Part shown: piece after piece, positions 1 through 64,000 of the stretch
How positions within the stretch are numbered: position 1 is the first letter of the stretch
Layout: the number at the start of each line of letters is the position of its first letter
Source of the DNA: an uncultured Bacteroidales bacterium
GTDB lineage: Bacteria; Bacteroidota; Bacteroidia; Bacteroidales; UBA932
Direction: 5' to 3'
Assembly (NCBI GenBank): GCA_947302175.1
Contig: CAMYVB010000004.1
Coordinates: forward strand, 38,692-102,691
Length of the DNA stretch: 64,000 nt
The notes under the pieces: model-generated
The model's input: only the letters and a program-made list of their open reading frames with translations
What the model was told of the DNA's origin: nothing
Databases searched by the model: none
Made by a program: the position numbers and the translations under genes

Positions 1-1
1 T

Positions 2-658
2 ATCCTTGAAGAGAGCTTCGAAGGCATGCTCCTGAAGATTGACGGCACCGAAGTCTGGACAAGGCTCATAGGCGCCCACAACGCCAGCAACATACTCGCA
101 GCATACGCCACTGCCATGGCCCTCGGCGCATCAAAGGACGAAACGCTGAAAGCCATCAGCACCCTTCAGTCAGCAACCGGCAGGCTCGAGAACCACCGCG
201 GCCCCCGCGACATCTCCGTCATCATCGACTACGCCCACACCCCCGACGCCATGGAAAACGTTCTGAATACCCTTCGCGACATCGCTCCCGACAGACAGCT
301 TGTCTGCCTGTTCGGCTGCGGAGGCGACCGCGACCGCAGCAAGCGCCCCGAGATGGCGCAGGTGGCCGAAAAGTTTGCCGACCGCATAGTCGTCACCTCC
401 GACAACTCCCGCAGCGAGCGCACTGAGGACATCATGGAAGACATACGCAAGGGCCTGAGCGCTAAAGGACAGGCCAAATCTCTCTTCATCGCCGACCGCC
501 GCGAAGCCATACGCACGGCAATACTTACCGCCCCCCACGGAGCGACCATCCTTCTCGCCGGCAAGGGCCACGAAACCTACCAGATCCTCGGAAACGAAAA
601 GCTGCATTTCGACGAGAGGGAAGTAATTGACGAAATATTCAAGCAGATACAGGAATAA
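2..658 (+). CDS. murE: MurE, UDP-MurNAc-dipeptide:meso-diaminopimelate ligase (3' part)
   Basis: Cytoplasmic Mur ligase that adds the third residue, probably meso-diaminopimelate, to UDP-MurNAc-L-Ala-D-Glu. The reading frame is open from base 2, so the ATG at 26 is internal and the N-terminal and most of the central ATPase domain lie outside the window. Visible are the end of the central domain (IIDYAHTPDAMENVL) and the C-terminal Mur ligase domain, with GCGGDRDRSKRP and LLAGKGHETYQ, both typical of MurE. The DAP-selecting loop normally reads DNPR; here it is DNSR, one base from Pro. mraY starts two bases after the stop, so the two are surely cotranscribed. Confidence 0.95.
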   Translation: MLEESFEGMLLKIDGTEVWTRLIGAHNASNILAAYATAMALGASKDETLKAISTLQSATGRLENHRGPRDISVIIDYAHTPDAMENVLNTLRDIAPDRQLVCLFGCGGDRDRSKRPEMAQVAEKFADRIVVTSDNSRSERTEDIMEDIRKGLSAKGQAKSLFIADRREAIRTAILTAPHGATILLAGKGHETYQILGNEKLHFDEREVIDEIFKQIQE

Positions 659-659
659 A

Positions 660-1958
660 ATGCTCTACCACCTCTTCCAATACCTCCAGAAAGTAACCGA
701 CATACCCGGCATAGGCCTGATGAACTATCTGTCGTTCAGGGCCATAGCTGCCAGCATCATCAGCATGCTCATAGCCTTTTTCGCCGGAAAAAGGATAATC
801 GCCTTCATGCAGAAAAAGCAGATAGGAGAGACCATACGCGACCTCGGGCTCGAAGGCCAGATGCAGAAGACCAACACCCCCACGATGGGAGGCCTCATCA
901 TTCTCTTTGCCATAGTCGTGTCGGCGCTCCTCGTGTGCAACCTTACCAACATATACGTTCAGCTCCTGCTCCTGACGACCCTTTGGTGCGGCGCCCTCGG
1001 CTTTACCGACGACTACATCAAGGTGTTCAAGCACAAAAAGGAGGGAATGAGCGAAAAGGGCAAGCTCCTTGGACAGGTGGGGCTCGGTTTCGTCATCGGC
1101 CTTACGGTCTGCTTCAGCCCCGACATAGTCGTGAGGGAAAACATAAAGGAAGCCGCAGCAGTGGTAACGACTGAGCGCAGCGAGCTCGACGCAGACTCTG
1201 AGCGCCTCGTCGAGAGCAATTCCTACCACACGGAAGACGTGGTGAAAAGCACCAAGACCACCATCCCCTTCGTCAAGAATCACGAATTCGACTATAAATA
1301 TCTCTCACCCTTCAAGGGTGTTTGGGGCTGGTATAGCAAGTGGGCCATTTACGTGCTCATGATAGTCCTTGTCATCACCGCCTGTTCCAACGGCACCAAC
1401 CTCACTGACGGCATGGACGGCCTTGCGGCCGGCACTTCGGCCATAGTCGGTATCGTCATCGGCATCCTTGCCTGGCTCGGCGGCAACGTCATCGACTCGG
1501 GCTACCTCAATATTATGTACATACCCGGCACCGGAGAAATTGCCATCTTCATGTCCGCCTTCGTCGGCGCCCTGATAGGCTTCCTTTGGTACAATTCCTA
1601 CCCCGCGCAGGTATTCATGGGCGACACGGGAAGTCTCGCCATTGGCGGCATCATAGGCGTTAGCGCGATCCTTATCAGAAAGGAGCTGCTCCTGCCCCTC
1701 CTCTGCGGCATATTCTTCGTCGAAAGCCTTTCCGTCCTAATCCAGAGGGGATATTTCAAATATACCAGGAAAAAGTACGGCGCAGGCCGCAGGGTCTGGA
1801 AAATGGCGCCCCTCCACCACCACTACCAGAAGGAAGGCGTCGAAGCCCTTGTTAAAAAGCCCATCCACGCAATTCCCGAGGCCAAGATCGTGACACGTTT
1901 CTGGCTCGTCGGACTACTGCTGGCAGTCGCAACACTCGCAATATTGAAAATTAGATAA
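660..1958 (+). CDS. mraY: MraY, phospho-MurNAc-pentapeptide transferase
   Basis: Integral membrane enzyme that moves phospho-MurNAc-pentapeptide from UDP to undecaprenyl phosphate, making lipid I. The 432-residue protein shows about ten hydrophobic segments and the family motifs TPTMGG, FTDDYIK, NGTNLTDGMDGL and HHHYQKEG. The ORF track starts at 627 inside murE. The ATG at 660, one base after the murE stop, gives the usual MLYHL-type N-terminus and is preferred. A hydrophilic insert of roughly 70 residues between membrane segments around residues 160-230 is, as far as I recall, usual in Bacteroidetes MraY. Confidence 0.96.
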   Translation: MLYHLFQYLQKVTDIPGIGLMNYLSFRAIAASIISMLIAFFAGKRIIAFMQKKQIGETIRDLGLEGQMQKTNTPTMGGLIILFAIVVSALLVCNLTNIYVQLLLLTTLWCGALGFTDDYIKVFKHKKEGMSEKGKLLGQVGLGFVIGLTVCFSPDIVVRENIKEAAAVVTTERSELDADSERLVESNSYHTEDVVKSTKTTIPFVKNHEFDYKYLSPFKGVWGWYSKWAIYVLMIVLVITACSNGTNLTDGMDGLAAGTSAIVGIVIGILAWLGGNVIDSGYLNIMYIPGTGEIAIFMSAFVGALIGFLWYNSYPAQVFMGDTGSLAIGGIIGVSAILIRKELLLPLLCGIFFVESLSVLIQRGYFKYTRKKYGAGRRVWKMAPLHHHYQKEGVEALVKKPIHAIPEAKIVTRFWLVGLLLAVATLAILKIR

Positions 1959-1970
1959 GAGAAAAACTAT

Positions 1971-3311
1971 ATGTCAAGACTTGTAGTTCTGGGAGGAGCC
2001 GAGAGCGGCGTGGGAGCCGCGGTACTCGCAAAAGTGAAAGGATTTGACGTGTTCCTTTCCGACTCCGGTAAGATAAAGAAAGAGTACGAGGAATTACTGC
2101 TCAAATGGGAGATTCCCTTCGAGCAGGGCGGCCACACCGAATCGGCAATCCTGAATGCCGACGAGGTGGTCAAGAGCCCCGGCATCCCGTCGAGCGCCCC
2201 TCTTGTTCGCAAACTCATAGGCCAGGGTACGCCCATCATTTCCGAAATAGAGTTTGCCGGCCGCTACGACAGCGCAAAGAAGATTTGCATTACCGGCAGC
2301 AACGGCAAAACCACTACGACTTCGCTCATATACTACCTCCTCAAGAACGCCGGCCTTAACGTCGGCCTCGGCGGAAACATAGGCAAGAGCTACGCATACC
2401 AGGTGGCGACCGAGCACTTCGACTACTACGTGCTGGAAATCAGCAGTTTCCAGCTTGACAACGTGTACGACTTCCACCCCGACATCGCGATTATCACCAA
2501 TATAACGCCCGACCATCTCGACCGCTACGACCACAATTTCGAGAACTACGTGGCCGCCAAATTCCGCATCACGAGGAACCTGAGGCCCGACGACTGCTTC
2601 ATCTTCGACTCCGACGACGAGATCACCATAGGCCACCTCGACAAGATCATTCTCAAGGCCAAGATGCTCCCCTTCTCCCAGAAGCGGGAAGTCCCCCAGG
2701 GCGCATTCCTCAGGGATGACAGGATCGTGGTGCGCTACGAAGAGTCCGAGAGCGAGCTCTACATTCGCGAGCTTGCGCTAGGCGGCCGCCACAACATCTA
2801 CAACACCATGGCCGCCGCACTCGCCGCCAAGGCATCCGGCATCGAGGACAAGGTGATAAGGGAAAGCCTGAGCTCGTTCGAGCCCATCGAGCACCGCATG
2901 GAAAAGGTGCTGAGCGTCCGTGACGTGCTCTATATCAACGACTCCAAGGCAACCAACATAGACTCCGCATGGTACGCTCTCGAGTGCCAGACAAGGCCCG
3001 TGGTGTGGATTGCGGGAGGAACCGACAAAGGCAACGACTACTCCGTGCTCGAAGAACTCGTAAAGAGCAAAGTCAAGGCGCTCGTGTGCCTTGGTAAAGA
3101 CAACGCCAAGCTCCACGCCTCGTTCGACGGCATACTTGGCAAGGACAATGTAGTCGATGCACTCTCTGCAGGGGAAGCCGTCAAGGCGGCCGCAGCATTC
3201 GCGAAAGCGGGAGACGTGGTGCTCCTCAGCCCCTGCTGCGCCAGTTTCGACCTGTTCGAGAACTACGAAGACCGCGGACGCAAATTCAAGGAAGCAGTAA
3301 GGGCCCTCTAG
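1971..3311 (+). CDS. murD: MurD, UDP-MurNAc-L-alanine:D-glutamate ligase
   Basis: Cytoplasmic ligase adding D-Glu to UDP-MurNAc-L-Ala. The 446-residue protein has an N-terminal Rossmann-like UDP-binding domain (MSRLVVLGGAESGVG), the ATP-binding P-loop GSNGKTTTT around residue 107, the Mur signature NITPDHLDRY, and C-terminal-domain motifs NDSKATN, WIAGGTDKG and LLSPCCASFD. The length is normal. It starts 12 bases after mraY and ends one base before ftsW, in the middle of the cell-wall operon. Confidence 0.96.
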   Translation: MSRLVVLGGAESGVGAAVLAKVKGFDVFLSDSGKIKKEYEELLLKWEIPFEQGGHTESAILNADEVVKSPGIPSSAPLVRKLIGQGTPIISEIEFAGRYDSAKKICITGSNGKTTTTSLIYYLLKNAGLNVGLGGNIGKSYAYQVATEHFDYYVLEISSFQLDNVYDFHPDIAIITNITPDHLDRYDHNFENYVAAKFRITRNLRPDDCFIFDSDDEITIGHLDKIILKAKMLPFSQKREVPQGAFLRDDRIVVRYEESESELYIRELALGGRHNIYNTMAAALAAKASGIEDKVIRESLSSFEPIEHRMEKVLSVRDVLYINDSKATNIDSAWYALECQTRPVVWIAGGTDKGNDYSVLEELVKSKVKALVCLGKDNAKLHASFDGILGKDNVVDALSAGEAVKAAAAFAKAGDVVLLSPCCASFDLFENYEDRGRKFKEAVRAL

Positions 3312-3312
3312 T

Positions 3313-4719
3313 ATGGAGACAAGGTACAAAGCAAAGAACAACGGCATCTTCGACCGCCTCGCAGGAGACAAGGTGGTCTGGATAATCGTACTCATGCTCT
3401 GCCTGATTTCCCTCGTTGCCATCTTTTCCTCCACCTCACAGATGGTCACGGCCAGCAAGTCGCGTATCGACATCATCATAGGCCAGATAAAAACCATCGC
3501 AGCAGGTCTCGCCCTAGTTTTCGTAATATACAAGATCAACCGCCTGAACATATTCAAGGCCTTTTCGTCCCTAGGCTTCATAGTGTCCCTCGGCCTTCTG
3601 CTCTTCATTGACACCCATGCACACATAGGCCCGCTCCACGCAGAGCCCATCCATGGCGCATGGCGAGTAATCCAAGTCGGTGGAGCAGGGACTCAGGGAG
3701 GCTTCCAAATCCACGTATTCGAGATTGTCAAGGTGGCAATGGTGATGTATATAGCATGGGCCGTCGACTACTATAAACGGGGTGGATTCAACTGGCAGAG
3801 GAGACTGGCGGATTCCGACAAGCTGTCTTTCCTCGGAAGCGAGCTTGCCATCAGGATGGTGAACATCTATCTTCCGATACTCATCATATGCGTCGCGTCG
3901 CTCCCAGGCGGCAATTCCAACACCCTGTTCATCGCCGTCGTGATGTTCGTCACCGTAATTATCTCAGGAGCTCCGGCAAAGGAAATATTCGGCCTGGGAG
4001 GGCTTGCTTTTATTGCGCTGCTGTGCTGCGTCGGGATTTACTTCGCTTCCGACAGGAAAGTATTCAGCAGGCTCGACACCTTCTTCAGCGGCTCAAGGAT
4101 AGGCAAGAACGACAATGTTGAAGTCTTCATGAACGCCCGCAAGGGAACGAACGAATACTACAAGAGCCTCGACATGATAAGGCAGACCGAAGGTGAAAAG
4201 CTCGCCATCAAAAGGGGCGGAGTCTTCGGCAAAGGCCCGGGCAACAGCCTCCTGAAGTATTCAGTCCCCATCATGTATGAAGACTACATCTTCAGTTTCT
4301 TCATTGAAGAATACGGATTAATAGGAGGAATTTTCCTCATATTCCTGTACATCAGCCTCCTTGCCAGGGGGTCCCTTATATCCCGCAACTGCGATGACGA
4401 CTTTGCCAAAATCGCTGTGGGCGGCCTCTGCGTCATGATTGCCGGACAGGCTATGATGCATATCCTCGTGAACTGCGACGTTGGCCTCAGGACCGGGCAG
4501 ACCCTGCCTCTTATCAGTCACGGCACCTCGTCATTCATATGCTTCAGCATAGCCTTCGGCGTGATTCTTTCCATCAGCCGAATGGCCAAGAAGAAGCTCG
4601 ACCGCGAGGCGGCAAAGGCGGACCCCTTGATCAGTTTCCACGAAGACCCCCTTAAAGGCAGTCTGGACGACCTCAATTCATACGAATCGGGAGACAATTT
4701 CAATCCCACTGACATTTGA
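3313..4719 (+). CDS. ftsW: FtsW, SEDS-family septal peptidoglycan polymerase
   Basis: Polytopic membrane protein of the SEDS family, the glycosyltransferase that polymerises lipid II at the division septum with a class B penicillin-binding protein. The 468-residue protein has about ten hydrophobic segments, an extracytoplasmic loop around residues 240-330 (GKGPGNSLLKYSVPIMYEDYIFS region), and the SEDS C-terminal signature where G-QT-PLISHGTSSF is readable. A polar tail of about 45 residues follows the last membrane segment. It begins one base after murD. Its position between murD and murG favours FtsW over RodA. Confidence 0.94.
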   Translation: METRYKAKNNGIFDRLAGDKVVWIIVLMLCLISLVAIFSSTSQMVTASKSRIDIIIGQIKTIAAGLALVFVIYKINRLNIFKAFSSLGFIVSLGLLLFIDTHAHIGPLHAEPIHGAWRVIQVGGAGTQGGFQIHVFEIVKVAMVMYIAWAVDYYKRGGFNWQRRLADSDKLSFLGSELAIRMVNIYLPILIICVASLPGGNSNTLFIAVVMFVTVIISGAPAKEIFGLGGLAFIALLCCVGIYFASDRKVFSRLDTFFSGSRIGKNDNVEVFMNARKGTNEYYKSLDMIRQTEGEKLAIKRGGVFGKGPGNSLLKYSVPIMYEDYIFSFFIEEYGLIGGIFLIFLYISLLARGSLISRNCDDDFAKIAVGGLCVMIAGQAMMHILVNCDVGLRTGQTLPLISHGTSSFICFSIAFGVILSISRMAKKKLDREAAKADPLISFHEDPLKGSLDDLNSYESGDNFNPTDI

Positions 4720-4723
4720 TACT

Positions 4724-5854
4724 ATGGAATATAAAGCGATAAGAGCCATAATTAGCGGCGGCGGCACGGGCGGCCACATCTTCCCTGCCATCTCTATAGC
4801 AAGCGCCTTGAAGGACCTCAATCCCGACACCGGGATACTCTTTGTCGGAGCTGAAGGCAGGATGGAAATGGAAAAGGTCCCCGCAGCCGGATTCAAGATT
4901 GTGGGACTTCCCATTTCCGGCCTCCAGCGCCAGCTCTCATGGGCTAATATCAAGCACGACCTCTCGTTGCCCTTCAAGATTGTCCAGAGCCTAAGGAAAG
5001 CGCGCAAGATACTCAAGGAGTTCAAGCCTGACATCGCAATTGGAGTGGGCGGATACGCAAGCGCTCCCCTGCTGTGGGAAGCCACCCGCATGGGCATTCC
5101 CGCCCTCATTCAGGAGCAGAACGGATTCGCAGGGCTGACCAACAAGATACTCGGGAGTAAGGTGGGCTGCATATGCGTTGCCTACGAAGGCATGGAGCGC
5201 TTCTTCCCCGCAGACAAGATAGTCCTTACAGGCAATCCCATACGCAAGGACATAGTCCCCGCCACTCCTGAGACGAGGAGCGAAGGCGAAGCATTTTACA
5301 GCCTCGACCCCGCCAAGAAACACATACTCGTTATAGGCGGTTCGCTTGGGAGCGCAACTCTAAACTCCTCCGTAAAGAAGTGGATAGAAGCGGGTTGTCC
5401 CGGCGGCGAAGGCGTCGACATGCTCTGGCAGTGCGGCAAATACTATCTTGGCTCGGTGGACGAGTTCATGGCCTCTCACCCGGAAGCGAAGGATATACAC
5501 CACGGGGCGTTCCTCAGCCGCATGGATCTCGCCTACGCAATGGCAGACGTGGTCGTTTCCCGTTCGGGGGCCAGCTCGGTTTCGGAAATTTGCGCCGCAG
5601 CGAAGGCTGCCGTGTTCGTGCCCTCCCCCAACGTGGCGGAAGACCATCAGACCGCCAATGCCAACGCTCTGGTAAGCAAAGGCGCGGCCGTGATGATAAA
5701 GGACGTCGAGGCCCGCGAGAAACTCCTTCCCGCCACGCTGCAGCTTCTTGGCGACAAGGAAAGGCTGGAAAGCATCGCCCAAAATGCGGCAGCGCTCGCA
5801 AAGACTGACGCCGGCGCCCAGATAGCACTCGAAGTATATAAACTATTGAAATAG
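4724..5854 (+). CDS. murG: MurG, lipid II synthase (GlcNAc transferase)
   Basis: GT28 glycosyltransferase at the inner face of the cytoplasmic membrane. It transfers GlcNAc from UDP-GlcNAc to lipid I, giving lipid II. The 376-residue protein has the N-terminal glycine loop ISGGGTGGHIFPA, a second loop GVGGYASAPLLW, and the C-terminal UDP-GlcNAc-binding motifs VIGGSLGSATLN, VVSRSGASSVSE and EDHQTANA. The length is normal. It lies 4 bases after ftsW and 8 bases before murC. Confidence 0.96.
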   Translation: MEYKAIRAIISGGGTGGHIFPAISIASALKDLNPDTGILFVGAEGRMEMEKVPAAGFKIVGLPISGLQRQLSWANIKHDLSLPFKIVQSLRKARKILKEFKPDIAIGVGGYASAPLLWEATRMGIPALIQEQNGFAGLTNKILGSKVGCICVAYEGMERFFPADKIVLTGNPIRKDIVPATPETRSEGEAFYSLDPAKKHILVIGGSLGSATLNSSVKKWIEAGCPGGEGVDMLWQCGKYYLGSVDEFMASHPEAKDIHHGAFLSRMDLAYAMADVVVSRSGASSVSEICAAAKAAVFVPSPNVAEDHQTANANALVSKGAAVMIKDVEAREKLLPATLQLLGDKERLESIAQNAAALAKTDAGAQIALEVYKLLK

Positions 5855-5862
5855 AACCAATA

Positions 5863-7215
5863 ATGTATAAGGCAATATATTTCCTCGGAATTGGAGGCAT
5901 TGGAATGAGCGCCCTCGCGCGCTATTGCAAGAAGAAGGGTTACGCCACCGGCGGTTACGACCGAACGCCCTCTCCCCTCACCGCAGAACTCGAGGCGGAG
6001 GGCATCGAGGTCCACTATGAAGACCGCCCTGACCTCGTTCCCGACGATGAGGAAGGGACACTCGTAGTGTATACTCCTGCAGTCCCCGAAACGCTCGAGG
6101 AGCTAAGGAAAGTGCGTTCGCGCGGCTACCGCCTCGTCAAAAGGGCGCAGCTGCTCGGCGAACTGTGCGCCGGTCATAAAACCCTCGCCGTTGCAGGCAC
6201 CCACGGCAAAACCACCACTTCCACGCTAGTCGGCCATATAATCGCGAACGCTGGCATAGGATGCACCGCTTTCCTCGGAGGCATTTCCAAGAACTACGGC
6301 AGCAACCTCATAGCCACGGGCGAAAAGGTCATGGTCGCAGAAGCAGACGAGTACGACAGGTCGTTCCACCAGCTGCACCCCGCCATCGCCGCAATCACTT
6401 CCATGGATGCCGACCACCTCGATATCTACGGCGATCTGGAGCACGTCCACGAGGCGTTCCGCGTTTTCGCCTCGCAGGTAAGCGACACCCTGATAGTAAA
6501 ATACGGTCTCCCCATATCCCAAGAGGTCACCAGCGCTAAACTTCTGAGCTACGCGTGCGACGACACTCGCGCCGACTTCCATGCCGAGAACCTGAAGCTT
6601 GACGCCCTGGGACATTTCGTATTCGACATTGTGTACCCCGGTGGCGTGCTCAGGAATGTCAGGAGCGGCGTCCTTGGCCGCTTCAATGTGGAGAATTGCG
6701 TCGCTGCAGCTGCGATATGCCTGAGTTACGGAATGGACGGCGACGCGATAAGGAACGGCATAGGCACCTTCCAGGGCGCTCGAAGGAGGCTTGACGTCCA
6801 AATTAATACGCCCTCCCTCACCTACATAGACGATTACGCTCACCATCCGCAGGAGCTTGGCAGCTCTATACGCGCGCTTCGCGAGATATTCCCCGGCCGC
6901 AAGATAAGCGGCATCTTCCAGCCACACCTCTACACCCGCACCCGCGACTTTGCAGAGGGCTTCGCCGAGGCTCTCAGCATACTGGATGAAGTGATTCTGC
7001 TGGACATCTATCCCGCCAGGGAAGAGCCCATCCCGGGAGTCAGCTCGGAGCTCATTTACTCGCGCCTGACTTGCGCTGAAAAAGTGCTGCTGCATAAAGA
7101 CGAACTGCTCGCACACCTCGAGAGTTCCTCCGTCGACGTGCTCGTAAGCTTCGGGGCGGGCGACATAGACCGCTTCGTCACCCCCGTCACCAAAATGCTC
7201 GAAAAACGACTATAG
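5863..7215 (+). CDS. murC: MurC, UDP-MurNAc:L-alanine ligase
   Basis: Cytoplasmic Mur ligase that adds the first stem residue, L-Ala, to UDP-MurNAc. The 450-residue protein has the N-terminal nucleotide-binding loop FLGIGGIGMSALARY, the ATP P-loop GTHGKTTTSTL, the signature SMDADHLDIYGD, and C-terminal motifs DDYAHHPQE and FQPHLYTRTRDF. It sits between murG and ftsQ with gaps under 10 bases. murB and ddl are not next to it; this is, to my knowledge, usual for Bacteroidetes clusters. Confidence 0.96.
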   Translation: MYKAIYFLGIGGIGMSALARYCKKKGYATGGYDRTPSPLTAELEAEGIEVHYEDRPDLVPDDEEGTLVVYTPAVPETLEELRKVRSRGYRLVKRAQLLGELCAGHKTLAVAGTHGKTTTSTLVGHIIANAGIGCTAFLGGISKNYGSNLIATGEKVMVAEADEYDRSFHQLHPAIAAITSMDADHLDIYGDLEHVHEAFRVFASQVSDTLIVKYGLPISQEVTSAKLLSYACDDTRADFHAENLKLDALGHFVFDIVYPGGVLRNVRSGVLGRFNVENCVAAAAICLSYGMDGDAIRNGIGTFQGARRRLDVQINTPSLTYIDDYAHHPQELGSSIRALREIFPGRKISGIFQPHLYTRTRDFAEGFAEALSILDEVILLDIYPAREEPIPGVSSELIYSRLTCAEKVLLHKDELLAHLESSSVDVLVSFGAGDIDRFVTPVTKMLEKRL

Positions 7216-7221
7216 ACTAAA

Positions 7222-8004
7222 ATGAAAGCCGCCCTCAGATACACGCTTTTCGGTATGGCGCTCGCCGGCCTGCTATTCGCCTGCATCGCCATATACATCA
7301 GTGCCTCCGACCAGAGGCACCTCAAGACATGCGAAGTACTGAAGGTGGAATATGCCGATTCACTGCGTTTCGTCTCCGAAGCCCAGGTGAGGAAAACCCT
7401 CGAAGAGAGGTACGGAGCATTCCTCGGGCAGAGAATAGACAGCGTGGACCTTTGCCGCATAGAAAGGATACTGGATGAAAGCAGCGCCGTGAAAAAGAGC
7501 GAGGCCTTCATGACTCCGGACGGCACGCTCCATGTCTGCATCTCACAAAGGGAGCCCCGCATCGCATTCATACTAAAAGACGCCTCGTTCTATGCCGACA
7601 TCCAGGGATACCTTTTCCCGGTTAAGGGAGAACTGATCCCCGGGGTGCCCACTGTCAGCGGAAATCTGCCTCTCAGAATCAATGCAGGGCACAAGGGCCC
7701 CGCAGCATCGCCCGAGGAGCAGAAATGGGTCGATGCAATGATTGCGCTAACTTCCTACCTTTCATACAGCAAGGCCTGGAAGGGCACTTTCAAAAGCTTC
7801 ACGGTCAGGGACGACGGCAATCTAGTGCTCGTACCCGCCGAAGGGAGCGAACAATTCATTTTCGGCGACCCCTTCGACTACTCCTCCAAGCTCCACAGGG
7901 TCTCCGAGTACTACAAAAAGATTAAACCCGCCGAGCCGGACAAAACTTACAGGAGCGTGAATGTCAAATTCGAAGGGCAGATAATTTGCAGGACAAAACT
8001 ATAA
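7222..8004 (+). CDS. ftsQ: FtsQ/DivIB-like cell division protein
   Basis: A bitopic 260-residue membrane protein: a short cytoplasmic N-terminus, one membrane segment at about residues 8-28 (FGMALAGLLFACIAIYIS), then a periplasmic POTRA-like region and beta domain. FtsQ of this phylum is divergent in sequence. The call rests on topology, length, the motif stretch VKKSEAFMTPDGTLHVCISQ typical of POTRA/FtsQ proteins, and its position between murC and ftsA. Its expected role is scaffolding of the divisome around FtsW and its partner transpeptidase. Confidence 0.85.
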   Translation: MKAALRYTLFGMALAGLLFACIAIYISASDQRHLKTCEVLKVEYADSLRFVSEAQVRKTLEERYGAFLGQRIDSVDLCRIERILDESSAVKKSEAFMTPDGTLHVCISQREPRIAFILKDASFYADIQGYLFPVKGELIPGVPTVSGNLPLRINAGHKGPAASPEEQKWVDAMIALTSYLSYSKAWKGTFKSFTVRDDGNLVLVPAEGSEQFIFGDPFDYSSKLHRVSEYYKKIKPAEPDKTYRSVNVKFEGQIICRTKL

Positions 8005-8008
8005 AGAT

Positions 8009-9490
8009 ATGGACGAACGATATATTGCAGCAGCAGACCTTGGCACATCGAAGATAGCCCTTGCCGTAGCACGGGTGGAGGGCGACAATGTGCAGGTCAT
8101 CTACTACGACGAAGAGCCTTCCGAAGGAATGCTCCAAAGCTACATTTTCAACCCCAAGAAGCTTGCCGCCCCTCTTGGGAGAATCATATCAAAAGCCGAA
8201 ACCGAGCTGGGAATAAAAATCCTGCAGCTGGTTTCCGGCCTTCCCAGGTACTATGTGCGCCAGGAAATAGCAACGGGTGAACTCCCCCGCACCGACCCAG
8301 GCAACAACATCACCGCTGAAGAGATCTCCAGCCTCAAGAACATGGCCCTGGACAGCTACCCCCTTGAAGGAGCAGACAAGGAAATCATCTACGGCGCAGT
8401 GGCCCAGTCCTTCTCTACCGACGACTTCCATCAGATAAAGGAAGAGGATGTGGAAGGCATGGTGAGCGATATCTTTGAAGGCAATTTCAAGATTTTCATC
8501 GGCAAGAGGAAGAATGTCGCCAACATGGACATGGTCTTCAACGACCTTGGCATCGCTTCCGCATGCAAGTATTTCTCCCCCGATTCCCTGGCAAAGATAG
8601 TCCTCACCTCCGAAGAAATGGACAATGGCGTGGCCCTTATCGACCTCGGCGGCGGAGTGAGCTCGGTATCGGTCTACAAGAACGGCATCCTGCGCCACTA
8701 TGGAGCCATCCCCTTCGGTGGCAAGACCATCACCACCGACATCAAGAACGAAGGCGGCTTCTCGATGGATCTGGCCGAGAGCATCAAGATAGCCTACGGC
8801 GCCTGCATGCCCGACAAGCTCGCCTCGATGAGCGAGAAGGTCCTGGTGATAAGATACAAGGACCGCGGCTCGGAGAAACAGCTCTCAGTCCGCTACCTCT
8901 CCGAAATCATCACCGCCCGCGCCACAGAAATCATCAACGCCCTTCTGTGGGAAATACAGGGCAGCGGCTTTGCCGATGAGCTCAGGAGCGGCATAGTCAT
9001 AACTGGCGGCGGAGCCGAGCTTGTGAACATAGGGAACCTCATCCGCGAGCTGTCAGGCTACAACGTGCGCACGGGCTATCCCATGCACAAATACTCCTGC
9101 GAAGGATGCGCCGGCGTGGGCGAAACCTCATCGGCATCGGTCCTCGGCATGCTCATAAGCGCCAAGAACGAATTCCGCACCCTCAACTGCCTGACTGCAC
9201 CTCCGCGCATCGTGGAAAAGGATGATGAATCCGACCCCGGGCAGAAGGAGACGGACGACACTAATTTCGACAGCGTATTCAACAAGGACGCCTGGGAAAA
9301 AGCTCCCGGTGCCAAGAAGCCTAAAAAATCATCCGGTAAAACCGGCTCAAATGGCAAATCCGTAAAGGACGGAGGCAAAAAGGGAGGCACCTGGAAGGTA
9401 ATAACCAAACTCGGAGACCTCTTCGAAAAAGCCTATTCTGAAATGGAGGAGGAAGAGGAGGAAAAAGAGGAAGATAACGAGAGAATCTAA
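8009..9490 (+). CDS. ftsA: FtsA, actin-like cell division protein
   Basis: Actin/Hsp70-fold ATPase that anchors FtsZ to the membrane. The 493-residue protein shows the phosphate-1 motif AADLGTSKIALAVA, the phosphate-2 motif LIDLGGGVSSVSVYK and the adenosine motif GIVITGGGAELVNI. After a Lys/Gly-rich linker (about 425-455) there is a possible amphipathic membrane helix, TWKVITKLGDLFEKAYSEM. The protein then ends in an unusual run of about 15 mostly acidic residues, so the putative membrane helix is not at the very C-terminus. It lies 4 bases after ftsQ and 12 before ftsZ. Confidence 0.94.
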   Translation: MDERYIAAADLGTSKIALAVARVEGDNVQVIYYDEEPSEGMLQSYIFNPKKLAAPLGRIISKAETELGIKILQLVSGLPRYYVRQEIATGELPRTDPGNNITAEEISSLKNMALDSYPLEGADKEIIYGAVAQSFSTDDFHQIKEEDVEGMVSDIFEGNFKIFIGKRKNVANMDMVFNDLGIASACKYFSPDSLAKIVLTSEEMDNGVALIDLGGGVSSVSVYKNGILRHYGAIPFGGKTITTDIKNEGGFSMDLAESIKIAYGACMPDKLASMSEKVLVIRYKDRGSEKQLSVRYLSEIITARATEIINALLWEIQGSGFADELRSGIVITGGGAELVNIGNLIRELSGYNVRTGYPMHKYSCEGCAGVGETSSASVLGMLISAKNEFRTLNCLTAPPRIVEKDDESDPGQKETDDTNFDSVFNKDAWEKAPGAKKPKKSSGKTGSNGKSVKDGGKKGGTWKVITKLGDLFEKAYSEMEEEEEEKEEDNERI

Positions 9491-9502
9491 ACCCATCGCG
9501 AT

Positions 9503-10780
9503 ATGAACGACTTTCCCGAAATAGTTCCTCCGAAGTGGAGGGAGGAAGAAGAGAATAAGAGGACGAGCCTGATCAAGGTCATAGGCGTAGGCGGCGGCGG
9601 ATGCAATGCTGTCAGCTATATGTACGACCAGGGCATCAAGGGCTGCGACTTCATAGTCTGCAACACCGACGCCGACTCCCTGCACAGCAGCCGCGTGCCG
9701 CTCAAAATCCAAATCGGCACCCTCGGCGCAGGCACCGACCCTGCTGAAGGACGCAAAGCCGCCCTGGAGCATCAGGACGAAATCGCCCGTATAGCAATGG
9801 ACGAAGACACCAAGATGCTGTTCATCACCGCCGGTCTTGGCAACGGCACCGGCACGGGAGCAGCTCCCGTAATCGCAAAAATGGCAAAAGACAAGAACAT
9901 CCTTACCGTCGCCGTCGTCACCGTCCCGTTCGACAACGAAGGCAGCGAGACCTTGTCGAGAGCCATTGACGGCATAAAGGAGCTCGAAAAGAACGTCGAC
10001 AGCCTGATTATAATCAAGAACCAGAACATACTCAAGAACTACGGCGACCTCCTCCTCCAGGATGCATTCCCCAAGTCGAACGAGGTGCTTTCCACAGCCG
10101 TGAAGTGCATAATCGAGGTCATTTACAAGCCCGGCTACATCAACCTCGACTTCCACGACGTGTGCAATATGATGAAGGACAGCGGATGCGCCCTTATGGG
10201 CATAGGTTCCGGCACGGGAGAGCACAGGATAGAAGACGCCGTGCGCGAAGCTTTCAGCTCTCCCCTTCTGAACGACTACGACCTCTCCTCTGGCAAGGAC
10301 ATCCTTCTCAACGTGACCGTCGGCCTGAACGAAAGGGGCGTGAGCGCCGGCCAGTACCAGAGTATCTACGAGGAAATCCGCAAATATGCCGGCAACGTGA
10401 CTCCCTTCAAGCAGGGCCTCATCTACGAACCCGACCCGGAATTCGGCGACAGGGTCAACATCACCGCCATCGTGACCGGCCTGAAGTTCGTGGACATAAT
10501 AGGTCCCAACGAAGACACAGGCAACTACATCTTCCTCGACAGCGATTTCCACTGCAGCCCCAGGAAATCGAGGAACTCCGGTGAGGACGGCATAAGCCTC
10601 CAGGAGCCCGCTTCGGGACTGAAGATGAAGATAGGCTTCAACACAGTCGACAACAACCGCAGATTCGATTTCTCCGAAGAGGACAGGCCCGTCCTCGCCA
10701 TAGTGCCCGGGCAGGACTTGAGCGTGCTGGAAGACAATCCTGCCATAAGGAGGAACACAAAAAAGTCAAACAAAAACTAG
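9503..10780 (+). CDS. ftsZ: FtsZ, tubulin-like division GTPase
   Basis: Polymerises at mid-cell into the Z ring. The 425-residue protein has the N-terminal GVGGGGCNAVSYM loop, the T7 synergy loop NLDFHDV with its Asn and two Asp residues kept, and a C-terminal peptide DNPAIRR resembling the FtsA-binding tail, after a linker of about 90 residues. The tubulin signature, usually GGGTGTG, reads GNGTGTG here with Asn at residue 114. This is a rare change at a GTP-contacting loop. All other landmarks are intact, so it is likely functional. It is followed 15 bases later by gltX. Confidence 0.95.
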   Translation: MNDFPEIVPPKWREEEENKRTSLIKVIGVGGGGCNAVSYMYDQGIKGCDFIVCNTDADSLHSSRVPLKIQIGTLGAGTDPAEGRKAALEHQDEIARIAMDEDTKMLFITAGLGNGTGTGAAPVIAKMAKDKNILTVAVVTVPFDNEGSETLSRAIDGIKELEKNVDSLIIIKNQNILKNYGDLLLQDAFPKSNEVLSTAVKCIIEVIYKPGYINLDFHDVCNMMKDSGCALMGIGSGTGEHRIEDAVREAFSSPLLNDYDLSSGKDILLNVTVGLNERGVSAGQYQSIYEEIRKYAGNVTPFKQGLIYEPDPEFGDRVNITAIVTGLKFVDIIGPNEDTGNYIFLDSDFHCSPRKSRNSGEDGISLQEPASGLKMKIGFNTVDNNRRFDFSEEDRPVLAIVPGQDLSVLEDNPAIRRNTKKSNKN

Positions 10781-10795
10781 AAAAATAAAGTCAGC

Positions 10796-12400
10796 ATGGA
10801 AAAAAGAACGAGAGTGCGTTTCGCCCCCTCCCCCACCGGACCGCTTCACATGGGTGGAGTCAGAACTGCATTGTACAACTATCTCTTCGCCCGCCAGAGA
10901 GGCGGCGATTTCATCCTGCGCATTGAAGACACCGATTCACACCGCTTCGTCCCTGGTGCCGAAGCGTATATAATTGAAGCTCTCAAATGGTGCGGCATCA
11001 CGCCCGACGAGGGAGTCGATGAGAACGGCAAAGTTGTCGAAACTGCCAGCGAAAAGCATCCCCATGCCCCGTACAGGCAGTCCCAGAGAAAGGGTCTCTA
11101 CCGTCAGTACGCCGAGCAGCTTGTAGCCAACGGATATGCCTACTATGCTTTCGACACCCCCGAAGAGCTCGAAAAAGCCCGCGCTGAAGCTGAAAAAGAC
11201 GGTAAGACCTTCATCTATGGCCTTCCCACCAGGATGGGACTTCGCAATTCCCTGACCCTTTCCGCCGAAGAGACTGCCAGGCTCATTGAAGAGACCACAG
11301 GCTGGACCATCAGGTTCAAGATGCCTGCCGACACCGTCGTAAAAATGGACGACATGATTCGCGGTCACATCGAGGTCAACACCGACACACTCGACGACAA
11401 AGTCCTCTGGAAGCGCTCCGACGAACTCCCTACTTACCACCTTGCCAACATCGTGGACGACCATCTGATGGAGATTACGGAGGTTATACGCGGCGAGGAG
11501 TGGCTTCCTTCACTCCCCCTGCATTACATGCTCTACAAGGCATTCGGCTGGGAAGACACCATGCCCCGCTTCGCCCACCTTTCCCTGCTTCTGAAGCCCG
11601 TCGGCAACGGAAAGCTCAGCAAGAGGGACGGCGACAAGCTCGGTTTCCCCGTATTTCCCCTGAAATGGACGAATCCCGAGGGTGAAGTTTCCCGTGGTTA
11701 CCGCGAGGACGGCTATTTCCCCGAGGCATTCGTAAACATGCTCGCCATGCTCGGCTGGAATCCCGGCAACGACCGCGAATTATTCTCGATGGACGAACTG
11801 GTCGAGGCTTTCTCCATGGACAAGGTCCAGAAAGCCGGCGCCAAATTCAACCCCGAAAAAGCCAAGTGGTACAATAGGGAATATCTTAGGATGAAAGACG
11901 ACGCCGATCTTACCGAGCTGTTCAAACCTGTTCTCGAAGCTCATGGCATAAGCGTCACCGGAGGCCCCCAGTCTCCCCTTTCTTCCGATTTTGAGAAAGG
12001 TGAATTCTCCTGGAGCTACGTCAAAAAGGTCGTGAAACTCGTTAAGGAGAGAGCCACTTTCGTACAAGACATGTGGACTCCTGCCGAGAGCCTGTTCAAG
12101 GCTCCGGTTGAGTACGTCGAGAAGGACTGGGCCAAGTTCTGGACCGCGGAGAACGCCGAAATGGCAGGTAAGGCCGTCGACTTCCTCCTCGCGTTCAACG
12201 GGCCTTTCGAAAAAGAACCCGTCGAGACTGCACTGGTCGGTTTCATCAAGGACAACGAGTGGCCCATGGGCAAGGTTATGAACTGCCTAAGGCTCGTCCT
12301 CACCGGTTCAGCAAGCGGTCTTGGCATTGCCGACATCCTTTCCTTCATAGGCAAGGACGAACTTAAAAAGCGCTTCGCTTCCGCCCGCGCCAAGGCATAA
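10796..12400 (+). CDS. gltX: GltX, glutamyl-tRNA synthetase
   Basis: Class I aminoacyl-tRNA synthetase that charges tRNA-Glu. The 534-residue protein carries the HIGH-type motif in PSPTGPLHMGGVRTALYNY near the N-terminus, RIEDTDSHR after it, and the KMSKS-type motif GKLSKRDGDKLGFP around residue 280, followed by the alpha-helical anticodon-binding region. The C-terminal part is a little longer than average. It runs directly on from the division cluster with a 15-base gap. It ends 3 bases from a convergent gene with no obvious terminator between them. Confidence 0.96.
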   Translation: MEKRTRVRFAPSPTGPLHMGGVRTALYNYLFARQRGGDFILRIEDTDSHRFVPGAEAYIIEALKWCGITPDEGVDENGKVVETASEKHPHAPYRQSQRKGLYRQYAEQLVANGYAYYAFDTPEELEKARAEAEKDGKTFIYGLPTRMGLRNSLTLSAEETARLIEETTGWTIRFKMPADTVVKMDDMIRGHIEVNTDTLDDKVLWKRSDELPTYHLANIVDDHLMEITEVIRGEEWLPSLPLHYMLYKAFGWEDTMPRFAHLSLLLKPVGNGKLSKRDGDKLGFPVFPLKWTNPEGEVSRGYREDGYFPEAFVNMLAMLGWNPGNDRELFSMDELVEAFSMDKVQKAGAKFNPEKAKWYNREYLRMKDDADLTELFKPVLEAHGISVTGGPQSPLSSDFEKGEFSWSYVKKVVKLVKERATFVQDMWTPAESLFKAPVEYVEKDWAKFWTAENAEMAGKAVDFLLAFNGPFEKEPVETALVGFIKDNEWPMGKVMNCLRLVLTGSASGLGIADILSFIGKDELKKRFASARAKA

Positions 12401-12403
12401 GGC

Positions 12404-14569
12404 TCAGCGTATCGACACAGATACGCCGTCAGCCCTATTTGTGAATTTGAGAAGATAAGTATTGCTCCCGGCGTCCCAAAGTGAAGGGTCGAGAATATCA
12501 ATTCCATCGACCGTGACACTTTCAGGGGCCCGGGAAAGCAGTATTCTGGAGACATTGAGAGTGCCTTCTGGCCCTTTTGCCGTGAAGGAGAAAGAGCCGC
12601 CCTTATTCGTGACATCATATGCCTTCGATGCTGCCGCAATTATTTTCGGAGCCTTGCCGGCACGGCTTATGTCGTACAGGAAAGCCTGGTTGCCGGGGGC
12701 AAGGATCGTATCGGTTACAACCGGGAGCTCAGGATCGAAAAGGTCGGTATAGACTCCCTTAATCTCAAGGGGATCGTCACTTACGCTTTCATCCAGGACT
12801 GCGGCGACCATGTACGGCCCGCGCCTGAAAGTCAGATAGTTTTTCAGCTCAAGCTCTTCGCCGGCAGCCGAGTACAATTGTCCTACAGTATCGAGCAGCA
12901 CGGAATCAGCACCGGGCTCCATAACAAAGACTTTGGGATCCTGCCTGATAATGGAGATACTGCCTTTGCCGAAAGAGTACGTACCCTCAGCAGGGGCAGG
13001 CCCAAGGCTGAGAAGCGAGAACAGGTGGTCTGAGGGAGCAGCGAAGGACAGACCGTCGGAATTCCACCATTCGCTCACTCCCTGGAAAGGATCACTGTCG
13101 TTTCCACAATATATGAGTTTTCCTCCGCCCTTTATCCAACGAGCAATATGAGAGTGCGCTTCAGGGCTCAGGGGCTTCATTGTGGAGTAACTCATTATCA
13201 GGATTTTAACTCCTTTGAGCGCGGCCTTATGGCCAAGATTCTCTATGTGGCTTATCCCGACGGGCACGCCGCGCTTGAGAAGCGGGGCGGCCATACCGTA
13301 GAATCCCGACATGGCAGGGTCGCTGAAATCATCGAACTCGGGGAAACGCTGGAACATAAGGGAATTTCCCATAAGTATGTTTATCCCCCGGCTTCCCGAA
13401 GCCGTGCTTTTTGATGCGGGGATATCCTGAAGAGCCGATGTCATCACCTGCATCATGGTTGCATAGTCCGAAGGCAGGCGCACCCTCTCGGAGCTACCGG
13501 CCGAAGGCGCGTATAATCCTTCGTATATCCTTTTAGGCCAAGGCATTATCTCATAGTTCGCCTCTGAAGACTGAAATAGCTGGGCGGCGAATGTAGCGTG
13601 GTAATTCCTCCTGTAGTCCATCCAGTCGCGCCTGGCGTCTTCGATGGGGTCGGTCAGAAGCCACATACGCCTTCCGGTCGGTGCGGTCATCGACACCATG
13701 CAGGCATATTCAAGATATGCTGTTTCGAAAGTACGTTCTTTAAATACTCCGTTGTAATAGAACGGGACCCTTGACGTGCCTGTCCATACCTGGGCTATGT
13801 ACCCGTCTATATCGGGGAGCAGGGCAAGACTCGCTTCGGGGCTGACGATTTGCCACTGGCTGTAGTTAAGAAGCGAATGGGTGGGCACATAGCACTTTAC
13901 TTCTACGCCTTTCTTCCTTCCGTAATCTTTTGCGTAACTCGAAACGGAGTCGAGCGCACGAAGGTAAAGGTGGTATTTAAGCTTTGCAGACAGATATGCG
14001 GCCTCTGGAGAAGACTGCTGATCCTGATACGGGAAACCGTAATAATCTTCCCATTCCCGCTTGAAGGCATCGCTGTAGCCCGCGAACGCCCAGAACTCCG
14101 GCTCCTCGAAATAAAGGCCAAGCGCGCCGGCGTCAATTGCCCTTTCGACCTGAGTCTTTTTGAAATACTCGAGGAAATTGAGGGTAGGAACTACATAGGG
14201 GACGTTTATCGTGTGCCAGATAGTATTTCCTTCCACGTCTTTCTGACCTTCATCCCAATGCTCTGTCCCGTCCCAATCACCGCTGAAATAATCTTCATAT
14301 CCACCCCACGCCATACCCGTCATGAAATCCGTCCTGTAGCCTTTCTCGCGCCACGAATTGATGCGGTCTTCAAATGAAACTTGAACGGGGGCCCGATGAT
14401 TGTCCATCCCATAAACAATTACCGCATCAGCCCGCACATCTATCGAGCTTTTCCACGCCGAAGTGGTCTGGAAGGTGGTCTTGGGATAATCATCCGCCTT
14501 CTTTGATGAAACGCATGACGCGCAAAGCACTGACAGTGCGCCTAAAACGATAATTGAATAATTTTTCAT
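12404..14569 (-). CDS. Large lipoprotein, glycosidase-like architecture, function unknown
   Basis: A 721-residue protein from the ATG at 14569. The track start at 14593 lies inside truB. The signal peptide ends in a lipobox, SVLCASC, so it is a lipoprotein of the envelope or cell surface. Residues of about 40-400 read like a TIM-barrel glycosidase (VPYVVPTLNFLEYF, LGLYFEEPEFWAF, then IMPWPKRIYEG). Residues of about 440-560 resemble the GATase-like middle domain of GH42-type enzymes (VKILIMSYSTMKPL, WIKGGGKLIYCGND), and a beta-rich tail follows. Glu residues in EEPE are candidate catalytic groups. I cannot assign a family or substrate. It follows rpiB-truB, whose functions give no clue. Confidence 0.7.
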   Translation of the reverse strand: MKNYSIIVLGALSVLCASCVSSKKADDYPKTTFQTTSAWKSSIDVRADAVIVYGMDNHRAPVQVSFEDRINSWREKGYRTDFMTGMAWGGYEDYFSGDWDGTEHWDEGQKDVEGNTIWHTINVPYVVPTLNFLEYFKKTQVERAIDAGALGLYFEEPEFWAFAGYSDAFKREWEDYYGFPYQDQQSSPEAAYLSAKLKYHLYLRALDSVSSYAKDYGRKKGVEVKCYVPTHSLLNYSQWQIVSPEASLALLPDIDGYIAQVWTGTSRVPFYYNGVFKERTFETAYLEYACMVSMTAPTGRRMWLLTDPIEDARRDWMDYRRNYHATFAAQLFQSSEANYEIMPWPKRIYEGLYAPSAGSSERVRLPSDYATMMQVMTSALQDIPASKSTASGSRGINILMGNSLMFQRFPEFDDFSDPAMSGFYGMAAPLLKRGVPVGISHIENLGHKAALKGVKILIMSYSTMKPLSPEAHSHIARWIKGGGKLIYCGNDSDPFQGVSEWWNSDGLSFAAPSDHLFSLLSLGPAPAEGTYSFGKGSISIIRQDPKVFVMEPGADSVLLDTVGQLYSAAGEELELKNYLTFRRGPYMVAAVLDESVSDDPLEIKGVYTDLFDPELPVVTDTILAPGNQAFLYDISRAGKAPKIIAAASKAYDVTNKGGSFSFTAKGPEGTLNVSRILLSRAPESVTVDGIDILDPSLWDAGSNTYLLKFTNRADGVSVSIR

Positions 14570-14576
14570 TGCCTGG

Positions 14577-15461
14577 TTAATTATCAAAGCCAAGGGAAAT
14601 AAGGGCGTCGCTTACGCTGAGAGCTTCCGACACGGTAAAACCACCGCTGCGCGTGCGCCTCAATGAAGCGAGGAAGGCCCCGCTGCCCAGCTCTTCACCA
14701 AAGTCGCGGGCGAGGGCGCGGATATATGTGCCTTTTGTACAGCGCACCCTGACAAGGGCACAGGGCAGATTGAGTGCAGAAATATCGATTACGTTAATCT
14801 TGGGGTTGACCCTGGATTCGATTTCGCCTTCGGGCACCGCAGTTGCGCTCAGAGGGATGCGGCAAACGCCGGTATCGCCAAATTCCAGCAGTTCCAGCTC
14901 AGGGATATTGATTTTCTGCTTGGAAAGAAGCTCCGAGGCCCCGTGGTCGAAGGCCGCATCGCCATTTAGAGCAGCCTTGTAGGCCTTGCGGGCCATCTCA
15001 TATGCCCTCACTCCGTCAACAGACTTAGCGGAAAAGAGAGGGGCCACCTGCTCCTGCTCGCCTATAAAACCAGGGAGGACCGCCTCAAAGGCTTCCCTGC
15101 TGACTCCGCCAAGCGGGTAATACTTGTCAATCTCCTTTTCGCGGTCGTAGGAGGGAGTTGTGGCGCCGAATACTATACCGGCCTCGTATTCTTTCTCGTG
15201 AGCCTGCAATTCGTCGGCGAGCTTTGTCGCCCTGCCTATGCAGACCAAAAGTATGCCGGTCGCCAGGGGGTCGAGGGTGCCGGCATGGCCGACTTTGAGT
15301 TTTTTATTGTGGAAATGCTTGCAGGCCGCCCACTTGAGCTTGCGTATCACGTCGGCGGAAGTCCATCTCCAGGGCTTGTCTATGGGGATGATGATGCCCT
15401 GAGGATAGTCGTCGATGCTATCCGTAAGGGGCATGCCATTTTTTAGGATAAGAGGATCCAT
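14577..15461 (-). CDS. truB: TruB, tRNA pseudouridine-55 synthase
   Basis: Converts U55 of the tRNA T-loop to pseudouridine. The 294-residue protein has the family start YPQGIIIPIDKPWRWTSADV, the catalytic Asp motif KVGHAGTLDPLATG and the later KEYEAGIVFGATTPSYD and RVRCTKGTYIRALARDFG motifs. No separate PUA domain is evident, as in the shorter TruB types. It starts 7 bases after the rpiB stop, and the unknown lipoprotein starts 7 bases after its own stop, so the three are probably cotranscribed. Confidence 0.95.
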   Translation of the reverse strand: MDPLILKNGMPLTDSIDDYPQGIIIPIDKPWRWTSADVIRKLKWAACKHFHNKKLKVGHAGTLDPLATGILLVCIGRATKLADELQAHEKEYEAGIVFGATTPSYDREKEIDKYYPLGGVSREAFEAVLPGFIGEQEQVAPLFSAKSVDGVRAYEMARKAYKAALNGDAAFDHGASELLSKQKINIPELELLEFGDTGVCRIPLSATAVPEGEIESRVNPKINVIDISALNLPCALVRVRCTKGTYIRALARDFGEELGSGAFLASLRRTRSGGFTVSEALSVSDALISLGFDN

Positions 15462-15468
15462 CCGGGCT

Positions 15469-15897
15469 CTAGACGGGGATTTTGTCTATGCGGCGCTGAT
15501 GGCGTCCGCCCTCGAAATCGCTGGTGAGCCAAGTGCGGACTATGCTCACGGCCATGCGGTAGGAAATGAAGCGGGCGGGCATTACGAGGACGTTGGCGTT
15601 GTTGTGGGCCTTTACGAGACGGCCTACTTCAGTGTTCCAAGCCAGGCCGGCGCGTATGCCGCGGTGATGGTTGAGGGTCATCGCCATGCCGTTGCCGGTG
15701 CCGCACAGGGCTATTCCCAGGTCGGCCTCGCCTTTCTCGACGGCCTCCGCCAGGGGGTGGGCGACGTCCGTGTAATCCATGCTTTCTGTGCTGTCGGTAC
15801 CGAAATTGACGACCTCATGGCCTTTACCAAGAAGGTAGGAAATGAGTTTTGCCTTGTATTCCACGCCTGCGTGGTCGGAGCAAATTGCTATTTTCAT
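15469..15897 (-). CDS. rpiB: RpiB, ribose-5-phosphate isomerase B
   Basis: Interconverts ribose-5-phosphate and ribulose-5-phosphate in the pentose phosphate pathway. The 142-residue protein is full length for the RpiB/LacAB fold. It shows the N-terminal CSDHAGVEYK motif, the catalytic Cys in GIALCGTGNGMAM, and HNNANVLVMPARF. It is the first gene of the minus-strand run rpiB-truB-lipoprotein and is transcribed away from the GH36 gene. A weak TATCTTTA box lies on the minus strand at 15921-15928. Confidence 0.95.
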   Translation of the reverse strand: MKIAICSDHAGVEYKAKLISYLLGKGHEVVNFGTDSTESMDYTDVAHPLAEAVEKGEADLGIALCGTGNGMAMTLNHHRGIRAGLAWNTEVGRLVKAHNNANVLVMPARFISYRMAVSIVRTWLTSDFEGGRHQRRIDKIPV

Positions 15898-15935
15898 TGC
15901 TTGAATGGTTTAATCTCTCGTAAAGATACGCTTTT

Positions 15936-15967
15936 TATGGAAAAGTACTGCCGTTTTTGTATCTTTG
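15936..15967 (+). promoter_or_regulatory. Bacteroidetes-type promoter of the GH36 gene
   Basis: A perfect TAnnTTTG element (TATCTTTG, 15960-15967) lies 20 bases downstream of TATG (15936-15939), a three-of-four match to the TTTG upstream element. The predicted start is about 15973, giving a leader of roughly 14 bases before the ATG at 15987. Confidence 0.6.
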
Positions 15968-15986
15968 AGCAAACCGCACCCGCATT

Positions 15987-18146
15987 ATGAAAAGATTCCT
16001 CGCCCTTCTGCCGTTGTTTCTCCTGCTCAGTTTATGCCTGAGAGCCAAGACTGCTTCCTTCAGAGACAATCTCAAAGGGGAAGATTGTGCGGCCGCGTGG
16101 GCTGAGCGCAGTTTTGCAGCCGGGAAGGTGCCGCCTTTTTCGTTCAACTACGGAGGCGTTCCTTCGGAGAAACTGCTGCCCCGCTGGCGGTTCAGCCGCA
16201 AGGCGATAGAGACGGATAAAAACAGCGAGAAAGTGACCGCCTGTCTATGGACCGACCCTCGTACCGGACTGCAGGTCGAGTGCCGCGTTAAGCTTTTCAG
16301 CGATTTCAATGCAGCGGAGTGGGTGCTGGTATTCCGCAACACGGGGTGTAGTGACAGCCCCCGGTTATCTCAAGTGCGTACCATTGATTTGGAGCAAGTT
16401 TCGCAGCCCGAAAAGACAGAAAATGATTATGAGGTCTTTTTCGCCGACGGACCGTTTTTCAGCGCGGCTGATTTCAGGTCTCGCGACACTGTTCTCGCGA
16501 AAGGCTCAGAGCTGCACCTTGAGCCCGACGGCGGCCGCTCCTCGAGCCACACCATGCCCTATTTCAACGTTAAGACGCCTTCGGGCGGGGTGGTTTATGG
16601 CGTTGGCTGGACTGGCAGCTGGTGCGCCGACATTGTGCGCGACTCACATAAGAGCCTCCGCGTGAGCGCAGGTCTTCGCGATTTCGACTCATTCCTTCGC
16701 CCCGGCGAAGAGATACGCGTCGCGTCCGTGTTCATGATTCCCTGGAGGGGCGAAGACAGGATGGACGGGCAGAACTTAATGCGCCGCTTCATCCTCGCGC
16801 ATCACCATCCCGAGGCGTCCGGCGCTCCTGTCAAGGCGCCCATCCTAACGAGTTTCGACCACAACGGTCCCTGGCCCTGCGACGAATTCTCCTGCCTGAC
16901 CGAATTCATGGCCAAGGCCTCCATACGCCAGCAGGCCTACTACGGCACGGTGGCGGATGCATTCTGGCTCGACGCCGGCTGGTATTCGCGCGCTGCCGAC
17001 TATAAGAGCGGCTATTGGTGGCACAGCGCCGTGGGCAACTGGACCCCGGACCCCGAGCGCTTCCCCGACGGCATTGCGCCCATTGCCGAAACAGCGCACG
17101 AGGCGGGCGCAAAGTTGCTTCTATGGTACGAGCCCGAGAGGGCCAACGTAGATTCAGACTGGGCGCACGCGCATCCCGAATGGATGCTCGCCGCTTCGGG
17201 CGCTCCCGCAGTGCCGCTCGACTATCCCGTGGATTCGGCGTTTATAGTAAATATCGGCAACCCCGACGCCCTGCAGTGGGTATGCAACGAGATGCTCCAA
17301 AGCATCAGCGATAACAAGGTGGACATTTACCGCCAGGACTTTAACATAATGCCCGAGCCCTTCTGGCTTAATAACGACGAGCCCGGGCGCAAGGGTATGA
17401 CGGAAGTCAAATATATCGCAGGCCTGTACTCCTACCTCGATTTCCTGCACAAGATGATGCCGCACCTCATTATGGACAACTGCGCAGGCGGCGGGCGGAG
17501 GCTTGACTTCGAAATGGTTTCACGCGGCATAGCTCTCTGGCGCTCCGACTATTCCAACTATATCGACGGCCGCAGATGCCACGGCTACTATCTCAACCAG
17601 TGGCTCCCTGTCAACTGCACCTGCGTCTCGAGCGGCGACCCCTACGACTACCGCTCCACACTCGCAGCGGGCGTCAATTTCACCTGGGGCTCAACAAAAA
17701 GCGGGAAAGGCCTGTCAATCGAGGGTGAAAAGGCGCTGATTGAGCTCTATCGGGGCCTGAAAGACTACTTCCTCGAGGACTACTACCCCTTAAGCGGCTA
17801 CGGCGACATCACAGGCGAGGATCTCTGGATGGCCTACCAGCTCAACCGCCCCGCTGATTCCACGGGCATAGTGGTCGCTTTCCGTGGACCGGAAGCGAAT
17901 GATTCCACCTATACCGTACGCCTCCGCGGCCTCGACCCCTCAGTTACTTACCGGCTTGCCTTCGATGGCGACGTTGCCGCCCCCGGGCGCAACCAAAGGC
18001 TCGGGAGCGCACCTTCTTCAGCCGACGCCTCCGCAGGGCTCCCGGGAGAGCCTTTCACCATGAGCGGAGCGCAGCTCTCAGAGGGGCTAGAGCTCACCCT
18101 GCCGGAGAAGCGCAGCAGTCTGCTGCTTCGCTACCGCCCTCTTTAA
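15987..18146 (+). CDS. Secreted GH36 alpha-galactosidase
   Basis: A 719-residue protein with a signal peptide (about residues 1-20, no lipobox), so periplasmic or secreted. It has an N-terminal beta-sandwich domain and a central TIM barrel with the GH36 hallmarks FWLDAGWY, LLLWYEPERA and DNCAGGGRRLDFE. The nucleophile is Asp451 in IYRQDFN and the acid/base is Asp521 in WRSDYSN. A C-terminal beta domain follows. GH36 enzymes remove terminal alpha-galactose from oligosaccharides or host glycans. The exact substrate cannot be told. It stands alone on the plus strand and ends 11 bases from the convergent C69 fusion. Confidence 0.9.
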   Translation: MKRFLALLPLFLLLSLCLRAKTASFRDNLKGEDCAAAWAERSFAAGKVPPFSFNYGGVPSEKLLPRWRFSRKAIETDKNSEKVTACLWTDPRTGLQVECRVKLFSDFNAAEWVLVFRNTGCSDSPRLSQVRTIDLEQVSQPEKTENDYEVFFADGPFFSAADFRSRDTVLAKGSELHLEPDGGRSSSHTMPYFNVKTPSGGVVYGVGWTGSWCADIVRDSHKSLRVSAGLRDFDSFLRPGEEIRVASVFMIPWRGEDRMDGQNLMRRFILAHHHPEASGAPVKAPILTSFDHNGPWPCDEFSCLTEFMAKASIRQQAYYGTVADAFWLDAGWYSRAADYKSGYWWHSAVGNWTPDPERFPDGIAPIAETAHEAGAKLLLWYEPERANVDSDWAHAHPEWMLAASGAPAVPLDYPVDSAFIVNIGNPDALQWVCNEMLQSISDNKVDIYRQDFNIMPEPFWLNNDEPGRKGMTEVKYIAGLYSYLDFLHKMMPHLIMDNCAGGGRRLDFEMVSRGIALWRSDYSNYIDGRRCHGYYLNQWLPVNCTCVSSGDPYDYRSTLAAGVNFTWGSTKSGKGLSIEGEKALIELYRGLKDYFLEDYYPLSGYGDITGEDLWMAYQLNRPADSTGIVVAFRGPEANDSTYTVRLRGLDPSVTYRLAFDGDVAAPGRNQRLGSAPSSADASAGLPGEPFTMSGAQLSEGLELTLPEKRSSLLLRYRPL

Positions 18147-18157
18147 TCGTTTTGGAG

Positions 18158-20479
18158 TTAACGAGCGGGAGCGAGCCTGCGTCCGAAAAGATAAAACTTC
18201 ATATCGCCGAACCATAGCGTAACTTCGCCGTCCAGCGAGGTACAACTCGTGTAGAAGGAATTACCCGTGTCGCGGGGAGAAAAGAGCTCCCCTTCTGAGG
18301 AAAACCATACAGGCTGATGGGCGCCGGGGACGAAATGTCCCTCATGGAGATAGAGCGGACCGCGGTTCTGGTAGGATGTTACTCCCTTGAAATCAAAACA
18401 GTCGTGGAAGAAAGCGGCGTAGCGACCGCTGCGCGCTTCAGGCCCGCCAAGGTCATAAATGGGGCAGGGCGACTGGGGATGAAGTATGGGGGTGCCGTCG
18501 TCTTTGTCCATTAGTATTTCCGGACGTGACCAGTGTTTCCCGTCGTCGCTGCTGACGGACCAGATAGGATGCCCGAGGGAAGTGCGCATAATGGCAAAGA
18601 GACGCCCGTCGGGAAGCCCGACTATACAACCCTCTTCCACCGATGGCGCGTCACGCGGGGTGTAATCGACATCATTTTTGACTTTCGTGGCGTCGAAAGC
18701 CTCTTCTTCGGTGTTGAAAAAAGAGATTCTGATGTCCCGAATCTCGGGATCGTCGTCAATGTTTTCGTACTGCCAGAATTCCACTTTGCTGTTTTGCCTG
18801 CCGTCAGGCATCAATCCGTAGCGCGAACAAGCGGCGATAAATTTTCCATCTTCGCCAAGGCGCAGGGGCCTCTGCCACATGCACCAGGTGGGTGGTATAT
18901 CAGGGTCGGCGGGATCGGCGGAGAATCTCACGGGGAAAGGTACAGTTTCGATCTCGCTCCAGGTCTCGCCGCAGTCATCTGAGTAGCGCCCCTGCATGAC
19001 TCCGCAAAGGTGTTTTTTCAGCACGATTTCCTGGTTCCAGAGGCAGTAGAGACGGCCGCTTTTGCTCAGCATGGGCTGCTGCCATGCCGCCACGGGGACG
19101 GGATGGGCGAGATTGGCGGAGCCTGCGATTATCTTGGGCTCTGTCCAGGTCTTTCCCTTGTCGGAGCTTTTACAGAAGACGACGTGCTCGTCGTTTGCCG
19201 CTTCGAAAGAGCCCTGGGTCCAGAAGGCGTAGAGAAGCCCACGAGAGGGATCTTCCAGGACGTGGAAATGATCGTTGAATGTATCCCCTGTGGCCTCGAG
19301 ATTGCGCTCTGACTCGTTTCTGGGCTGCTTCGGGACATAAACCGTGTAGTCGTGAGGGACCACGTCAATCTGGGTCGAAGAGTCGGTGTAGTGCCAGTAA
19401 AAATGACCGGGCCAGCGCTCGCGGTAATTGCCCGTATCGGTGAAGTGCTTTTCAATGGCCTCGTCGGCCGTGGCATAGCGATGACAGACTTCGGGGGATT
19501 TAGTGAAAATGGTCCACTGGCCTTGCTGCGCTGCGTCCTGATTGGGATATCCCACCCATATCACCGTTCCTCTGTCGGGCGGGAAGGCGGGATTCATGGT
19601 AAAGACGGTGGAGAGCACCGTGTTTCGCCGCCTGATTGGCGGATCGGTCAGGAGTTGGGAGAGAGTCTTGCGATGGTATTTTTTGTCCGCTTTCCTCGAA
19701 AAGGGAGTATCGTCGCCGAGAATGGCATCGCCGAAAAAAAGTTTCTGCGCATACTCGTTACGGATGAGGTTGTTTTCCCTCACCAGGGACGCCGGGTCAC
19801 CATAGGCTTTCCTGAAATTGAACTCACCGTCCCAGGCGGGGACATACCAACCCATCTTCTCGGCATAGCTTATCAGGTCCTTGCTTCCAAGGAAGTTGAC
19901 TGTGTCGGAAAGATCCACTTCGCCTATGACGTAGTAATTGGGGATGGTCATTATTTCGTCGTCCGGGACTCTCTGCGCTACCCAGTGACGGCCTTTTACG
20001 ACGGAGCACACCCAGCCTTCGAACCTATCGGCGACTATGTAGGACCTGCCGTCACCTGCGTAGCCGTATTTCTCCACCATTTCGCCGATTATCTTTACGC
20101 CTTCCCTTGCGCTGCGTGCCTTGTGACCAACAGCGGTGCGCACTTCGTAAAGCACAGACCCTTCGGCATATTTCTCCCGCGACGGGCAATGATTGGAAGT
20201 GACGACTACGCCGCACTCGTTGACAAAGATATCGCCCGTTGCACTCCCGGGGAACTCAAACCAAAGGCTTGCAAGACGCCCCGGTGCGGCGGGAAGATTG
20301 TAGATGTTGAGCATCTGCTCGCCGCCCTGGTCCTCGTTGTGGGCGAGATAGACATAACCGTCGGTCGATGCTTCCCGCCCGACAATAACGGAAAAACATC
20401 CGTCAAAATCCTGCGCGGGGACGCCCCACGTCATCAAGAGGCCAAGCATAATACTTGGCAGTATCATCTTCAGCTTCAT
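18158..20479 (-). CDS. Secreted C69 dipeptidase fused to a sialidase-like beta-propeller
   Basis: A 773-residue protein with a signal peptide (MILPSIMLGLLMTW). Residues of about 28-390 match peptidase family C69 (Ntn-hydrolase dipeptidases): the would-be N-terminal nucleophile Cys in DGCFSVIVGREASTDGYVYL, then AHNEDQGG, MTIPNYYVIGEVD and the WVGYPNQ region. Residues of about 395-773 are a BNR/sialidase-like propeller with three Asp boxes (SSDKGKTW, SDDCGETW, SSDDGKHW), but I see no clear FRIP motif of GH33 sialidases. The frame is continuous with no sign of an assembly join. It follows the GH20 gene on the same strand after 42 bases, so a role in glycoprotein or mucin breakdown is plausible but inferred. 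Confidence 0.82.
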   Translation of the reverse strand: MKLKMILPSIMLGLLMTWGVPAQDFDGCFSVIVGREASTDGYVYLAHNEDQGGEQMLNIYNLPAAPGRLASLWFEFPGSATGDIFVNECGVVVTSNHCPSREKYAEGSVLYEVRTAVGHKARSAREGVKIIGEMVEKYGYAGDGRSYIVADRFEGWVCSVVKGRHWVAQRVPDDEIMTIPNYYVIGEVDLSDTVNFLGSKDLISYAEKMGWYVPAWDGEFNFRKAYGDPASLVRENNLIRNEYAQKLFFGDAILGDDTPFSRKADKKYHRKTLSQLLTDPPIRRRNTVLSTVFTMNPAFPPDRGTVIWVGYPNQDAAQQGQWTIFTKSPEVCHRYATADEAIEKHFTDTGNYRERWPGHFYWHYTDSSTQIDVVPHDYTVYVPKQPRNESERNLEATGDTFNDHFHVLEDPSRGLLYAFWTQGSFEAANDEHVVFCKSSDKGKTWTEPKIIAGSANLAHPVPVAAWQQPMLSKSGRLYCLWNQEIVLKKHLCGVMQGRYSDDCGETWSEIETVPFPVRFSADPADPDIPPTWCMWQRPLRLGEDGKFIAACSRYGLMPDGRQNSKVEFWQYENIDDDPEIRDIRISFFNTEEEAFDATKVKNDVDYTPRDAPSVEEGCIVGLPDGRLFAIMRTSLGHPIWSVSSDDGKHWSRPEILMDKDDGTPILHPQSPCPIYDLGGPEARSGRYAAFFHDCFDFKGVTSYQNRGPLYLHEGHFVPGAHQPVWFSSEGELFSPRDTGNSFYTSCTSLDGEVTLWFGDMKFYLFGRRLAPAR

Positions 20480-20521
20480 TTTGCGTATATTCTCCGGCTG
20501 CTGAAGCAGGCCCGGTTATGC

Positions 20522-22045
20522 TTACTCAGGAAGCTCGGCGGCCATATTCCAAGTCCATCCGCGCTCGGAGTAAATGTCCTGCATGCGGGAAAGCCTCGGA
20601 AGGAAAGCCTCGAAATCGCGCCTCTCGGGGTCTGACCATTGAAGCTCGGATACCGCGCTCATGCGGGGCAGCATTCGCCAAAGCAGGCTGTCACGCTCCG
20701 ATACCCTTTCCGTCCAAAGGCATGCTTCGACGCCGAGAACTCTCTCCTGCTCCTCGGCACTCAAGGTCTCAGGATGGACATTGAGGTCGAACACACGGCG
20801 AAGATAAGCTTCTCCCTTAAGGATGTTACCCTCCCATGCGCTGAGATACAAGTGGCCGCAAGGGCAGATAACAGCGTCGTAGCCTTCTTTAACCGCGATT
20901 TCGCTTGAAACGGGACGCATCCATCCCGCTATGACGGTATTCTTCGAAGGAGCGCCAACGACATCGTTGCTCCAATCCACCAAAGGATCGTTCCAGGCAA
21001 TGCACCTGCGCCCATGGGCCTCGATAAAAGCGCTCACCTGGTCCATGAACCATGATTGCAGAAGCTCCTCACGCGTCTTGTGACCGTCAGCCTTGAGCCC
21101 GAGGGCACGTTTTTTCGCCTGGCAGTCAGGACACTTTTCCCAGCGTACCTTGGGGCACTCGTCACCGCCGATGTGGATATACTTGGAAGGGAAAAGATCC
21201 ATCACTTCCTCGAGGACGTCCTTTACAAACTGCAGCGTGCCTTCCTTGCCTGCGCAAAGCACATCATCCAGCACGCCCCACTGGCATGCCACCTCGTAGG
21301 GCCCGCCAGTGCAGCCAAGCTCGGGGTAAGACGCAAGAGCAGCCAACATGTGGCCGGGAAGGTCAATCTCGGGTATGACTTCAATCCCCTTGCTTGCGGC
21401 ATAGGCGACTATCTCGCGCACGTCGTCCTTAGTGTAGAAGCCGCCTCTTTGGACTTCGTCGTGGCCTTCTTTCCCGGGGACGGGGTCGCCGGCCCTGATC
21501 GAGCCGACTTCAGTAAGGCGGGGATATTTCGATATTTCAATGCGCCAGCCCTGGTCTTCAGTAAGGTGCCAGTGAAAATAATTGAGCTGGTGGAGAGCCA
21601 TGATGTCAATCACTTCCTTCACGGTCTCAACGGGAAAGAAATGCCTTGCGCAGTCCAGCATGAACGCCCGGTAAGCAAACTCGGGATAGTCGAAAACCCT
21701 TGCATAAGGCAGGGTCGCGACTTCACCCTTTTCAAGCCTTGGAGGCAGAGCCTTTTCGAGGGTCTGCCTGGCCCTTAAAAGCCCTGTTTGAGAAGCGGCG
21801 GAAAGGACAACTCCCCTTTTCCCTACTTCTATTGAGTAGCACTCTTCCTTTTGGAACGGCTCCAGACCCTTGCCAAGCGTAGTATCCAGCTTCTCCGAGA
21901 CCTTACCGGGCCGGAAGACCAGGCTCCCTTCAGAAAGCTCTACGCTCCTCGGCTCGGGGCACAGCTCATAGCTCCCGCTGACAAGCACTTTCTGGGTGCA
22001 AGAGACCGAAATAAGGGCGCATGCACAAACGATCAGCTTTTTCAT
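20522..22045 (-). CDS. GH20 beta-N-acetylhexosaminidase, lipoprotein
   Basis: Removes terminal beta-linked GlcNAc or GalNAc. The start at 22045 (MKKLIVCACALISVSC, lipobox ending at Cys16) is preferred over the track start at 22102, which lies inside the upstream gene. The 507-residue protein has an N-terminal GH20b domain up to about residue 130. The TIM barrel follows with MLDCARHFFPVETV, YFHWHLTEDQGWRIEI and the catalytic Asp-Glu pair in HIGGDECPKVRW; a late LWTE motif is present. It starts 13 bases after the acyltransferase-like gene and precedes the C69-sialidase fusion, suggesting one envelope-glycan unit. Confidence 0.92.
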   Translation of the reverse strand: MKKLIVCACALISVSCTQKVLVSGSYELCPEPRSVELSEGSLVFRPGKVSEKLDTTLGKGLEPFQKEECYSIEVGKRGVVLSAASQTGLLRARQTLEKALPPRLEKGEVATLPYARVFDYPEFAYRAFMLDCARHFFPVETVKEVIDIMALHQLNYFHWHLTEDQGWRIEISKYPRLTEVGSIRAGDPVPGKEGHDEVQRGGFYTKDDVREIVAYAASKGIEVIPEIDLPGHMLAALASYPELGCTGGPYEVACQWGVLDDVLCAGKEGTLQFVKDVLEEVMDLFPSKYIHIGGDECPKVRWEKCPDCQAKKRALGLKADGHKTREELLQSWFMDQVSAFIEAHGRRCIAWNDPLVDWSNDVVGAPSKNTVIAGWMRPVSSEIAVKEGYDAVICPCGHLYLSAWEGNILKGEAYLRRVFDLNVHPETLSAEEQERVLGVEACLWTERVSERDSLLWRMLPRMSAVSELQWSDPERRDFEAFLPRLSRMQDIYSERGWTWNMAAELPE

Positions 22046-22058
22046 ATCCCCGGGAGAA

Positions 22059-22946
22059 TTATTTCTTTCTGCCAATTTTGTGGCGGTCAACCACCTTGAC
22101 ATCTTCCACGAGCGACTTCAGCGGCGTCTTAATCTTCGAAGGGTCGCCGAGAATCCCCCTGAGAGCCTTAAGGGCAGAAACAAAATAGAAACCGTCGCAA
22201 AAACGCTCGTCCGTAACGATCTGGAGAGGAAGGCGCTTTCCAACGACGATCTCACCACCTTCTACCACCGGGACCAGTGATTCCTTACCCATGGCAAAGA
22301 AAAGACCCGTGGTGCCGAAATCATACAGGTGATGATATATCGAGGGGCCCTTGATGGACTTGAGATTCGTTATGAAAGCGCTTGTATGGAAAGGGCTGAG
22401 ATTGATGATGGCTCCGGGAAGCAGACCGTGCTTGTCAAGCAGCTTAATCAGGCCCACCAGCATGGCAATTACGATATTGGGGGTGTAGGTAATAATACGG
22501 GCCAGTTTGTCGGTGCCATTGTTGGCGTCCATGTTATTATTCTGCTTTATGGCCTCGTTTATCTTGTCCCTGATCTCGGGAAGACTTTCCTTGCCCGTGA
22601 AATCCAGCTTAATCGTAGTATCCGGCGCTTCCGAGCTGAGCCCTTTTTTCACCACGAATGAAATCTGGATGGAGTTTTTACGGTAGATGCGGCCGTTCAT
22701 GATGAAGCGGTTGAGCCTCGGGAAAAGCGCGATTATGCGGACCAGGGAGGCTATCACTATGTGCATGTAGTTGTATGACTCGCCGTTTCCCGCTTCCGAG
22801 CGTATGAAAGCATCTATCGGTTCGCAGGGGCAATCGTAATCGCTGAGGTTTTGGGAATCATGCCTGTGCTTCATGATGTGAGGCATAATTCTCTGTATGG
22901 GATCGATATCCTTTACCTTCGTCCCATCGGGTCTGAATCCGAACAT
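22059..22946 (-). CDS. CAT/E2-type acyltransferase-fold protein lacking the catalytic His
   Basis: A 295-residue protein without signal peptide that resembles the catalytic domain of 2-oxoacid dehydrogenase E2 or chloramphenicol acetyltransferase. The best landmark is TDERFCDGFYF (Glu at residue 247), which aligns with the E2 active-site motif DHRxxDG, so the catalytic His appears to be Glu. There is no lipoyl domain, no linker and no E1 or E3 gene beside it. Some E2-like stand-alone proteins of gut bacteria are annotated this way. It may be a binding or scaffold protein, or use another mechanism. It heads the minus-strand run acyltransferase-GH20-C69 fusion. Confidence 0.6.
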   Translation of the reverse strand: MFGFRPDGTKVKDIDPIQRIMPHIMKHRHDSQNLSDYDCPCEPIDAFIRSEAGNGESYNYMHIVIASLVRIIALFPRLNRFIMNGRIYRKNSIQISFVVKKGLSSEAPDTTIKLDFTGKESLPEIRDKINEAIKQNNNMDANNGTDKLARIITYTPNIVIAMLVGLIKLLDKHGLLPGAIINLSPFHTSAFITNLKSIKGPSIYHHLYDFGTTGLFFAMGKESLVPVVEGGEIVVGKRLPLQIVTDERFCDGFYFVSALKALRGILGDPSKIKTPLKSLVEDVKVVDRHKIGRKK

Positions 22947-22974
22947 AGGTCCTAATTATTTGGTTAGTACATCC

Positions 22975-22982
22975 CAAATATA
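22975..22982 (-). promoter_or_regulatory. -7 element upstream of the acyltransferase-like gene
   Basis: On the minus strand this reads TATATTTG, a perfect TAnnTTTG match about 28 bases upstream of the ATG at 22946. No TTTG element with standard spacing is seen upstream of it, so the assignment is moderate. Confidence 0.45.
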
Positions 22983-23176
22983 CAAAAAACAAATAATTAT
23001 CCACTTGTCAGATAATTTACTGTTAATCCAAACCGCACCACATATACCCGCCTTTCATTGGAATTGATAATAACCTGCCAAATCAGGCGCGCAGAGGGTG
23101 TCACAGACAGTTGTGAGAGACATGGATGGCGCGCCTGAGGGCCTAAATGAGGGCTCAGGCGCGTTGGGGATGCCAT

Positions 23177-23704
23177 GGAAGTGCGTGGGTGGCAGGGGCA
23201 GCGCGCCTGGTTTGGCAGAATCCCGGATTCTCCGGTCTGGGGCCGATGAATGACGGAATGGTTGAAGGGACCGGGAGGGCGCGGATGGCGCTCATGCGGG
23301 GAAAAGCGGGCGCACCCGGTCGCTTGACGGCTGACATCCTCCCTTTTATGGGCCTGCCGGCCCATAACGGTCGTCAAACAGACGCCGTCATGCCTTCGGC
23401 ACCGCTCCCTACACAACCCCACACGCATCCCCTTTTCCCCGGAAGTGCGTGGGTGGCAGGGGCAGCGCGCCTGGTTTGGCAGAATCCCGGATTCTCCGGT
23501 CTGGGGCCGATGAATGACGGAATGGTTGAAGGGACCGGGAGGGCGCGGATGGCGCTCATGCGGGGAAAAGCGGGCGCACCCGGTCGCTTGACGGCTGACA
23601 TCCTCCCTTTTATGGGCCTGCCGGCCCATAACGGTCGTCAAACAGACGCCGTCATGCCTTCGGCACCGCTCCCTACACAACCCCACGCACATCCCCTTTT
23701 TCCC
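23177..23704. repeat. 264-bp tandem direct repeat, two copies
   Basis: Two adjacent copies, 23177-23440 and 23441-23704, are almost identical; I see only a few differences in the last 25 bases. Each contains a 9-bp hairpin (TTATGGGCC-TGCC-GGCCCATAA). The unit is more GC-rich than the flanks. Because 264 is divisible by three, an open frame runs through both copies (23692-22997 minus). Its translation is Arg/Pro/Cys/His-rich and merely duplicates itself, so I read it as non-coding. Related fragments occur on both sides: GCGCGCCTG inverted repeats near 23080-23140, and a decayed match near 24030-24085. This suggests a dispersed intergenic repeat family. Confidence 0.85.
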
Positions 23705-23780
23705 TAAATCGCTTACCCGCGCCCTCCCCGCTCTTCAATATCCACCACGTCGAAATTGTTAGGCTATTATACTTACAAAC

Positions 23781-23810
23781 AAAAAAAACCACCCCTTAAT
23801 CGGGGTGGTT
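23781..23810 (-). terminator. Intrinsic terminator of the small-RNA candidate
   Basis: AACCACCCC (23787-23795) pairs perfectly with GGGGTGGTT (23802-23810) across a six-base loop. The A-run at 23781-23788 on the plus strand gives a U-tract just after the hairpin on the minus strand, so it works in that direction. It could also terminate read-through from uxaB. Confidence 0.85.
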
Positions 23811-23868
23811 AATTGAGGAAGGTTTGAGGCGGGAGAATGGGGCGAACCCATTTACTATCTCCCCTTCC
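23781..23868 (-). ncRNA. Candidate small structured RNA with own promoter and terminator
   Basis: On the minus strand a predicted transcript begins GGAAGGGGAGA at about 23868 and ends at the U-run opposite 23781-23788, about 88 nt. Its 5' half can form a nested stem: GGAAGG (23868-23863) with CCTTCC (23822-23817), GGAGA with TCTCC, and an apical AATGGG/CCCATT hairpin with a TTCGC loop. A strong terminator hairpin follows. It is preceded by a promoter at the right distance. It lacks the SRP-RNA apical motif and does not look like a tRNA or tmRNA. I do not recognise it as a known family. Confidence 0.55.
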
Positions 23869-23872
23869 GATG

Positions 23873-23903
23873 CAAAGGTATATAGATTTAGTCAAAAGAC
23901 AAT
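23873..23903 (-). promoter_or_regulatory. Promoter of the small-RNA candidate
   Basis: On the minus strand, ATTG (23903-23900; three of four for TTTG) is followed after exactly 19 bases by TACCTTTG (23880-23873), a perfect TAnnTTTG. The predicted start falls at 23868-23870, exactly where the paired 5' end GGAAGG begins. Confidence 0.6.
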
Positions 23904-23937
23904 AAAATCAAGCGCATATTAATCCTGGACGCGAATA

Positions 23938-24066
23938 TCAGCGCTTCCGCTTGAGTAAGGCATCGTTATGTTCTATAAGCTGTTGACGAGCCTTTTTAGG
24001 AGCAGTCGATATCCTGTGTTTAGAAGATGAGAGACGGAACGGTTGAAGGGCATGAGCGCCACCCAC
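23938..24066 (-). pseudogene. Possible 3' remnant of a protein-coding gene
   Basis: A 42-codon frame from a possible GTG at 24066 to a TGA at 23938 ends in STAPKKARQQLIEHNDALLK plus basic residues, which reads like a real amphipathic, charged C-terminus. There is no ATG start. The upstream part overlaps the decayed repeat sequence and is stopped by an in-frame TAG. I interpret it as the tail of a gene whose 5' part was lost when the repeat region formed. A short unrelated ORF is the alternative. The product is not identified. Confidence 0.22.
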
Positions 24067-24102
24067 GTCCTACCCGCCCTTCATTGGAAGTCAAACAAGC
24101 AT

Positions 24103-24156
24103 AGAGCGGCAGATTTGGTGACCAGCCTTTAAAAGGCGGAACCAATCTGCCGCTCT
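24103..24156 (-). terminator. Long hairpin downstream of uxaB
   Basis: AGAGCGGCAGATTTGGT (24103-24119) pairs with ACCAATCTGCCGCTCT (24141-24156) with one bulged T. An inner small stem, GCCTT/AAGGC, sits at 24125-24137. It lies 25 bases beyond the uxaB stop, fitting a terminator or 3' stabilising hairpin for the long pectin operon. The U-tract on the minus strand is weak (CTTGTTTG), so termination is not certain. Confidence 0.55.
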
Positions 24157-24181
24157 TAGCGGATACTATTTGTCGAACGTC

Positions 24182-25621
24182 TTAGATGACTGTCTTGACG
24201 GCAGCGCGCATGCCTTCGGACTGGATGAGGGCAAGGTCGGCGGCGAGGAGGTCGGTTAGGCCGGGAATTGCATTGAGGTCTTCACCCCAGATGAATTCGT
24301 CGGCAAGGACGCCCTCGGCGACTTTGCGGGTGTCGCCCGTGGCCCAGAGGTCAGTGAGGAGCTGCATGATCTTGGGATCGTCGTTAGGGACAATCTCGTC
24401 CTCTCCCCTCTTACCGCCCTTGTAGTAGGTGCATATGGCGGCAAGACCGAGAACCAGGCCCTTGGGGAGCTCGCCCTTGCGCTCGAGATAGGTCTTGAGG
24501 CCGGGGAGGTCGCGGGTCTTGAACTTGGGGAAGGAATTGAGCATGATGCTCGTCACGAAATGCTTGACGAAAGGATTGCGGAAGCGCTCCATCACGTCGT
24601 CGGCAAACTTCACAAGCTCTTCCTTGGGAAGGTTGAGCGTGGGAAGAAGCTCCTCGTGCATGACTTTCTTAACGAACTGACCGACCTCGGGATCCTCGCA
24701 GCACTCCTTGACGGTGTTCAGGCCGCTGAGATAGCCGACGGGGGAAAGGACAGTGTGGGGGCCGTTGAGAAGGGTCACCTTACGCTCGTGGTAGGGAGCT
24801 TCGGAAGGGACGAAAAGCACGTGGAGACCAGCCTTGTCGGCGGGGAACTCGGCGGCGATTTCCTTCGGAGCCTCAATTACCCAGAGGTGGAAGATTTCGG
24901 CCTTGTCGAGAAGATGGTCGTCGTAGCCAACCCTTTCACAGAGCTGGGCTGCGGTGTCGCGGGGATAGCCGGGAACGATGCGGTCCACCAGGGTGGAGTA
25001 GACGCCGCAAGCGGTCTCGAACCAGTCGCTGAACTCTTCACCGAGCTGCCAAAGGTCTATATACTGGCGTATGCATTCCTTGAGGTGCTTGCCGTTTTCG
25101 AAAATCAGCTCGCAGGGGAAAATGATGAAGCCCTTGCTCTTGTCGCCGCCGAAATGTTTGAAGCGGTGATAAAGGAGCTGGGTGAGTTTGCCGGGATATG
25201 AGCTTGCGGGCTCATCCTCAAACTTGCATGAAGGGTCGAAGGCTATGCCGGCCTCGGTCGTATTGGAGATGACGAAACGCATCTCGGGCTGCTCGGCGAG
25301 GGCCATGTAGGCCTTGAAATCTTCGTAGGGGTTGATGCCGCGGCTGATAACGTCGATAAGATCGACGCTGTCCACGCTCTGGCCTTCCTGAAGGCCCTGG
25401 AGGTTGAGGTGATAGAGGCCGTCCTGCTCGTTGAGCCACTCGACCATACCTTTTTCGATGGGCTGGACGACCACAACGGAGCCGTTGAAATCGGTCTTCT
25501 GGTTGGTTTTCCAGATTATCCATTCTATGAACGCGCGAAGGAAGTTGCCTTCGCCGAATTGTATCACTTTTTCAGTGTATTTCTTCGCCTGGGGCGCAGA
25601 AGTTCTGTTGAGTCTTTCCAT
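24182..25621 (-). CDS. uxaB: UxaB, tagaturonate reductase (altronate oxidoreductase)
   Basis: NADH-dependent reduction of D-tagaturonate to D-altronate in galacturonate catabolism. The 479-residue cytoplasmic protein belongs to the mannitol dehydrogenase superfamily: an N-terminal nucleotide-binding domain with VIQFGEGNFLRAFIEW, the central FIIFPCELIFENGKHLK with the expected polar catalytic region, and a helical C-terminal domain beginning near LLNGPHTVLSPVGYL. Uronate reductase UxaB is favoured over fructuronate reductase UxuB by the adjoining altronate dehydratase, 4 bases upstream. It is the last gene of the pectin operon. Confidence 0.92.
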   Translation of the reverse strand: MERLNRTSAPQAKKYTEKVIQFGEGNFLRAFIEWIIWKTNQKTDFNGSVVVVQPIEKGMVEWLNEQDGLYHLNLQGLQEGQSVDSVDLIDVISRGINPYEDFKAYMALAEQPEMRFVISNTTEAGIAFDPSCKFEDEPASSYPGKLTQLLYHRFKHFGGDKSKGFIIFPCELIFENGKHLKECIRQYIDLWQLGEEFSDWFETACGVYSTLVDRIVPGYPRDTAAQLCERVGYDDHLLDKAEIFHLWVIEAPKEIAAEFPADKAGLHVLFVPSEAPYHERKVTLLNGPHTVLSPVGYLSGLNTVKECCEDPEVGQFVKKVMHEELLPTLNLPKEELVKFADDVMERFRNPFVKHFVTSIMLNSFPKFKTRDLPGLKTYLERKGELPKGLVLGLAAICTYYKGGKRGEDEIVPNDDPKIMQLLTDLWATGDTRKVAEGVLADEFIWGEDLNAIPGLTDLLAADLALIQSEGMRAAVKTVI

Positions 25622-25625
25622 TATT

Positions 25626-27089
25626 CTATAATGTTACACCGGTTTTGAAGATTGCGATTTCGCGATAACCGTTGACTTCGTTTTTCACACATTCGCCGGA
25701 AGCGGCGGCAAGGACGGTCTCGATGAACTTCCCTGCAACCTTTTCCATGGGCTCGCCCTCGGCAAGGACACCTGCGTTGAAATCTATCCAGCCCTTTTTG
25801 TTCTCATAGAGAGCAGTGTTGGTGGATATTTTCATCGTGGGAACGAAACTGCCGAAGGGAGTGCCGCGGCCGGTCGTGAAAAGCACGATCTGGCAGCCGG
25901 AAGCGGCGAGGGCGGTCGAAGCGACGAGGTCGTTGCCGGGGGCGCTGAGAAGGTTGAGGCCCTTCGAGGAGATGCACTCGGCATAGCGAAGGACGCCACG
26001 CACGATGCTCTTGCCGCATTTCTGGGTGCAGCCGAGAGACTTTTCCTCGAGCGTGGAGATGCCGCCGGCCTTGTTGCCCGGCGAAGGATTCTCATAGACG
26101 GGCATGCCCTGACGCATGAAATACTCCTTGAAGTCGTTGATCAGGGAGACGGTTTTTTCGAAAGTCGCCTCGTCCTGGCAACGGTTCATAAGGATGGTCT
26201 CGGCGCCGAACATCTCGGGCACCTCGGTGAGCACTGTCGTGCCTCCCTGGGAGACTATCCAGTCGGAGAATACGCCAAGAAGAGGATTGGCAGTAATGCC
26301 GCTAAGGCCGTCAGACCCGCCGCATTTCAAACCTACCCTCAGTTCGCTCACGGGCACGTCCTCGCGGACGTCCTTGGAGCAGACGGCATAGATTTGCCTG
26401 AGAAGCTCCAGGCCGTACTCGACTTCGTCCTCCACTTTCTGGCTGACAAACATCTTCACTCTGGACTCATCCACCGGGCCTACAAGCTCGCGGAAAGCAT
26501 CCAGCTGGTTGTTCTCGCAGCCGAGGCTCACGACCAGTACGCCGCCCGCATTGGGATGGTGCACCATATCGGCGAGCACCTTGCGGGTGTTCTCATGGTC
26601 GTCTCCGAGCTGGGAGCAGCCATAATTATGAGGAAAAGCCACGACATCGGCATCTCCATGCTCGGCCTTGAAACGGCGGACAATCTCCTGGCAAACGCCG
26701 GAAACGCAGCCCACAGTGGGGATGACCCAGATCTGGTTGCGTATGCCCACCTGGCCGTCGGCGCGGCGGAAGCCCTTGAAGGTCCTCTTCGCGGAAGCCT
26801 CGGGAATCTCCACCAACGCGGGGGAATAGCTGTAGTCCAGAATGCCCTCGAGGTTGGTCTTGATGCATTCGTGGTCGACCTTGCTGCCCGCAGGCGCGTC
26901 CTTGGTCACGTGACCTATGGGGAAACCGTACTTGATGACATCCTCCCCCGCACGGAGGTCCCGCAAGACCACTTTGTGGCCCCGGGGGACGTCCGTAAGG
27001 AGAATTATGCCTTCCACGATGTCGCCTTTGCAAAGGTCGCTCAGGGCGACGGCGACATTGTCAGCGGGATTAATCTTGATGTACTTCAA
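25626..27089 (-). CDS. uxaA: UxaA, altronate dehydratase
   Basis: Dehydrates D-altronate to 2-keto-3-deoxygluconate in the cytoplasm. The 487-residue protein has an N-terminal SAF-type domain (about 1-90, with NVAVALSDLCKGDIVEG) joined to the C-terminal dehydratase domain. That domain carries FRRADGQVGIRNQIWVIPTV, GLKCGGSDGLSGITANPLLG and the ESLGCTQKCGKS-like Cys cluster; enzymes of this family need iron. It follows the SusE-position lipoprotein by 6 bases and precedes uxaB by 4. The galacturonate isomerase UxaC that should feed this branch is not in the window. Confidence 0.93.
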   Translation of the reverse strand: MKYIKINPADNVAVALSDLCKGDIVEGIILLTDVPRGHKVVLRDLRAGEDVIKYGFPIGHVTKDAPAGSKVDHECIKTNLEGILDYSYSPALVEIPEASAKRTFKGFRRADGQVGIRNQIWVIPTVGCVSGVCQEIVRRFKAEHGDADVVAFPHNYGCSQLGDDHENTRKVLADMVHHPNAGGVLVVSLGCENNQLDAFRELVGPVDESRVKMFVSQKVEDEVEYGLELLRQIYAVCSKDVREDVPVSELRVGLKCGGSDGLSGITANPLLGVFSDWIVSQGGTTVLTEVPEMFGAETILMNRCQDEATFEKTVSLINDFKEYFMRQGMPVYENPSPGNKAGGISTLEEKSLGCTQKCGKSIVRGVLRYAECISSKGLNLLSAPGNDLVASTALAASGCQIVLFTTGRGTPFGSFVPTMKISTNTALYENKKGWIDFNAGVLAEGEPMEKVAGKFIETVLAAASGECVKNEVNGYREIAIFKTGVTL

Positions 27090-27095
27090 AACTGC

Positions 27096-30000
27096 TTACT
27101 CGTTGATGTAGTGGACATGATAGAACCTCAGGCCATTGCCGCCGGCGTAGATGTACACTTCGCCTGCAGCGATGCTGAACTCGGTCTCGACGGGGCCGTC
27201 ATTGACGCTGTAACCGCCGGGAAGAGTCTGGACGTTACCGTCGACACTGACGGTAACTACCCTGGTGAGATCCTGGCTGCTGCCGGTATTGGTGGCCCAG
27301 ACCTTCAGGGTTCCCGCCTCGGGAGCGGTGAACTTGAAGAAACGGTCGGAGGTCGAACCCTTGCCGCCCATCTGGATGTAGGTGGTGTTGTACTTCGACT
27401 TTGCCTTGGAGTAGAACTGGAGGCCGTCGACAGTGAGATCCCAGTTGGTGATATCGGTGCCGGCTGCGCCGTATTTGGCGAATTCAGTCTGCCATACAGC
27501 GGAGGAGAAATCCCAGTCGTACTCTATGACGGGAGGCTCATAGGTAAATTCAACCTTGTAGAACCTCAGGGCATTGCCACCTGCATAGATGTACACTTCG
27601 CCGGCTGCAATGTCAAACTCGGTCTCAACGGGTCCGTCGTTGACGCTGTAACCGCCGGGAAGGGTCTGGACATTGCCGCCTACAGAGACGGTAACCACCC
27701 TGGTGAGATCCTGGCTGCTGCCGGTATTGGTGGCCCAGACCTTCAGGGTTCCCGCCTCGGGAGCGGTGAACTTGAAGAAACGGTCGGAGGTCGAACCCTT
27801 GCCGCCCATCTGGATGTAGGTAGTGTTGTACTTCGACTTTGCCTTGGAGTAGAACTGGAGGCCGTCGACGGTGATATCCCAGTTGGTGATATCGGTGCCT
27901 GCTGCGCCGTACTTGGCAAATTCGGTCTGCCATGCGGCGTCAGAGAAGTCCCATGTCAGGGTCACAGTCTTGCCGGCGGGCTTTGCAACGAGGGTGAAGG
28001 TGGCTTCAGCAGCCTCGGAGGCGACCCACTTGGAAGAAGTGGCGACGGGACGTGCGACTACGGTGACGGGATACTCACCGACCTTCAGGGCTGCGATTGC
28101 CTCGGCGGAGATGGTCAGTGAGGTCTCAGTGAGGACGCTTTCGCTTCCGTTGAAGGTGAGGACATAATCGGCTGCGTTCTCAACCACGTTCCAGGAGAAG
28201 GTGACGGGTACTATCTCGTCTTCCTGCACCTTGGCGGGAGAAACGGTGAGCTTAGGAGTGGAGAGAGGAGTGGCTGCGGGATCGGGAGTGAGATCCTTTG
28301 TCCAAACGACTTTCTTCAGCGTTGCGGCGGAATTGGCAATCACATAGAGGCTGTGTTCGCCTTCCAGGTCGCCAAGGAGGACCTTGTGGGCCTGTCCGTC
28401 GGCGAGGACTGCATAGCGGTCGCCGCCTGCGAGGACCTGGAACGAGCCAAGGCCGTTCGCGCTCTCACCTGTCACCACGAGGGCGCCGTAGCCGGCGGTG
28501 AGGACTTCCACTGCTGAATAAACAGGCACGCCTATTTCATCGAGAGCGGCAGTCTTCGAGAAGTTGATGCCCTTGGACATGACCACATTGGCAGGAACGG
28601 AGGCATTAGCATATATGCGGGCGTTGCCGATGATCGTGGGGGCGGTGATTTCCTCGGTGTCGTAGATAGTCTTCTCGGTGAAGTCCCAGGTGTACTCGTC
28701 GGGGGCGACGGTGAGCTCGGTGGGACGGATCACGACGGGCTGCACGGCATCCCACCAGCGGGGGTCACCGGCCTTGAGGGTCTTGATGAGCGCGCCGTTG
28801 GTGCCGTCCAGGTAGAGCTTGCCTGCGATGGAGTTGATGCAAGGGTCATTGCTGAGGAGAGTGGCTTCGTTCTTGGCCACTTCCTCGAAGGTCTTGTCGC
28901 CCTGGGTGTCATCTGCGGCAGGGACTGCGGTTGACACATACCATGCATCTCCGGTGTTGTAGTAAACGTTGCCGGAGCAGTCGGGACGATAGGAGTCGGT
29001 AGAATTGCGGCAGAGGCGCACCCAGGTAGTGGTGGCGTCTTCCTTCTCGCTGAACTCGTTAAGGAACACGTTCTTGACAGCCTTGACGCTGTGGGCGCCG
29101 GTCTTTACACGGACGGCGAATATACCGGCGTTGTTGGAAGAGCTGTTGGTGGCGGTAACGAGATTGAAGGTGCAGTTCTCGGCGAGTACGCTTTCGACCG
29201 TCGCATTGTCGGACATACGGAAGAAAGTACGAGCGCAGGCGTAGAAGGTGGAGTTGCTCACGGTGAAGCTGCCGTTCGAGCCGGCGCGCACGTCGATGAA
29301 GTCACCGCCTTCGGTTCCGGCTGCGTTGATATCGTGCACATAGCAGCCGTCAACGAGGAACTTAGCCACGCTGGCCGCAGAGGCGCTGCTGGCAACTGAG
29401 TAGATAGCCTTGGCGTAACCGGTAATCTCGCAGTTGACGTACTCAATGGCGGTCATGCCGGCGGAGAGGTTCTCAGTGAGAGCACCTGTTCCGGCGCCGT
29501 CCAGGACGAGGTCCTCAAGATGGAGGACGGTGGATCCTGAAGCGAGGTCGAACACGGCAGTCTTGATCGTAGGCTTGACGCCTGCCTCTGTGGCATTACC
29601 ATAGAGGTAAACGTCACCGGTGACGTTGATGAGCTTCTTTGCGGGATCGGGATAGGCGTCCATCATGTCCACTCCGGCGTCGGAATAGTCGAGAAGGAGC
29701 TTGATAGTGCCGCTCTGGTTGTTTATGGCGGCATAGAGCTCGGCAGCAGTCTTGACGGTGCTGACGCCGTCGATGGAGGGACGGGTGAATGCGGTAACGG
29801 AGCCGCGGTTGCCGGCCTTACCGAAAAGGAGGGTGAAGCGGTATTCGCGGGCTGGGTCGAGACCTTCGATGGTCTTGGAGGCAGCTGCAATCTCTGCAGC
29901 GCTGACCGCCACTTTCACTCCTTCCCCATCGCCCAGGACCTTTTCCACCCTCACGGAAGTGAGGTCAGCCTTGTCAGCAGCGTCGTCCCAGCTGAGGGTG

Positions 30001-30473
30001 ACGGAGCTGCTGGTGCGGGCAGTGATCGTGGGATTGAGGGAGCTGCGTACGGCGGATGTCGAGAAGGTCTTCTCGAGATAGGTCCAGTTGGAGGCGGGGA
30101 CGACACTGCTGATACCCCTTACGCGGGCATAGAATGACTTGTCGACCTCCAGGCCGTAGACGGTATAGGGCACTTCGTCGGCGGCGATGATGTAGGTATC
30201 GCCGACCTTGATGCCGGTATTAGCGGTAGAGACCTCTTTGGAGTCGTCGACCTGCTCGTAAATTTCGAGCTCGTAGCCTTCCGCATTGGCCATTTTCTGC
30301 CAATTCAGGACGACGTCGGTACCGGTCGAAGGAACGACCTCGGCGTCGAACTTGAGCGGAGAGAGAACCCTGCCGTACTCGATTTCCTCGACTACGGGAT
30401 CCAGGGTGCGGCAGCCTGCGAAGGCGAGTCCTGCTCCGAGGAGGATAAGAAGGGATTTGTATATTCTATTCAT
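27096..30473 (-). CDS. SusE-position surface lipoprotein: Fn3-like and pectate-lyase-like beta-helix domains with duplicated tail module
   Basis: A 1125-residue lipoprotein starting at MNRIYKSLL, lipobox ending at Cys21; the track start at 30506 overlaps susD. In order: two fibronectin-III-like domains (about 25-215), a parallel-beta-helix region (about 225-560, VLHLEDLVLDGAGTG, IEYVNCEITGYAKAIYS) like the DUF4957/DUF5123 proteins of pectin loci, another Fn3-like segment, and two nearly identical C-terminal modules spaced 146 residues apart (WDFS, WQTEFAKYGAAGTDITNW, YIQMGGKGSTSDRFFKF). I see no lyase catalytic site. The modules are probably carbohydrate-binding. Its place right after susC-susD suggests a surface glycan-binding protein. 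Confidence 0.8.
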   Translation of the reverse strand: MNRIYKSLLILLGAGLAFAGCRTLDPVVEEIEYGRVLSPLKFDAEVVPSTGTDVVLNWQKMANAEGYELEIYEQVDDSKEVSTANTGIKVGDTYIIAADEVPYTVYGLEVDKSFYARVRGISSVVPASNWTYLEKTFSTSAVRSSLNPTITARTSSSVTLSWDDAADKADLTSVRVEKVLGDGEGVKVAVSAAEIAAASKTIEGLDPAREYRFTLLFGKAGNRGSVTAFTRPSIDGVSTVKTAAELYAAINNQSGTIKLLLDYSDAGVDMMDAYPDPAKKLINVTGDVYLYGNATEAGVKPTIKTAVFDLASGSTVLHLEDLVLDGAGTGALTENLSAGMTAIEYVNCEITGYAKAIYSVASSASAASVAKFLVDGCYVHDINAAGTEGGDFIDVRAGSNGSFTVSNSTFYACARTFFRMSDNATVESVLAENCTFNLVTATNSSSNNAGIFAVRVKTGAHSVKAVKNVFLNEFSEKEDATTTWVRLCRNSTDSYRPDCSGNVYYNTGDAWYVSTAVPAADDTQGDKTFEEVAKNEATLLSNDPCINSIAGKLYLDGTNGALIKTLKAGDPRWWDAVQPVVIRPTELTVAPDEYTWDFTEKTIYDTEEITAPTIIGNARIYANASVPANVVMSKGINFSKTAALDEIGVPVYSAVEVLTAGYGALVVTGESANGLGSFQVLAGGDRYAVLADGQAHKVLLGDLEGEHSLYVIANSAATLKKVVWTKDLTPDPAATPLSTPKLTVSPAKVQEDEIVPVTFSWNVVENAADYVLTFNGSESVLTETSLTISAEAIAALKVGEYPVTVVARPVATSSKWVASEAAEATFTLVAKPAGKTVTLTWDFSDAAWQTEFAKYGAAGTDITNWDITVDGLQFYSKAKSKYNTTYIQMGGKGSTSDRFFKFTAPEAGTLKVWATNTGSSQDLTRVVTVSVGGNVQTLPGGYSVNDGPVETEFDIAAGEVYIYAGGNALRFYKVEFTYEPPVIEYDWDFSSAVWQTEFAKYGAAGTDITNWDLTVDGLQFYSKAKSKYNTTYIQMGGKGSTSDRFFKFTAPEAGTLKVWATNTGSSQDLTRVVTVSVDGNVQTLPGGYSVNDGPVETEFSIAAGEVYIYAGGNGLRFYHVHYINE
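27112..27955 (-). repeat. In-gene tandem duplication, 438-bp period
   Basis: The 3' end of the SusE-position gene holds two copies of one module offset by 438 bp (GAACCTCAGG at 27123 and 27561). Stretches of more than 110 bases are identical at DNA level, including synonymous positions, so the duplication or its last gene conversion is recent. The frame is preserved at 146 codons. Confidence 0.85.
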
Positions 30474-30486
30474 AATCTTCGGGGTT

Positions 30487-32475
30487 TTAGAGCTGGTCAT
30501 AACCATAGTCGTTCACCAGTGCACCCTGCATGGCGTTCATAGTAGCTGCATACATGGGCCATACGGACCTCGGATAAGGATCGTCGTAGGCATTGCGATA
30601 CAAGCAGTTGAAAGTGTAGTTACCGGTTGTGGCGTTGATGAAGGCCTCGGTGCTGATGTAGCTTTCCTGAACCTTCCAGCCGTTGGGCTCGGTGACGGAG
30701 TAATCCGAAGGAGTCTTACCGATTTCGTCGCTGTCGAGACCGAAGAAGACTATCTTCTGGGACGCATGGTCTTCCTTCCAGAAGATGGGATAGGCCTTGT
30801 AGGTCCTGTCGTCCTTGGTCTTGTCTTTAGCATAAGGAGCATAGGCGGCATAGGCACCGGTCATGTTTGCGAGGTCGCTCAGGTCGCTGCTCTCTTCGTC
30901 GAGGGCGGTCTTGAGGAGTTTCCAGCGGATGAGATCCTGCTTGCGGAGGAACTCGCCTGCGAACTCGAGGGCCCTTTCCTGGAAGATTGCGCCGAGGATG
31001 GTGGCAGGATTTGCATGGTCTGCTTCCATACCGGAGCCGTCGGAAGAGGCGCTGCCCAGCGTCAGGTCGTTGACTGCGGTGTATTTGGTTGCAGTCTTGC
31101 CAGCCATAGCGCGGTCGCGCACCTGTCCGAGATAGTTCTTGGCGCCTACGAGGTCGCCCTGGTAGGCGGCAAGTTCGGCAGCCATCAGGAGAACGTCGGA
31201 ATAGCGCATGATGATGGGCTTGATGCCATCGTCGTTACCACCGTTGTAGGGATTGGTAATCATCCATTCATAGCGGTACTTGCCCCAGAACCAGTAGTTG
31301 ACTGCGCCACGCAGTTCCCATTCCTGGGTCTCACCGTTCCAACGCATGTTGACTGCGGTAAGATCCCTGCGGGAGTCGTTGCTGTCGTATTTGAACCAGA
31401 GGTTTGCGGTGGGGAAGGAGCTGCCGCCACGGGCGCTGTTGTTGGTGATCCAGGGACCGCCGGCGCTGTGGGGATAAGCGTGAGTGTAGTTCCAGCGGCC
31501 GCGGGAGTCGCTCAGAGGCATTACCCAGAGGACCTCGGGGACACCGGTCAGGTGCTCGGAGTTGTTGAACTTCTTCCAGAACTGCTCATAATCACCAGCA
31601 AGAGAGGCCGTACCGGAAGTGATGACGTCCTTGAGGTGCTGCAGGGCCTTGGGATAAAGGACTGCGGCGGAGAGCTCGGGGTCGGTGGTCAGGCGGAGTG
31701 AGCCGGGGTTGCCGGTGCCGACTTTACCCTCGTCGGGGCGGAAAGACCAGCCGGCGGCAGAAAGGGCGATGCGGGCGTAGAGACCCTTGGCGAAAGCCTT
31801 GTTCATGCGGTCGCGACGTACGGTCTGGCCTTTCTCGTCGGGCCAGTAGAGATATCCTATGGCCTCCTCGAGGTCGGCGAGGATGACCTTGTAGATTTCA
31901 TCCCTGTCGCTCTTGGTCTGGTAAATAGTCTCGGAAGAAACGGGCTCGGTGCGGAGAGGGACTTCGCCCCACATCTTCACAAGCTCGAAGTAGAAGAATG
32001 CACGGTAGGTCAGGGCTTCACCGAGGAGATAAGCCATGTCGGGGTTTTTGTCCACCTCGCCATAGGTCCTAAGGCCCTTTATGCAGAGATTTGCACGCTC
32101 AAGGCCGGCGACGATTTCGTTGTAGGCGTTGGTGGCGGTGCTCATCTGGACATTGGTCGTAAAGTCGTTGTATTCCGCCATGCGGATACGGGCGTCGACG
32201 GACTCCAGGGCGGCATCGGTGGTGCCGGCCGAGTTGGAGCTGTAGAGCTCGATATCGGTATTCATGCCGTAGAAGGCATGGATACGGCCGCGGTAGGAAT
32301 TGGTGTGGCCGCAGACTTCGCCAATACCGAAGATGTTGTATTCGGCGAGGGTGTAGTTGGAGAACACCACGTCATCTGCGTATGAAGACTGGGAAGGAGC
32401 CTCGAGGAGGCCGTCCAGGCTATTGCAGGATGCGGCAAGAACGACTGCGAAAAGAATGCTGATATATTTTTTCAT
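30487..32475 (-). CDS. susD: SusD/RagB-family surface glycan-binding lipoprotein
   Basis: A 662-residue lipoprotein (MKKYISILFAVVLAASC) partnering the SusC transporter as the lid that captures oligosaccharides at the cell surface. The TPR-like N-terminal region is typical (YNEIVAGLERANLCIKGL, LGEALTYRAFFYFELVKMWG, VPLRTEPVS, DRDEIYKVILADLEEAIGYL). The C-terminal part has the RagB pattern ILGAIFQERALEFAGEFLRKQDLIRWK. It starts 11 bases after the susC stop. The ATG at 32481 (MNMKKY) is an equally possible start. Confidence 0.95.
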   Translation of the reverse strand: MKKYISILFAVVLAASCNSLDGLLEAPSQSSYADDVVFSNYTLAEYNIFGIGEVCGHTNSYRGRIHAFYGMNTDIELYSSNSAGTTDAALESVDARIRMAEYNDFTTNVQMSTATNAYNEIVAGLERANLCIKGLRTYGEVDKNPDMAYLLGEALTYRAFFYFELVKMWGEVPLRTEPVSSETIYQTKSDRDEIYKVILADLEEAIGYLYWPDEKGQTVRRDRMNKAFAKGLYARIALSAAGWSFRPDEGKVGTGNPGSLRLTTDPELSAAVLYPKALQHLKDVITSGTASLAGDYEQFWKKFNNSEHLTGVPEVLWVMPLSDSRGRWNYTHAYPHSAGGPWITNNSARGGSSFPTANLWFKYDSNDSRRDLTAVNMRWNGETQEWELRGAVNYWFWGKYRYEWMITNPYNGGNDDGIKPIIMRYSDVLLMAAELAAYQGDLVGAKNYLGQVRDRAMAGKTATKYTAVNDLTLGSASSDGSGMEADHANPATILGAIFQERALEFAGEFLRKQDLIRWKLLKTALDEESSDLSDLANMTGAYAAYAPYAKDKTKDDRTYKAYPIFWKEDHASQKIVFFGLDSDEIGKTPSDYSVTEPNGWKVQESYISTEAFINATTGNYTFNCLYRNAYDDPYPRSVWPMYAATMNAMQGALVNDYGYDQL

Positions 32476-32491
32476 ATTCATCGTCCCTTAT

Positions 32492-35400
32492 TTATTTGAT
32501 GATACATACGGCCACGCGGTTGGACTCGGGAGACTTGCTCTTGTCCTTGTCGCTGCCTGTGGCGGCGGAAGTAATGCGACTGGCACAGATGCCGGCCTTC
32601 TTGAGCATATCGGCAACGACTGCGGCCCTCTGCTGGGAAAGGGTCTTGTTGACCTCACGGGTGCCGGTAGCGCTGTCGGCGTAGCCGGTGATGACGATCT
32701 TTGCAGTGGGGTTGTCCTTGAGGATCTGGCAGATGCGTCCAAGCTTGAATGCCTCGTCGGGACGGATTTCAGCCTTGTTGATGACGAAGAAGAGCTCGTC
32801 CTCGTAGGTGTCCTTGAGAGTGGACACGGGGACTTCCTTAATGACTTCCTTGACAACGGGCTTTTCGACTATCTTCTCCTTGATGACCTCCTTGATGACT
32901 TCCTTAGCCTGTGCAACGGTAGCCTCAGTCTTGGGAGCGACATAGCCGCCGCCGAAGGTCAGGTTGACGCCGAAGACATAGCTGTGGCTCTTGGGATAGG
33001 CAGAGTAGTCCACGTTGGGAGTCAGAGGAGTGGAAGTACGGGTGTCGACTTCAGGGTCGTAGCCGGAGTAAGGAGTCAGGACGAAGACGTTGTTCGCAGT
33101 AGCATAGAGACGCAGCTTTGCGATATTGACCTTCTGGGTGAGCTTCTCGGGAAGGGTGTAGCCGAGGGTAAGGTTGGACAGACGGAGGTAAGATGCATCT
33201 TCCAGAGCGTAGGACTGGCTGATACGGCGGGTATTGTAGGGAGCCCACATGGTCTTACCTGCGTTCAGGGCGCGCAGACGGTCGGGATCGGTGATGAATT
33301 CACCGGTCTCCCAGTCGACGTTGGTCCAACGGTTGGATGCAGACATCTCAGTTATCACGTTCTGGCCGGCAACGCCGCGAATGGTGCTGAAATCCACCTT
33401 GTTGGCATTGTAGACCTTGTTGCCGTAGCTGTAGGTGAAGTTGGAGCTAAGGTCGAAGCCATAGAGATAGCCGGAGAGGGAGAAACCACCGGTCAGGAGA
33501 GGCTGGACGTTGCCGAGCAGGGTGATATCACTCTCGTTGATGGCACCGTCGCCGTTCGTATCGACGAGTTTCATGGCACCGGGCCTTGCGGCATAACCGG
33601 TCACGGAAGAAGCGTCAGGAATGCCGGGAAGGAGAGTCCAGACGTTGGTAGCGGGATCGTAACTGAAGTCGTCGACAGTGTACATGCCGTCGTTGACATA
33701 GCCGTACACGTCGCCGAGAGGCCTGCCTTCCTTTACTACGAAGTCGTAGGCTATTTCGGAAGAGAACATGCCGGCGTTAGCCTGGATACGGTCAAGACCG
33801 CCGAGGCTGGTCACCACGTTCTGGTTGAAGGAGACGTTGGCGTCGACATTCAGGCCGTAGTTCTTGTGCTGTAGTATGATGCCGCCGAGCGTGAACTCGA
33901 TACCGCGGTTGCGCACGGAACCGAGATTGCGGTACTGGTAGTCATAACCCGAACCATTGACGGGGAAGCGGATGAGAAGGTCCTTGGTATCGGCCTGATA
34001 GACTTCGACGCTGCCGTAGAGACGGCTGCGGAAGAGGCTGTAGTCCAGACCGATGTTATGGGAATAGGTGGTCTCCCACTTGAGGTCGGCGTTGGGCATG
34101 TCGGTGCCTGCACCCCACCATACGCTGCCCTGGCTTATCCAGGATGAAGCGTGGGCCGAGTACTCCTGGAGAGTCTTGCCTGCGGGGATGTTGTTGTTAC
34201 CGGCGGTACCGAAGCTGTAGCGGAGCTTGAGGTTGTCGAGCCAGCCGGCGGTGCCGGCCATCCAATCCTCACCGGTGATGCGCCATGAAGCTGCGACTGA
34301 AGGGAAATAGCCCCAGCGGTTGCCCTTGGTGAACTTGGAGGAGCCGTCGGCACGCATCGTGGCGGAGAGCTGGTACTTATCCTTGAAGCTGTAGTTTACG
34401 CGGGCGAAGAAGGAGAGTATCTTGTCGTCCCTGGAGTAGGAGTTGTTGATGGAATGGGGGGCTTCGCCTGAAGCCATGAAGTTCCATGCCATCTGGGAGT
34501 CAAAGAAGTCCGGCAGACCGTCGAGCACGGTGTCGAAGGTATTGGACTTGGTCTGGATATACTCTATACCGCCCAGGACGTCCAGCTTGTGAACTTCAGG
34601 GAGTATCTTCTTGAAATTGTAGGAGAGGGTGTTGGTGCTGCGCAGTTTGCGGCGGGTAAGGTCTATCCACTCTGTGGCGGGGTTCACGTTGTAACCTGCA
34701 ATGGTATTGTTGCGCACATAGTAGGAGGTCAGGCCGTAGAACTTGTCGTCGGTGCGGCGATACTCATCGAGACCGCCCTCGAGACGGAGCTTGAGATTGT
34801 CGATGATGGTCCACTGGAATGCGCCGTTGGCGGTCCACTGGGTACGGTTCTGGCGGCTGTCGCTGTCGGCTATGGCAACGAGGGGATTGACCGAACTGTT
34901 GTAGTCTTCCTCAAGGTCGCTGTCGCTCATTACGGATTCGGCGGGGATGGGAGAATAGACTATGGAGTTCTTGAGACGGGACTGGGAAGTCGAGCCGCGG
35001 TCGTTGATGGCGTTGGCGCCGGCGCCGGTCACCTTAGTGTTGGCGTAACGGACGTTGACGTCGAACAAGATCTTCTTGTTGGGAGTGAACTGGCCCTTGA
35101 AATTGAGGTTGTTACGGGCGAAGTCGGAACCCTGCATGATGGCTGTTTCGTCGAGGTGAGCGTAGCCGAGGGTCCACTTGAACTGCTCGGAGCCGCCGGA
35201 GATGCTGACGTTGGCGGAGAGGTTGTAGCCGGTGCGTCCGAATACCTGGTCCACCCAGTCGTTTGTCTTCATGCCCTTGTAGAGGTCCATATCGGAGAAG
35301 GAGCCGTAACGGGACTCATAGAAACTCGACACGTTGTCCTTGTAGAGGGCGTACTCATACTGGGTGCGGACGAAGTCGTAGGCATCCTGAGGCACGAAGG

Positions 35401-36157
35401 CATTCTTGTTGGCCATGTTCTTAAAGCCTGCATAGGCATTGAAGTTGACCGTGATCTTGCCTTCCTTACCGCTCTTGGTGGTGACGATGACGACGCCGTT
35501 TGCGCCGCGGCTACCGTAGATAGCCGTGGAGAAGGCGTCCTTCAGGACGTCGATGGACTGGATGTCGGAAGCGGGGATGTCGGAGATTGATTCCATGGGG
35601 AAGCCGTCCACGATGTAGAGAGGGCTGCTGTCCTGGGTGATGGAGCCTGAGCCACGAACGCGGATCTTGATGTCTGCGTCGGGGTCGCCTTCGGTGGTGG
35701 TGATCTGGACGCCGGCCATCTTACCGGACATTGCCTCGGTGACTGATGCCACGGGGACCTGGGTCAGGGCTTCCGAGCTCACTGACGAGACGGAACCCAT
35801 CACGTCGCGGCGGGAAACCGTGGCATAACCTACCACAACCACTTCATCGAGGAAGTTGGCGTCTTCTTTCATCACGACATCGATCTGCGTGCGACCGTTG
35901 ATAGGAACCGTCTGGTCACTGAGGCCGATGAAGGAGAAAACGAGGTTCTTCGCATCTGCGGGAACGGAGAGCTCATAGTCTCCGTCGAGGCCGGTGACGA
36001 CACCGATCTGTGTGCCTTCGACGAAAACTCCGGCTCCCATGAGGGGCTCTCCACCTTCATCCGTCACGACGCCACGAATGGTCGTCTGGGCGGACAGGGA
36101 GAGGCTCAAGGCGAGTCCCATCAGCGCAAGAACGAGTTTCTTTGCTTGATGTTTCAT
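32492..36157 (-). CDS. susC: SusC/RagA TonB-dependent transporter with C-terminal OmpA domain
   Basis: A 1221-residue outer-membrane protein. A signal peptide (about 1-24) is followed by a CarboxypepD-regulatory-like domain (TTIRGVVTDEGGEPLMGAGV), TonB box DEVVVVGY, plug domain (LYIVDGFPMESISDIP, AIYGSRGANGVVIVTTK) and a 22-strand-type barrel ending near residue 1068 in YVFGVNLTF, where a normal SusC would stop. Here a Lys/Glu/Val-rich linker (AKEVIKEVIKEKIVEKPVVK) and an OmpA-like domain (about 1113-1221) follow, with TGYADSATG, NKTLSQQRAAVVADML and SNRVAV; the Asp and Arg that bind diaminopimelate in OmpA are present. The tail would sit in the periplasm and could tether the transporter to peptidoglycan. 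There is no frameshift at the junction. Confidence 0.95.
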   Translation of the reverse strand: MKHQAKKLVLALMGLALSLSLSAQTTIRGVVTDEGGEPLMGAGVFVEGTQIGVVTGLDGDYELSVPADAKNLVFSFIGLSDQTVPINGRTQIDVVMKEDANFLDEVVVVGYATVSRRDVMGSVSSVSSEALTQVPVASVTEAMSGKMAGVQITTTEGDPDADIKIRVRGSGSITQDSSPLYIVDGFPMESISDIPASDIQSIDVLKDAFSTAIYGSRGANGVVIVTTKSGKEGKITVNFNAYAGFKNMANKNAFVPQDAYDFVRTQYEYALYKDNVSSFYESRYGSFSDMDLYKGMKTNDWVDQVFGRTGYNLSANVSISGGSEQFKWTLGYAHLDETAIMQGSDFARNNLNFKGQFTPNKKILFDVNVRYANTKVTGAGANAINDRGSTSQSRLKNSIVYSPIPAESVMSDSDLEEDYNSSVNPLVAIADSDSRQNRTQWTANGAFQWTIIDNLKLRLEGGLDEYRRTDDKFYGLTSYYVRNNTIAGYNVNPATEWIDLTRRKLRSTNTLSYNFKKILPEVHKLDVLGGIEYIQTKSNTFDTVLDGLPDFFDSQMAWNFMASGEAPHSINNSYSRDDKILSFFARVNYSFKDKYQLSATMRADGSSKFTKGNRWGYFPSVAASWRITGEDWMAGTAGWLDNLKLRYSFGTAGNNNIPAGKTLQEYSAHASSWISQGSVWWGAGTDMPNADLKWETTYSHNIGLDYSLFRSRLYGSVEVYQADTKDLLIRFPVNGSGYDYQYRNLGSVRNRGIEFTLGGIILQHKNYGLNVDANVSFNQNVVTSLGGLDRIQANAGMFSSEIAYDFVVKEGRPLGDVYGYVNDGMYTVDDFSYDPATNVWTLLPGIPDASSVTGYAARPGAMKLVDTNGDGAINESDITLLGNVQPLLTGGFSLSGYLYGFDLSSNFTYSYGNKVYNANKVDFSTIRGVAGQNVITEMSASNRWTNVDWETGEFITDPDRLRALNAGKTMWAPYNTRRISQSYALEDASYLRLSNLTLGYTLPEKLTQKVNIAKLRLYATANNVFVLTPYSGYDPEVDTRTSTPLTPNVDYSAYPKSHSYVFGVNLTFGGGYVAPKTEATVAQAKEVIKEVIKEKIVEKPVVKEVIKEVPVSTLKDTYEDELFFVINKAEIRPDEAFKLGRICQILKDNPTAKIVITGYADSATGTREVNKTLSQQRAAVVADMLKKAGICASRITSAATGSDKDKSKSPESNRVAVCIIK

Positions 36158-36199
36158 AAATGTTTTTTGGAGTTATTAATTGGTAATAAGGAATATATG

Positions 36200-38071
36200 T
36201 TATAATCTGGTATATGCTCCACCCACGGTCTGGCCGGCGACAATGTCCTTGACAAGATAGTGGAGATACATTTCAATATTGTCGTAGCGTCCGTTCTTGT
36301 CGAGGGTCTTAAGGAGCGCGTCAGCATTGGAAGTCTTATCCAGGCTGAAGCTATCCTCGAACCAGTCGGGTATGCCGTCCAAGTCGGTGTCCGTGCAGCG
36401 GGCGAGTTCTTCGGACGTGGCGTTATACGAGGGCCAGGCGGAGCCGTACTTTGCCTTCACATCATCAATATTATTGACTATTGCGCCAGTCCTGTCCTTG
36501 ACTTCCTTGCAAATCCTGAGATCAACGGCATCGCTGCGGAGCGAAGCGCCGCCGTATTTGCACACAATTTCCAGGGCGTCGGCCGCGGAATGGGTGGTAG
36601 TATAAACTGCCTTTCCGTCCGCTCCGCTGATGGAAAGGGGCGAAGTCAGGACATGACCGTCGTAGGAGAGGGAGTAGTCGGAATAAGCCTTCTTCCAATA
36701 GATTCCGCCGGGATATTTCGAGCTGCCCTCGGGATACTGCGTGCTGTAGTTGCCGGAAAGGAAGAGATAGGCCCAGTCGTAGGGGAAGCATTGTGTTACA
36801 TCATCAATCTTGGTGCTGTAACCGCCGTCCGCCTCAATGAAATAGGGCTTATCGTTGGAATTTGGGCCTGCCTTGTAGTAGTTGTTCACCAGGTTGAAAT
36901 GGCCGCCTTCGCCGCCGTAGCATCCGTTGCTCGAGCCCCAGTTGTAATTGACGCAGTTGCGGTAGTCCACATTGCCGCGATAAGTCTCGGTGGAGACGTT
37001 GTTGCCGTCGTATAGATACTGGTGGTCGAAGCGGGGCGTACGGTTCTGGTGGTGTGCGAGGAGATTGTGGTGGAAACTGGCGTTCTTTCCTCCCCAGATG
37101 CCGCCGTATCCGTGTTCGCCCTTGCTGTGGATGGTCTTCTGCAATGATTCGGCGATGATGCACCACTGCATGGTCATTGCGGAGTTAGCATAGAATGAAG
37201 CGCATTCGTCTATGGACCAGCTCATTGAGCAGTGGTCCAGGACTATGTTGCTGTGGTAGCGGCCCCAGATGCAGTCCTCGCTGTCACCGGCATTCGGACC
37301 TTCATCACCCAGCCTAAAGCGCATGAAGCGGAATATTACGTTGTCGGCATTGACGTTGATAGTGTAGTTCTTGACGCATATGCCGTCGCCGGGAGCGGTC
37401 TGGCCCGCAACGGTGAGGTTGCCGTTGTTTATCTGAATCTTACTTTGCAGCTCAATGATGCCAGAAACTGCAAACACCACGATGCGCGCGCCTGAGGCGG
37501 TGAGCGCAGCGCGGAGCGAGCCTTCGCCACTGTCATTGAGATTGGTGACGCGGATGACGCGGCCGCCGCGACCGCCGGTAGTGTACATTCCGCCGCCCTC
37601 AGCACCGGGGAATGAGCGCGCGACTCCGTCCTCTTCCGCAGCGGGAATGAGGAATTTTTCGTAATGCTCGTAGTGAGTGCCCGGGTCGGGACCGGGAGGG
37701 GTCGGGGGCGTCACTTCACCGCCCGGCACTCCGGTAAGCTCAGAAGACCATGCGGAATTCTCCTCTCCCGCGACTGAGCGGACATAGAAGGAATACTCCA
37801 CACCTTTCGTCAGACCGTCAATTATGGCCACGGTATTGCGCGTAGTGCCCGTCTGGACCTCGCTGCCGTTCTGCAGCAGGCGCCAGGCATACGACTGGGC
37901 ACCCTCCGCCGCATTCCACTGGAAAATCAGCGAATGGTCGGTGTAGCGGTTGAGAGTTATGCCTGTCGGAGTGGCGGGAGTCACGACGCCGGGATTGACC
38001 GGGTCGTCACCGCCGCAAGCGAAAAGCATCAGCAGCGACAGAGGCAGTAGAATCTTCAATAACTTATTCAT
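36200..38071 (-). CDS. Pectate lyase (PL1 family), lipoprotein with N-terminal Fn3 domain
   Basis: Cleaves polygalacturonate by beta-elimination, leaving unsaturated ends. The 623-residue lipoprotein (MNKLLKILLPLSLLMLFAC) has a fibronectin-III-like domain (about 35-125), a Pro-rich linker (TPPTPPGPDPG) and a PL1-type parallel beta-helix starting at ARSFPGAEGGGMYTTGGRGG. In the helix, NVIFRFMRFRLGDE, DCIWGRYHSNIVLDHCSMSW and HHNLLAHHQNRTPRFD carry the calcium-binding Asp residues and the likely catalytic Arg. The start overlaps the end of the GH105 gene by 8 bases. It is followed by susC after 42 bases, the widest gap in the operon. Confidence 0.88.
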   Translation of the reverse strand: MNKLLKILLPLSLLMLFACGGDDPVNPGVVTPATPTGITLNRYTDHSLIFQWNAAEGAQSYAWRLLQNGSEVQTGTTRNTVAIIDGLTKGVEYSFYVRSVAGEENSAWSSELTGVPGGEVTPPTPPGPDPGTHYEHYEKFLIPAAEEDGVARSFPGAEGGGMYTTGGRGGRVIRVTNLNDSGEGSLRAALTASGARIVVFAVSGIIELQSKIQINNGNLTVAGQTAPGDGICVKNYTINVNADNVIFRFMRFRLGDEGPNAGDSEDCIWGRYHSNIVLDHCSMSWSIDECASFYANSAMTMQWCIIAESLQKTIHSKGEHGYGGIWGGKNASFHHNLLAHHQNRTPRFDHQYLYDGNNVSTETYRGNVDYRNCVNYNWGSSNGCYGGEGGHFNLVNNYYKAGPNSNDKPYFIEADGGYSTKIDDVTQCFPYDWAYLFLSGNYSTQYPEGSSKYPGGIYWKKAYSDYSLSYDGHVLTSPLSISGADGKAVYTTTHSAADALEIVCKYGGASLRSDAVDLRICKEVKDRTGAIVNNIDDVKAKYGSAWPSYNATSEELARCTDTDLDGIPDWFEDSFSLDKTSNADALLKTLDKNGRYDNIEMYLHYLVKDIVAGQTVGGAYTRL

Positions 38072-39236
38072 AGTCAGCTTCATATATAAGCGCAGCGCGA
38101 ATCAGCGCACCCATGCCTTTAGGGTCGTTGTCGCACACCGGCTCATTTATATAATAATCATAGTCTCCTTTTCGCATCTGCTTTCCGCCAAGGCCGGCGA
38201 CTGAACAGCAATTCGTGAGCGAAACAAGGCCGCCTTCATCCTCGCGGATGAAAGTGTCCCTTAGCGATCGGAAAAGCGAGGCGGCATAGTCGCCATCCAC
38301 CTCTCCCCTACGAGCAGCCTTGAGATAGGAATAGACAAACATGGCGCTGCAGGTCGACTCAAGATAATTCCCCTCCGCTCCGGGACGATCGAGCACCTGG
38401 TACCACATATGAGTGTCAGCGTCCGCCCACAGGGGCAGCACTTCAAGTATGCCCTTAAGTATGTTTTCGAGCGCATGGCGGCGGGGATGCTCCTCGGGGA
38501 AGAGCTCGAGAACGTCAGTGAGCGCCACGGTGTACCAGCCGAGGGCCCTCCCCCAGCAATGGGCTGACTGCCCGGTCACGGAGTCTGCCCAGAACATGGA
38601 GCGGCTCTCATCCCATGCGTGGCGCCAAAGGCCAGTCGCAGGATCGTAAGTCCTGGCGGCAGCAACTTCAAACTGCAAAGCAACATCGTCCCAAAGGCTG
38701 CCCAGCCCCCTGGAAGAGATATACTCAGCGTAGAAAGGCTCTCCCATGTAAAGCCCGTCGAGCCACACTTGATTGGGATAGACATCCTTATGCCAGAATG
38801 CTCCGGCCTCGGTGCGTGGCTGCTCCTGCAGCTGGGCGAAAATGAAATCCTCAGCCTTGGAATATTTATCCCTGGGGCGCAGGCGGTTCAGGGTAAAGAG
38901 CGTGCGTGCAGGGCAAATGTGATCTATATTATGCTTCGAGCGCTTGTAGTTTGCACCAACGGTGCCGTCCTCGGCAATAATGGCGTCGTACCAGGCATCG
39001 ACGTAATCAAGAATCGTTTCATCCCCACAATCCTCATAGACGTCGAGGAAGGAAAGCAGCTCGAGGCCGGTGGTGTAATTCCACTTGAGCTCACCACCCT
39101 TGCCGTCGAGATACGAAGCCTCAGGGCAGCGGGCCATTTCCGAGCGCACGATACGCAGCGAAAGAGGCTCCCCCTGTTTTTGCGAGCAAGCGGCGAAAGC
39201 GAGCGCCAAAGCGCAAATAGTCAATACTTTCCTCAT
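38064..39236 (-). CDS. GH105 unsaturated rhamnogalacturonyl/galacturonyl hydrolase, lipoprotein
   Basis: Removes the 4,5-unsaturated uronate left at the non-reducing end by pectate or rhamnogalacturonan lyases. The 390-residue protein has a lipobox at Cys17 (ALALAFAAC) and an (alpha/alpha)6-barrel pattern: ELKWNYTTGLELLSFLDVY, the key Asp in NQVWLDGLYMGEPFYAEY, and HCWGRALGWYTVALTDVLE. The product feeds KduI and KduD, encoded in the divergent arm. It lies 5 bases after the esterase gene and overlaps the pectate lyase start. Confidence 0.92.
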   Translation of the reverse strand: MRKVLTICALALAFAACSQKQGEPLSLRIVRSEMARCPEASYLDGKGGELKWNYTTGLELLSFLDVYEDCGDETILDYVDAWYDAIIAEDGTVGANYKRSKHNIDHICPARTLFTLNRLRPRDKYSKAEDFIFAQLQEQPRTEAGAFWHKDVYPNQVWLDGLYMGEPFYAEYISSRGLGSLWDDVALQFEVAAARTYDPATGLWRHAWDESRSMFWADSVTGQSAHCWGRALGWYTVALTDVLELFPEEHPRRHALENILKGILEVLPLWADADTHMWYQVLDRPGAEGNYLESTCSAMFVYSYLKAARRGEVDGDYAASLFRSLRDTFIREDEGGLVSLTNCCSVAGLGGKQMRKGDYDYYINEPVCDNDPKGMGALIRAALIYEADYE

Positions 39237-39241
39237 TAGTA

Positions 39242-40915
39242 CTACTTATTAACGTAAGGGTCCCAGACTATTCCGTCCTGCTTCTGGAACATAACCTTTT
39301 CGAAACTGTACTCACCTGCCTGCTTTGCGCTGAGCTTGTGCGCCCACTTGACGCGCGGGCCGCGGGCGCCGGGCCCCTTGGAGCCGTACTCGGCATAGAA
39401 GGAATTCTTCTTGGTGTCGGGCTTGCCGGGCTTCTCCCAGTCGTGCCAGCCTTCGGGAAGGATGTGGGAACCGAGCTCGCAGTCGATGAAAACCGTCTTG
39501 GCGTAAGCGCCCCAGGGGCGGCCCAGGTAGCATTTGTCAATGCCCTCGGCGGCCGTGAGACGGCAATTCTTGAATACGTAGCCGTACTTCTGAGCGGGCA
39601 GGGTCGAAGCGGCCGTCACGTAGCTGTTTTTCTTGGAATGTATGGTGCAGTTCTCGAAATAGGCTATGGAGGGGCCGAAGATGAAATCGGTCGTTCCCTC
39701 TATGTAACAATCCAGGAAGTAGTTGCGCTTGATGCCTCCGTCCTTTCCGTAGCGGCCGTAGGTGTAGAGCGTATCCTGGTTGCCTATGAAGCGGCATCCC
39801 TTGAAGAAGAGGAAGTCGCCGTCAGTGAATACCGCCACCGCCTGCCCGACAGCCTTGCCTTCCCCGGAACTGTTCTCGAAGGTGATGCCCTCGAAAGTCA
39901 CGTAGCTGGAATGGACATAGACTGAAGCGCTGCCGGAAGTGCCTATCTTGAAGTCGCTACCGCTCCATTTCTTTTCAGCGTATTTGTCGAAGGTTATGAT
40001 TGTCGAAAGGGCGTCCTCGCCCTTGATGTTGAGACGGAACTTGTTGTGGGGTATGGTCACCTGCTCCTTATATACGCCCTTGCGGATGAAGATAGTGGTA
40101 ATCTCGGCGTGGCTGTAGTCGGGACAGGCGTCTATTGCTTCCTGCACGGTCATATAATCACCGTGTCCGTCGGGAGAAACCACTATGTCGTAGTAGCAGA
40201 AGTGCACGGCAATCTCGGGAATCTGCTCCCTTATCTTGTCGCAGACTATTTCCGTCACCTTGCGGGCGCCGGAGGCGACAGTGTGGGTATTGTCTGTCTT
40301 TCCTTCGGGAGCGCAGGCGTACTTGCCGGGAGCAAGGTGCATGAAGTAGGGCCTCGAGGCCTCATCGCCAAGGGACTCTATCCAGTCGAGAGTGGGGGTG
40401 GTGATATCGAGAAGGGTGACTCCCTTTTCCTCGGCGACTGCCTTCATTGCGGCGGGATAGTCGCCGTGGCAGTTGCGGTCGAGACCGGCCTCCTTGAACC
40501 AGCGGCGGGCGACGGGAGTCAGTAGGACGGGGATGCCGCCCTTGGAGCGGGTCTCGTCGATAAAGCGCCTCAGATTGTCCTGATAGGCTCCCCAGGGGGC
40601 TGCATAACGCTCGGGATCGCTCTCCTTGGCATCGTTGTGGCCGAATTCGATAAAGACATAATCCCCGGGCTGCAGGGCGGCCATAACGTCATCCCATTGC
40701 CCCTTATCGATGAAACTCTTAGTGCTGCGGCCGTTGCGGGCATAGTTGATTACGCTGACTCCTTCGTCGAAGAAATTCGGGAACATCATGCCCCAGCCGC
40801 GTTCGGGACTGCCTTTTGACAAATCTTTCTCGGCCATCGTGCTGTCGCCGCAGAGATGGATGGTAAAAGAACTGGCGCTCAGCCAGACAAGTGCTAGTAG
40901 CAGGAGTTTCTTCAT
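39242..40915 (-). CDS. Fused rhamnogalacturonan acetylesterase (CE12) and pectin methylesterase (CE8)
   Basis: A 557-residue secreted protein with two esterases. Residues of about 18-235 are an SGNH hydrolase of CE12 type: FTIHLCGDSTMAE with the catalytic Ser, INYARNGRSTKSF, FIEFGHNDAK and the Asp/His pair in DNTHTVASGA. Residues of about 240-545 are a CE8 beta-helix: GHGDYMTVQEAIDACPD, the two catalytic Asp residues in FIGNQDTLYTYGRYG and YIEGTTDFIFG, and the Arg in YLGRPWGAYAKTV. It would strip acetyl and methyl esters from pectin so that PL1 and GH28 can act. It overlaps the GH28 gene by 4 bases. Confidence 0.94.
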   Translation of the reverse strand: MKKLLLLALVWLSASSFTIHLCGDSTMAEKDLSKGSPERGWGMMFPNFFDEGVSVINYARNGRSTKSFIDKGQWDDVMAALQPGDYVFIEFGHNDAKESDPERYAAPWGAYQDNLRRFIDETRSKGGIPVLLTPVARRWFKEAGLDRNCHGDYPAAMKAVAEEKGVTLLDITTPTLDWIESLGDEASRPYFMHLAPGKYACAPEGKTDNTHTVASGARKVTEIVCDKIREQIPEIAVHFCYYDIVVSPDGHGDYMTVQEAIDACPDYSHAEITTIFIRKGVYKEQVTIPHNKFRLNIKGEDALSTIITFDKYAEKKWSGSDFKIGTSGSASVYVHSSYVTFEGITFENSSGEGKAVGQAVAVFTDGDFLFFKGCRFIGNQDTLYTYGRYGKDGGIKRNYFLDCYIEGTTDFIFGPSIAYFENCTIHSKKNSYVTAASTLPAQKYGYVFKNCRLTAAEGIDKCYLGRPWGAYAKTVFIDCELGSHILPEGWHDWEKPGKPDTKKNSFYAEYGSKGPGARGPRVKWAHKLSAKQAGEYSFEKVMFQKQDGIVWDPYVNK

Positions 40916-42378
40916 AGCGTTTTACCGTTGATGGTCACATTGTCGAAGCTGATGTCTTCGGCGTAGTTCTGATAAATATCCTTAGCGGCAGTAAAGCAGC
41001 TGTTATGGAAGTCCAGACCCTTGAGCGGAAGCTCGGGAAGGCCGTTGATGTAGATTGCCTCACGGCCGGCGCCGTTACATACTATGTCGGAGAAATGGAT
41101 GTCGCGGAACTCGGGCGTGGTTTCATCCACGGGAGGAAGGTCGGCGCTGGAGGCGTCCTTCATCTCAGAAGCGGCCACTCCGGCATAGTAGAGATTGAAT
41201 ATCACGCCGTAGGTCACTATATCTTTCATATAAATATGGTCGCACCATATATCCTTTACGAGACCTCCGCGGCCGCGGGTGCTCTTGAACCTCAAGCCCA
41301 CGTCGGTGCCCATGAAGCGGCAGGAGCGCACGAGTATGTTCTCCACACCGCCGGACATTTCGCTGCCCACGACGAAGCCGCCGTGACCGTGATAGACCGT
41401 GCAGTCGGAAATGATGAGATTGCGGCACTTGCGCGCGTGACGGCGGCCGTCGGCGTCCTTGCCGCTCTTTATGCATATGGCATCGTCGCCCACGTCGAAG
41501 ACGGAGCCGGTCAGGATGACGTTCTCGCAGGCATCGATGTCGATACCGTCGCCGTTAGTGGAATAATGGGGATTGCGGACGCTTATGTTCCTGATTATTA
41601 CATTTTTGCACCAGAGGGGATGGAGATTCCAGCAAGGGGAATTCTGGAAGGTAACCCCTTCGAGCAGGACATTCTCGCACTCGCGGAAAGACAGGAGCAC
41701 GGGGCGAAGGAAGGTCTTAATCTCGTTTTCGTCGAGCGAAGGATCGGGATAGTTGAGGCTTCCGGCGGTGAGGCGGGCCTTGTAGTAACCGGAGTCGGGG
41801 TACCAGGCATAGCCGTTCTCTGCGACGACTCCTCCCCTTTCCAAAGTAGATTTCCAAATCTTTTCTCCCACCTTGGCCCTCTTGAGCTCGCGCCAGGCGT
41901 CGCCGTTGCCGTCGATGACGCCGCCACCGGTGATGGATATGTCATGGACGCCTTCTGCATGGAGGGGTGAAGTGCAGCGGCGCACGTCGAGGCCCTCGAA
42001 ATTGGTGTCGATGATGGGATAGAGGTCCTGGTCGGTGCTGAACACTATTATCGCGTCGTCGTCGAGATGGAGGTCTATGTTGCTCCTGAAAGCAATGGGG
42101 CCGGTGAACCATATACCTGCGGGGACGTTCAGATGGCCTCCGCCTTTGTCGGAAAGGGCCTGCATGGCCTTTTCGAAAGCTTCGCAGTTGAGGGTAACTC
42201 CGTCGCCCACTCCGCCAAAGTCGCTGAGAGAAACGTTAAAATTGGGGATTGCAGGCTCTTCGACTCCAGGCATGTCGAAGGGCAGATCCTTGTAAAGCGC
42301 GTCATAGCGTCCCTTTTCGCAATTGCATGAAAGGACGCCTAGAAGGCTTAAGAAAAGTATTAGTGGTTTTCTGGTCAT
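40912..42378 (-). CDS. GH28 polygalacturonase, lipoprotein
   Basis: Hydrolyses alpha-1,4-galacturonosyl bonds (endo- or exo-acting cannot be told). The 488-residue lipoprotein starts at MTRKPLILFLSLLGVLSC; the track start at 42405 lies inside the GH43 gene. All GH28 signature elements are readable: NGDGIDIDAC, GDDAICIKSGKDADGRR, the GHGG motif in VYHGHGGFVVGSE and the Arg-Phe-Lys in GLRFKSTRGRGG. The N-terminal FNVSLSDFGGVGDGVTLN is also typical. Four-base overlap with the following esterase gene indicates translational coupling. Confidence 0.94.
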   Translation of the reverse strand: MTRKPLILFLSLLGVLSCNCEKGRYDALYKDLPFDMPGVEEPAIPNFNVSLSDFGGVGDGVTLNCEAFEKAMQALSDKGGGHLNVPAGIWFTGPIAFRSNIDLHLDDDAIIVFSTDQDLYPIIDTNFEGLDVRRCTSPLHAEGVHDISITGGGVIDGNGDAWRELKRAKVGEKIWKSTLERGGVVAENGYAWYPDSGYYKARLTAGSLNYPDPSLDENEIKTFLRPVLLSFRECENVLLEGVTFQNSPCWNLHPLWCKNVIIRNISVRNPHYSTNGDGIDIDACENVILTGSVFDVGDDAICIKSGKDADGRRHARKCRNLIISDCTVYHGHGGFVVGSEMSGGVENILVRSCRFMGTDVGLRFKSTRGRGGLVKDIWCDHIYMKDIVTYGVIFNLYYAGVAASEMKDASSADLPPVDETTPEFRDIHFSDIVCNGAGREAIYINGLPELPLKGLDFHNSCFTAAKDIYQNYAEDISFDNVTINGKTL

Positions 42379-42401
42379 TAGCTTGGTGTTGTGGTGGTTT
42401 A

Positions 42402-44219
42402 TCATGGAGCGCCGGGGCTCAGCGTTATTTCAGTAATATCGAGACAGCCGGAATCGTTACTCGGGGCAAAGCGGGAGCAGAAAAAGCCGAAGCGGGCGCC
42501 CACCCAGGTGCCGGCCTTGGCGGTAAAAGTACCACCGGCCTTGCTGAACCTGCGGCCGTCTGTGCTGTAGCTAAAGCTGCACCGGGCGTCAGGCACATTG
42601 CCCCTGGCCGGTGAAGGCCCGACTTCGAGACGCACCCAAATCGAGGCTTCGGGAATGTCCTCGTACCTAAGCTCGGGGACGCTTCGGGACTGGCGTGAGT
42701 GCTCCACGCCAAGGAACGAGTACGGAAGGGTGGCAAGGACGCGAACCTCTTCGCTGCCGCCTTCGGGGGCATCAAGGCAAAGCGCATATTCCAGGCGCGC
42801 TCCGCCGGGGGTGTCCATGAGGCGAAGGGCGGCATAGTCGCTGCCCATAACGGCAAATCCGGCCTGCTGGGCGGCGTCCTTAGCCTTGGGATTGGGGCGG
42901 AAGCTGAGTTTTGCAGTAAGGGAAAAGCTTTCGAAGGGGAACTTCCTGCTAAGGAAATTGGGGCAATTCCACAACGATGCTTCAGCGTCGCTTTGAAGGA
43001 CTCCGTAGAGGCGCACGCCACCATCGGGAAGCGCCATATGCCATATGGGAGAGGGTACGCAAGGGTACTGCCAGGCGGGGTCGAGGCCGTAGGGGCAAAA
43101 AACTTGCTCCTCGGCAATCTCACTTCCGCCGGAAGGCAGGGCATACTCAGGGACCGGGGCTCCGCAGCCGTCGCCGTCCGGGTCGTCCCCAATCACGGGC
43201 CAGCCTTCCGAATCCCAGCGCATGGGCTGGAGATGGATGATGCGGCCGTATGCTCCATTGTCCTGGAAATGGATGAACCAGTCTTCGCCCGAAGGGGTGC
43301 TCACCCAGGCGCCCTGGTGGGGGCCGTTTATTTCTCCGACATTAAGCGCAGAGGCATTTCCTTCGCGGCGGCTGCGCATTTCTGTCATGCGGCTGTGGCG
43401 CCTGCCGGGGATGACGGTCCTGCCGAAAAGGGTGCCAGGGGCCTCCTGCACATTTTCGGAGCTGCTCAGAACTATCCTCTCCTCGAAGGGGCCGAAAGGG
43501 CTTTCAGAGCGAAGGACGGTCTGCCAGCCTGTTGCGACTCCTCCCGCGGGCGCGAATATATAGTAGTAGCCGTCGCGCTTGTACATCTTCGTGCCCTCGA
43601 TGGTGGGCTGGGTGAGATGGCCGTCATAGACTACGCGGGAAGGGCCTTCAAGCCTACTGCCGTCCTTGGACATGGGGGCGACGAGGATTACGCTCTTGAG
43701 ACCAGCCCTCGAGCCGGCGAGGGCATGACTGAGATAAGCTTTGCCGTCCTCATCCCAGAAGGGACAGGGATCTATGAATCCCCTCTCCTTCACTACCCAG
43801 ACAGGTGCCTCCCACGGGCCTGAAGGGTCCTGGGTCCTCACCATGAAGATACCGCGGTCGGGGTCGCCGCAGAAGATGTAGAACCAGCCGTCGTGGAAGC
43901 GTATCGCGGGGGCCCACACGCCCTCTCCGTGCCTTACCACATTCCTGAAGCTCCCGTCCTTGAAACTTTCGTCATCTCCGGGGTAGTCGCTCAGGGCCGC
44001 TCCCACCTGGGTCCAGTGCACGAGGTCGCGCGAGTGGAGTATGGGGAGACCGGGGAAGAAGTTGAAGGACGAGGCGGTCATGTAGTAGTCCTCTCCGACG
44101 CGGCAGACGTCAGGGTCGGACCAGTCGCAGTGGAGTATGGGGTTGGCGTAGGCCTGAGCATGGCAAATTCCTGCTGTGGCCAGCAGGAACAATGCCATGC
44201 ATATTGCGACGCGCTTCAT
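42402..44219 (-). CDS. GH43 beta-xylosidase / alpha-L-arabinofuranosidase
   Basis: A 605-residue secreted protein (signal peptide to about residue 21). The five-bladed GH43 propeller has the base Asp in NPILHCDWSDPDV, the modulating Asp in ERGFIDPCPFWDEDG and the acid Glu in TQPTIEGTKMYKRDGYYY. A concanavalin-A-like C-terminal domain follows (about 400-605). In most relatives I recall, the strand ending ERIVL is followed within about ten residues by NGPHQGAW. Here about 40 Arg/Ser-rich residues (RRHSRMTEMRSRRE) intervene. The substrate is probably arabinose or xylose side chains of pectin. It is located between kdgK and GH28. Confidence 0.88.
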   Translation of the reverse strand: MKRVAICMALFLLATAGICHAQAYANPILHCDWSDPDVCRVGEDYYMTASSFNFFPGLPILHSRDLVHWTQVGAALSDYPGDDESFKDGSFRNVVRHGEGVWAPAIRFHDGWFYIFCGDPDRGIFMVRTQDPSGPWEAPVWVVKERGFIDPCPFWDEDGKAYLSHALAGSRAGLKSVILVAPMSKDGSRLEGPSRVVYDGHLTQPTIEGTKMYKRDGYYYIFAPAGGVATGWQTVLRSESPFGPFEERIVLSSSENVQEAPGTLFGRTVIPGRRHSRMTEMRSRREGNASALNVGEINGPHQGAWVSTPSGEDWFIHFQDNGAYGRIIHLQPMRWDSEGWPVIGDDPDGDGCGAPVPEYALPSGGSEIAEEQVFCPYGLDPAWQYPCVPSPIWHMALPDGGVRLYGVLQSDAEASLWNCPNFLSRKFPFESFSLTAKLSFRPNPKAKDAAQQAGFAVMGSDYAALRLMDTPGGARLEYALCLDAPEGGSEEVRVLATLPYSFLGVEHSRQSRSVPELRYEDIPEASIWVRLEVGPSPARGNVPDARCSFSYSTDGRRFSKAGGTFTAKAGTWVGARFGFFCSRFAPSNDSGCLDITEITLSPGAP

Positions 44220-44231
44220 CCTTGCGGTAGT

Positions 44232-45269
44232 TTAGCGGGAAACGCGACCTGAGCCGCCGCCGGCGATGAGGCCTTCGACCTCGGAGACGGTGACGCGGTT
44301 GTAGTCGCCGATTATGGTGTGCTTCAGGCAGGAGGCAGCTGCTGCGAACTCAATGGCCTGCTGGTCGGTGTCGTAGGCGAGGAGGCCATAAAGGAGGCCG
44401 CCCATGAAGGAATCGCCGCCGCCGACGCGGTCCACGATGTGTGTAATGTCGTAGCGCTTTGACTGCCAGAGGGTCTTGCCGTCGTAGAGGACGCCGCCCC
44501 AGGTGTTGTGGTTGGCGTTGATTGAGCCGCGAAGGGTCACAGCGACCTTCTTGCAACGAGGGAAACGCTCCATCAGCTGACGGCATACGCTCTCAAAACG
44601 GGTCTGGTCGATTTCGCCGCCGGTCTTTTCAGCGTCGAAGCCCTCGGGCTTGATACCGAATTCCTTTTCAGCATCCTCCTCGTTGCCGAGAATCAGGTCG
44701 CAACCTTCCACGAGGGCGGGCATGACTTCGGAGGCTGATTTGCCGTATTTCCAGAGTTTCTTGCGGTAGTTAAGGTCGCAGGAGACTTTTACTCCCATCT
44801 CATTTGCGGTCTTGATGGCCTCGAGACAGGCGTCGGCCGCACCCTGGCTGAGGGCGGGGGTGATGCCGGTCCAGTGGAACCAAGCGGAGCCTTCGAGGAC
44901 CTTGCGCCAGTCGACCATGCCGGGCTGTATTTCGGCGATGGCGGAATTGGCGCGGTCGTAGATGACTTTGGAGCCGCGGGCCACGGCGCCGGTCTCAAGA
45001 TAATAAATGCCTATGCGGTCGCCGCCGCGGACTATACCGTCCACTTTAACGCCCAGGCCCCTGAGCTCGCGTACGCACATGTCTGCGATATCGTTCTGGG
45101 GAAGGCGGGTGACAAAGGAGGCGTCGATGCCGTAGTTGGCAAGCGAGACGGCTACGTTGGCTTCGCCGCCGCCGAAAGTGGCGTCGAAACTGGTGGCCTG
45201 GCTGAAGCGCTGGTATCCGGGAGTGGCAAGTCTAAGCATCACTTCGCCGAAGGTGGTTACTTTGGGCAT
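44232..45269 (-). CDS. kdgK: KdgK, 2-keto-3-deoxygluconate kinase
   Basis: PfkB-family sugar kinase, phosphorylating KDG to KDPG in the cytoplasm. The 345-residue protein has the N-terminal TTFGEVMLRLATPGYQRF, substrate-loop FGGGEANVAVSLANYG and the C-terminal catalytic motif DRVGGGDSFMGGLLYGLL with its Asp. The KDG assignment rests on this start pattern and on its setting: both branches of the locus (UxaA and KduD) end in KDG. It begins 3 bases after lacI. The aldolase that would split its product (eda) is not present here. Confidence 0.93.
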   Translation of the reverse strand: MPKVTTFGEVMLRLATPGYQRFSQATSFDATFGGGEANVAVSLANYGIDASFVTRLPQNDIADMCVRELRGLGVKVDGIVRGGDRIGIYYLETGAVARGSKVIYDRANSAIAEIQPGMVDWRKVLEGSAWFHWTGITPALSQGAADACLEAIKTANEMGVKVSCDLNYRKKLWKYGKSASEVMPALVEGCDLILGNEEDAEKEFGIKPEGFDAEKTGGEIDQTRFESVCRQLMERFPRCKKVAVTLRGSINANHNTWGGVLYDGKTLWQSKRYDITHIVDRVGGGDSFMGGLLYGLLAYDTDQQAIEFAAAASCLKHTIIGDYNRVTVSEVEGLIAGGGSGRVSR

Positions 45270-45272
45270 GGT

Positions 45273-46259
45273 TTATATGGTTTTTCTGTTTGATGATTCT
45301 CTTATCTTGAGCTCCATGGAGACTACTGAGATGGATGACAATCCGTAAAGGAAGGCCTTGGCGGCCTCGCGGCCCATTTCTATGGAATGCTGGTCGAGGG
45401 TCGTTAGCGAAGGGACGGTGATGGCGGTGAAAGACTCGTTGGCCGTGCCTGCTATGCCGAACTCGCCGGGGATCTGCACTCCCCTTTCGCGAAGGTACTC
45501 CATTGCGCCGAGGGCAGAAAAGGCGCCGGCGCTGTAGATGGCGTCGCACCCGCACTCAAGAGCTTTCTTCGCCGCTTCGCGACCGCTCTCGCGCATAATG
45601 GCGTCGTGGAAAACAAGTCCTTCGTCGTAGCTCAGGCCGCTGTCCTCGAGGGCTTTCCTGTAGCCCGCCAGCCTCTCGCGGAACACCGAGCAGCTTTGGA
45701 GGCCTGAGAAGTGGCCTATGCGGGTGTAGCCGTTGGAGGCAAGGAGGCGGGTAGCGCAGTATGCGCCCTCGAAATTGTCGTTTACCACCTTGGCGCCGGG
45801 GAGGCTGTCGAACACGCGGTCGAACTGCACGAGGGGGATTTCCCCGCCAAGGGCCTCGGCTATGTGAGAGCCGTCTGTAGCTTCCAGCGAATGCGAGAGC
45901 AAGACGGCCGCAACGTGGTTGTTCCTAAGAGCCTTGAGAGCCTTGACCTCGGCGTCGAGACTCTCGTGGGTCTGGCAGATCATCAGATTGTAGCCTGCCT
46001 CCCTTAGAAGGGATTCGGCGCCGGCGATGACCTTGGAGAAGAACTCGTGGTAGATACGGGGAACGACGATACCGACAATTTGGGAGCGGCCGCTGCGCAG
46101 GCTTGATGCCATCACATTGCGCTCGTAGCCCATCTCAGCGGCTGTTTTGAGCACCGCCTCGCGGGTCTGCGGCTTGACTCGAGGGCTGCCGGCAAGGGCG
46201 CGGGAGACCGTGGAAGGGGTCACTCCGAGAGCGGCGGCTATGTCTGTAATCGTTACCAT
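45273..46259 (-). CDS. LacI-family transcriptional regulator of the pectin locus
   Basis: A 328-residue regulator from the ATG at 46259. The track's extension to 47093 is antisense to kduD and is rejected. The N-terminal helix-turn-helix is classic LacI (MVTITDIAAALGVTPSTVSR, with a hinge region MASSLRSGRS), followed by a periplasmic-binding-protein-like effector domain (QIVGIVVPRI to the end). It is the first gene of the twelve-gene minus-strand run. A LacI-type palindrome lies 34 bases upstream inside the kduD promoter, so it probably controls both arms and itself. The effector is likely a pathway intermediate such as KDG, which is inference. Confidence 0.94.
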   Translation of the reverse strand: MVTITDIAAALGVTPSTVSRALAGSPRVKPQTREAVLKTAAEMGYERNVMASSLRSGRSQIVGIVVPRIYHEFFSKVIAGAESLLREAGYNLMICQTHESLDAEVKALKALRNNHVAAVLLSHSLEATDGSHIAEALGGEIPLVQFDRVFDSLPGAKVVNDNFEGAYCATRLLASNGYTRIGHFSGLQSCSVFRERLAGYRKALEDSGLSYDEGLVFHDAIMRESGREAAKKALECGCDAIYSAGAFSALGAMEYLRERGVQIPGEFGIAGTANESFTAITVPSLTTLDQHSIEMGREAAKAFLYGLSSISVVSMELKIRESSNRKTI

Positions 46260-46264
46260 CGGCG

Positions 46265-46272
46265 ACAAAGAT
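46265..46272 (-). promoter_or_regulatory. -7 element of lacI, implying a very short or absent leader
   Basis: On the minus strand this reads TATCTTTG, a perfect TAnnTTTG, ending only 5 bases before the lacI ATG (46259). A TTTG (plus-strand CAAA, 46295-46298) lies 22 bases upstream, slightly wide. If used, the transcript would start at or next to the ATG. The upstream TTTG overlaps the operator, which would allow autorepression. Confidence 0.5.
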
Positions 46273-46281
46273 ATAAAGAAT

Positions 46282-46312
46282 TTTGGAATTTGTGCAAACG
46301 TTTGTATATTTG
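46282..46312 (+). promoter_or_regulatory. Promoter of kduD-kduI arm
   Basis: TTTG (46282-46285) and TATATTTG (46305-46312) are separated by exactly 19 bases, a full match to the Bacteroidetes consensus. The predicted start is about 46318, 26 bases before the kduD ATG. The LacI-type operator fills the spacer. Confidence 0.8.
46293..46306. promoter_or_regulatory. LacI-family operator
   Basis: TGCAAACGTTTGTA matches the LacI-family pattern with central CG; the inner ten bases CAAACGTTTG are a perfect palindrome. It sits between the two elements of the kduD promoter and upstream of the divergent lacI, so a bound repressor would block both. Confidence 0.75.
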
Positions 46313-46343
46313 TAGTGAAATTTTTGCAAATCTTTAACTGACA

Positions 46344-47144
46344 ATGAATAATATTTTCTCTCTCGAGGGTCGGAACGCCTGGGTCACAGGAGCCGCATAC
46401 GGCATAGGTTTCGCCATCGCAAAGGCCTTCGCGAAGGCCGGCGCGGCCAACATCATTTTCAACACCTCCAACGAGGAGTCCATGCTCAAGGGACTCGAGG
46501 CCTACAAGGCCGCCGGGATAGAAAACGTCCACGGTTACGTATGCGACGTGACCGACGAAAAGGCCGTCGCCGCCCTGGTCAGGCGCATCCACGCCGAAAT
46601 CGGACAGATAGACATCCTCGTGAACAACGCCGGCATCATCAAGCGCATCCCCATGCATGAGATGAAGCGCGAAGAATTCCAAAGGGTGATCGACGTTGAC
46701 CTCGTCGGACCATACATCTGCTCCGCTGCAGTCATTCCCGAGATGATGGAGCGCCGCGAGGGCAAGATTATCAATATTTGCTCCATGATGTCTGAGCTCG
46801 GCCGCGAGACCGTCTCCGCGTACGCAGCCGCCAAGGGCGGACTCAAGATGCTCACGCGCAACATTTGCTCTGAGTACGGAGGCTACAACATCCAGTGCAA
46901 CGCCATAGGCCCCGGCTATATAGCTACGCCCCAGACCGCTCCCCTGCGCGAAAGGCAGAGCGACGGCTCCCGCCATCCTTTCGACTCCTTCATCTGCGCC
47001 AAGACCCCTGCCGGCCGCTGGCTCGACCCCGACGAGCTCGCCGGCCCCGCAGTCTTCCTCGCTTCTAAGGCCTCCGACGCCGTCAACGGCCACATACTCT
47101 ATGTCGACGGCGGCATACTTGCTTACATCGGCAAGCAGCCGTAG
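46344..47144 (+). CDS. kduD: KduD, 2-keto-3-deoxygluconate 5-dehydrogenase
   Basis: NAD(P)-dependent short-chain dehydrogenase that reduces 5-keto-4-deoxyuronate-derived diketide (DKII) to KDG. The 266-residue protein has the SDR cofactor motif TGAAYGIGFAIAKAF, NNAG in DILVNNAGIIKR, the Ser-Tyr-Lys active site (ICSMMSELGRETVSAYAAAK) and the C-terminal YVDGGILAYIG. The Kdu assignment is supported by kduI next door and by the lyase and GH105 enzymes of the facing arm. It is the first gene of the plus arm. Confidence 0.92.
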   Translation: MNNIFSLEGRNAWVTGAAYGIGFAIAKAFAKAGAANIIFNTSNEESMLKGLEAYKAAGIENVHGYVCDVTDEKAVAALVRRIHAEIGQIDILVNNAGIIKRIPMHEMKREEFQRVIDVDLVGPYICSAAVIPEMMERREGKIINICSMMSELGRETVSAYAAAKGGLKMLTRNICSEYGGYNIQCNAIGPGYIATPQTAPLRERQSDGSRHPFDSFICAKTPAGRWLDPDELAGPAVFLASKASDAVNGHILYVDGGILAYIGKQP

Positions 47145-47160
47145 TTTTCCAAGGAATTCG

Positions 47161-47168
47161 TATCTTTG
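47161..47168 (+). promoter_or_regulatory. Possible internal -7 element before kduI
   Basis: TATCTTTG, a perfect TAnnTTTG, lies in the 41-base kduD-kduI gap, 18 bases before the kduI ATG. No TTTG is found at the standard distance upstream, so it may be weak or fortuitous. Confidence 0.35.
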
Positions 47169-47185
47169 CTAAAATCATATTTGCA

Positions 47186-48028
47186 ATGAAACTCAACTGC
47201 CAAGTCAGACAGGCGTCGAGCAACGTGGACGCCAAAAACTATGATACCGAGCGTCTCCGCAAGGAGTATCTCTTCGAGAACGTCATGGTCCCCGACGAGA
47301 TCAACATGGTCTACTCCATGTTCGACCGCATAATCGCCGGCGGAGCCGTCCCCGTAAGCGAAGACTTGCTTCTCAGCGCCCCTGAGATCCTTCGCGCCGA
47401 TTACTTCACCCAGCGCCGCGAAGTCGGCATTATCAATGTCGGCGGTGAAGGCAAGGTCCTGGTGGGCGACGAGGAATTCACCATCCCCTTCAAGGAAGCC
47501 CTCTACGTAGGCCGCGGCAACCGCCACATCACCTTTAAAAGCGTCGATCCCTCAAATCCTGCCCACTTCTATTTCTGCTCCGCCCCCGCCCACCGCGAGA
47601 CAGGCGTAAAGCAGGTGAGCAAAAAAGATGCTGTCGTGATGCACCTCGGCAGCCTCGAAGAGAGCAATGAGCGCACGATCAACCGCCTGCTGGTCAAGGA
47701 AGTAGTGCCCTGCTGCCAGCTCCAGATGGGCATGACCGAGCTCGCTCCCGGCAGCACCTGGAACACCATGCCCGCCCACACCCACGACCGCCGCATGGAG
47801 GTCTACTTCTACTTCGAGCTCCCCGACGACGCAGCGGTCTGCCACTTCTGCGGCGAGCCCCAGGAGACGCGCCACATATGGATGCACAATGAGCAGGCAG
47901 TCATAAGCCCCCAGTGGAGCATACACAGCGCCTGCGCCACCCGCAATTACACTTTCATCTGGGGCATGTGCGGCGAGAACGACGACTACAACGACATGGA
48001 CTGGGTAGCAACCAAAGACCTCAAATAG
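47186..48028 (+). CDS. kduI: KduI, 5-keto-4-deoxyuronate isomerase
   Basis: Isomerises 5-keto-4-deoxyuronate (from unsaturated uronate) to the diketide used by KduD. The 280-residue cupin protein is full length. The metal-binding residues are visible in TMPAHTHDRRMEVYFYFELP (two His and a Glu) and in the later His of WSIHSACATRNYTFIWGMCG. The N-terminal RRE-type region and YVGRGNRHITF are also characteristic. It follows kduD by 41 bases and precedes the DUF4861 lipoprotein by one base. Confidence 0.95.
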   Translation: MKLNCQVRQASSNVDAKNYDTERLRKEYLFENVMVPDEINMVYSMFDRIIAGGAVPVSEDLLLSAPEILRADYFTQRREVGIINVGGEGKVLVGDEEFTIPFKEALYVGRGNRHITFKSVDPSNPAHFYFCSAPAHRETGVKQVSKKDAVVMHLGSLEESNERTINRLLVKEVVPCCQLQMGMTELAPGSTWNTMPAHTHDRRMEVYFYFELPDDAAVCHFCGEPQETRHIWMHNEQAVISPQWSIHSACATRNYTFIWGMCGENDDYNDMDWVATKDLK

Positions 48029-48029
48029 C

Positions 48030-48887
48030 ATGAAACGCATAATCCTGATACTCAGCGCCCTGGCGCTACTTGCCTCCTGCAGCCCCTCCGAGCGCAGGGT
48101 AATGGCCCGCTACGTTCCCGAGCGCGCCGACGACTTCGTTTTCGAGAATAATCTCATCGCCGGCCGCTTCTACGGGCAGGCCCTTGAGGGCAATCCCACC
48201 TCCCCCGGAGTGGACGTCTGGGTGAAACTCCCCGGCTGTCTGGTCGCCAATGAATGGTATGAAAAGGCCGTTGCCGAAGATCCTGACTACTACCACCACG
48301 ACCATGGCGGCAAGGACTGCTACAAGGTGGCCGTGAGCCTTGGCGGCGGAGCATCCGTGCCCTATATAGACGGAGTTCTGTGCTTTCCTGCAACCAATTA
48401 CCGCTCATACGAAATGGTCGAGGACGGCCCCGAAAAAGTATCATTCGTCCTGCACTACCCCGAATGGGAGGCAGCTGAAGGCATCAAGGTCTCCCTTGAC
48501 AAAAAAGTGACAGTCATACCCGACACCTATTTCGTCAACGTCGAAGACCAATGGTCATTCACCGGCGCCGAAGAACTGCCCATCGCAGCCGGATTCAAGC
48601 TCCACACCGATCTGGAGACAATCGAAACTTCCGAATTCGGTCCCGACCGCTGGGCGATATGGGAAAAGGCTTCCGACCAAAGCATTGAGCCAGAAGACGG
48701 CATGCTCGGCATAGCAGTCGTGATGGACGGGGCTGAGGACAGCATCCTCCGCGAAGACCTGGACCACGCGCTTTTAGTAAAGACCGTAAAATCCGGCGAG
48801 ACCCTCAGTTACTCCTTCGGCAGCTGCTGGTCCAAAGGCGAAGTCAAGACCGCCGAACAGTGGTTCGATATCGTTAAAAACCAATAA
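48030..48887 (+). CDS. DUF4861-like lipoprotein
   Basis: A 285-residue lipoprotein (MKRIILILSALALLASC) without a known catalytic motif that I can name. The beta-rich body (RADDFVFENNLIAGRFYG, DYYHHDHGGKDCYKVAVSLGGG, WSFTGAEELPIAAGFKLH) matches my memory of DUF4861 proteins, which often occur in uronate- and pectin-related loci. A His-rich patch, YYHHDHGG, could bind metal or be catalytic. It lies in the kduD-kduI arm, immediately before GH3, so a role in handling unsaturated or acidic oligosaccharides is plausible but inferred. Confidence 0.65.
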   Translation: MKRIILILSALALLASCSPSERRVMARYVPERADDFVFENNLIAGRFYGQALEGNPTSPGVDVWVKLPGCLVANEWYEKAVAEDPDYYHHDHGGKDCYKVAVSLGGGASVPYIDGVLCFPATNYRSYEMVEDGPEKVSFVLHYPEWEAAEGIKVSLDKKVTVIPDTYFVNVEDQWSFTGAEELPIAAGFKLHTDLETIETSEFGPDRWAIWEKASDQSIEPEDGMLGIAVVMDGAEDSILREDLDHALLVKTVKSGETLSYSFGSCWSKGEVKTAEQWFDIVKNQ

Positions 48888-48894
48888 TAACACT

Positions 48895-51006
48895 ATGGCC
48901 AAAGCGTTTCTGAAAGGCATTGTATCGTCAATTGCCGTTCTGATGATTTCCCTTCCCGGCCTCAGGGCCCAAGAGGCCGATTATCAGTATCCCTACCAGA
49001 ATCCCAAGCTCTCTGCAGAGGAGAGGGCGGACGACCTGATCGGGCGCCTCAGCCTCGACCAGAAGGCCGTCCTGATGACCAACCACAGCCTTGCCGTCCC
49101 CGAGTGGGGCATCAAGCGATATAACTGGTGGAGCGAAGCCCTCCACGGCGCCGCCCGCGCCGGCCTCGCCACCTCCTTCCCCCAGTCCATAGGCATGGCA
49201 GCCAGCTGGGACGAAGTCCTTCTCAAGGAAGTCTTCGACATAGCCAGCACCGAGCACCGCATCATCTTCGTCAAGGGCCGCAAGAACGGCCTTGACCCCC
49301 ACTACCGCGGTCTCACAGTCTGGACCCCCAACATCAACATTTTCCGCGACCCTCGCTGGGGCCGCGGTCAGGAAACCTACGGCGAAGACCCCTTCCTCAC
49401 CGCAGTGATGGGCCGTGCCGTAGTCGAAGGCCTGCAGGGCGAGCCCCGCGACGGCTACGACAAGCTCCACGCCTGCCTCAAGCACTTCGCCGTGCATAGC
49501 GGCCTCGAGAGCGAGCGCCACTATTTCGACGTGTCCGACCTTCCCCTTCGCGAGCTCCGCGAGACCTATCTCTATGCTTTTGAGGACATTATCAGCAAGA
49601 CCGACGTCCAGGAAGTCATGTGCGCCTACAACTCCCTCTACGGCAAGCCCTGCTGCAACAACGACCAGCTCCTCACCAAGATCCTCCGCGAGGAATGGGG
49701 CTACAAGGGCATAGTCGTGAGCGACTGCTCTGCAATCCGCGACCTCTGGTCCCCTCCCGGCCATCAGCCCTTCCCCGGCGACCCCATCACCGCTATCGGC
49801 AGCGCCGTTCGCAGCGGCACCGACCTCGAGTGCGGCCAGACCTACCGCCGCCTCGCCGAGTCCGTGCGCGAGGGCAAGCTCACCGAAGCCGAGCTGGACG
49901 TGTCCCTGAGGCGCCTTCTCATCGCCCGTTTCCGCCTCGGCGAAATGGATCCCGAGGACAGCGTATGCTGGAACCACGTGGACACCACCCTCCTCGACTG
50001 TCCCGCGCATAGGGAAGTCGCCCTAAAGATGGCCCGCGAATCCATGGTGCTCCTTATGAACAAGGGCATACTCCCCCTCTCCAAGACCGGCGTCAAGTAC
50101 GCAGTAGCAGGCCCCAACGCCACCAGCGAGGAATACCCTCTTGGCAACTATGTAGGCGAGCCTGCACACGTCATTTCCGCTTATGAAGGCATCGAGACCG
50201 CCCTCGGCGAGAACTCTATATGCAACGCCGACGAGGCCGACATCATCATCTACGTCGGCGGCATCAACCCCCGCCTCGAAGGCGAAGAGATGCCCGTGGA
50301 CAAGGAAGGTTTCTTCAAAGGCGACCGCACCACCATCGAGCTCCCCAAAGAGCAGCGCGAGGAAATCGCAGCCTTCAAGGCAGCAGGGAAGAAAGTCGTA
50401 ATGGTCAATATGTCCGGTAGCTCGATTGCCCTGAAGCCCGAGACTGAGAACTGCGAAGCCATACTCCAGGCCTGGTACGCAGGCGAAATGGCCGGACAGG
50501 CCATAGCCGACGTACTCTTCGGCGACTACAACCCTGCAGGACGCCTCCCCGTCACCTTCTACGCCTCCGACGACGACCTTCCCGACATGCGCGATTACCA
50601 CATGGAAGGCCGCACCTACCGCTATTTCTACGGCGAGCCCCTCTGGGCATTCGGTCACGGCCTGAGCTACACCAAGTTCAAATACGGCCGTCCCCGCATC
50701 AAGAACGGCGAAATGGTCGTAAAGGTGCGCAACTGCGGCAAACGCGACGGCGAAGAGGTGGTCCAGCTATACGTACACAAGCGTGAAGACGCGGATGGCC
50801 CCAGGATGGCCCTGCGCGGATTCAAGAGGGTATTCATCCCCAAAGGAAAGAGCGTCAAGGTCCATATCCCTGTCAATGACGAGACCTTCGAGGCCTTCGA
50901 CGAGAGCATAGGCAAGATGAGCACCACCCCCGGTCATTTCGACATCTACGTGGGCGGCTCCTCAGCCCCCAAGGCCCTCAGGCGCGTCAAATATACTCTC
51001 CGCTAG
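48895..51006 (+). CDS. GH3 beta-glycosidase, xylosidase-like
   Basis: A 703-residue secreted enzyme (signal peptide to about residue 25). The GH3 N-terminal barrel shows YNWWSEALHGAARAG, WTPNINIFRDPRWGRGQETY, KHFAVHSGLESERH and the nucleophile Asp (about residue 277) in GIVVSDCSAIRDL. The alpha/beta sandwich follows (ESMVLLMNKGILPLS, GDYNPAGRLPVTFY) and a C-terminal Fn3-like domain (about 610-700). The architecture matches bacterial beta-xylosidases; at 703 residues it lacks the PA14 insert of the longer relatives. It is last in the kdu arm, with a terminator 20 bases on. Confidence 0.92.
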   Translation: MAKAFLKGIVSSIAVLMISLPGLRAQEADYQYPYQNPKLSAEERADDLIGRLSLDQKAVLMTNHSLAVPEWGIKRYNWWSEALHGAARAGLATSFPQSIGMAASWDEVLLKEVFDIASTEHRIIFVKGRKNGLDPHYRGLTVWTPNINIFRDPRWGRGQETYGEDPFLTAVMGRAVVEGLQGEPRDGYDKLHACLKHFAVHSGLESERHYFDVSDLPLRELRETYLYAFEDIISKTDVQEVMCAYNSLYGKPCCNNDQLLTKILREEWGYKGIVVSDCSAIRDLWSPPGHQPFPGDPITAIGSAVRSGTDLECGQTYRRLAESVREGKLTEAELDVSLRRLLIARFRLGEMDPEDSVCWNHVDTTLLDCPAHREVALKMARESMVLLMNKGILPLSKTGVKYAVAGPNATSEEYPLGNYVGEPAHVISAYEGIETALGENSICNADEADIIIYVGGINPRLEGEEMPVDKEGFFKGDRTTIELPKEQREEIAAFKAAGKKVVMVNMSGSSIALKPETENCEAILQAWYAGEMAGQAIADVLFGDYNPAGRLPVTFYASDDDLPDMRDYHMEGRTYRYFYGEPLWAFGHGLSYTKFKYGRPRIKNGEMVVKVRNCGKRDGEEVVQLYVHKREDADGPRMALRGFKRVFIPKGKSVKVHIPVNDETFEAFDESIGKMSTTPGHFDIYVGGSSAPKALRRVKYTLR

Positions 51007-51025
51007 TTTTTTAGCCCCCTATCGA

Positions 51026-51071
51026 CCTTCCTGGGCCGGGGAATCTACTCCTCCGCCCAGGAAGGTTTTTT
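51026..51071 (+). terminator. Intrinsic terminator after GH3
   Basis: CCTTCCTGGGC (51026-51036) pairs perfectly over 11 bp with GCCCAGGAAGG (51055-51065), followed by six T. The distal arm lies inside the last codons of the convergent GH2 gene (its PSWAEE end), so this coding tail is constrained by the terminator. Confidence 0.88.
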
Positions 51072-52859
51072 AGAAAGGATTGAACGCAGACGCGCGGCAT
51101 CGAACTTTTCCTTGCGGTCGTAGGTATAGATGCCGTTCTGCTCCTGCTCCACATCGGTGAGCTGGGTGTAGCAGAAGCCGCTTATATAGTCAAGACTGCG
51201 TATTGCGTCGGTCAGGGCCTCGAGCCTGGAGTAGACTTCATCCAAGCTTTCGGGGCCTTTGCCGTAACCCCAGGTCTTGGAAGAATACTGCTCTATTACC
51301 CATTTGATGCCACCGTATTCGTCGAGGATGTAGGGCTGCCCGCCGTAGGGGCACTCCCGCTCGGGATCGAAGGTGGGGACGGTGCCGTCGCCCTTAAGAG
51401 TCTGCTGCTCAATGAGACGGGCTGCATTCTGCTCGTAATTGTGATAGCCCCAAATGTCGGTAACAACGTGGTAACCGCCGCTGCAGTCGTTGACGGGACG
51501 ATAGTCGAGTGCGTGGGTGATGCGGTAGACGTCGCTGACCATGCGATCGTGGCAACGGGCCTCTTCAACCTTTTTCGCGCGGTCCCAGCTTTCGTTGAAG
51601 GGGGTCCAGGCGATGATGGAAGGGTGGTTGCGGTCCCTTACTACTATTTCTTCCCACTCTGAGATAAAATTGCGGGCTGAAACCTCATTGTTGGAATTGG
51701 CGCCCCAGTTGGAAGATTCGCCCCATGTGAGATAGCCGAGGCGGTCTGCCCAGTAGTGGAAGCGTTCCTCGAAGACCTTCTGGTGCAGACGGGCTGCATT
51801 GAAGCCAACGGCCATCGAGCGCTCTATGTCGGCCTTGAGGGCTTCGTCGCTCGGGGCGGTCCATATTCCGTCGGGGTAGAAACCCTGGTCGAGCACCATC
51901 CTGAGGTATAAAGTCTTATTGTTGAGAAAGATGCGGTTGCCTTCTATGTGGATTTTGCGCATTCCGGCATAGGAGTTCACTTCGTCTATTACATTTCCCT
52001 CAGCGTCAAGAACCTCGAATACTATATCATATAGGAAGGGGTCATCCGGGGACCAGGTGCGAAGGCGCTTCTTGGGGACGTTAAGTATGAGGGTAGAGGC
52101 GTCGGATGCCGTTTCACATGCCACGGCGACGGGTTTTGAGCTCCCGTCGCTGAGCGTAGCCCGTAGCTTCAGGCCTTTCTGTACGGCGAAGAATCGCGGC
52201 TCCACGACAAAGCGGCTGCCGTCGAGGTCGGGTTTGACATAGACGCTTTTTAGTCCGCACTCGGAGACTGCTTCCATCCAGACCGTCTGCCATATGCCTG
52301 TGGTACGGGTGTAGCGGCAACCCCAGGAAGCGAAGCGGACGCTTTGCTTTCCGCCGGGCTGCACCCCGCTGCGGGTATCATCCTCCACCCAGAGCACCAG
52401 GTTGGCCGTTTGGCCTGCCTTGCAGAAGCGGGTGATGTCGAATTCGAAGGAGACGGTGCCACCCCAGTGGCGGCCTGCGAGCTGCCCGTCCACGAAGAGG
52501 CTGCAATTGTAGTCAACTGCGCCGAAATGAATTATGACACGCCTGCCATTCCACGCTTCGGGGATTTCGACCTTGCGCTGGTACCACATGGCGGGTATGA
52601 AATCCTTGAAGCCCACGCCTGAAAGTTCGCTCTCAGGGCAGAAGGGGACGGTGATGCGGCCGTCGAACCCTTCGCTGGAGGCGTAGCCTTGCTCCAGGCC
52701 TGAGCGGCTGAAGTCGAAGACGAAAGACCATTCGCCGTTGAGGTTGACCCAGTCGGCTCTCTGAAATTGCGGCCTGGGGTATTCGGGGCGTGGAATCGCC
52801 ATGATTGCAGGGCTTACCAGAAGCAGGGCTGCAAGGGTAATGAGGATTTGCTTTTTCAT
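51045..52859 (-). CDS. GH2-family glycoside hydrolase
   Basis: A 604-residue secreted protein with signal peptide (about 1-21). It has the three-part GH2 core: sugar-binding jelly roll (WVNLNGEWSFVFDF, WYQRKVEIPEAW, HFGAVDYNCSLFVDGQ), Ig-like domain, and a TIM barrel with the acid/base Glu in WTPFNESWD and the likely nucleophile in YILDEYGGIKW. It is shorter than classical beta-galactosidases, as in many Bacteroidetes GH2 proteins whose substrates range over beta-galactosides, mannosides and glucuronides. The substrate is not assignable here. It starts on the base after the sialidase-like gene's stop. Confidence 0.9.
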   Translation of the reverse strand: MKKQILITLAALLLVSPAIMAIPRPEYPRPQFQRADWVNLNGEWSFVFDFSRSGLEQGYASSEGFDGRITVPFCPESELSGVGFKDFIPAMWYQRKVEIPEAWNGRRVIIHFGAVDYNCSLFVDGQLAGRHWGGTVSFEFDITRFCKAGQTANLVLWVEDDTRSGVQPGGKQSVRFASWGCRYTRTTGIWQTVWMEAVSECGLKSVYVKPDLDGSRFVVEPRFFAVQKGLKLRATLSDGSSKPVAVACETASDASTLILNVPKKRLRTWSPDDPFLYDIVFEVLDAEGNVIDEVNSYAGMRKIHIEGNRIFLNNKTLYLRMVLDQGFYPDGIWTAPSDEALKADIERSMAVGFNAARLHQKVFEERFHYWADRLGYLTWGESSNWGANSNNEVSARNFISEWEEIVVRDRNHPSIIAWTPFNESWDRAKKVEEARCHDRMVSDVYRITHALDYRPVNDCSGGYHVVTDIWGYHNYEQNAARLIEQQTLKGDGTVPTFDPERECPYGGQPYILDEYGGIKWVIEQYSSKTWGYGKGPESLDEVYSRLEALTDAIRSLDYISGFCYTQLTDVEQEQNGIYTYDRKEKFDAARLRSILSKKPSWAEE

Positions 52860-54083
52860 TTAGTAAACGAGTTTTCGGAAGTTGGGGACGCGGTGGAAGG
52901 TGACGATATTGCCGTCGTGGGAGTTACGGGCCGCCTTGTCTCCGGAGCGGCTGACTATGCACAGGTCATCGCCATCGATTATCATTGTCGCGTAGTGGCG
53001 GGCTGAGTTGTTGGCAGGGCCTATTGCCACCATGCCGGCGTAGGTCCATCTCAGGAGGTCGGGAGAGAAGGACAGGGCGAGCCTGCGGCGGGCGTTAGAG
53101 CGGCCGTCTATCTGGGAGTGGAGCAGCCAATAAAGCTCCGTCACAGGGTCGTAGCAGATGTGGAACTTTAGGTCGCCGCCGGGGATGTGGACGAAATAGA
53201 CCTCGCCCTCGTTTTTCTTGAAGCGGCCTATGCTGAGAGTTCCGTCTTCATTTTCGCTGCCTTTGAGCATCACTCCTATGTCGGGGAAGCCTGTGCTAGC
53301 CCTGGCAAGAAGGGCAACTGAGCGGCCCGTCGAGTCGTAAAAGGGATGTGCGGGGTTGAAGATGCGTATTACGTTGGTCTCCAGCATGCCGGGGCGGCCT
53401 TCCCCGACAACGGGTATTCCCGAGGGGCGGGCTGCCGCCATGTCGTCGTCAGGGTTGTAAAGCGGGGAGAAACGCCACGACGCAGGGTCGGTGAGGTCTG
53501 CTTTGGAATCGGCCTGCATCAGCACTGGACCCACGCCGGGCCAATAGTGGCCGTCCGCTACCCATTTTTCATATACCAGAGTTATCTTCCCGCCGCAGGT
53601 GTCCACCGCGGTGCAGCTCTGGTGCCAGCTGGGCTCGGGGCATAGGACTGAAGGCTCGCTCCAGCTTTCGCCGTTATCGTCGCTGCGGCTTATCAGCAGG
53701 CGGCCGGAATGGCCTATCATATAGATGGAGCCTCCCTCCTTGAAGAGTATCTCGTGCATCATGGGTATGCGTGCGGGAGTAGGACGCCAGCTGCGGCCTT
53801 TGTCGTCGGATAGGAGTATGCGGATTTGATTGCCTGCCTTGTAGTCGCCAAAGTCAGACTTGGGGCCGTCGAGCATGTAGGTGCCGGGGCCGCCGTAGTC
53901 AACGGCGACTATGTAACGCCCGTCCTCGCCTTCGATGATGCCGGGAGTGTAGAGGAAAACGCTGTCAGGGCAAGGGGAAACGGCGATAACGTCCTCGCTT
54001 GCTATTATCCTGCCGGCGTTTGACCCTGCCGTGCAGGAAGCTAGCGTTATGGCTAAGGCGAGTATTATCGGGCTCTTGGTCAT
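52860..54083 (-). CDS. Sialidase-like (BNR repeat) lipoprotein
   Basis: A 407-residue lipoprotein (lipobox at Cys17, LAITLASC) with a six-bladed sialidase-like propeller. Asp boxes are SDDKGRSW and SDDNGESW. The Arg-Ile-Pro motif of true GH33 sialidases is not obvious, though the N-terminal DSVFLYTPGIIEGEDGRYIV may be a substitute. The catalytic activity is uncertain; such proteins include exo-sialidases and other glycosidases. Its start overlaps the esterase stop by one base and its stop abuts GH2, so esterase, propeller and GH2 form one operon. Confidence 0.8.
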   Translation of the reverse strand: MTKSPIILALAITLASCTAGSNAGRIIASEDVIAVSPCPDSVFLYTPGIIEGEDGRYIVAVDYGGPGTYMLDGPKSDFGDYKAGNQIRILLSDDKGRSWRPTPARIPMMHEILFKEGGSIYMIGHSGRLLISRSDDNGESWSEPSVLCPEPSWHQSCTAVDTCGGKITLVYEKWVADGHYWPGVGPVLMQADSKADLTDPASWRFSPLYNPDDDMAAARPSGIPVVGEGRPGMLETNVIRIFNPAHPFYDSTGRSVALLARASTGFPDIGVMLKGSENEDGTLSIGRFKKNEGEVYFVHIPGGDLKFHICYDPVTELYWLLHSQIDGRSNARRRLALSFSPDLLRWTYAGMVAIGPANNSARHYATMIIDGDDLCIVSRSGDKAARNSHDGNIVTFHRVPNFRKLVY

Positions 54084-54943
54084 TATTTATCAAAGTTGCG
54101 GGAGGCGAAGGGCAGGGACATGCGAAGCGCGAGGTGCCAGTATTCCCAGTTGTGGACGCCGTCGCGCACCCTGAGCTCGCTCTTTATGCCGTGCCTGCGC
54201 ATGGCCTGGTGGAGAGAGACGTTCTGGTCGAAAAGGAAATCGTCGTCGCCGCAGTCTATGAACCACTTTACCGTCTTCAGGGCCTCGATTGTCGCTTCGT
54301 CGGCGTTGTTGACAAAGTCTATTGCGGAGTGCTCCCTGACGGCTTCGCCTGTGTAGTAGAGGCAGTCCTTCGGGCCCTTGGAGGCCTTGACTTCGTCGGC
54401 CTTGTTGTCCAGCCAGCCGCTCATTATGTAGCAGCTCGAGTACATGCCGGGGTACCTCTGGGCATAGACGGCGCTGCCGCCTCCACCCATAGACAGGCCC
54501 TGGACGGCCCTGTGGCCCTTGTCGCCGATAATCCTGTACTTCGTTTCAACTGCGGGGATGAATTCCTGGTAGAAGAAATCCTCGTAGTTCCAGTTCGGCA
54601 TGTTGAAATAGCCGTTGGGAACGTGGTGGGTGTCGCGGTCGCCGGCGCAGGGCATGACGATTACCATGGGGCGTATTTCGCCGGAGCGGGAGAGCTCGTC
54701 AGCGACAGTCTGCATGTGCCCGAGGTTCTTCCAGTCGGTGTGATTGCCGGTGAGGCCGTGGAGAAGATAGATTACGGGGTAGGTCGCATCGCTCTTGTCG
54801 AAGCCGTCGGGGAGATAGACGTTGAATTTCACGGTGGAATTGAGGATTTCGCTGCGTAGACTGTCGGTGACTATCTTGCCTGCGCTTGCCGTCAATGCGG
54901 GAACGAGGAAAAGAACAAGGAGAAGAGAAAGGTATTTTTTCAT
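54083..54943 (-). CDS. CE1-type carbohydrate esterase (esterase D/feruloyl-esterase-like)
   Basis: A 286-residue secreted alpha/beta-hydrolase with signal peptide (about 1-21). It shows YPVIYLLHGLTGNHTDW near the start, the nucleophile Ser in GLSMGGGG, a candidate Asp in CGDDDFLFDQN and the His in VHNWEYWHLAL. This CE1 pattern is found in acetyl-xylan and feruloyl esterases and in esterase D. It heads the minus-strand operon with the sialidase-like protein and GH2. The ATG at 54949 (MTMKKY) is an alternative start. Confidence 0.88.
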   Translation of the reverse strand: MKKYLSLLLVLFLVPALTASAGKIVTDSLRSEILNSTVKFNVYLPDGFDKSDATYPVIYLLHGLTGNHTDWKNLGHMQTVADELSRSGEIRPMVIVMPCAGDRDTHHVPNGYFNMPNWNYEDFFYQEFIPAVETKYRIIGDKGHRAVQGLSMGGGGSAVYAQRYPGMYSSCYIMSGWLDNKADEVKASKGPKDCLYYTGEAVREHSAIDFVNNADEATIEALKTVKWFIDCGDDDFLFDQNVSLHQAMRRHGIKSELRVRDGVHNWEYWHLALRMSLPFASRNFDK

Positions 54944-55006
54944 GGTCATTAGTATTTCGTGACGACTAATTTAAGGATTTTTGGTCAAACCGTGGGCAAT
55001 CTTTGC

Positions 55007-55014
55007 TATCTTTG
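55007..55014 (+). promoter_or_regulatory. -7 element of the GH78 operon
   Basis: TATCTTTG, a perfect TAnnTTTG, lies 17 bases before the GH78 ATG at 55032. A TTTG at 54980-54983 is 23 bases upstream of it, wider than normal, so the upstream element is uncertain. Confidence 0.5.
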
Positions 55015-55031
55015 AAAAAAAATAACTCCGC

Positions 55032-57329
55032 ATGAACACAATCGTCCTGGCACTCACCCTCGCCCTGTCAGTATCCGCAGCCGTGAGCGAGCCTTCCCAA
55101 GCCATAGTCAAGGCCGATAATTCCAAGATAATCCTCGCGCCAAATACCATCACCTGCCCCGATGCCGTCCCTGGTAAGGCCAACCAGTGGCTAGCCTTCC
55201 GGCGCGACTTCCGCCTCGAAACACGGCCCACCGAAGCGAAGGCAAGAATCGCCGCCGACAGCAAATACTGGCTCTGGATAAATGGCAAGCAGGTCGTCTT
55301 CGAAGGGTCACTGAAGCGCGGTCCCAACCCTCAGGACAGCTACTATGACGAAATAGACCTCGCCCCCTACATCAAAAAGGGCGAAAACAGGATAGCACTC
55401 CTCGTGTGGTATTTCGGTCGCCAGGGTTTTTCCCACAAGGACAGCGGCAAACCCCAGCTCTGGATGGAATGCCCCGAAGCGATCATCAGCTCTTCTGACA
55501 GCCAATGGCTCACCGCCATCCACCCCGCCTACGGCACTGCGGACTGCCCCAAGCCCAACTACCGCCTCCCGGAATCCAGCATCAGTTTCGACGAACGCCT
55601 CAATATAAACGGATGGCAGACAGTTGATTCCGAAACCCTTGAGAATAAGGGATTCAAGCCTGCGGCCCAAATCGAAAGCACTCTTGGCGCCCTGCACCCC
55701 CGCCCCATTCCCCTGTGGAAGGATTTCGGTGTCAAGAGCGCCAGGTTCGAAAACCGCAGGGGCGAAAAGTGCGACACCCTCATCGCCCTCCTCCCACACA
55801 ACATGCAAATGACCCCCATACTCAAAGTCAGCGACGCTGAGGGAGGTCACCGCATCCTAATCGAAACCGACCACTCCGCCATCGGCAAGACCGAAAACCT
55901 CCGCGCCGAATATATAAGCGCCAAAGGCACAAAGACATACGAATCTCTCGGCTGGCTCAGCGGCATGCGCATCATCCTTACCGTGGAGCACGGGGCCGAG
56001 GTCAAAGCAATCAAGTATCGCGAGACCGGCTACGACACCTTTGCCGAAGGAAGTTTCAGCTGCAGCGACCCTTTCTTCAACAAATTCTGGCAGAAGGGCC
56101 TTCGCACCATCTACGTCAACGCCCGCGACACCTTCTTCGACTGCCCGGAGAGGGAAAGGGCCGCGTGGCTCGGCGACATCGTCGTAATCCTCAGCGAATG
56201 CTTCCACAGCTACTCCACTTCCCTCCACGCCCTCATTCGCAAGACCATGCTCGAAGCCTGCGCGTGGCAAAAGGAAGACGGCAGCATCTACGGTCCCGTC
56301 CCCTCCGGCAACTGGATCAAGGAACTCCCCGTACAGTCGCTCGCGACCGTGAGCCGCTACGGGCTCTGGACCTACTACATGCACACAGGCGATCTTGAGA
56401 CCCTTGAGATCTGCTATCCTTCAGTCAAGCGCTATCTCGACTGCTACTCCATCGGCGCCGATGGCCTGACCGAGTACCGCAAGGCAGAATGGAACTGGGG
56501 AGATTGGGGAGATGAGCGCGACATGCATCTCCTCCAGACCGCCTGGTACTGCATAGCCCTCGACGGCGCGGTAAGGATGGCCGAAACACTTGGCAAAACG
56601 GACGACGCCACTGAACTCAGCGAAAGGCTCGAAGCTCTTCGCAAAGCCTGCAACGAGGTTTGCTGGACAGGCAGCGCCTACCGCCACCCCGCATACGAAG
56701 GGCAGACGGACGACCGTGTGCAAGCTCTCGCAATACTCGGCGGTATAGCCGGTCCCGAAAAGTACGAGGCCCTATTCGAAACTCTCAAGCAGGAGGAGCA
56801 CGCCAGTTCCTTCATGGAAAAATACGTAATGGAGGCTCTGTTCGCCATAGGAGAGCCTGAGTACGCCATGGAGCGCGCCCGCAAGCGCTTCGATTTCATG
56901 GTCAATCACCCCGGCTACGACACCCTCTTCGAAAGCTGGGACGTGGGCGTTAAGAACTGGACTTGTGGCAGCGTCAACCATGCCTGGAGCGGCGCACCGC
57001 TTGCCGTCCTGCCCGAGCGCATGATGGGCCTGATGCCCACCAGTCCCGCCTGGAAGTCTTTCACCGTTGCCCCGGTCCCCGGCGTTTTCGACAGCTGCAA
57101 CATCTCCTTCCCCACAGTCGCAGGCACAGTGGCATCGTCTTTCAAGCGCCGCGGCTCTTTCGTCACATGGAAAATCACTGTTCCTGAAGGGTCTGAAGCC
57201 AGCGTCACAATCCCTTGGGAATTCAGCAGATGCAGCCTGGACGGCAAAAAATGCGAAACAACGACACTTTATCTCGGCGGCGGGATGCACACAATCAGGA
57301 TAAAATTGTTATCTTGCAAAAATTTCTAA
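55032..57329 (+). CDS. GH78-type alpha-L-rhamnosidase
   Basis: A 765-residue secreted enzyme (signal peptide to about residue 18). N-terminal beta-sandwich domains (about 30-330) are followed by the (alpha/alpha)6 catalytic barrel with the family motif DTFFDCPERERAAWLGD, EWNWGDWGDERDMHLLQTAWY, FESWDVGVKNWTCGSVNHAWSGAP and the C-terminal GLMPTSPAWKSFTVAPVPG. The acidic residues of the DCPERERAAW loop and of SWD are the likely catalytic groups. It would remove rhamnose, for example from rhamnogalacturonan. It is followed after 12 bases by the deaminase gene. Confidence 0.85.
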   Translation: MNTIVLALTLALSVSAAVSEPSQAIVKADNSKIILAPNTITCPDAVPGKANQWLAFRRDFRLETRPTEAKARIAADSKYWLWINGKQVVFEGSLKRGPNPQDSYYDEIDLAPYIKKGENRIALLVWYFGRQGFSHKDSGKPQLWMECPEAIISSSDSQWLTAIHPAYGTADCPKPNYRLPESSISFDERLNINGWQTVDSETLENKGFKPAAQIESTLGALHPRPIPLWKDFGVKSARFENRRGEKCDTLIALLPHNMQMTPILKVSDAEGGHRILIETDHSAIGKTENLRAEYISAKGTKTYESLGWLSGMRIILTVEHGAEVKAIKYRETGYDTFAEGSFSCSDPFFNKFWQKGLRTIYVNARDTFFDCPERERAAWLGDIVVILSECFHSYSTSLHALIRKTMLEACAWQKEDGSIYGPVPSGNWIKELPVQSLATVSRYGLWTYYMHTGDLETLEICYPSVKRYLDCYSIGADGLTEYRKAEWNWGDWGDERDMHLLQTAWYCIALDGAVRMAETLGKTDDATELSERLEALRKACNEVCWTGSAYRHPAYEGQTDDRVQALAILGGIAGPEKYEALFETLKQEEHASSFMEKYVMEALFAIGEPEYAMERARKRFDFMVNHPGYDTLFESWDVGVKNWTCGSVNHAWSGAPLAVLPERMMGLMPTSPAWKSFTVAPVPGVFDSCNISFPTVAGTVASSFKRRGSFVTWKITVPEGSEASVTIPWEFSRCSLDGKKCETTTLYLGGGMHTIRIKLLSCKNF

Positions 57330-57341
57330 TCCGCTGCGGCC

Positions 57342-58520
57342 ATGAAAAGCATACTCATCAAAAACGTATTCTTCGAGAACAGGAAGCGCAACATTTTGAT
57401 TGAGAAAGGCCGCTTCAAAAGCCTCGATGCCGCGGACGGAGCCGTCGCCCGGCTTGTCATCGACGCCACAGGCAAAGCCATACTCCCAGCCCTCTACAAC
57501 ACCCACACCCACACTCCGATGACGCTCCTTCGCGGCTATGCCGACGACATGCCCCTGGAGCGTTGGCTCACCAACTACGTCTGGCCCTACGAAAACAACA
57601 TGACCGACGACGACTTCGGCCGCGGCAGCAATCTGGCCGCCAAGGAGATGGTGAGCAGCGGCACCGTGTTTTTCAATGAGATGTATTTCGGCATCCACAA
57701 GAGCGTGGACGCCGCGGTCGTGTCGGGTATGAGGGCCGCAATAGGCCTAAGCGTTCTTGGCGGCCACAAGCACACCCTTTCGGCCGACATGATTGACGCC
57801 ATGGAGGATCTCAAGGACCCTACGGGAGGCAGGATTTGCTTTACAGTCGCACCGCATTCCGTATACACAGTTCCCCCGGAAGAGATTAAAAAGTGCGCGC
57901 AGGTGGCCCGCCGCAAGGGCCTGAGAATCCACATACATTGCGCCGAGACAAAGACTGAAGTTGCCAATTGCGTACGCGATTACGGCATGCGCCCCGTTGA
58001 GCTCCTCGATTCGCTCGGCGTCCTGGGTCCGGACGTCATCCTGGCCCATTGTGTCCAGGTCACTGAGAAAGAGGTCGATATCCTTGCCGAGAGGCAGGCC
58101 GTCATTTCGCATTGCCCCTGCTCGAACATGAAGCTCGGCAGCGGCCGTTTCCCCTACGAGCTCATGATCAAGGCCGGCTGCCGCATCACTCTCGGCACTG
58201 ACGGCGCTTCTTCGGGCAACAATCTGGATCTTCGCGAGGCGATGAAGTTCGCCGCTCTTTTGGCCAAGTCCGCAGGCGACCCCGTGCTCCTTCCTGCAGA
58301 GCAGGTTTTCGATTGGGCCACGAGGGCCGGAGCAGAGGCTTTTGGTATTGATGCCGGAGAGATCAGGGTCGGCAAGCTCGCTGACTGCCTGCTGGTGGAT
58401 CTTGGCAACGTGAGGATGCAGCCATGCCACAACCTCATTTCCAATTTCGTCTATTCGGCCGATTCTTCATGCATCGACGCCGTCATCTGCGATGGAAATA
58501 TCATTTATAACAGGATATAG
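57342..58520 (+). CDS. mtaD: MTA/SAH deaminase, amidohydrolase family
   Basis: A 392-residue cytoplasmic amidohydrolase. Metal and active-site motifs are in order: NTHTHTPMTLLRGYADDMPL near residue 55, HIHCAETKTEV, DVILAHCVQV, ISHCPCSNMKLGSG and ITLGTDGASSGNNLD. These match 5-methylthioadenosine/S-adenosylhomocysteine deaminases. Related amidohydrolases act on other nucleosides or guanine, so the exact substrate is not proved. It is oddly embedded between a rhamnosidase and a DUF4091 protein, but lies about 2 kb upstream of the purine-permease operon, which may be a functional link. Confidence 0.85.
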   Translation: MKSILIKNVFFENRKRNILIEKGRFKSLDAADGAVARLVIDATGKAILPALYNTHTHTPMTLLRGYADDMPLERWLTNYVWPYENNMTDDDFGRGSNLAAKEMVSSGTVFFNEMYFGIHKSVDAAVVSGMRAAIGLSVLGGHKHTLSADMIDAMEDLKDPTGGRICFTVAPHSVYTVPPEEIKKCAQVARRKGLRIHIHCAETKTEVANCVRDYGMRPVELLDSLGVLGPDVILAHCVQVTEKEVDILAERQAVISHCPCSNMKLGSGRFPYELMIKAGCRITLGTDGASSGNNLDLREAMKFAALLAKSAGDPVLLPAEQVFDWATRAGAEAFGIDAGEIRVGKLADCLLVDLGNVRMQPCHNLISNFVYSADSSCIDAVICDGNIIYNRI

Positions 58521-60182
58521 ATGAAAAATATAGTATTGATAATAGGGCTGCTGGCGGCGATGAACGTCGGGGCGGCGGCGAAGGTGGAGTTTGGATGGGG
58601 AGAGAGCGGGAAGCATTATGCCGAGGCCGAAAAGCCCGCGTTCGAAAAGGCGCCATTCAAATTCACGGCATGGAAGGGCGAAAGGATAAACGCCATGGCG
58701 CTCGTATGGAGCGACGAAAGCCTCATTAACCTCAAAGCAAGCGTCAGCGCAATTAGCGCTAAAGCATATACCCTGCCCGAAGGATCGGCAAGCGCGTCGT
58801 TTGTTTGCTATGTCGCGGGCGATGTTCTTGCTCCCGGCTTCAACCAGTGCGGCAAAAGGGATACCGTCAACTGGCAGGCCATCAGCCGCGCCGACCGCTT
58901 CTGCGGCCCTGCTCTTGACAGCGCCCCAGCAGGAAAGGTACACCCCATCTGGATTTCGATTGATGTGCCGTCCGACACCCCCGAAGGTCTATATAAAGGT
59001 TCACTAACCTTGGAGGCTGAAGGGCTTTGCAAGACCCTCCCCTTCAGTTTCAAAGTCGGTCCCCGCACCCTTACCGCGGCTCACGAGCGCCCCTTCAGGC
59101 TCGACCTGTGGCAGAATCCCTACGCTGTGGCGAGGGTCGCAGGCGTGCGCCCCTGGAGCCCTGAGCACTTCGAGGCGATGAAGCCCGTGATGTCCATGCT
59201 CGCACGCGCAGGGCAGAAAGTCGTGACCGCCACCATCATCGACCGCCCCTGGAACGGCCAGACCGAGGACCCCTTCGGGTCTATGGTGACCAAAGTGCGC
59301 CGCATCGACGGTACATGGCTTTACGACTTCACCATCTTCGACCGCTGGGTGGAGTTCATGGAGGGCCTGGGCATAGACGGCGGCATAGGCTGCTACACCA
59401 TGATTCCTTGGAAGCACGAATACGACTTCTTCGACCAGGCCACGGGCAAGGTCGCAGTGATAAACGCCCTCCCGGGCACTCCCGAGTACGAAGACTACTG
59501 GGGCCATTTCATAATGGAATTCGCCGCCCATCTCAAGGCCAAAGGATGGTTTGAAAAGACTTCTATCGCCATGGATGAAAGGGGCGAAGAAGGCATGAAG
59601 GCGGCCCTTGCCGTTATTCACAAATACGAACCCGCGATGAGGGTTGCCCTTGCCGGCAGCTATCATCCTTCCATAGCCGACGAAATCGACGACTATTGCC
59701 TTGCATTCAAGGAGAGCTTCACCGAGGGCGAAGTGGAAAGGCGCCGCGAGGCCCTTCAGTATTCCACCTATTATACCTGCTGCGCTGAGCGCTATCCCAA
59801 CACCTTCATAGCTTCCGAGCCCGCCGAAGCGTGCTGGCTTGCCATGGCCGCCATGCAAAAGGGAGTGGACGGCTACCTCCGTTGGGCTTTCAACAGCTGG
59901 ACCGCCGACCCCGAGCACGACGCCCGCTTCCGCAGCTGGGCTGCCGGCGACACCTATATGGTCTATCCCGGTGGCATGAGTTCCCCCCGTTTCGAAAAGC
60001 TCTGCGAAGGATTGCAGGACTATGAAAAGGCCCGGCTCCTGAGGGAAGAATGGCAGGGCGACCCTTCAAAAGCGAAAAAGCTCGCCGCCCTGGAAAAGGC
60101 GATTGACGCTTTCACTTTGCAAGTGATTGAGGCATCGGGACCTATCCCTTCTGTCGAGAATCTACGAAAGGTTTTTGAGTGA
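58521..60182 (+). CDS. DUF4091 / GH123-like glycoside hydrolase
   Basis: A 553-residue secreted protein (signal peptide to about residue 19). A beta-sandwich N-terminal part (about 20-185) precedes a TIM-barrel region starting at RPFRLDLWQNPYAVARVAGV, the usual start of DUF4091. The Asp-Glu pair in KTSIAMDERGEEGM corresponds to the substrate-assisted catalytic pair of GH123 beta-N-acetylgalactosaminidases, and WAFNSWTADPEHDARF is also typical. The substrate is inferred from the family only. It starts on the base after the deaminase stop and ends just before a strong terminator. Confidence 0.78.
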   Translation: MKNIVLIIGLLAAMNVGAAAKVEFGWGESGKHYAEAEKPAFEKAPFKFTAWKGERINAMALVWSDESLINLKASVSAISAKAYTLPEGSASASFVCYVAGDVLAPGFNQCGKRDTVNWQAISRADRFCGPALDSAPAGKVHPIWISIDVPSDTPEGLYKGSLTLEAEGLCKTLPFSFKVGPRTLTAAHERPFRLDLWQNPYAVARVAGVRPWSPEHFEAMKPVMSMLARAGQKVVTATIIDRPWNGQTEDPFGSMVTKVRRIDGTWLYDFTIFDRWVEFMEGLGIDGGIGCYTMIPWKHEYDFFDQATGKVAVINALPGTPEYEDYWGHFIMEFAAHLKAKGWFEKTSIAMDERGEEGMKAALAVIHKYEPAMRVALAGSYHPSIADEIDDYCLAFKESFTEGEVERRREALQYSTYYTCCAERYPNTFIASEPAEACWLAMAAMQKGVDGYLRWAFNSWTADPEHDARFRSWAAGDTYMVYPGGMSSPRFEKLCEGLQDYEKARLLREEWQGDPSKAKKLAALEKAIDAFTLQVIEASGPIPSVENLRKVFE

Positions 60183-60190
60183 AATTGTTG

Positions 60191-60224
60191 AAAAATCTGT
60201 GGAAAATTCTCCACAGATTTTTTG
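60191..60224 (+). terminator. Terminator of the GH78-mtaD-DUF4091 operon
   Basis: AAAAATCTGTGGA (60191-60203) pairs with TCCACAGATTTTT starting at 60210 and runs into a T-tract. The last bases overlap the TTTG of the next promoter. Confidence 0.9.
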
Positions 60225-60252
60225 TAATAAATTTTTTTAATAACTATTTTTG
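60221..60252 (+). promoter_or_regulatory. Promoter of the nucleobase permease operon
   Basis: TTTG (60221-60224) and TATTTTTG (60245-60252) are 20 bases apart, a full consensus match. The start would be near 60258, giving a leader of about 50 bases, too short for a purine riboswitch. Confidence 0.78.
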
Positions 60253-60307
60253 CATGGTCATAATAGAGGACTGAAAGCCTGATTTTACTTTTTAACCTAT
60301 AATATTT

Positions 60308-61657
60308 ATGACAAAACAAGCGCAAGCAATCTACGATGCCCGCACCTTAGGCAAGGGCAAGATGCTTACCCTCGGCCTCCAGCACATGTTCGCCATGTTC
60401 GGAGCCACAGTCTTAGTCCCGGTCATTACCGGTCTTTCGATGAGCGCCACCCTCCTTTTCGCAGGTTTCGGAACGCTCATTTTTCATTTCCTGACCAAGA
60501 TGAAGGTCCCGGCGTTCCTCGGCTCGTCCTTCGCTTTCCTCGGCGGTTACGCAGCGGTAGTAGCCATGGGAGAAGCCCAAGGACTTTCCGCCACCGAGTC
60601 ACTGCCTTATGCCTGCATCGGAGTCTTCTGTGCAGGCATTATTTATTTCATCCTGGCAGGCCTCTTCGCTGCATTCGGCGCAAGGAAGGTCATGAGGTTC
60701 TTCCCTCCCATCGTGACCGGACCCATCATCATCGCCATCGGACTTACCCTCAGCGGCTCCGCCATCAATAACTGCAACAGCAACTGGTGGATTGCCCTGC
60801 TTGCGATTGCCATCATCATAGTTTGCAACATATGGGGCAAGGGCATGGTTAGGATAATCCCCATCTTGCTCGGCGTATTCGGTTCGTACATAGTCGCGGC
60901 CTGCTTCGGCCTCTGCGACTTCTCGGCAGTCAAGGACGCAGCCTGGATAGGCGTACCCTTCAAATGGCAGAACACCGCTTTCCACGTGTTCGCCAGCCCC
61001 AACTGGGGCCTGATCGTCAGCGCCATTATAGCCATAGTGCCTATTTCTCTGGCCACTATGATGGAGCATATAGGCGACATGTGCGCCATTTCCTCCACCA
61101 CGGGCGAGAACTATCTCGAAGATCCCGGTCTCCACAGGACCCTGATGGGCGACGGTCTCGCCACTATGCTCGCCTCGCTCTTCGGCGCCCCCGCCAACAC
61201 CACATACGGTGAAAACACCGGCGTACTGAACCTCACAAAGGTCTATGACCCCCGCGTCATACGCATCGCCGCCGTCTTCGCCATCATCCTGAGCTTCTGC
61301 CCGAAGTTCAGCGCCCTCATCGCCTGCATGCCTGCCGCAACTATTGGCGGCGTATCCCTTATCCTTTACGGTATGATTTCCGCCGTTGGCGTACGCAACA
61401 TCGTTGAGAACCAGGTGGACTTCACCAAGAGCCGCAACGTAATCATCGCTGCTCTCATCCTGGTCCTCGCCATCGGCATCAGCTACAGCATCGGCGCCAT
61501 CGACCTTGGATTCACCAAGCTCAGCGGCCTGGCGGTTGCAGCCCTGGTGGGCGTCATCATGAACGCAGTACTTCCCGGCAAAGACTACGAGTTCGGCTCC
61601 AACGAGATGGGCGACAAGGCCGTGGACTTCGAAATCAACCCTTCCCTCAGAAAATAG
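60308..61657 (+). CDS. uraA: UraA-type uracil/xanthine permease (NCS2 family)
   Basis: Inner-membrane proton-coupled nucleobase importer. The 449-residue protein has about 14 hydrophobic segments and NCS2 hallmarks: GLQHMFAMFGATVLVPVITG near the N-terminus, VPAFLGSSFAFLGG, IVPISLATMMEHIGDMCAIS with the substrate-contacting Glu, and LASLFGAPANTTYGENTGVL with the second Glu. The uracil branch fits best by the N-terminal and MEHIGD motifs, but xanthine cannot be excluded. It is first in an operon with a Tsx-like barrel and an AzgA-type permease. Confidence 0.88.
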   Translation: MTKQAQAIYDARTLGKGKMLTLGLQHMFAMFGATVLVPVITGLSMSATLLFAGFGTLIFHFLTKMKVPAFLGSSFAFLGGYAAVVAMGEAQGLSATESLPYACIGVFCAGIIYFILAGLFAAFGARKVMRFFPPIVTGPIIIAIGLTLSGSAINNCNSNWWIALLAIAIIIVCNIWGKGMVRIIPILLGVFGSYIVAACFGLCDFSAVKDAAWIGVPFKWQNTAFHVFASPNWGLIVSAIIAIVPISLATMMEHIGDMCAISSTTGENYLEDPGLHRTLMGDGLATMLASLFGAPANTTYGENTGVLNLTKVYDPRVIRIAAVFAIILSFCPKFSALIACMPAATIGGVSLILYGMISAVGVRNIVENQVDFTKSRNVIIAALILVLAIGISYSIGAIDLGFTKLSGLAVAALVGVIMNAVLPGKDYEFGSNEMGDKAVDFEINPSLRK

Positions 61658-61690
61658 AAACCCTATATATTAATCCATAAACTACGTTTT

Positions 61691-62413
61691 ATGTTCAAAA
61701 AAACCATTCTTGCTGTTGCAATTGCAACGCTTGCCTTTGCCCAGGCGGCAAAGGCCCAGACCAACTTCCAGACCTTCTACGATTTTGGCCGTAAGCACTT
61801 CACCACCACCTTGGAAGGATTCCACCAGGACAACTGGGGCAACACCTTCTTCTTCATCGATTACGACTTCAACAACAAGGTCGACGGCAAGGTGATTTCC
61901 CCCAACGGCACCTATTTCGAAATCGCCCGCTGCCTCAACTTCTGGCAGAACAGCGCCCTCGCGCCGCTCAGCCTCCAAGTCGAGTACAACGGTGGTATCA
62001 GCACCGGCGGCACCAGTATCTTCCCCATCAACAGCGCCTTCCTCGCCGGTATTGACTGGTTCCTGCACAGCAAGGATTACAAGAACACCCTCAACCTCAA
62101 GCTCCTCTACAAGCACTTCGTGCACATGGAGTCCTTCATCCCCGCCCAGTTCACCGCTGTCTGGGGCTGCCAGGATCTCTTCGGCCTCACCGGCGTGCGC
62201 TTCTCCGGCTTCGTAGATGTCTGGACCGAGGGCAACAGCGTAGTCATCCTGTCCGAGCCTCAGCTCTGGTACAACATCGGCGGCCTTTTCGGATGCCCCA
62301 ACTTCAATATCGGCGGCGAGGTTGAGCTCAGCTACAATTTCGGCGGCCTTTCCTACACCACCGGCAAGAATTTCAACGTGATGCCTTGCCTCGGCACCAA
62401 GTGGGTTTTCTAA
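61691..62413 (+). CDS. DUF5020/Tsx-like outer-membrane channel
   Basis: A 240-residue protein with a signal peptide (about 1-22) and an alternating aromatic beta-strand pattern (FQTFYDFGRKHFTTTLEGF, GNTFFFIDYDF, FEIARCLNFW, LSLQVEYNGG) ending in Trp-Val-Phe, the usual terminal Phe of outer-membrane barrels. It matches DUF5020, a family related to the nucleoside channel Tsx. Lying between two nucleobase permeases, it is most likely the outer-membrane entry route for nucleosides or bases. Confidence 0.82.
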   Translation: MFKKTILAVAIATLAFAQAAKAQTNFQTFYDFGRKHFTTTLEGFHQDNWGNTFFFIDYDFNNKVDGKVISPNGTYFEIARCLNFWQNSALAPLSLQVEYNGGISTGGTSIFPINSAFLAGIDWFLHSKDYKNTLNLKLLYKHFVHMESFIPAQFTAVWGCQDLFGLTGVRFSGFVDVWTEGNSVVILSEPQLWYNIGGLFGCPNFNIGGEVELSYNFGGLSYTTGKNFNVMPCLGTKWVF

Positions 62414-62433
62414 TCATATAAAAGTCAAGAGAA

Positions 62434-63762
62434 ATGAAACCCGCATTCGAGAAGCTCTTTGGATTTGATTCCAAACGCAATAGCGTTAAGACCGAGATAC
62501 TCGCAGGCCTTACCACCTTCCTCACGATGGCCTATATCCTGGCCGTCAACCCCGGTATTTTCAGCGCCCTCGACGGTATGCCCGGCGGCGCGGTATTTAC
62601 CGCCACCGCCCTTGCCGCCATCATCGGTACGCTCGTTATGGGTCTTCTCGCGAAGAAGCCTTTCGCCCTCGCTCCCGGTATGGGCCTTAACGCTTTCTTC
62701 GTCTTCACCGTCTGCCTCACCATGGGTTACAGCTGGCAGTTCGCTCTCACAGCTGTCCTGCTCGAAGGCATCATCTTCGTCATCCTGACCGTCACGAAGG
62801 TCCGCTCCTGGCTCATCAACGCCATTCCCGGCACCCTCAAGAAAGCCATAGGCGCAGGTATAGGTCTCTTTATCGCTTTCATCGGCTTGCAGAACGCCGG
62901 TATCATCGTCAACAACGACGCCACTCTCGTTTCCCTCGGCGCTATCACCAAGGGCAAGGCTCTCGTTGCCACGATAGGTCTTTTCGTCACTGCCGGTCTT
63001 GTGATGGCAAAGGTTCGCGGTGGCATGCTTTGGGGCATACTCATTACCGCCGCCATAGGCCTTTTCATAAAGGATCCCGCCACGGGCGCGACTGTGACCA
63101 CCCTTCCTACGAAGGTTGTTTCCCTGCCTGACAGTGTCGCTCCCATTTTCTGCCAGTTCGAGTGGAGCCAGGTGCTGAGCTGGGATATGCTCGCAGTGGT
63201 GTTCACCTTCCTCTTCATCGATATGTTCGATACCATGGGCACCATTATCGGCGTCCATCAGGGTGCAGGTCTTATCCAGAAGGGTAACGAGGAGATCCCC
63301 GGCGTGGAGAAGATGTTCCTTGCCGATTCCATCGCCACCATTTGCGGCGCTTGCCTCGGTACCAGCACCACGACGACTTATGTTGAGAGCGCTTCCGGCG
63401 TTGGCGAAGGCGGCCGCACCGGCCTTACCGCCGTTTCCGTGGCCTTCTTCTTCGCCCTGGCCCTGTTCCTGAGTCCCATTTTCCTCGCCATTCCCGGCGC
63501 AGCGACTGCTCCCGCCCTCATAATTGTCGGCGTGATGATGATGCCTTCCATCAAGACCATCCATTGGGAAGATTATTGCAAGGCCATTCCTGCATTCGTT
63601 ACCATTATCATGATGCCTCTTGCTTACTCGATTTCTGACGGCATACTTCTTGGCGTTATTTCTTACGTCATTACTCACGCCGTTGCGGGCAAGTTCAAGA
63701 ATATTTCGGTGACCATGTGGGTCCTTGCCGCCCTCTTCATCTGCAAATACATCTTCATCTAG
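62434..63762 (+). CDS. AzgA-type adenine/guanine/hypoxanthine permease
   Basis: Inner-membrane purine-base importer of the AzgA branch. The 442-residue protein begins MKPAFEKLFGFDSKRNSVKT, the usual AzgA start, and has TEILAGLTTFLTMAYILAVNP, LAPGMGLNAFFVFTVCL, FLFIDMFDTMGTIIGV and GTSTTTTYVESASGVGEGGRTGLT, all diagnostic. About 12-14 membrane segments are apparent. Which purine it prefers cannot be read from the sequence. It is the last gene of the operon, 34 bases before the insertion sequence end; no clear terminator is visible in between. Confidence 0.93.
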   Translation: MKPAFEKLFGFDSKRNSVKTEILAGLTTFLTMAYILAVNPGIFSALDGMPGGAVFTATALAAIIGTLVMGLLAKKPFALAPGMGLNAFFVFTVCLTMGYSWQFALTAVLLEGIIFVILTVTKVRSWLINAIPGTLKKAIGAGIGLFIAFIGLQNAGIIVNNDATLVSLGAITKGKALVATIGLFVTAGLVMAKVRGGMLWGILITAAIGLFIKDPATGATVTTLPTKVVSLPDSVAPIFCQFEWSQVLSWDMLAVVFTFLFIDMFDTMGTIIGVHQGAGLIQKGNEEIPGVEKMFLADSIATICGACLGTSTTTTYVESASGVGEGGRTGLTAVSVAFFFALALFLSPIFLAIPGAATAPALIIVGVMMMPSIKTIHWEDYCKAIPAFVTIIMMPLAYSISDGILLGVISYVITHAVAGKFKNISVTMWVLAALFICKYIFI

Positions 63763-63796
63763 CAGATAATACTACCGACAATAATCCCCGGCCAAA

Positions 63797-64000
63797 TGTG
63801 ATGTGACCCCCAAAAGTTGGACGGTTTAACATTAGTTACGAGGCCTTAGATTGGAACAGAGCTCGGTATTGCACCGGGCTCTTTCCTTTTAGCCTCAGTT
63901 TGATTCTATCGTTGTTGTAGTACCGGATGTATTCCCGGAGAGCTTTTTTGAACTGGTCGATAGAGTCCCACTCCTGCAAATATAGCAATTCATTTTTCAT
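63797..64000 (-). mobile_element. End of an IS3-family insertion sequence
   Basis: The window closes inside an IS. The outer end is near TGTGATGTGACCCCCAAAAG (63797 onwards), which resembles the terminal inverted repeat of IS150-type IS3 elements with its TGACCCCCAAAAGTT core. The transposase gene runs toward this end. The other end and any target duplication lie outside the window, so the exact boundary is not proved. Confidence 0.75.
63836..64000 (-). CDS. IS3-family transposase OrfB, C-terminal fragment
   Basis: Only the last 54 codons fall in the window. The frame stays open through the window edge and ends with TAA at 63836. It reads KNELLYLQEWDSIDQFKKAL, then EYIRYYNNDRIKLRLKGKSP and VQYR, the classic C-terminus of the IS3/IS150 DDE integrase-type transposase. 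The Met at 64000 is internal to a KNELLY-type motif and not a start. It is too short to be in the ORF track. Confidence 0.88.
   Translation of the reverse strand: MKNELLYLQEWDSIDQFKKALREYIRYYNNDRIKLRLKGKSPVQYRALFQSKAS

Follow-up and report, generated by a model that had tools for sequence, protein, structure and literature searches.

The window—the 64,000-nucleotide stretch of DNA from an uncultured Bacteroidales gut bacterium analysed here—encodes a SusC transporter that continues in frame past its last barrel strand into an OmpA domain. We read it as part of a SusCD importer for pectin fragments, the SusC of which carries a swappable OmpA-type peptidoglycan tether, and give this reading a probability of about 0.62. 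The tether would be non-covalent and would confer a benefit such as mooring or envelope cohesion. The parts of this design are individually known; what looks new is that they are combined, that the combination recurs and that tails are exchanged among barrels.

The fusion gene (32492..36157) lies on the minus strand, as do all features given for it below, and runs from an ATG at 36157 to a stop at 32492 as a single uninterrupted frame of 1221 aa. A probable signal peptide, predicted by eye from the sequence (residues 1–22, MKHQAKKLVLALMGLALSLSLS; 36092..36157), precedes a CarboxypepD_reg-like N-terminal extension (residues 27–108; 35834..36079; PF13715, CarbopepD_reg_2) and the plug domain (residues 116–222; 35492..35812; PF07715), and the Pfam family TonB_dep_Rec matches residues 428–836. 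Together, residues 26–1068 (32954..36082) form a complete SusC/RagA unit: the NCBIfam model TIGR04056 is matched over positions 2–981 of 981 with 836 bits (cut-off 368), and the TIGR04057 signature scores 61.9 bits (cut-off 46.2). This full-length match, the plug with its CarboxypepD_reg extension and a SusD-family lipoprotein as neighbour identify the protein as SusC/RagA; the N-terminal 8-strand barrel that defines an OmpA porin is absent, its place being taken by the SusC barrel. The last strand (...YVFGVNLTF) has residue 1068 (nt 32954) as its final residue; hence, the segment 32492–32953 consists of exactly linker, OmpA domain and stop codon. The linker (residues 1069–1122, 54 residues; 32792..32953) is rich in Lys, Glu and Val, is predicted with low pLDDT and is the loosest part by dN/dS in most pairs. 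It leads into an OmpA peptidoglycan-binding-type domain (residues 1123–1211; 32525..32791), which contains both TGYADSATG and LSQQRA and which an earlier note had recognised from the letters alone; the Pfam search places it above the cut-off of PF00691 (E 1.5e-15, 57.8 versus 27.2 bits). Asp1161 (32675..32677) and Arg1177 (32627..32629) align with the ligand residues of Pal and other OmpA domains and are, by these alignments, the equivalents of the diaminopimelate-binding Asp and Arg, which the note had said were kept.

Structure prediction agrees with this layout. For residues 23–1221, AlphaFold2 with a 31-sequence alignment gave a SusC barrel and a low-confidence linker at a mean pLDDT of 75.7, and the best PDB matches of the full model are 8aa4 (SusC of the dextran utilisome) and 6sln (RagA). 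Predicted alone, the tail adopts an OmpA fold with a pLDDT of ~90, the linker being disordered. The best matches to this predicted fold are 9uu2, OprF-C and A. baumannii OmpA-C (also in its complex with diaminopimelate, 3td4), with target-normalised TM-scores of 0.90 to 9uu2 and 0.77–0.79 to OprF-C and AbOmpA-C. The tail is closest to OmpA-porin-type domains (9uu2, 3td3/3td4), and the Pal–TolB entries 2hqs and 2w8b are also among the matches. The architecture proposed in the earlier note—a SusC barrel, an in-frame Lys/Glu/Val linker and an OmpA domain—is therefore borne out by Pfam, NCBIfam and AlphaFold2.

The gene is embedded in a set of minus-strand genes for carbohydrate use. The susD partner lipoprotein (30487..32481; PF07980/PF14322) begins 10 bp downstream and is followed by a surface protein with fn3 and DUF4957 domains (27096..30506), probably a SusE-like or glycan-binding member of the locus. 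On the other side, 36200..44219 encodes pectin enzymes: an fn3 protein, GH88/105, a pectinesterase plus GDSL esterase, GH28 and GH43. The fn3 protein (36200–38083) sits in the pectate-lyase position and might fill that role. Further locus genes encode a LacI regulator, a PfkB kinase, an altronate dehydratase, a mannitol-dehydrogenase-type oxidoreductase (UxaA/UxaB-type enzymes) and KduI. Judged by gene content, the locus is a homogalacturonan (pectin) utilisation locus; the GH28, pectinesterase, GH88/105, UxaA/UxaB-type enzymes and KduI around the fusion gene support the pectin context assumed earlier. The frame of the LacI regulator (45273–47093, minus strand) includes a long open stretch 5' of its likely start (MVTITDI...) with no recognisable domain, and long antisense frames on the plus strand (26394–28121, 30286–31701 and 32357–33874) most likely just reflect base composition.

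The fusion is not alone in its genome. A PF00691 search of the 1.92 Mb source assembly found three SusC-sized frames, one weak match and two stand-alone proteins, of which one is truncated at the end of its contig. Further SusC–OmpA fusions lie on contig 3 (L037:6286-10353, 1355 aa) and contig 11 (L038:6874-10863, 1329 aa), each with a susD gene behind it, and 3 of the 10 full-length SusCs of the genome are tailed. Altogether, we collected 36 fusions from uncultured Bacteroidales, namely ~20 genomes that belong to one family, the setting of which resembles GTDB family UBA932, and to at least two genera; the samples covered ~1200 genomes in total, with hit lists of limited length. Within the genus, which was sampled with 61 genomes, the matches listed for a profile of the tail include fusions from 7; a 300-genome sample added more fusion genomes from the same genus and from a second genus of the family, and every candidate region retrieved from the family proved to be a SusC with an OmpA-type tail in frame. 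Outside the source genome, no SusC-sized match was among those listed at a threshold of 1e-30 for 393 genomes of the order, which span 206 genera; the best matches listed for 396 genomes of the phylum contained none either. Fusions outside the family were hence absent from the matches listed for ~790 sampled genomes of order and phylum, with a profile that favours the tail type of the window and that rarer or unlike fusions elsewhere could escape. Neither of two other long frames with OmpA ends from the order, G045 (1411 aa) and G040 (907 aa), is a SusC fusion. The earlier note had taken the design for an unusual one and had proposed a domain search over SusC homologues: the architecture stands, whereas a one-off fusion it is not, as it recurs within one family and in three copies in the source genome.

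Orthologues of the window protein show how patchily the tail is distributed. Among 30 loci found with this protein (L071–L100), three are tailed: L071 (85% identity), which stems from a named MAG, L084 (59%) and the distant L099. The untailed orthologues that reach the gene end stop directly after the same last strand, with the same TF. A longer tblastn match had hinted at a remnant tail behind the stop of the tail-less L091; it is absent there, and susD comes next. Mapped onto a tree of the barrels alone, tail presence requires 7 changes—a count that takes in L099, which is distant, and L115, whose tail is divergent—of which at least 6 are forced by well-supported branches, and tailed L104 and untailed L076 are sisters with 100% support. 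Named orthologues are mostly from ruminant Bacteroidales MAGs, and some untailed ones belong to 'Candidatus Coprenecus'. The three named tailed relatives L071, L084 and L099 come from forestomach or abomasum (roe deer rumen, goat abomasum and cattle reticulum), the untailed ones from both rumen and hindgut, in numbers too small to support a trend.

Tails and barrels differ in their histories. Within single genomes, barrels are 19–53% identical and tails 35–99%, and the tail sequence does not track the barrel type. In the source genome, a stretch of 329 bp is identical between the tails on contig 3 and contig 11 (99.7% across the aligned domain), although their barrels have only ~50% protein identity, and the similarity drops off at both tail edges; in genome G012, the tails of L102 and L103 are 90% identical and their barrels 25%. 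The orthologues L139 (G341:C33) and L143 (G344:C20) display the converse: their barrel DNA is 98% identical and the linker largely common to both, whereas the OmpA module is only ~65% identical, before identity returns to 91–98% from ~70 bases past the stop. On this alignment, the OmpA module is replaced between nearly identical flanks. Tails hence look to have been passed between transporters by recombination; the mismatch of tail and barrel identities, the L139/L143 swap and the trees all favour the recombinational origin suggested beforehand. Since barrels that bear the tail often share just 20–30% identity, its function is probably generic rather than substrate-specific.

In a tree of the tails (112 columns, long-branch rows left out, bootstrap not fully settled), 34 fusion tails split from 22 stand-alone OmpA domains with support 97/94. 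They fall into two subgroups that coincide with the linker style, which is Lys/Glu/Val-rich in 29 tails and Ala-rich in 5. This topology allows for a single tail origin with subsequent spread. Two SusCs carry divergent OmpA-like tails, L115:3954-7796 (G020:C48) and L114:4879-8721 (G027:C29), which may have separate origins; in L115, where Asn replaces the ligand Asp, a second origin or a decay of binding is possible. As the fusion tails form a group apart from the sampled stand-alone OmpA porins, a recent capture of the window tail from a porin of the source genome is not supported: this tail groups with the other fusion tails, and the two stand-alone OmpA domains of the source genome, C15 and C5, fall elsewhere. 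A replacement of missing OmpA anchors by fusions is likewise not supported, as fusion-bearing genomes keep stand-alone OmpA proteins.

Such mobility raises the question of whether the tail does anything for its carrier. It might be a near-neutral module, spread by homologous recombination between OmpA-like sequences, that SusC tolerates at its periplasmic end. The patchy presence, the 329 identical bases shared by two fusions of one genome and the module replacement between nearly identical flanks would all fit. Yet the ligand residues are near-universal over the 36 fusion tails, with Asn and Arg in all of them and Asp in 35, L115 being the exception. The dN/dS of the OmpA domain is 0.04–0.34 in most orthologous pairs (0.17 for the window versus L071), although the swapped pair L139/L143 reaches 0.65. 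Constraint is usually weaker on the linker, which is 51–94 residues long over the fusions. By these ratios, fusion tails are under purifying selection. Moreover, the fusions are always in frame and the gene in the susD position is kept: 35 of the 36 have a lipoprotein-like gene there directly downstream—23 of these with detectable similarity to the three SusDs of the source genome—and only at L148 was no qualifying downstream ORF found at the locus. We therefore consider a near-neutral passenger unlikely.

For the peptidoglycan tether, the following mechanism can be envisaged. The SusC barrel would fold in the outer membrane as usual; past its last strand, the chain would run into the periplasm, where the flexible linker would hold the OmpA domain. 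This domain would bind peptidoglycan diaminopimelate with no covalent bond and thereby moor the importer to the wall; in A. baumannii OmpA, the equivalent Asp and Arg contact this very moiety (PMC10385648). With pectin-induced SusCD filling the membrane, every copy would add one membrane–wall link, and tethered copies would be restricted in lateral movement; they might also resist TonB pulling, as the note had suggested. F. johnsoniae has two distinct proteins, both highly abundant, as its wall anchor OmpA and its major SusC (PMC12611786); in the fusions, both functions would be joined in one chain. Counting against a tether, the majority of SusCs are tail-less, among them orthologues from loci of the same kind, stand-alone OmpA proteins are retained, so that the anchor is not required as their replacement, and one fusion, L115, is without the ligand Asp.

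Alternatively, the OmpA domain might mainly bind a protein—e.g., TolB, TonB–ExbBD or a periplasmic enzyme—and so serve not to hold the wall but to recruit this partner or to bring SusC close to energised TonB. OmpA-like domains can do so, as Pal–TolB among the fold matches illustrates, and the long linkers would suit such a reach; but the tail is nearest to OmpA-porin-type domains, keeps the ligand Asp and Arg and does not track the barrel type in its sequence, which makes a protein partner rather improbable. Still less is to be said for a tail that mainly helps barrel folding or assembly, or keeps SusC from vesicles, with no mooring in the mature membrane. In B. thetaiotaomicron, a peptidoglycan-binding orthologue of porin F does remain in the outer membrane and is kept from vesicles (PMC6222051). 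However, ordinary, tail-less SusC of that species mostly stays in the outer membrane as well (PMC6222051), so that keeping SusC out of vesicles may need no tail and vesicle retention alone is a weak explanation; close orthologues, in addition, evidently assemble without one. Finally, a false joining of separate susC and ompA genes by an assembly or frame artefact has practically no chance, even with a draft, MAG-like source assembly of 54 contigs, because 36 in-frame fusions recur across separate contigs and genomes with a conserved join position, and tail-less orthologues bear just a short gap before susD and no ompA remnant.

Several known systems resemble the tailed SusC in part. SusC/RagA transporters (TIGR04056; the dextran SusC 8aa4, RagA 6sln and BT1763 5t4y) share its N-terminal extension, plug, 22-strand-type barrel, SusD partner and setting in a polysaccharide utilisation locus; known members end at the last barrel strand, whereas the fusion runs on via a linker into the OmpA domain. 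Bacteroidota OmpA porins, which combine an 8-strand barrel with an OmpA C-terminal domain (F. johnsoniae Fjoh_0697, B. thetaiotaomicron BT_0418), are alike in the order of outer-membrane barrel, linker and C-terminal wall-binding-type domain and are related in domain sequence and linker style; the barrel of the fusion, however, is a large energised SusC importer, and its tail belongs to a clade of fusion tails separate from the stand-alone domains sampled. OmpA-family lipoproteins such as Pal (PF00691) have the same fold and ligand residues as the tail but are lipid-anchored and have no transporter attached. Oar-type TonB-dependent transporters, like the fusion, combine a TonB-dependent barrel with a CarboxypepD_reg N-terminus, and one Oar-like protein of T. 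forsythia has been labelled 'OmpA family' (PMC4604654). A survey of 34,893 TonB-dependent transporters sorts them by N-terminal architecture only and, in the passages found, leaves a C-terminal OmpA domain unmentioned (PMC6434023). The open-access literature, outside of which many subscription journals lie, yielded no published description of a SusC–OmpA fusion, in keeping with the earlier note, whose author knew of no such SusC.

Few outer-membrane proteins of Bacteroidota are as abundant as SusC proteins, yet to our knowledge their positioning within the envelope is poorly known. For this Bacteroidales family, we tentatively propose, at somewhat less than even odds, that wall mooring of importers is exchangeable: one OmpA tail lineage would recombine among unrelated SusC barrels, chosen SusCD systems would be tethered and membrane–wall adhesion would rise with locus induction. 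Within one kind of pectin locus, tailed and untailed orthologues, some of them sister pairs, form a natural comparison set that makes the effects of wall tethering on importer mobility, vesicle loss and uptake directly testable, and the tail itself is a ready-made module to anchor other outer-membrane barrels. Its recurrence on many unlike importers of one family suggests an exchangeable anchor for nutrient transporters.
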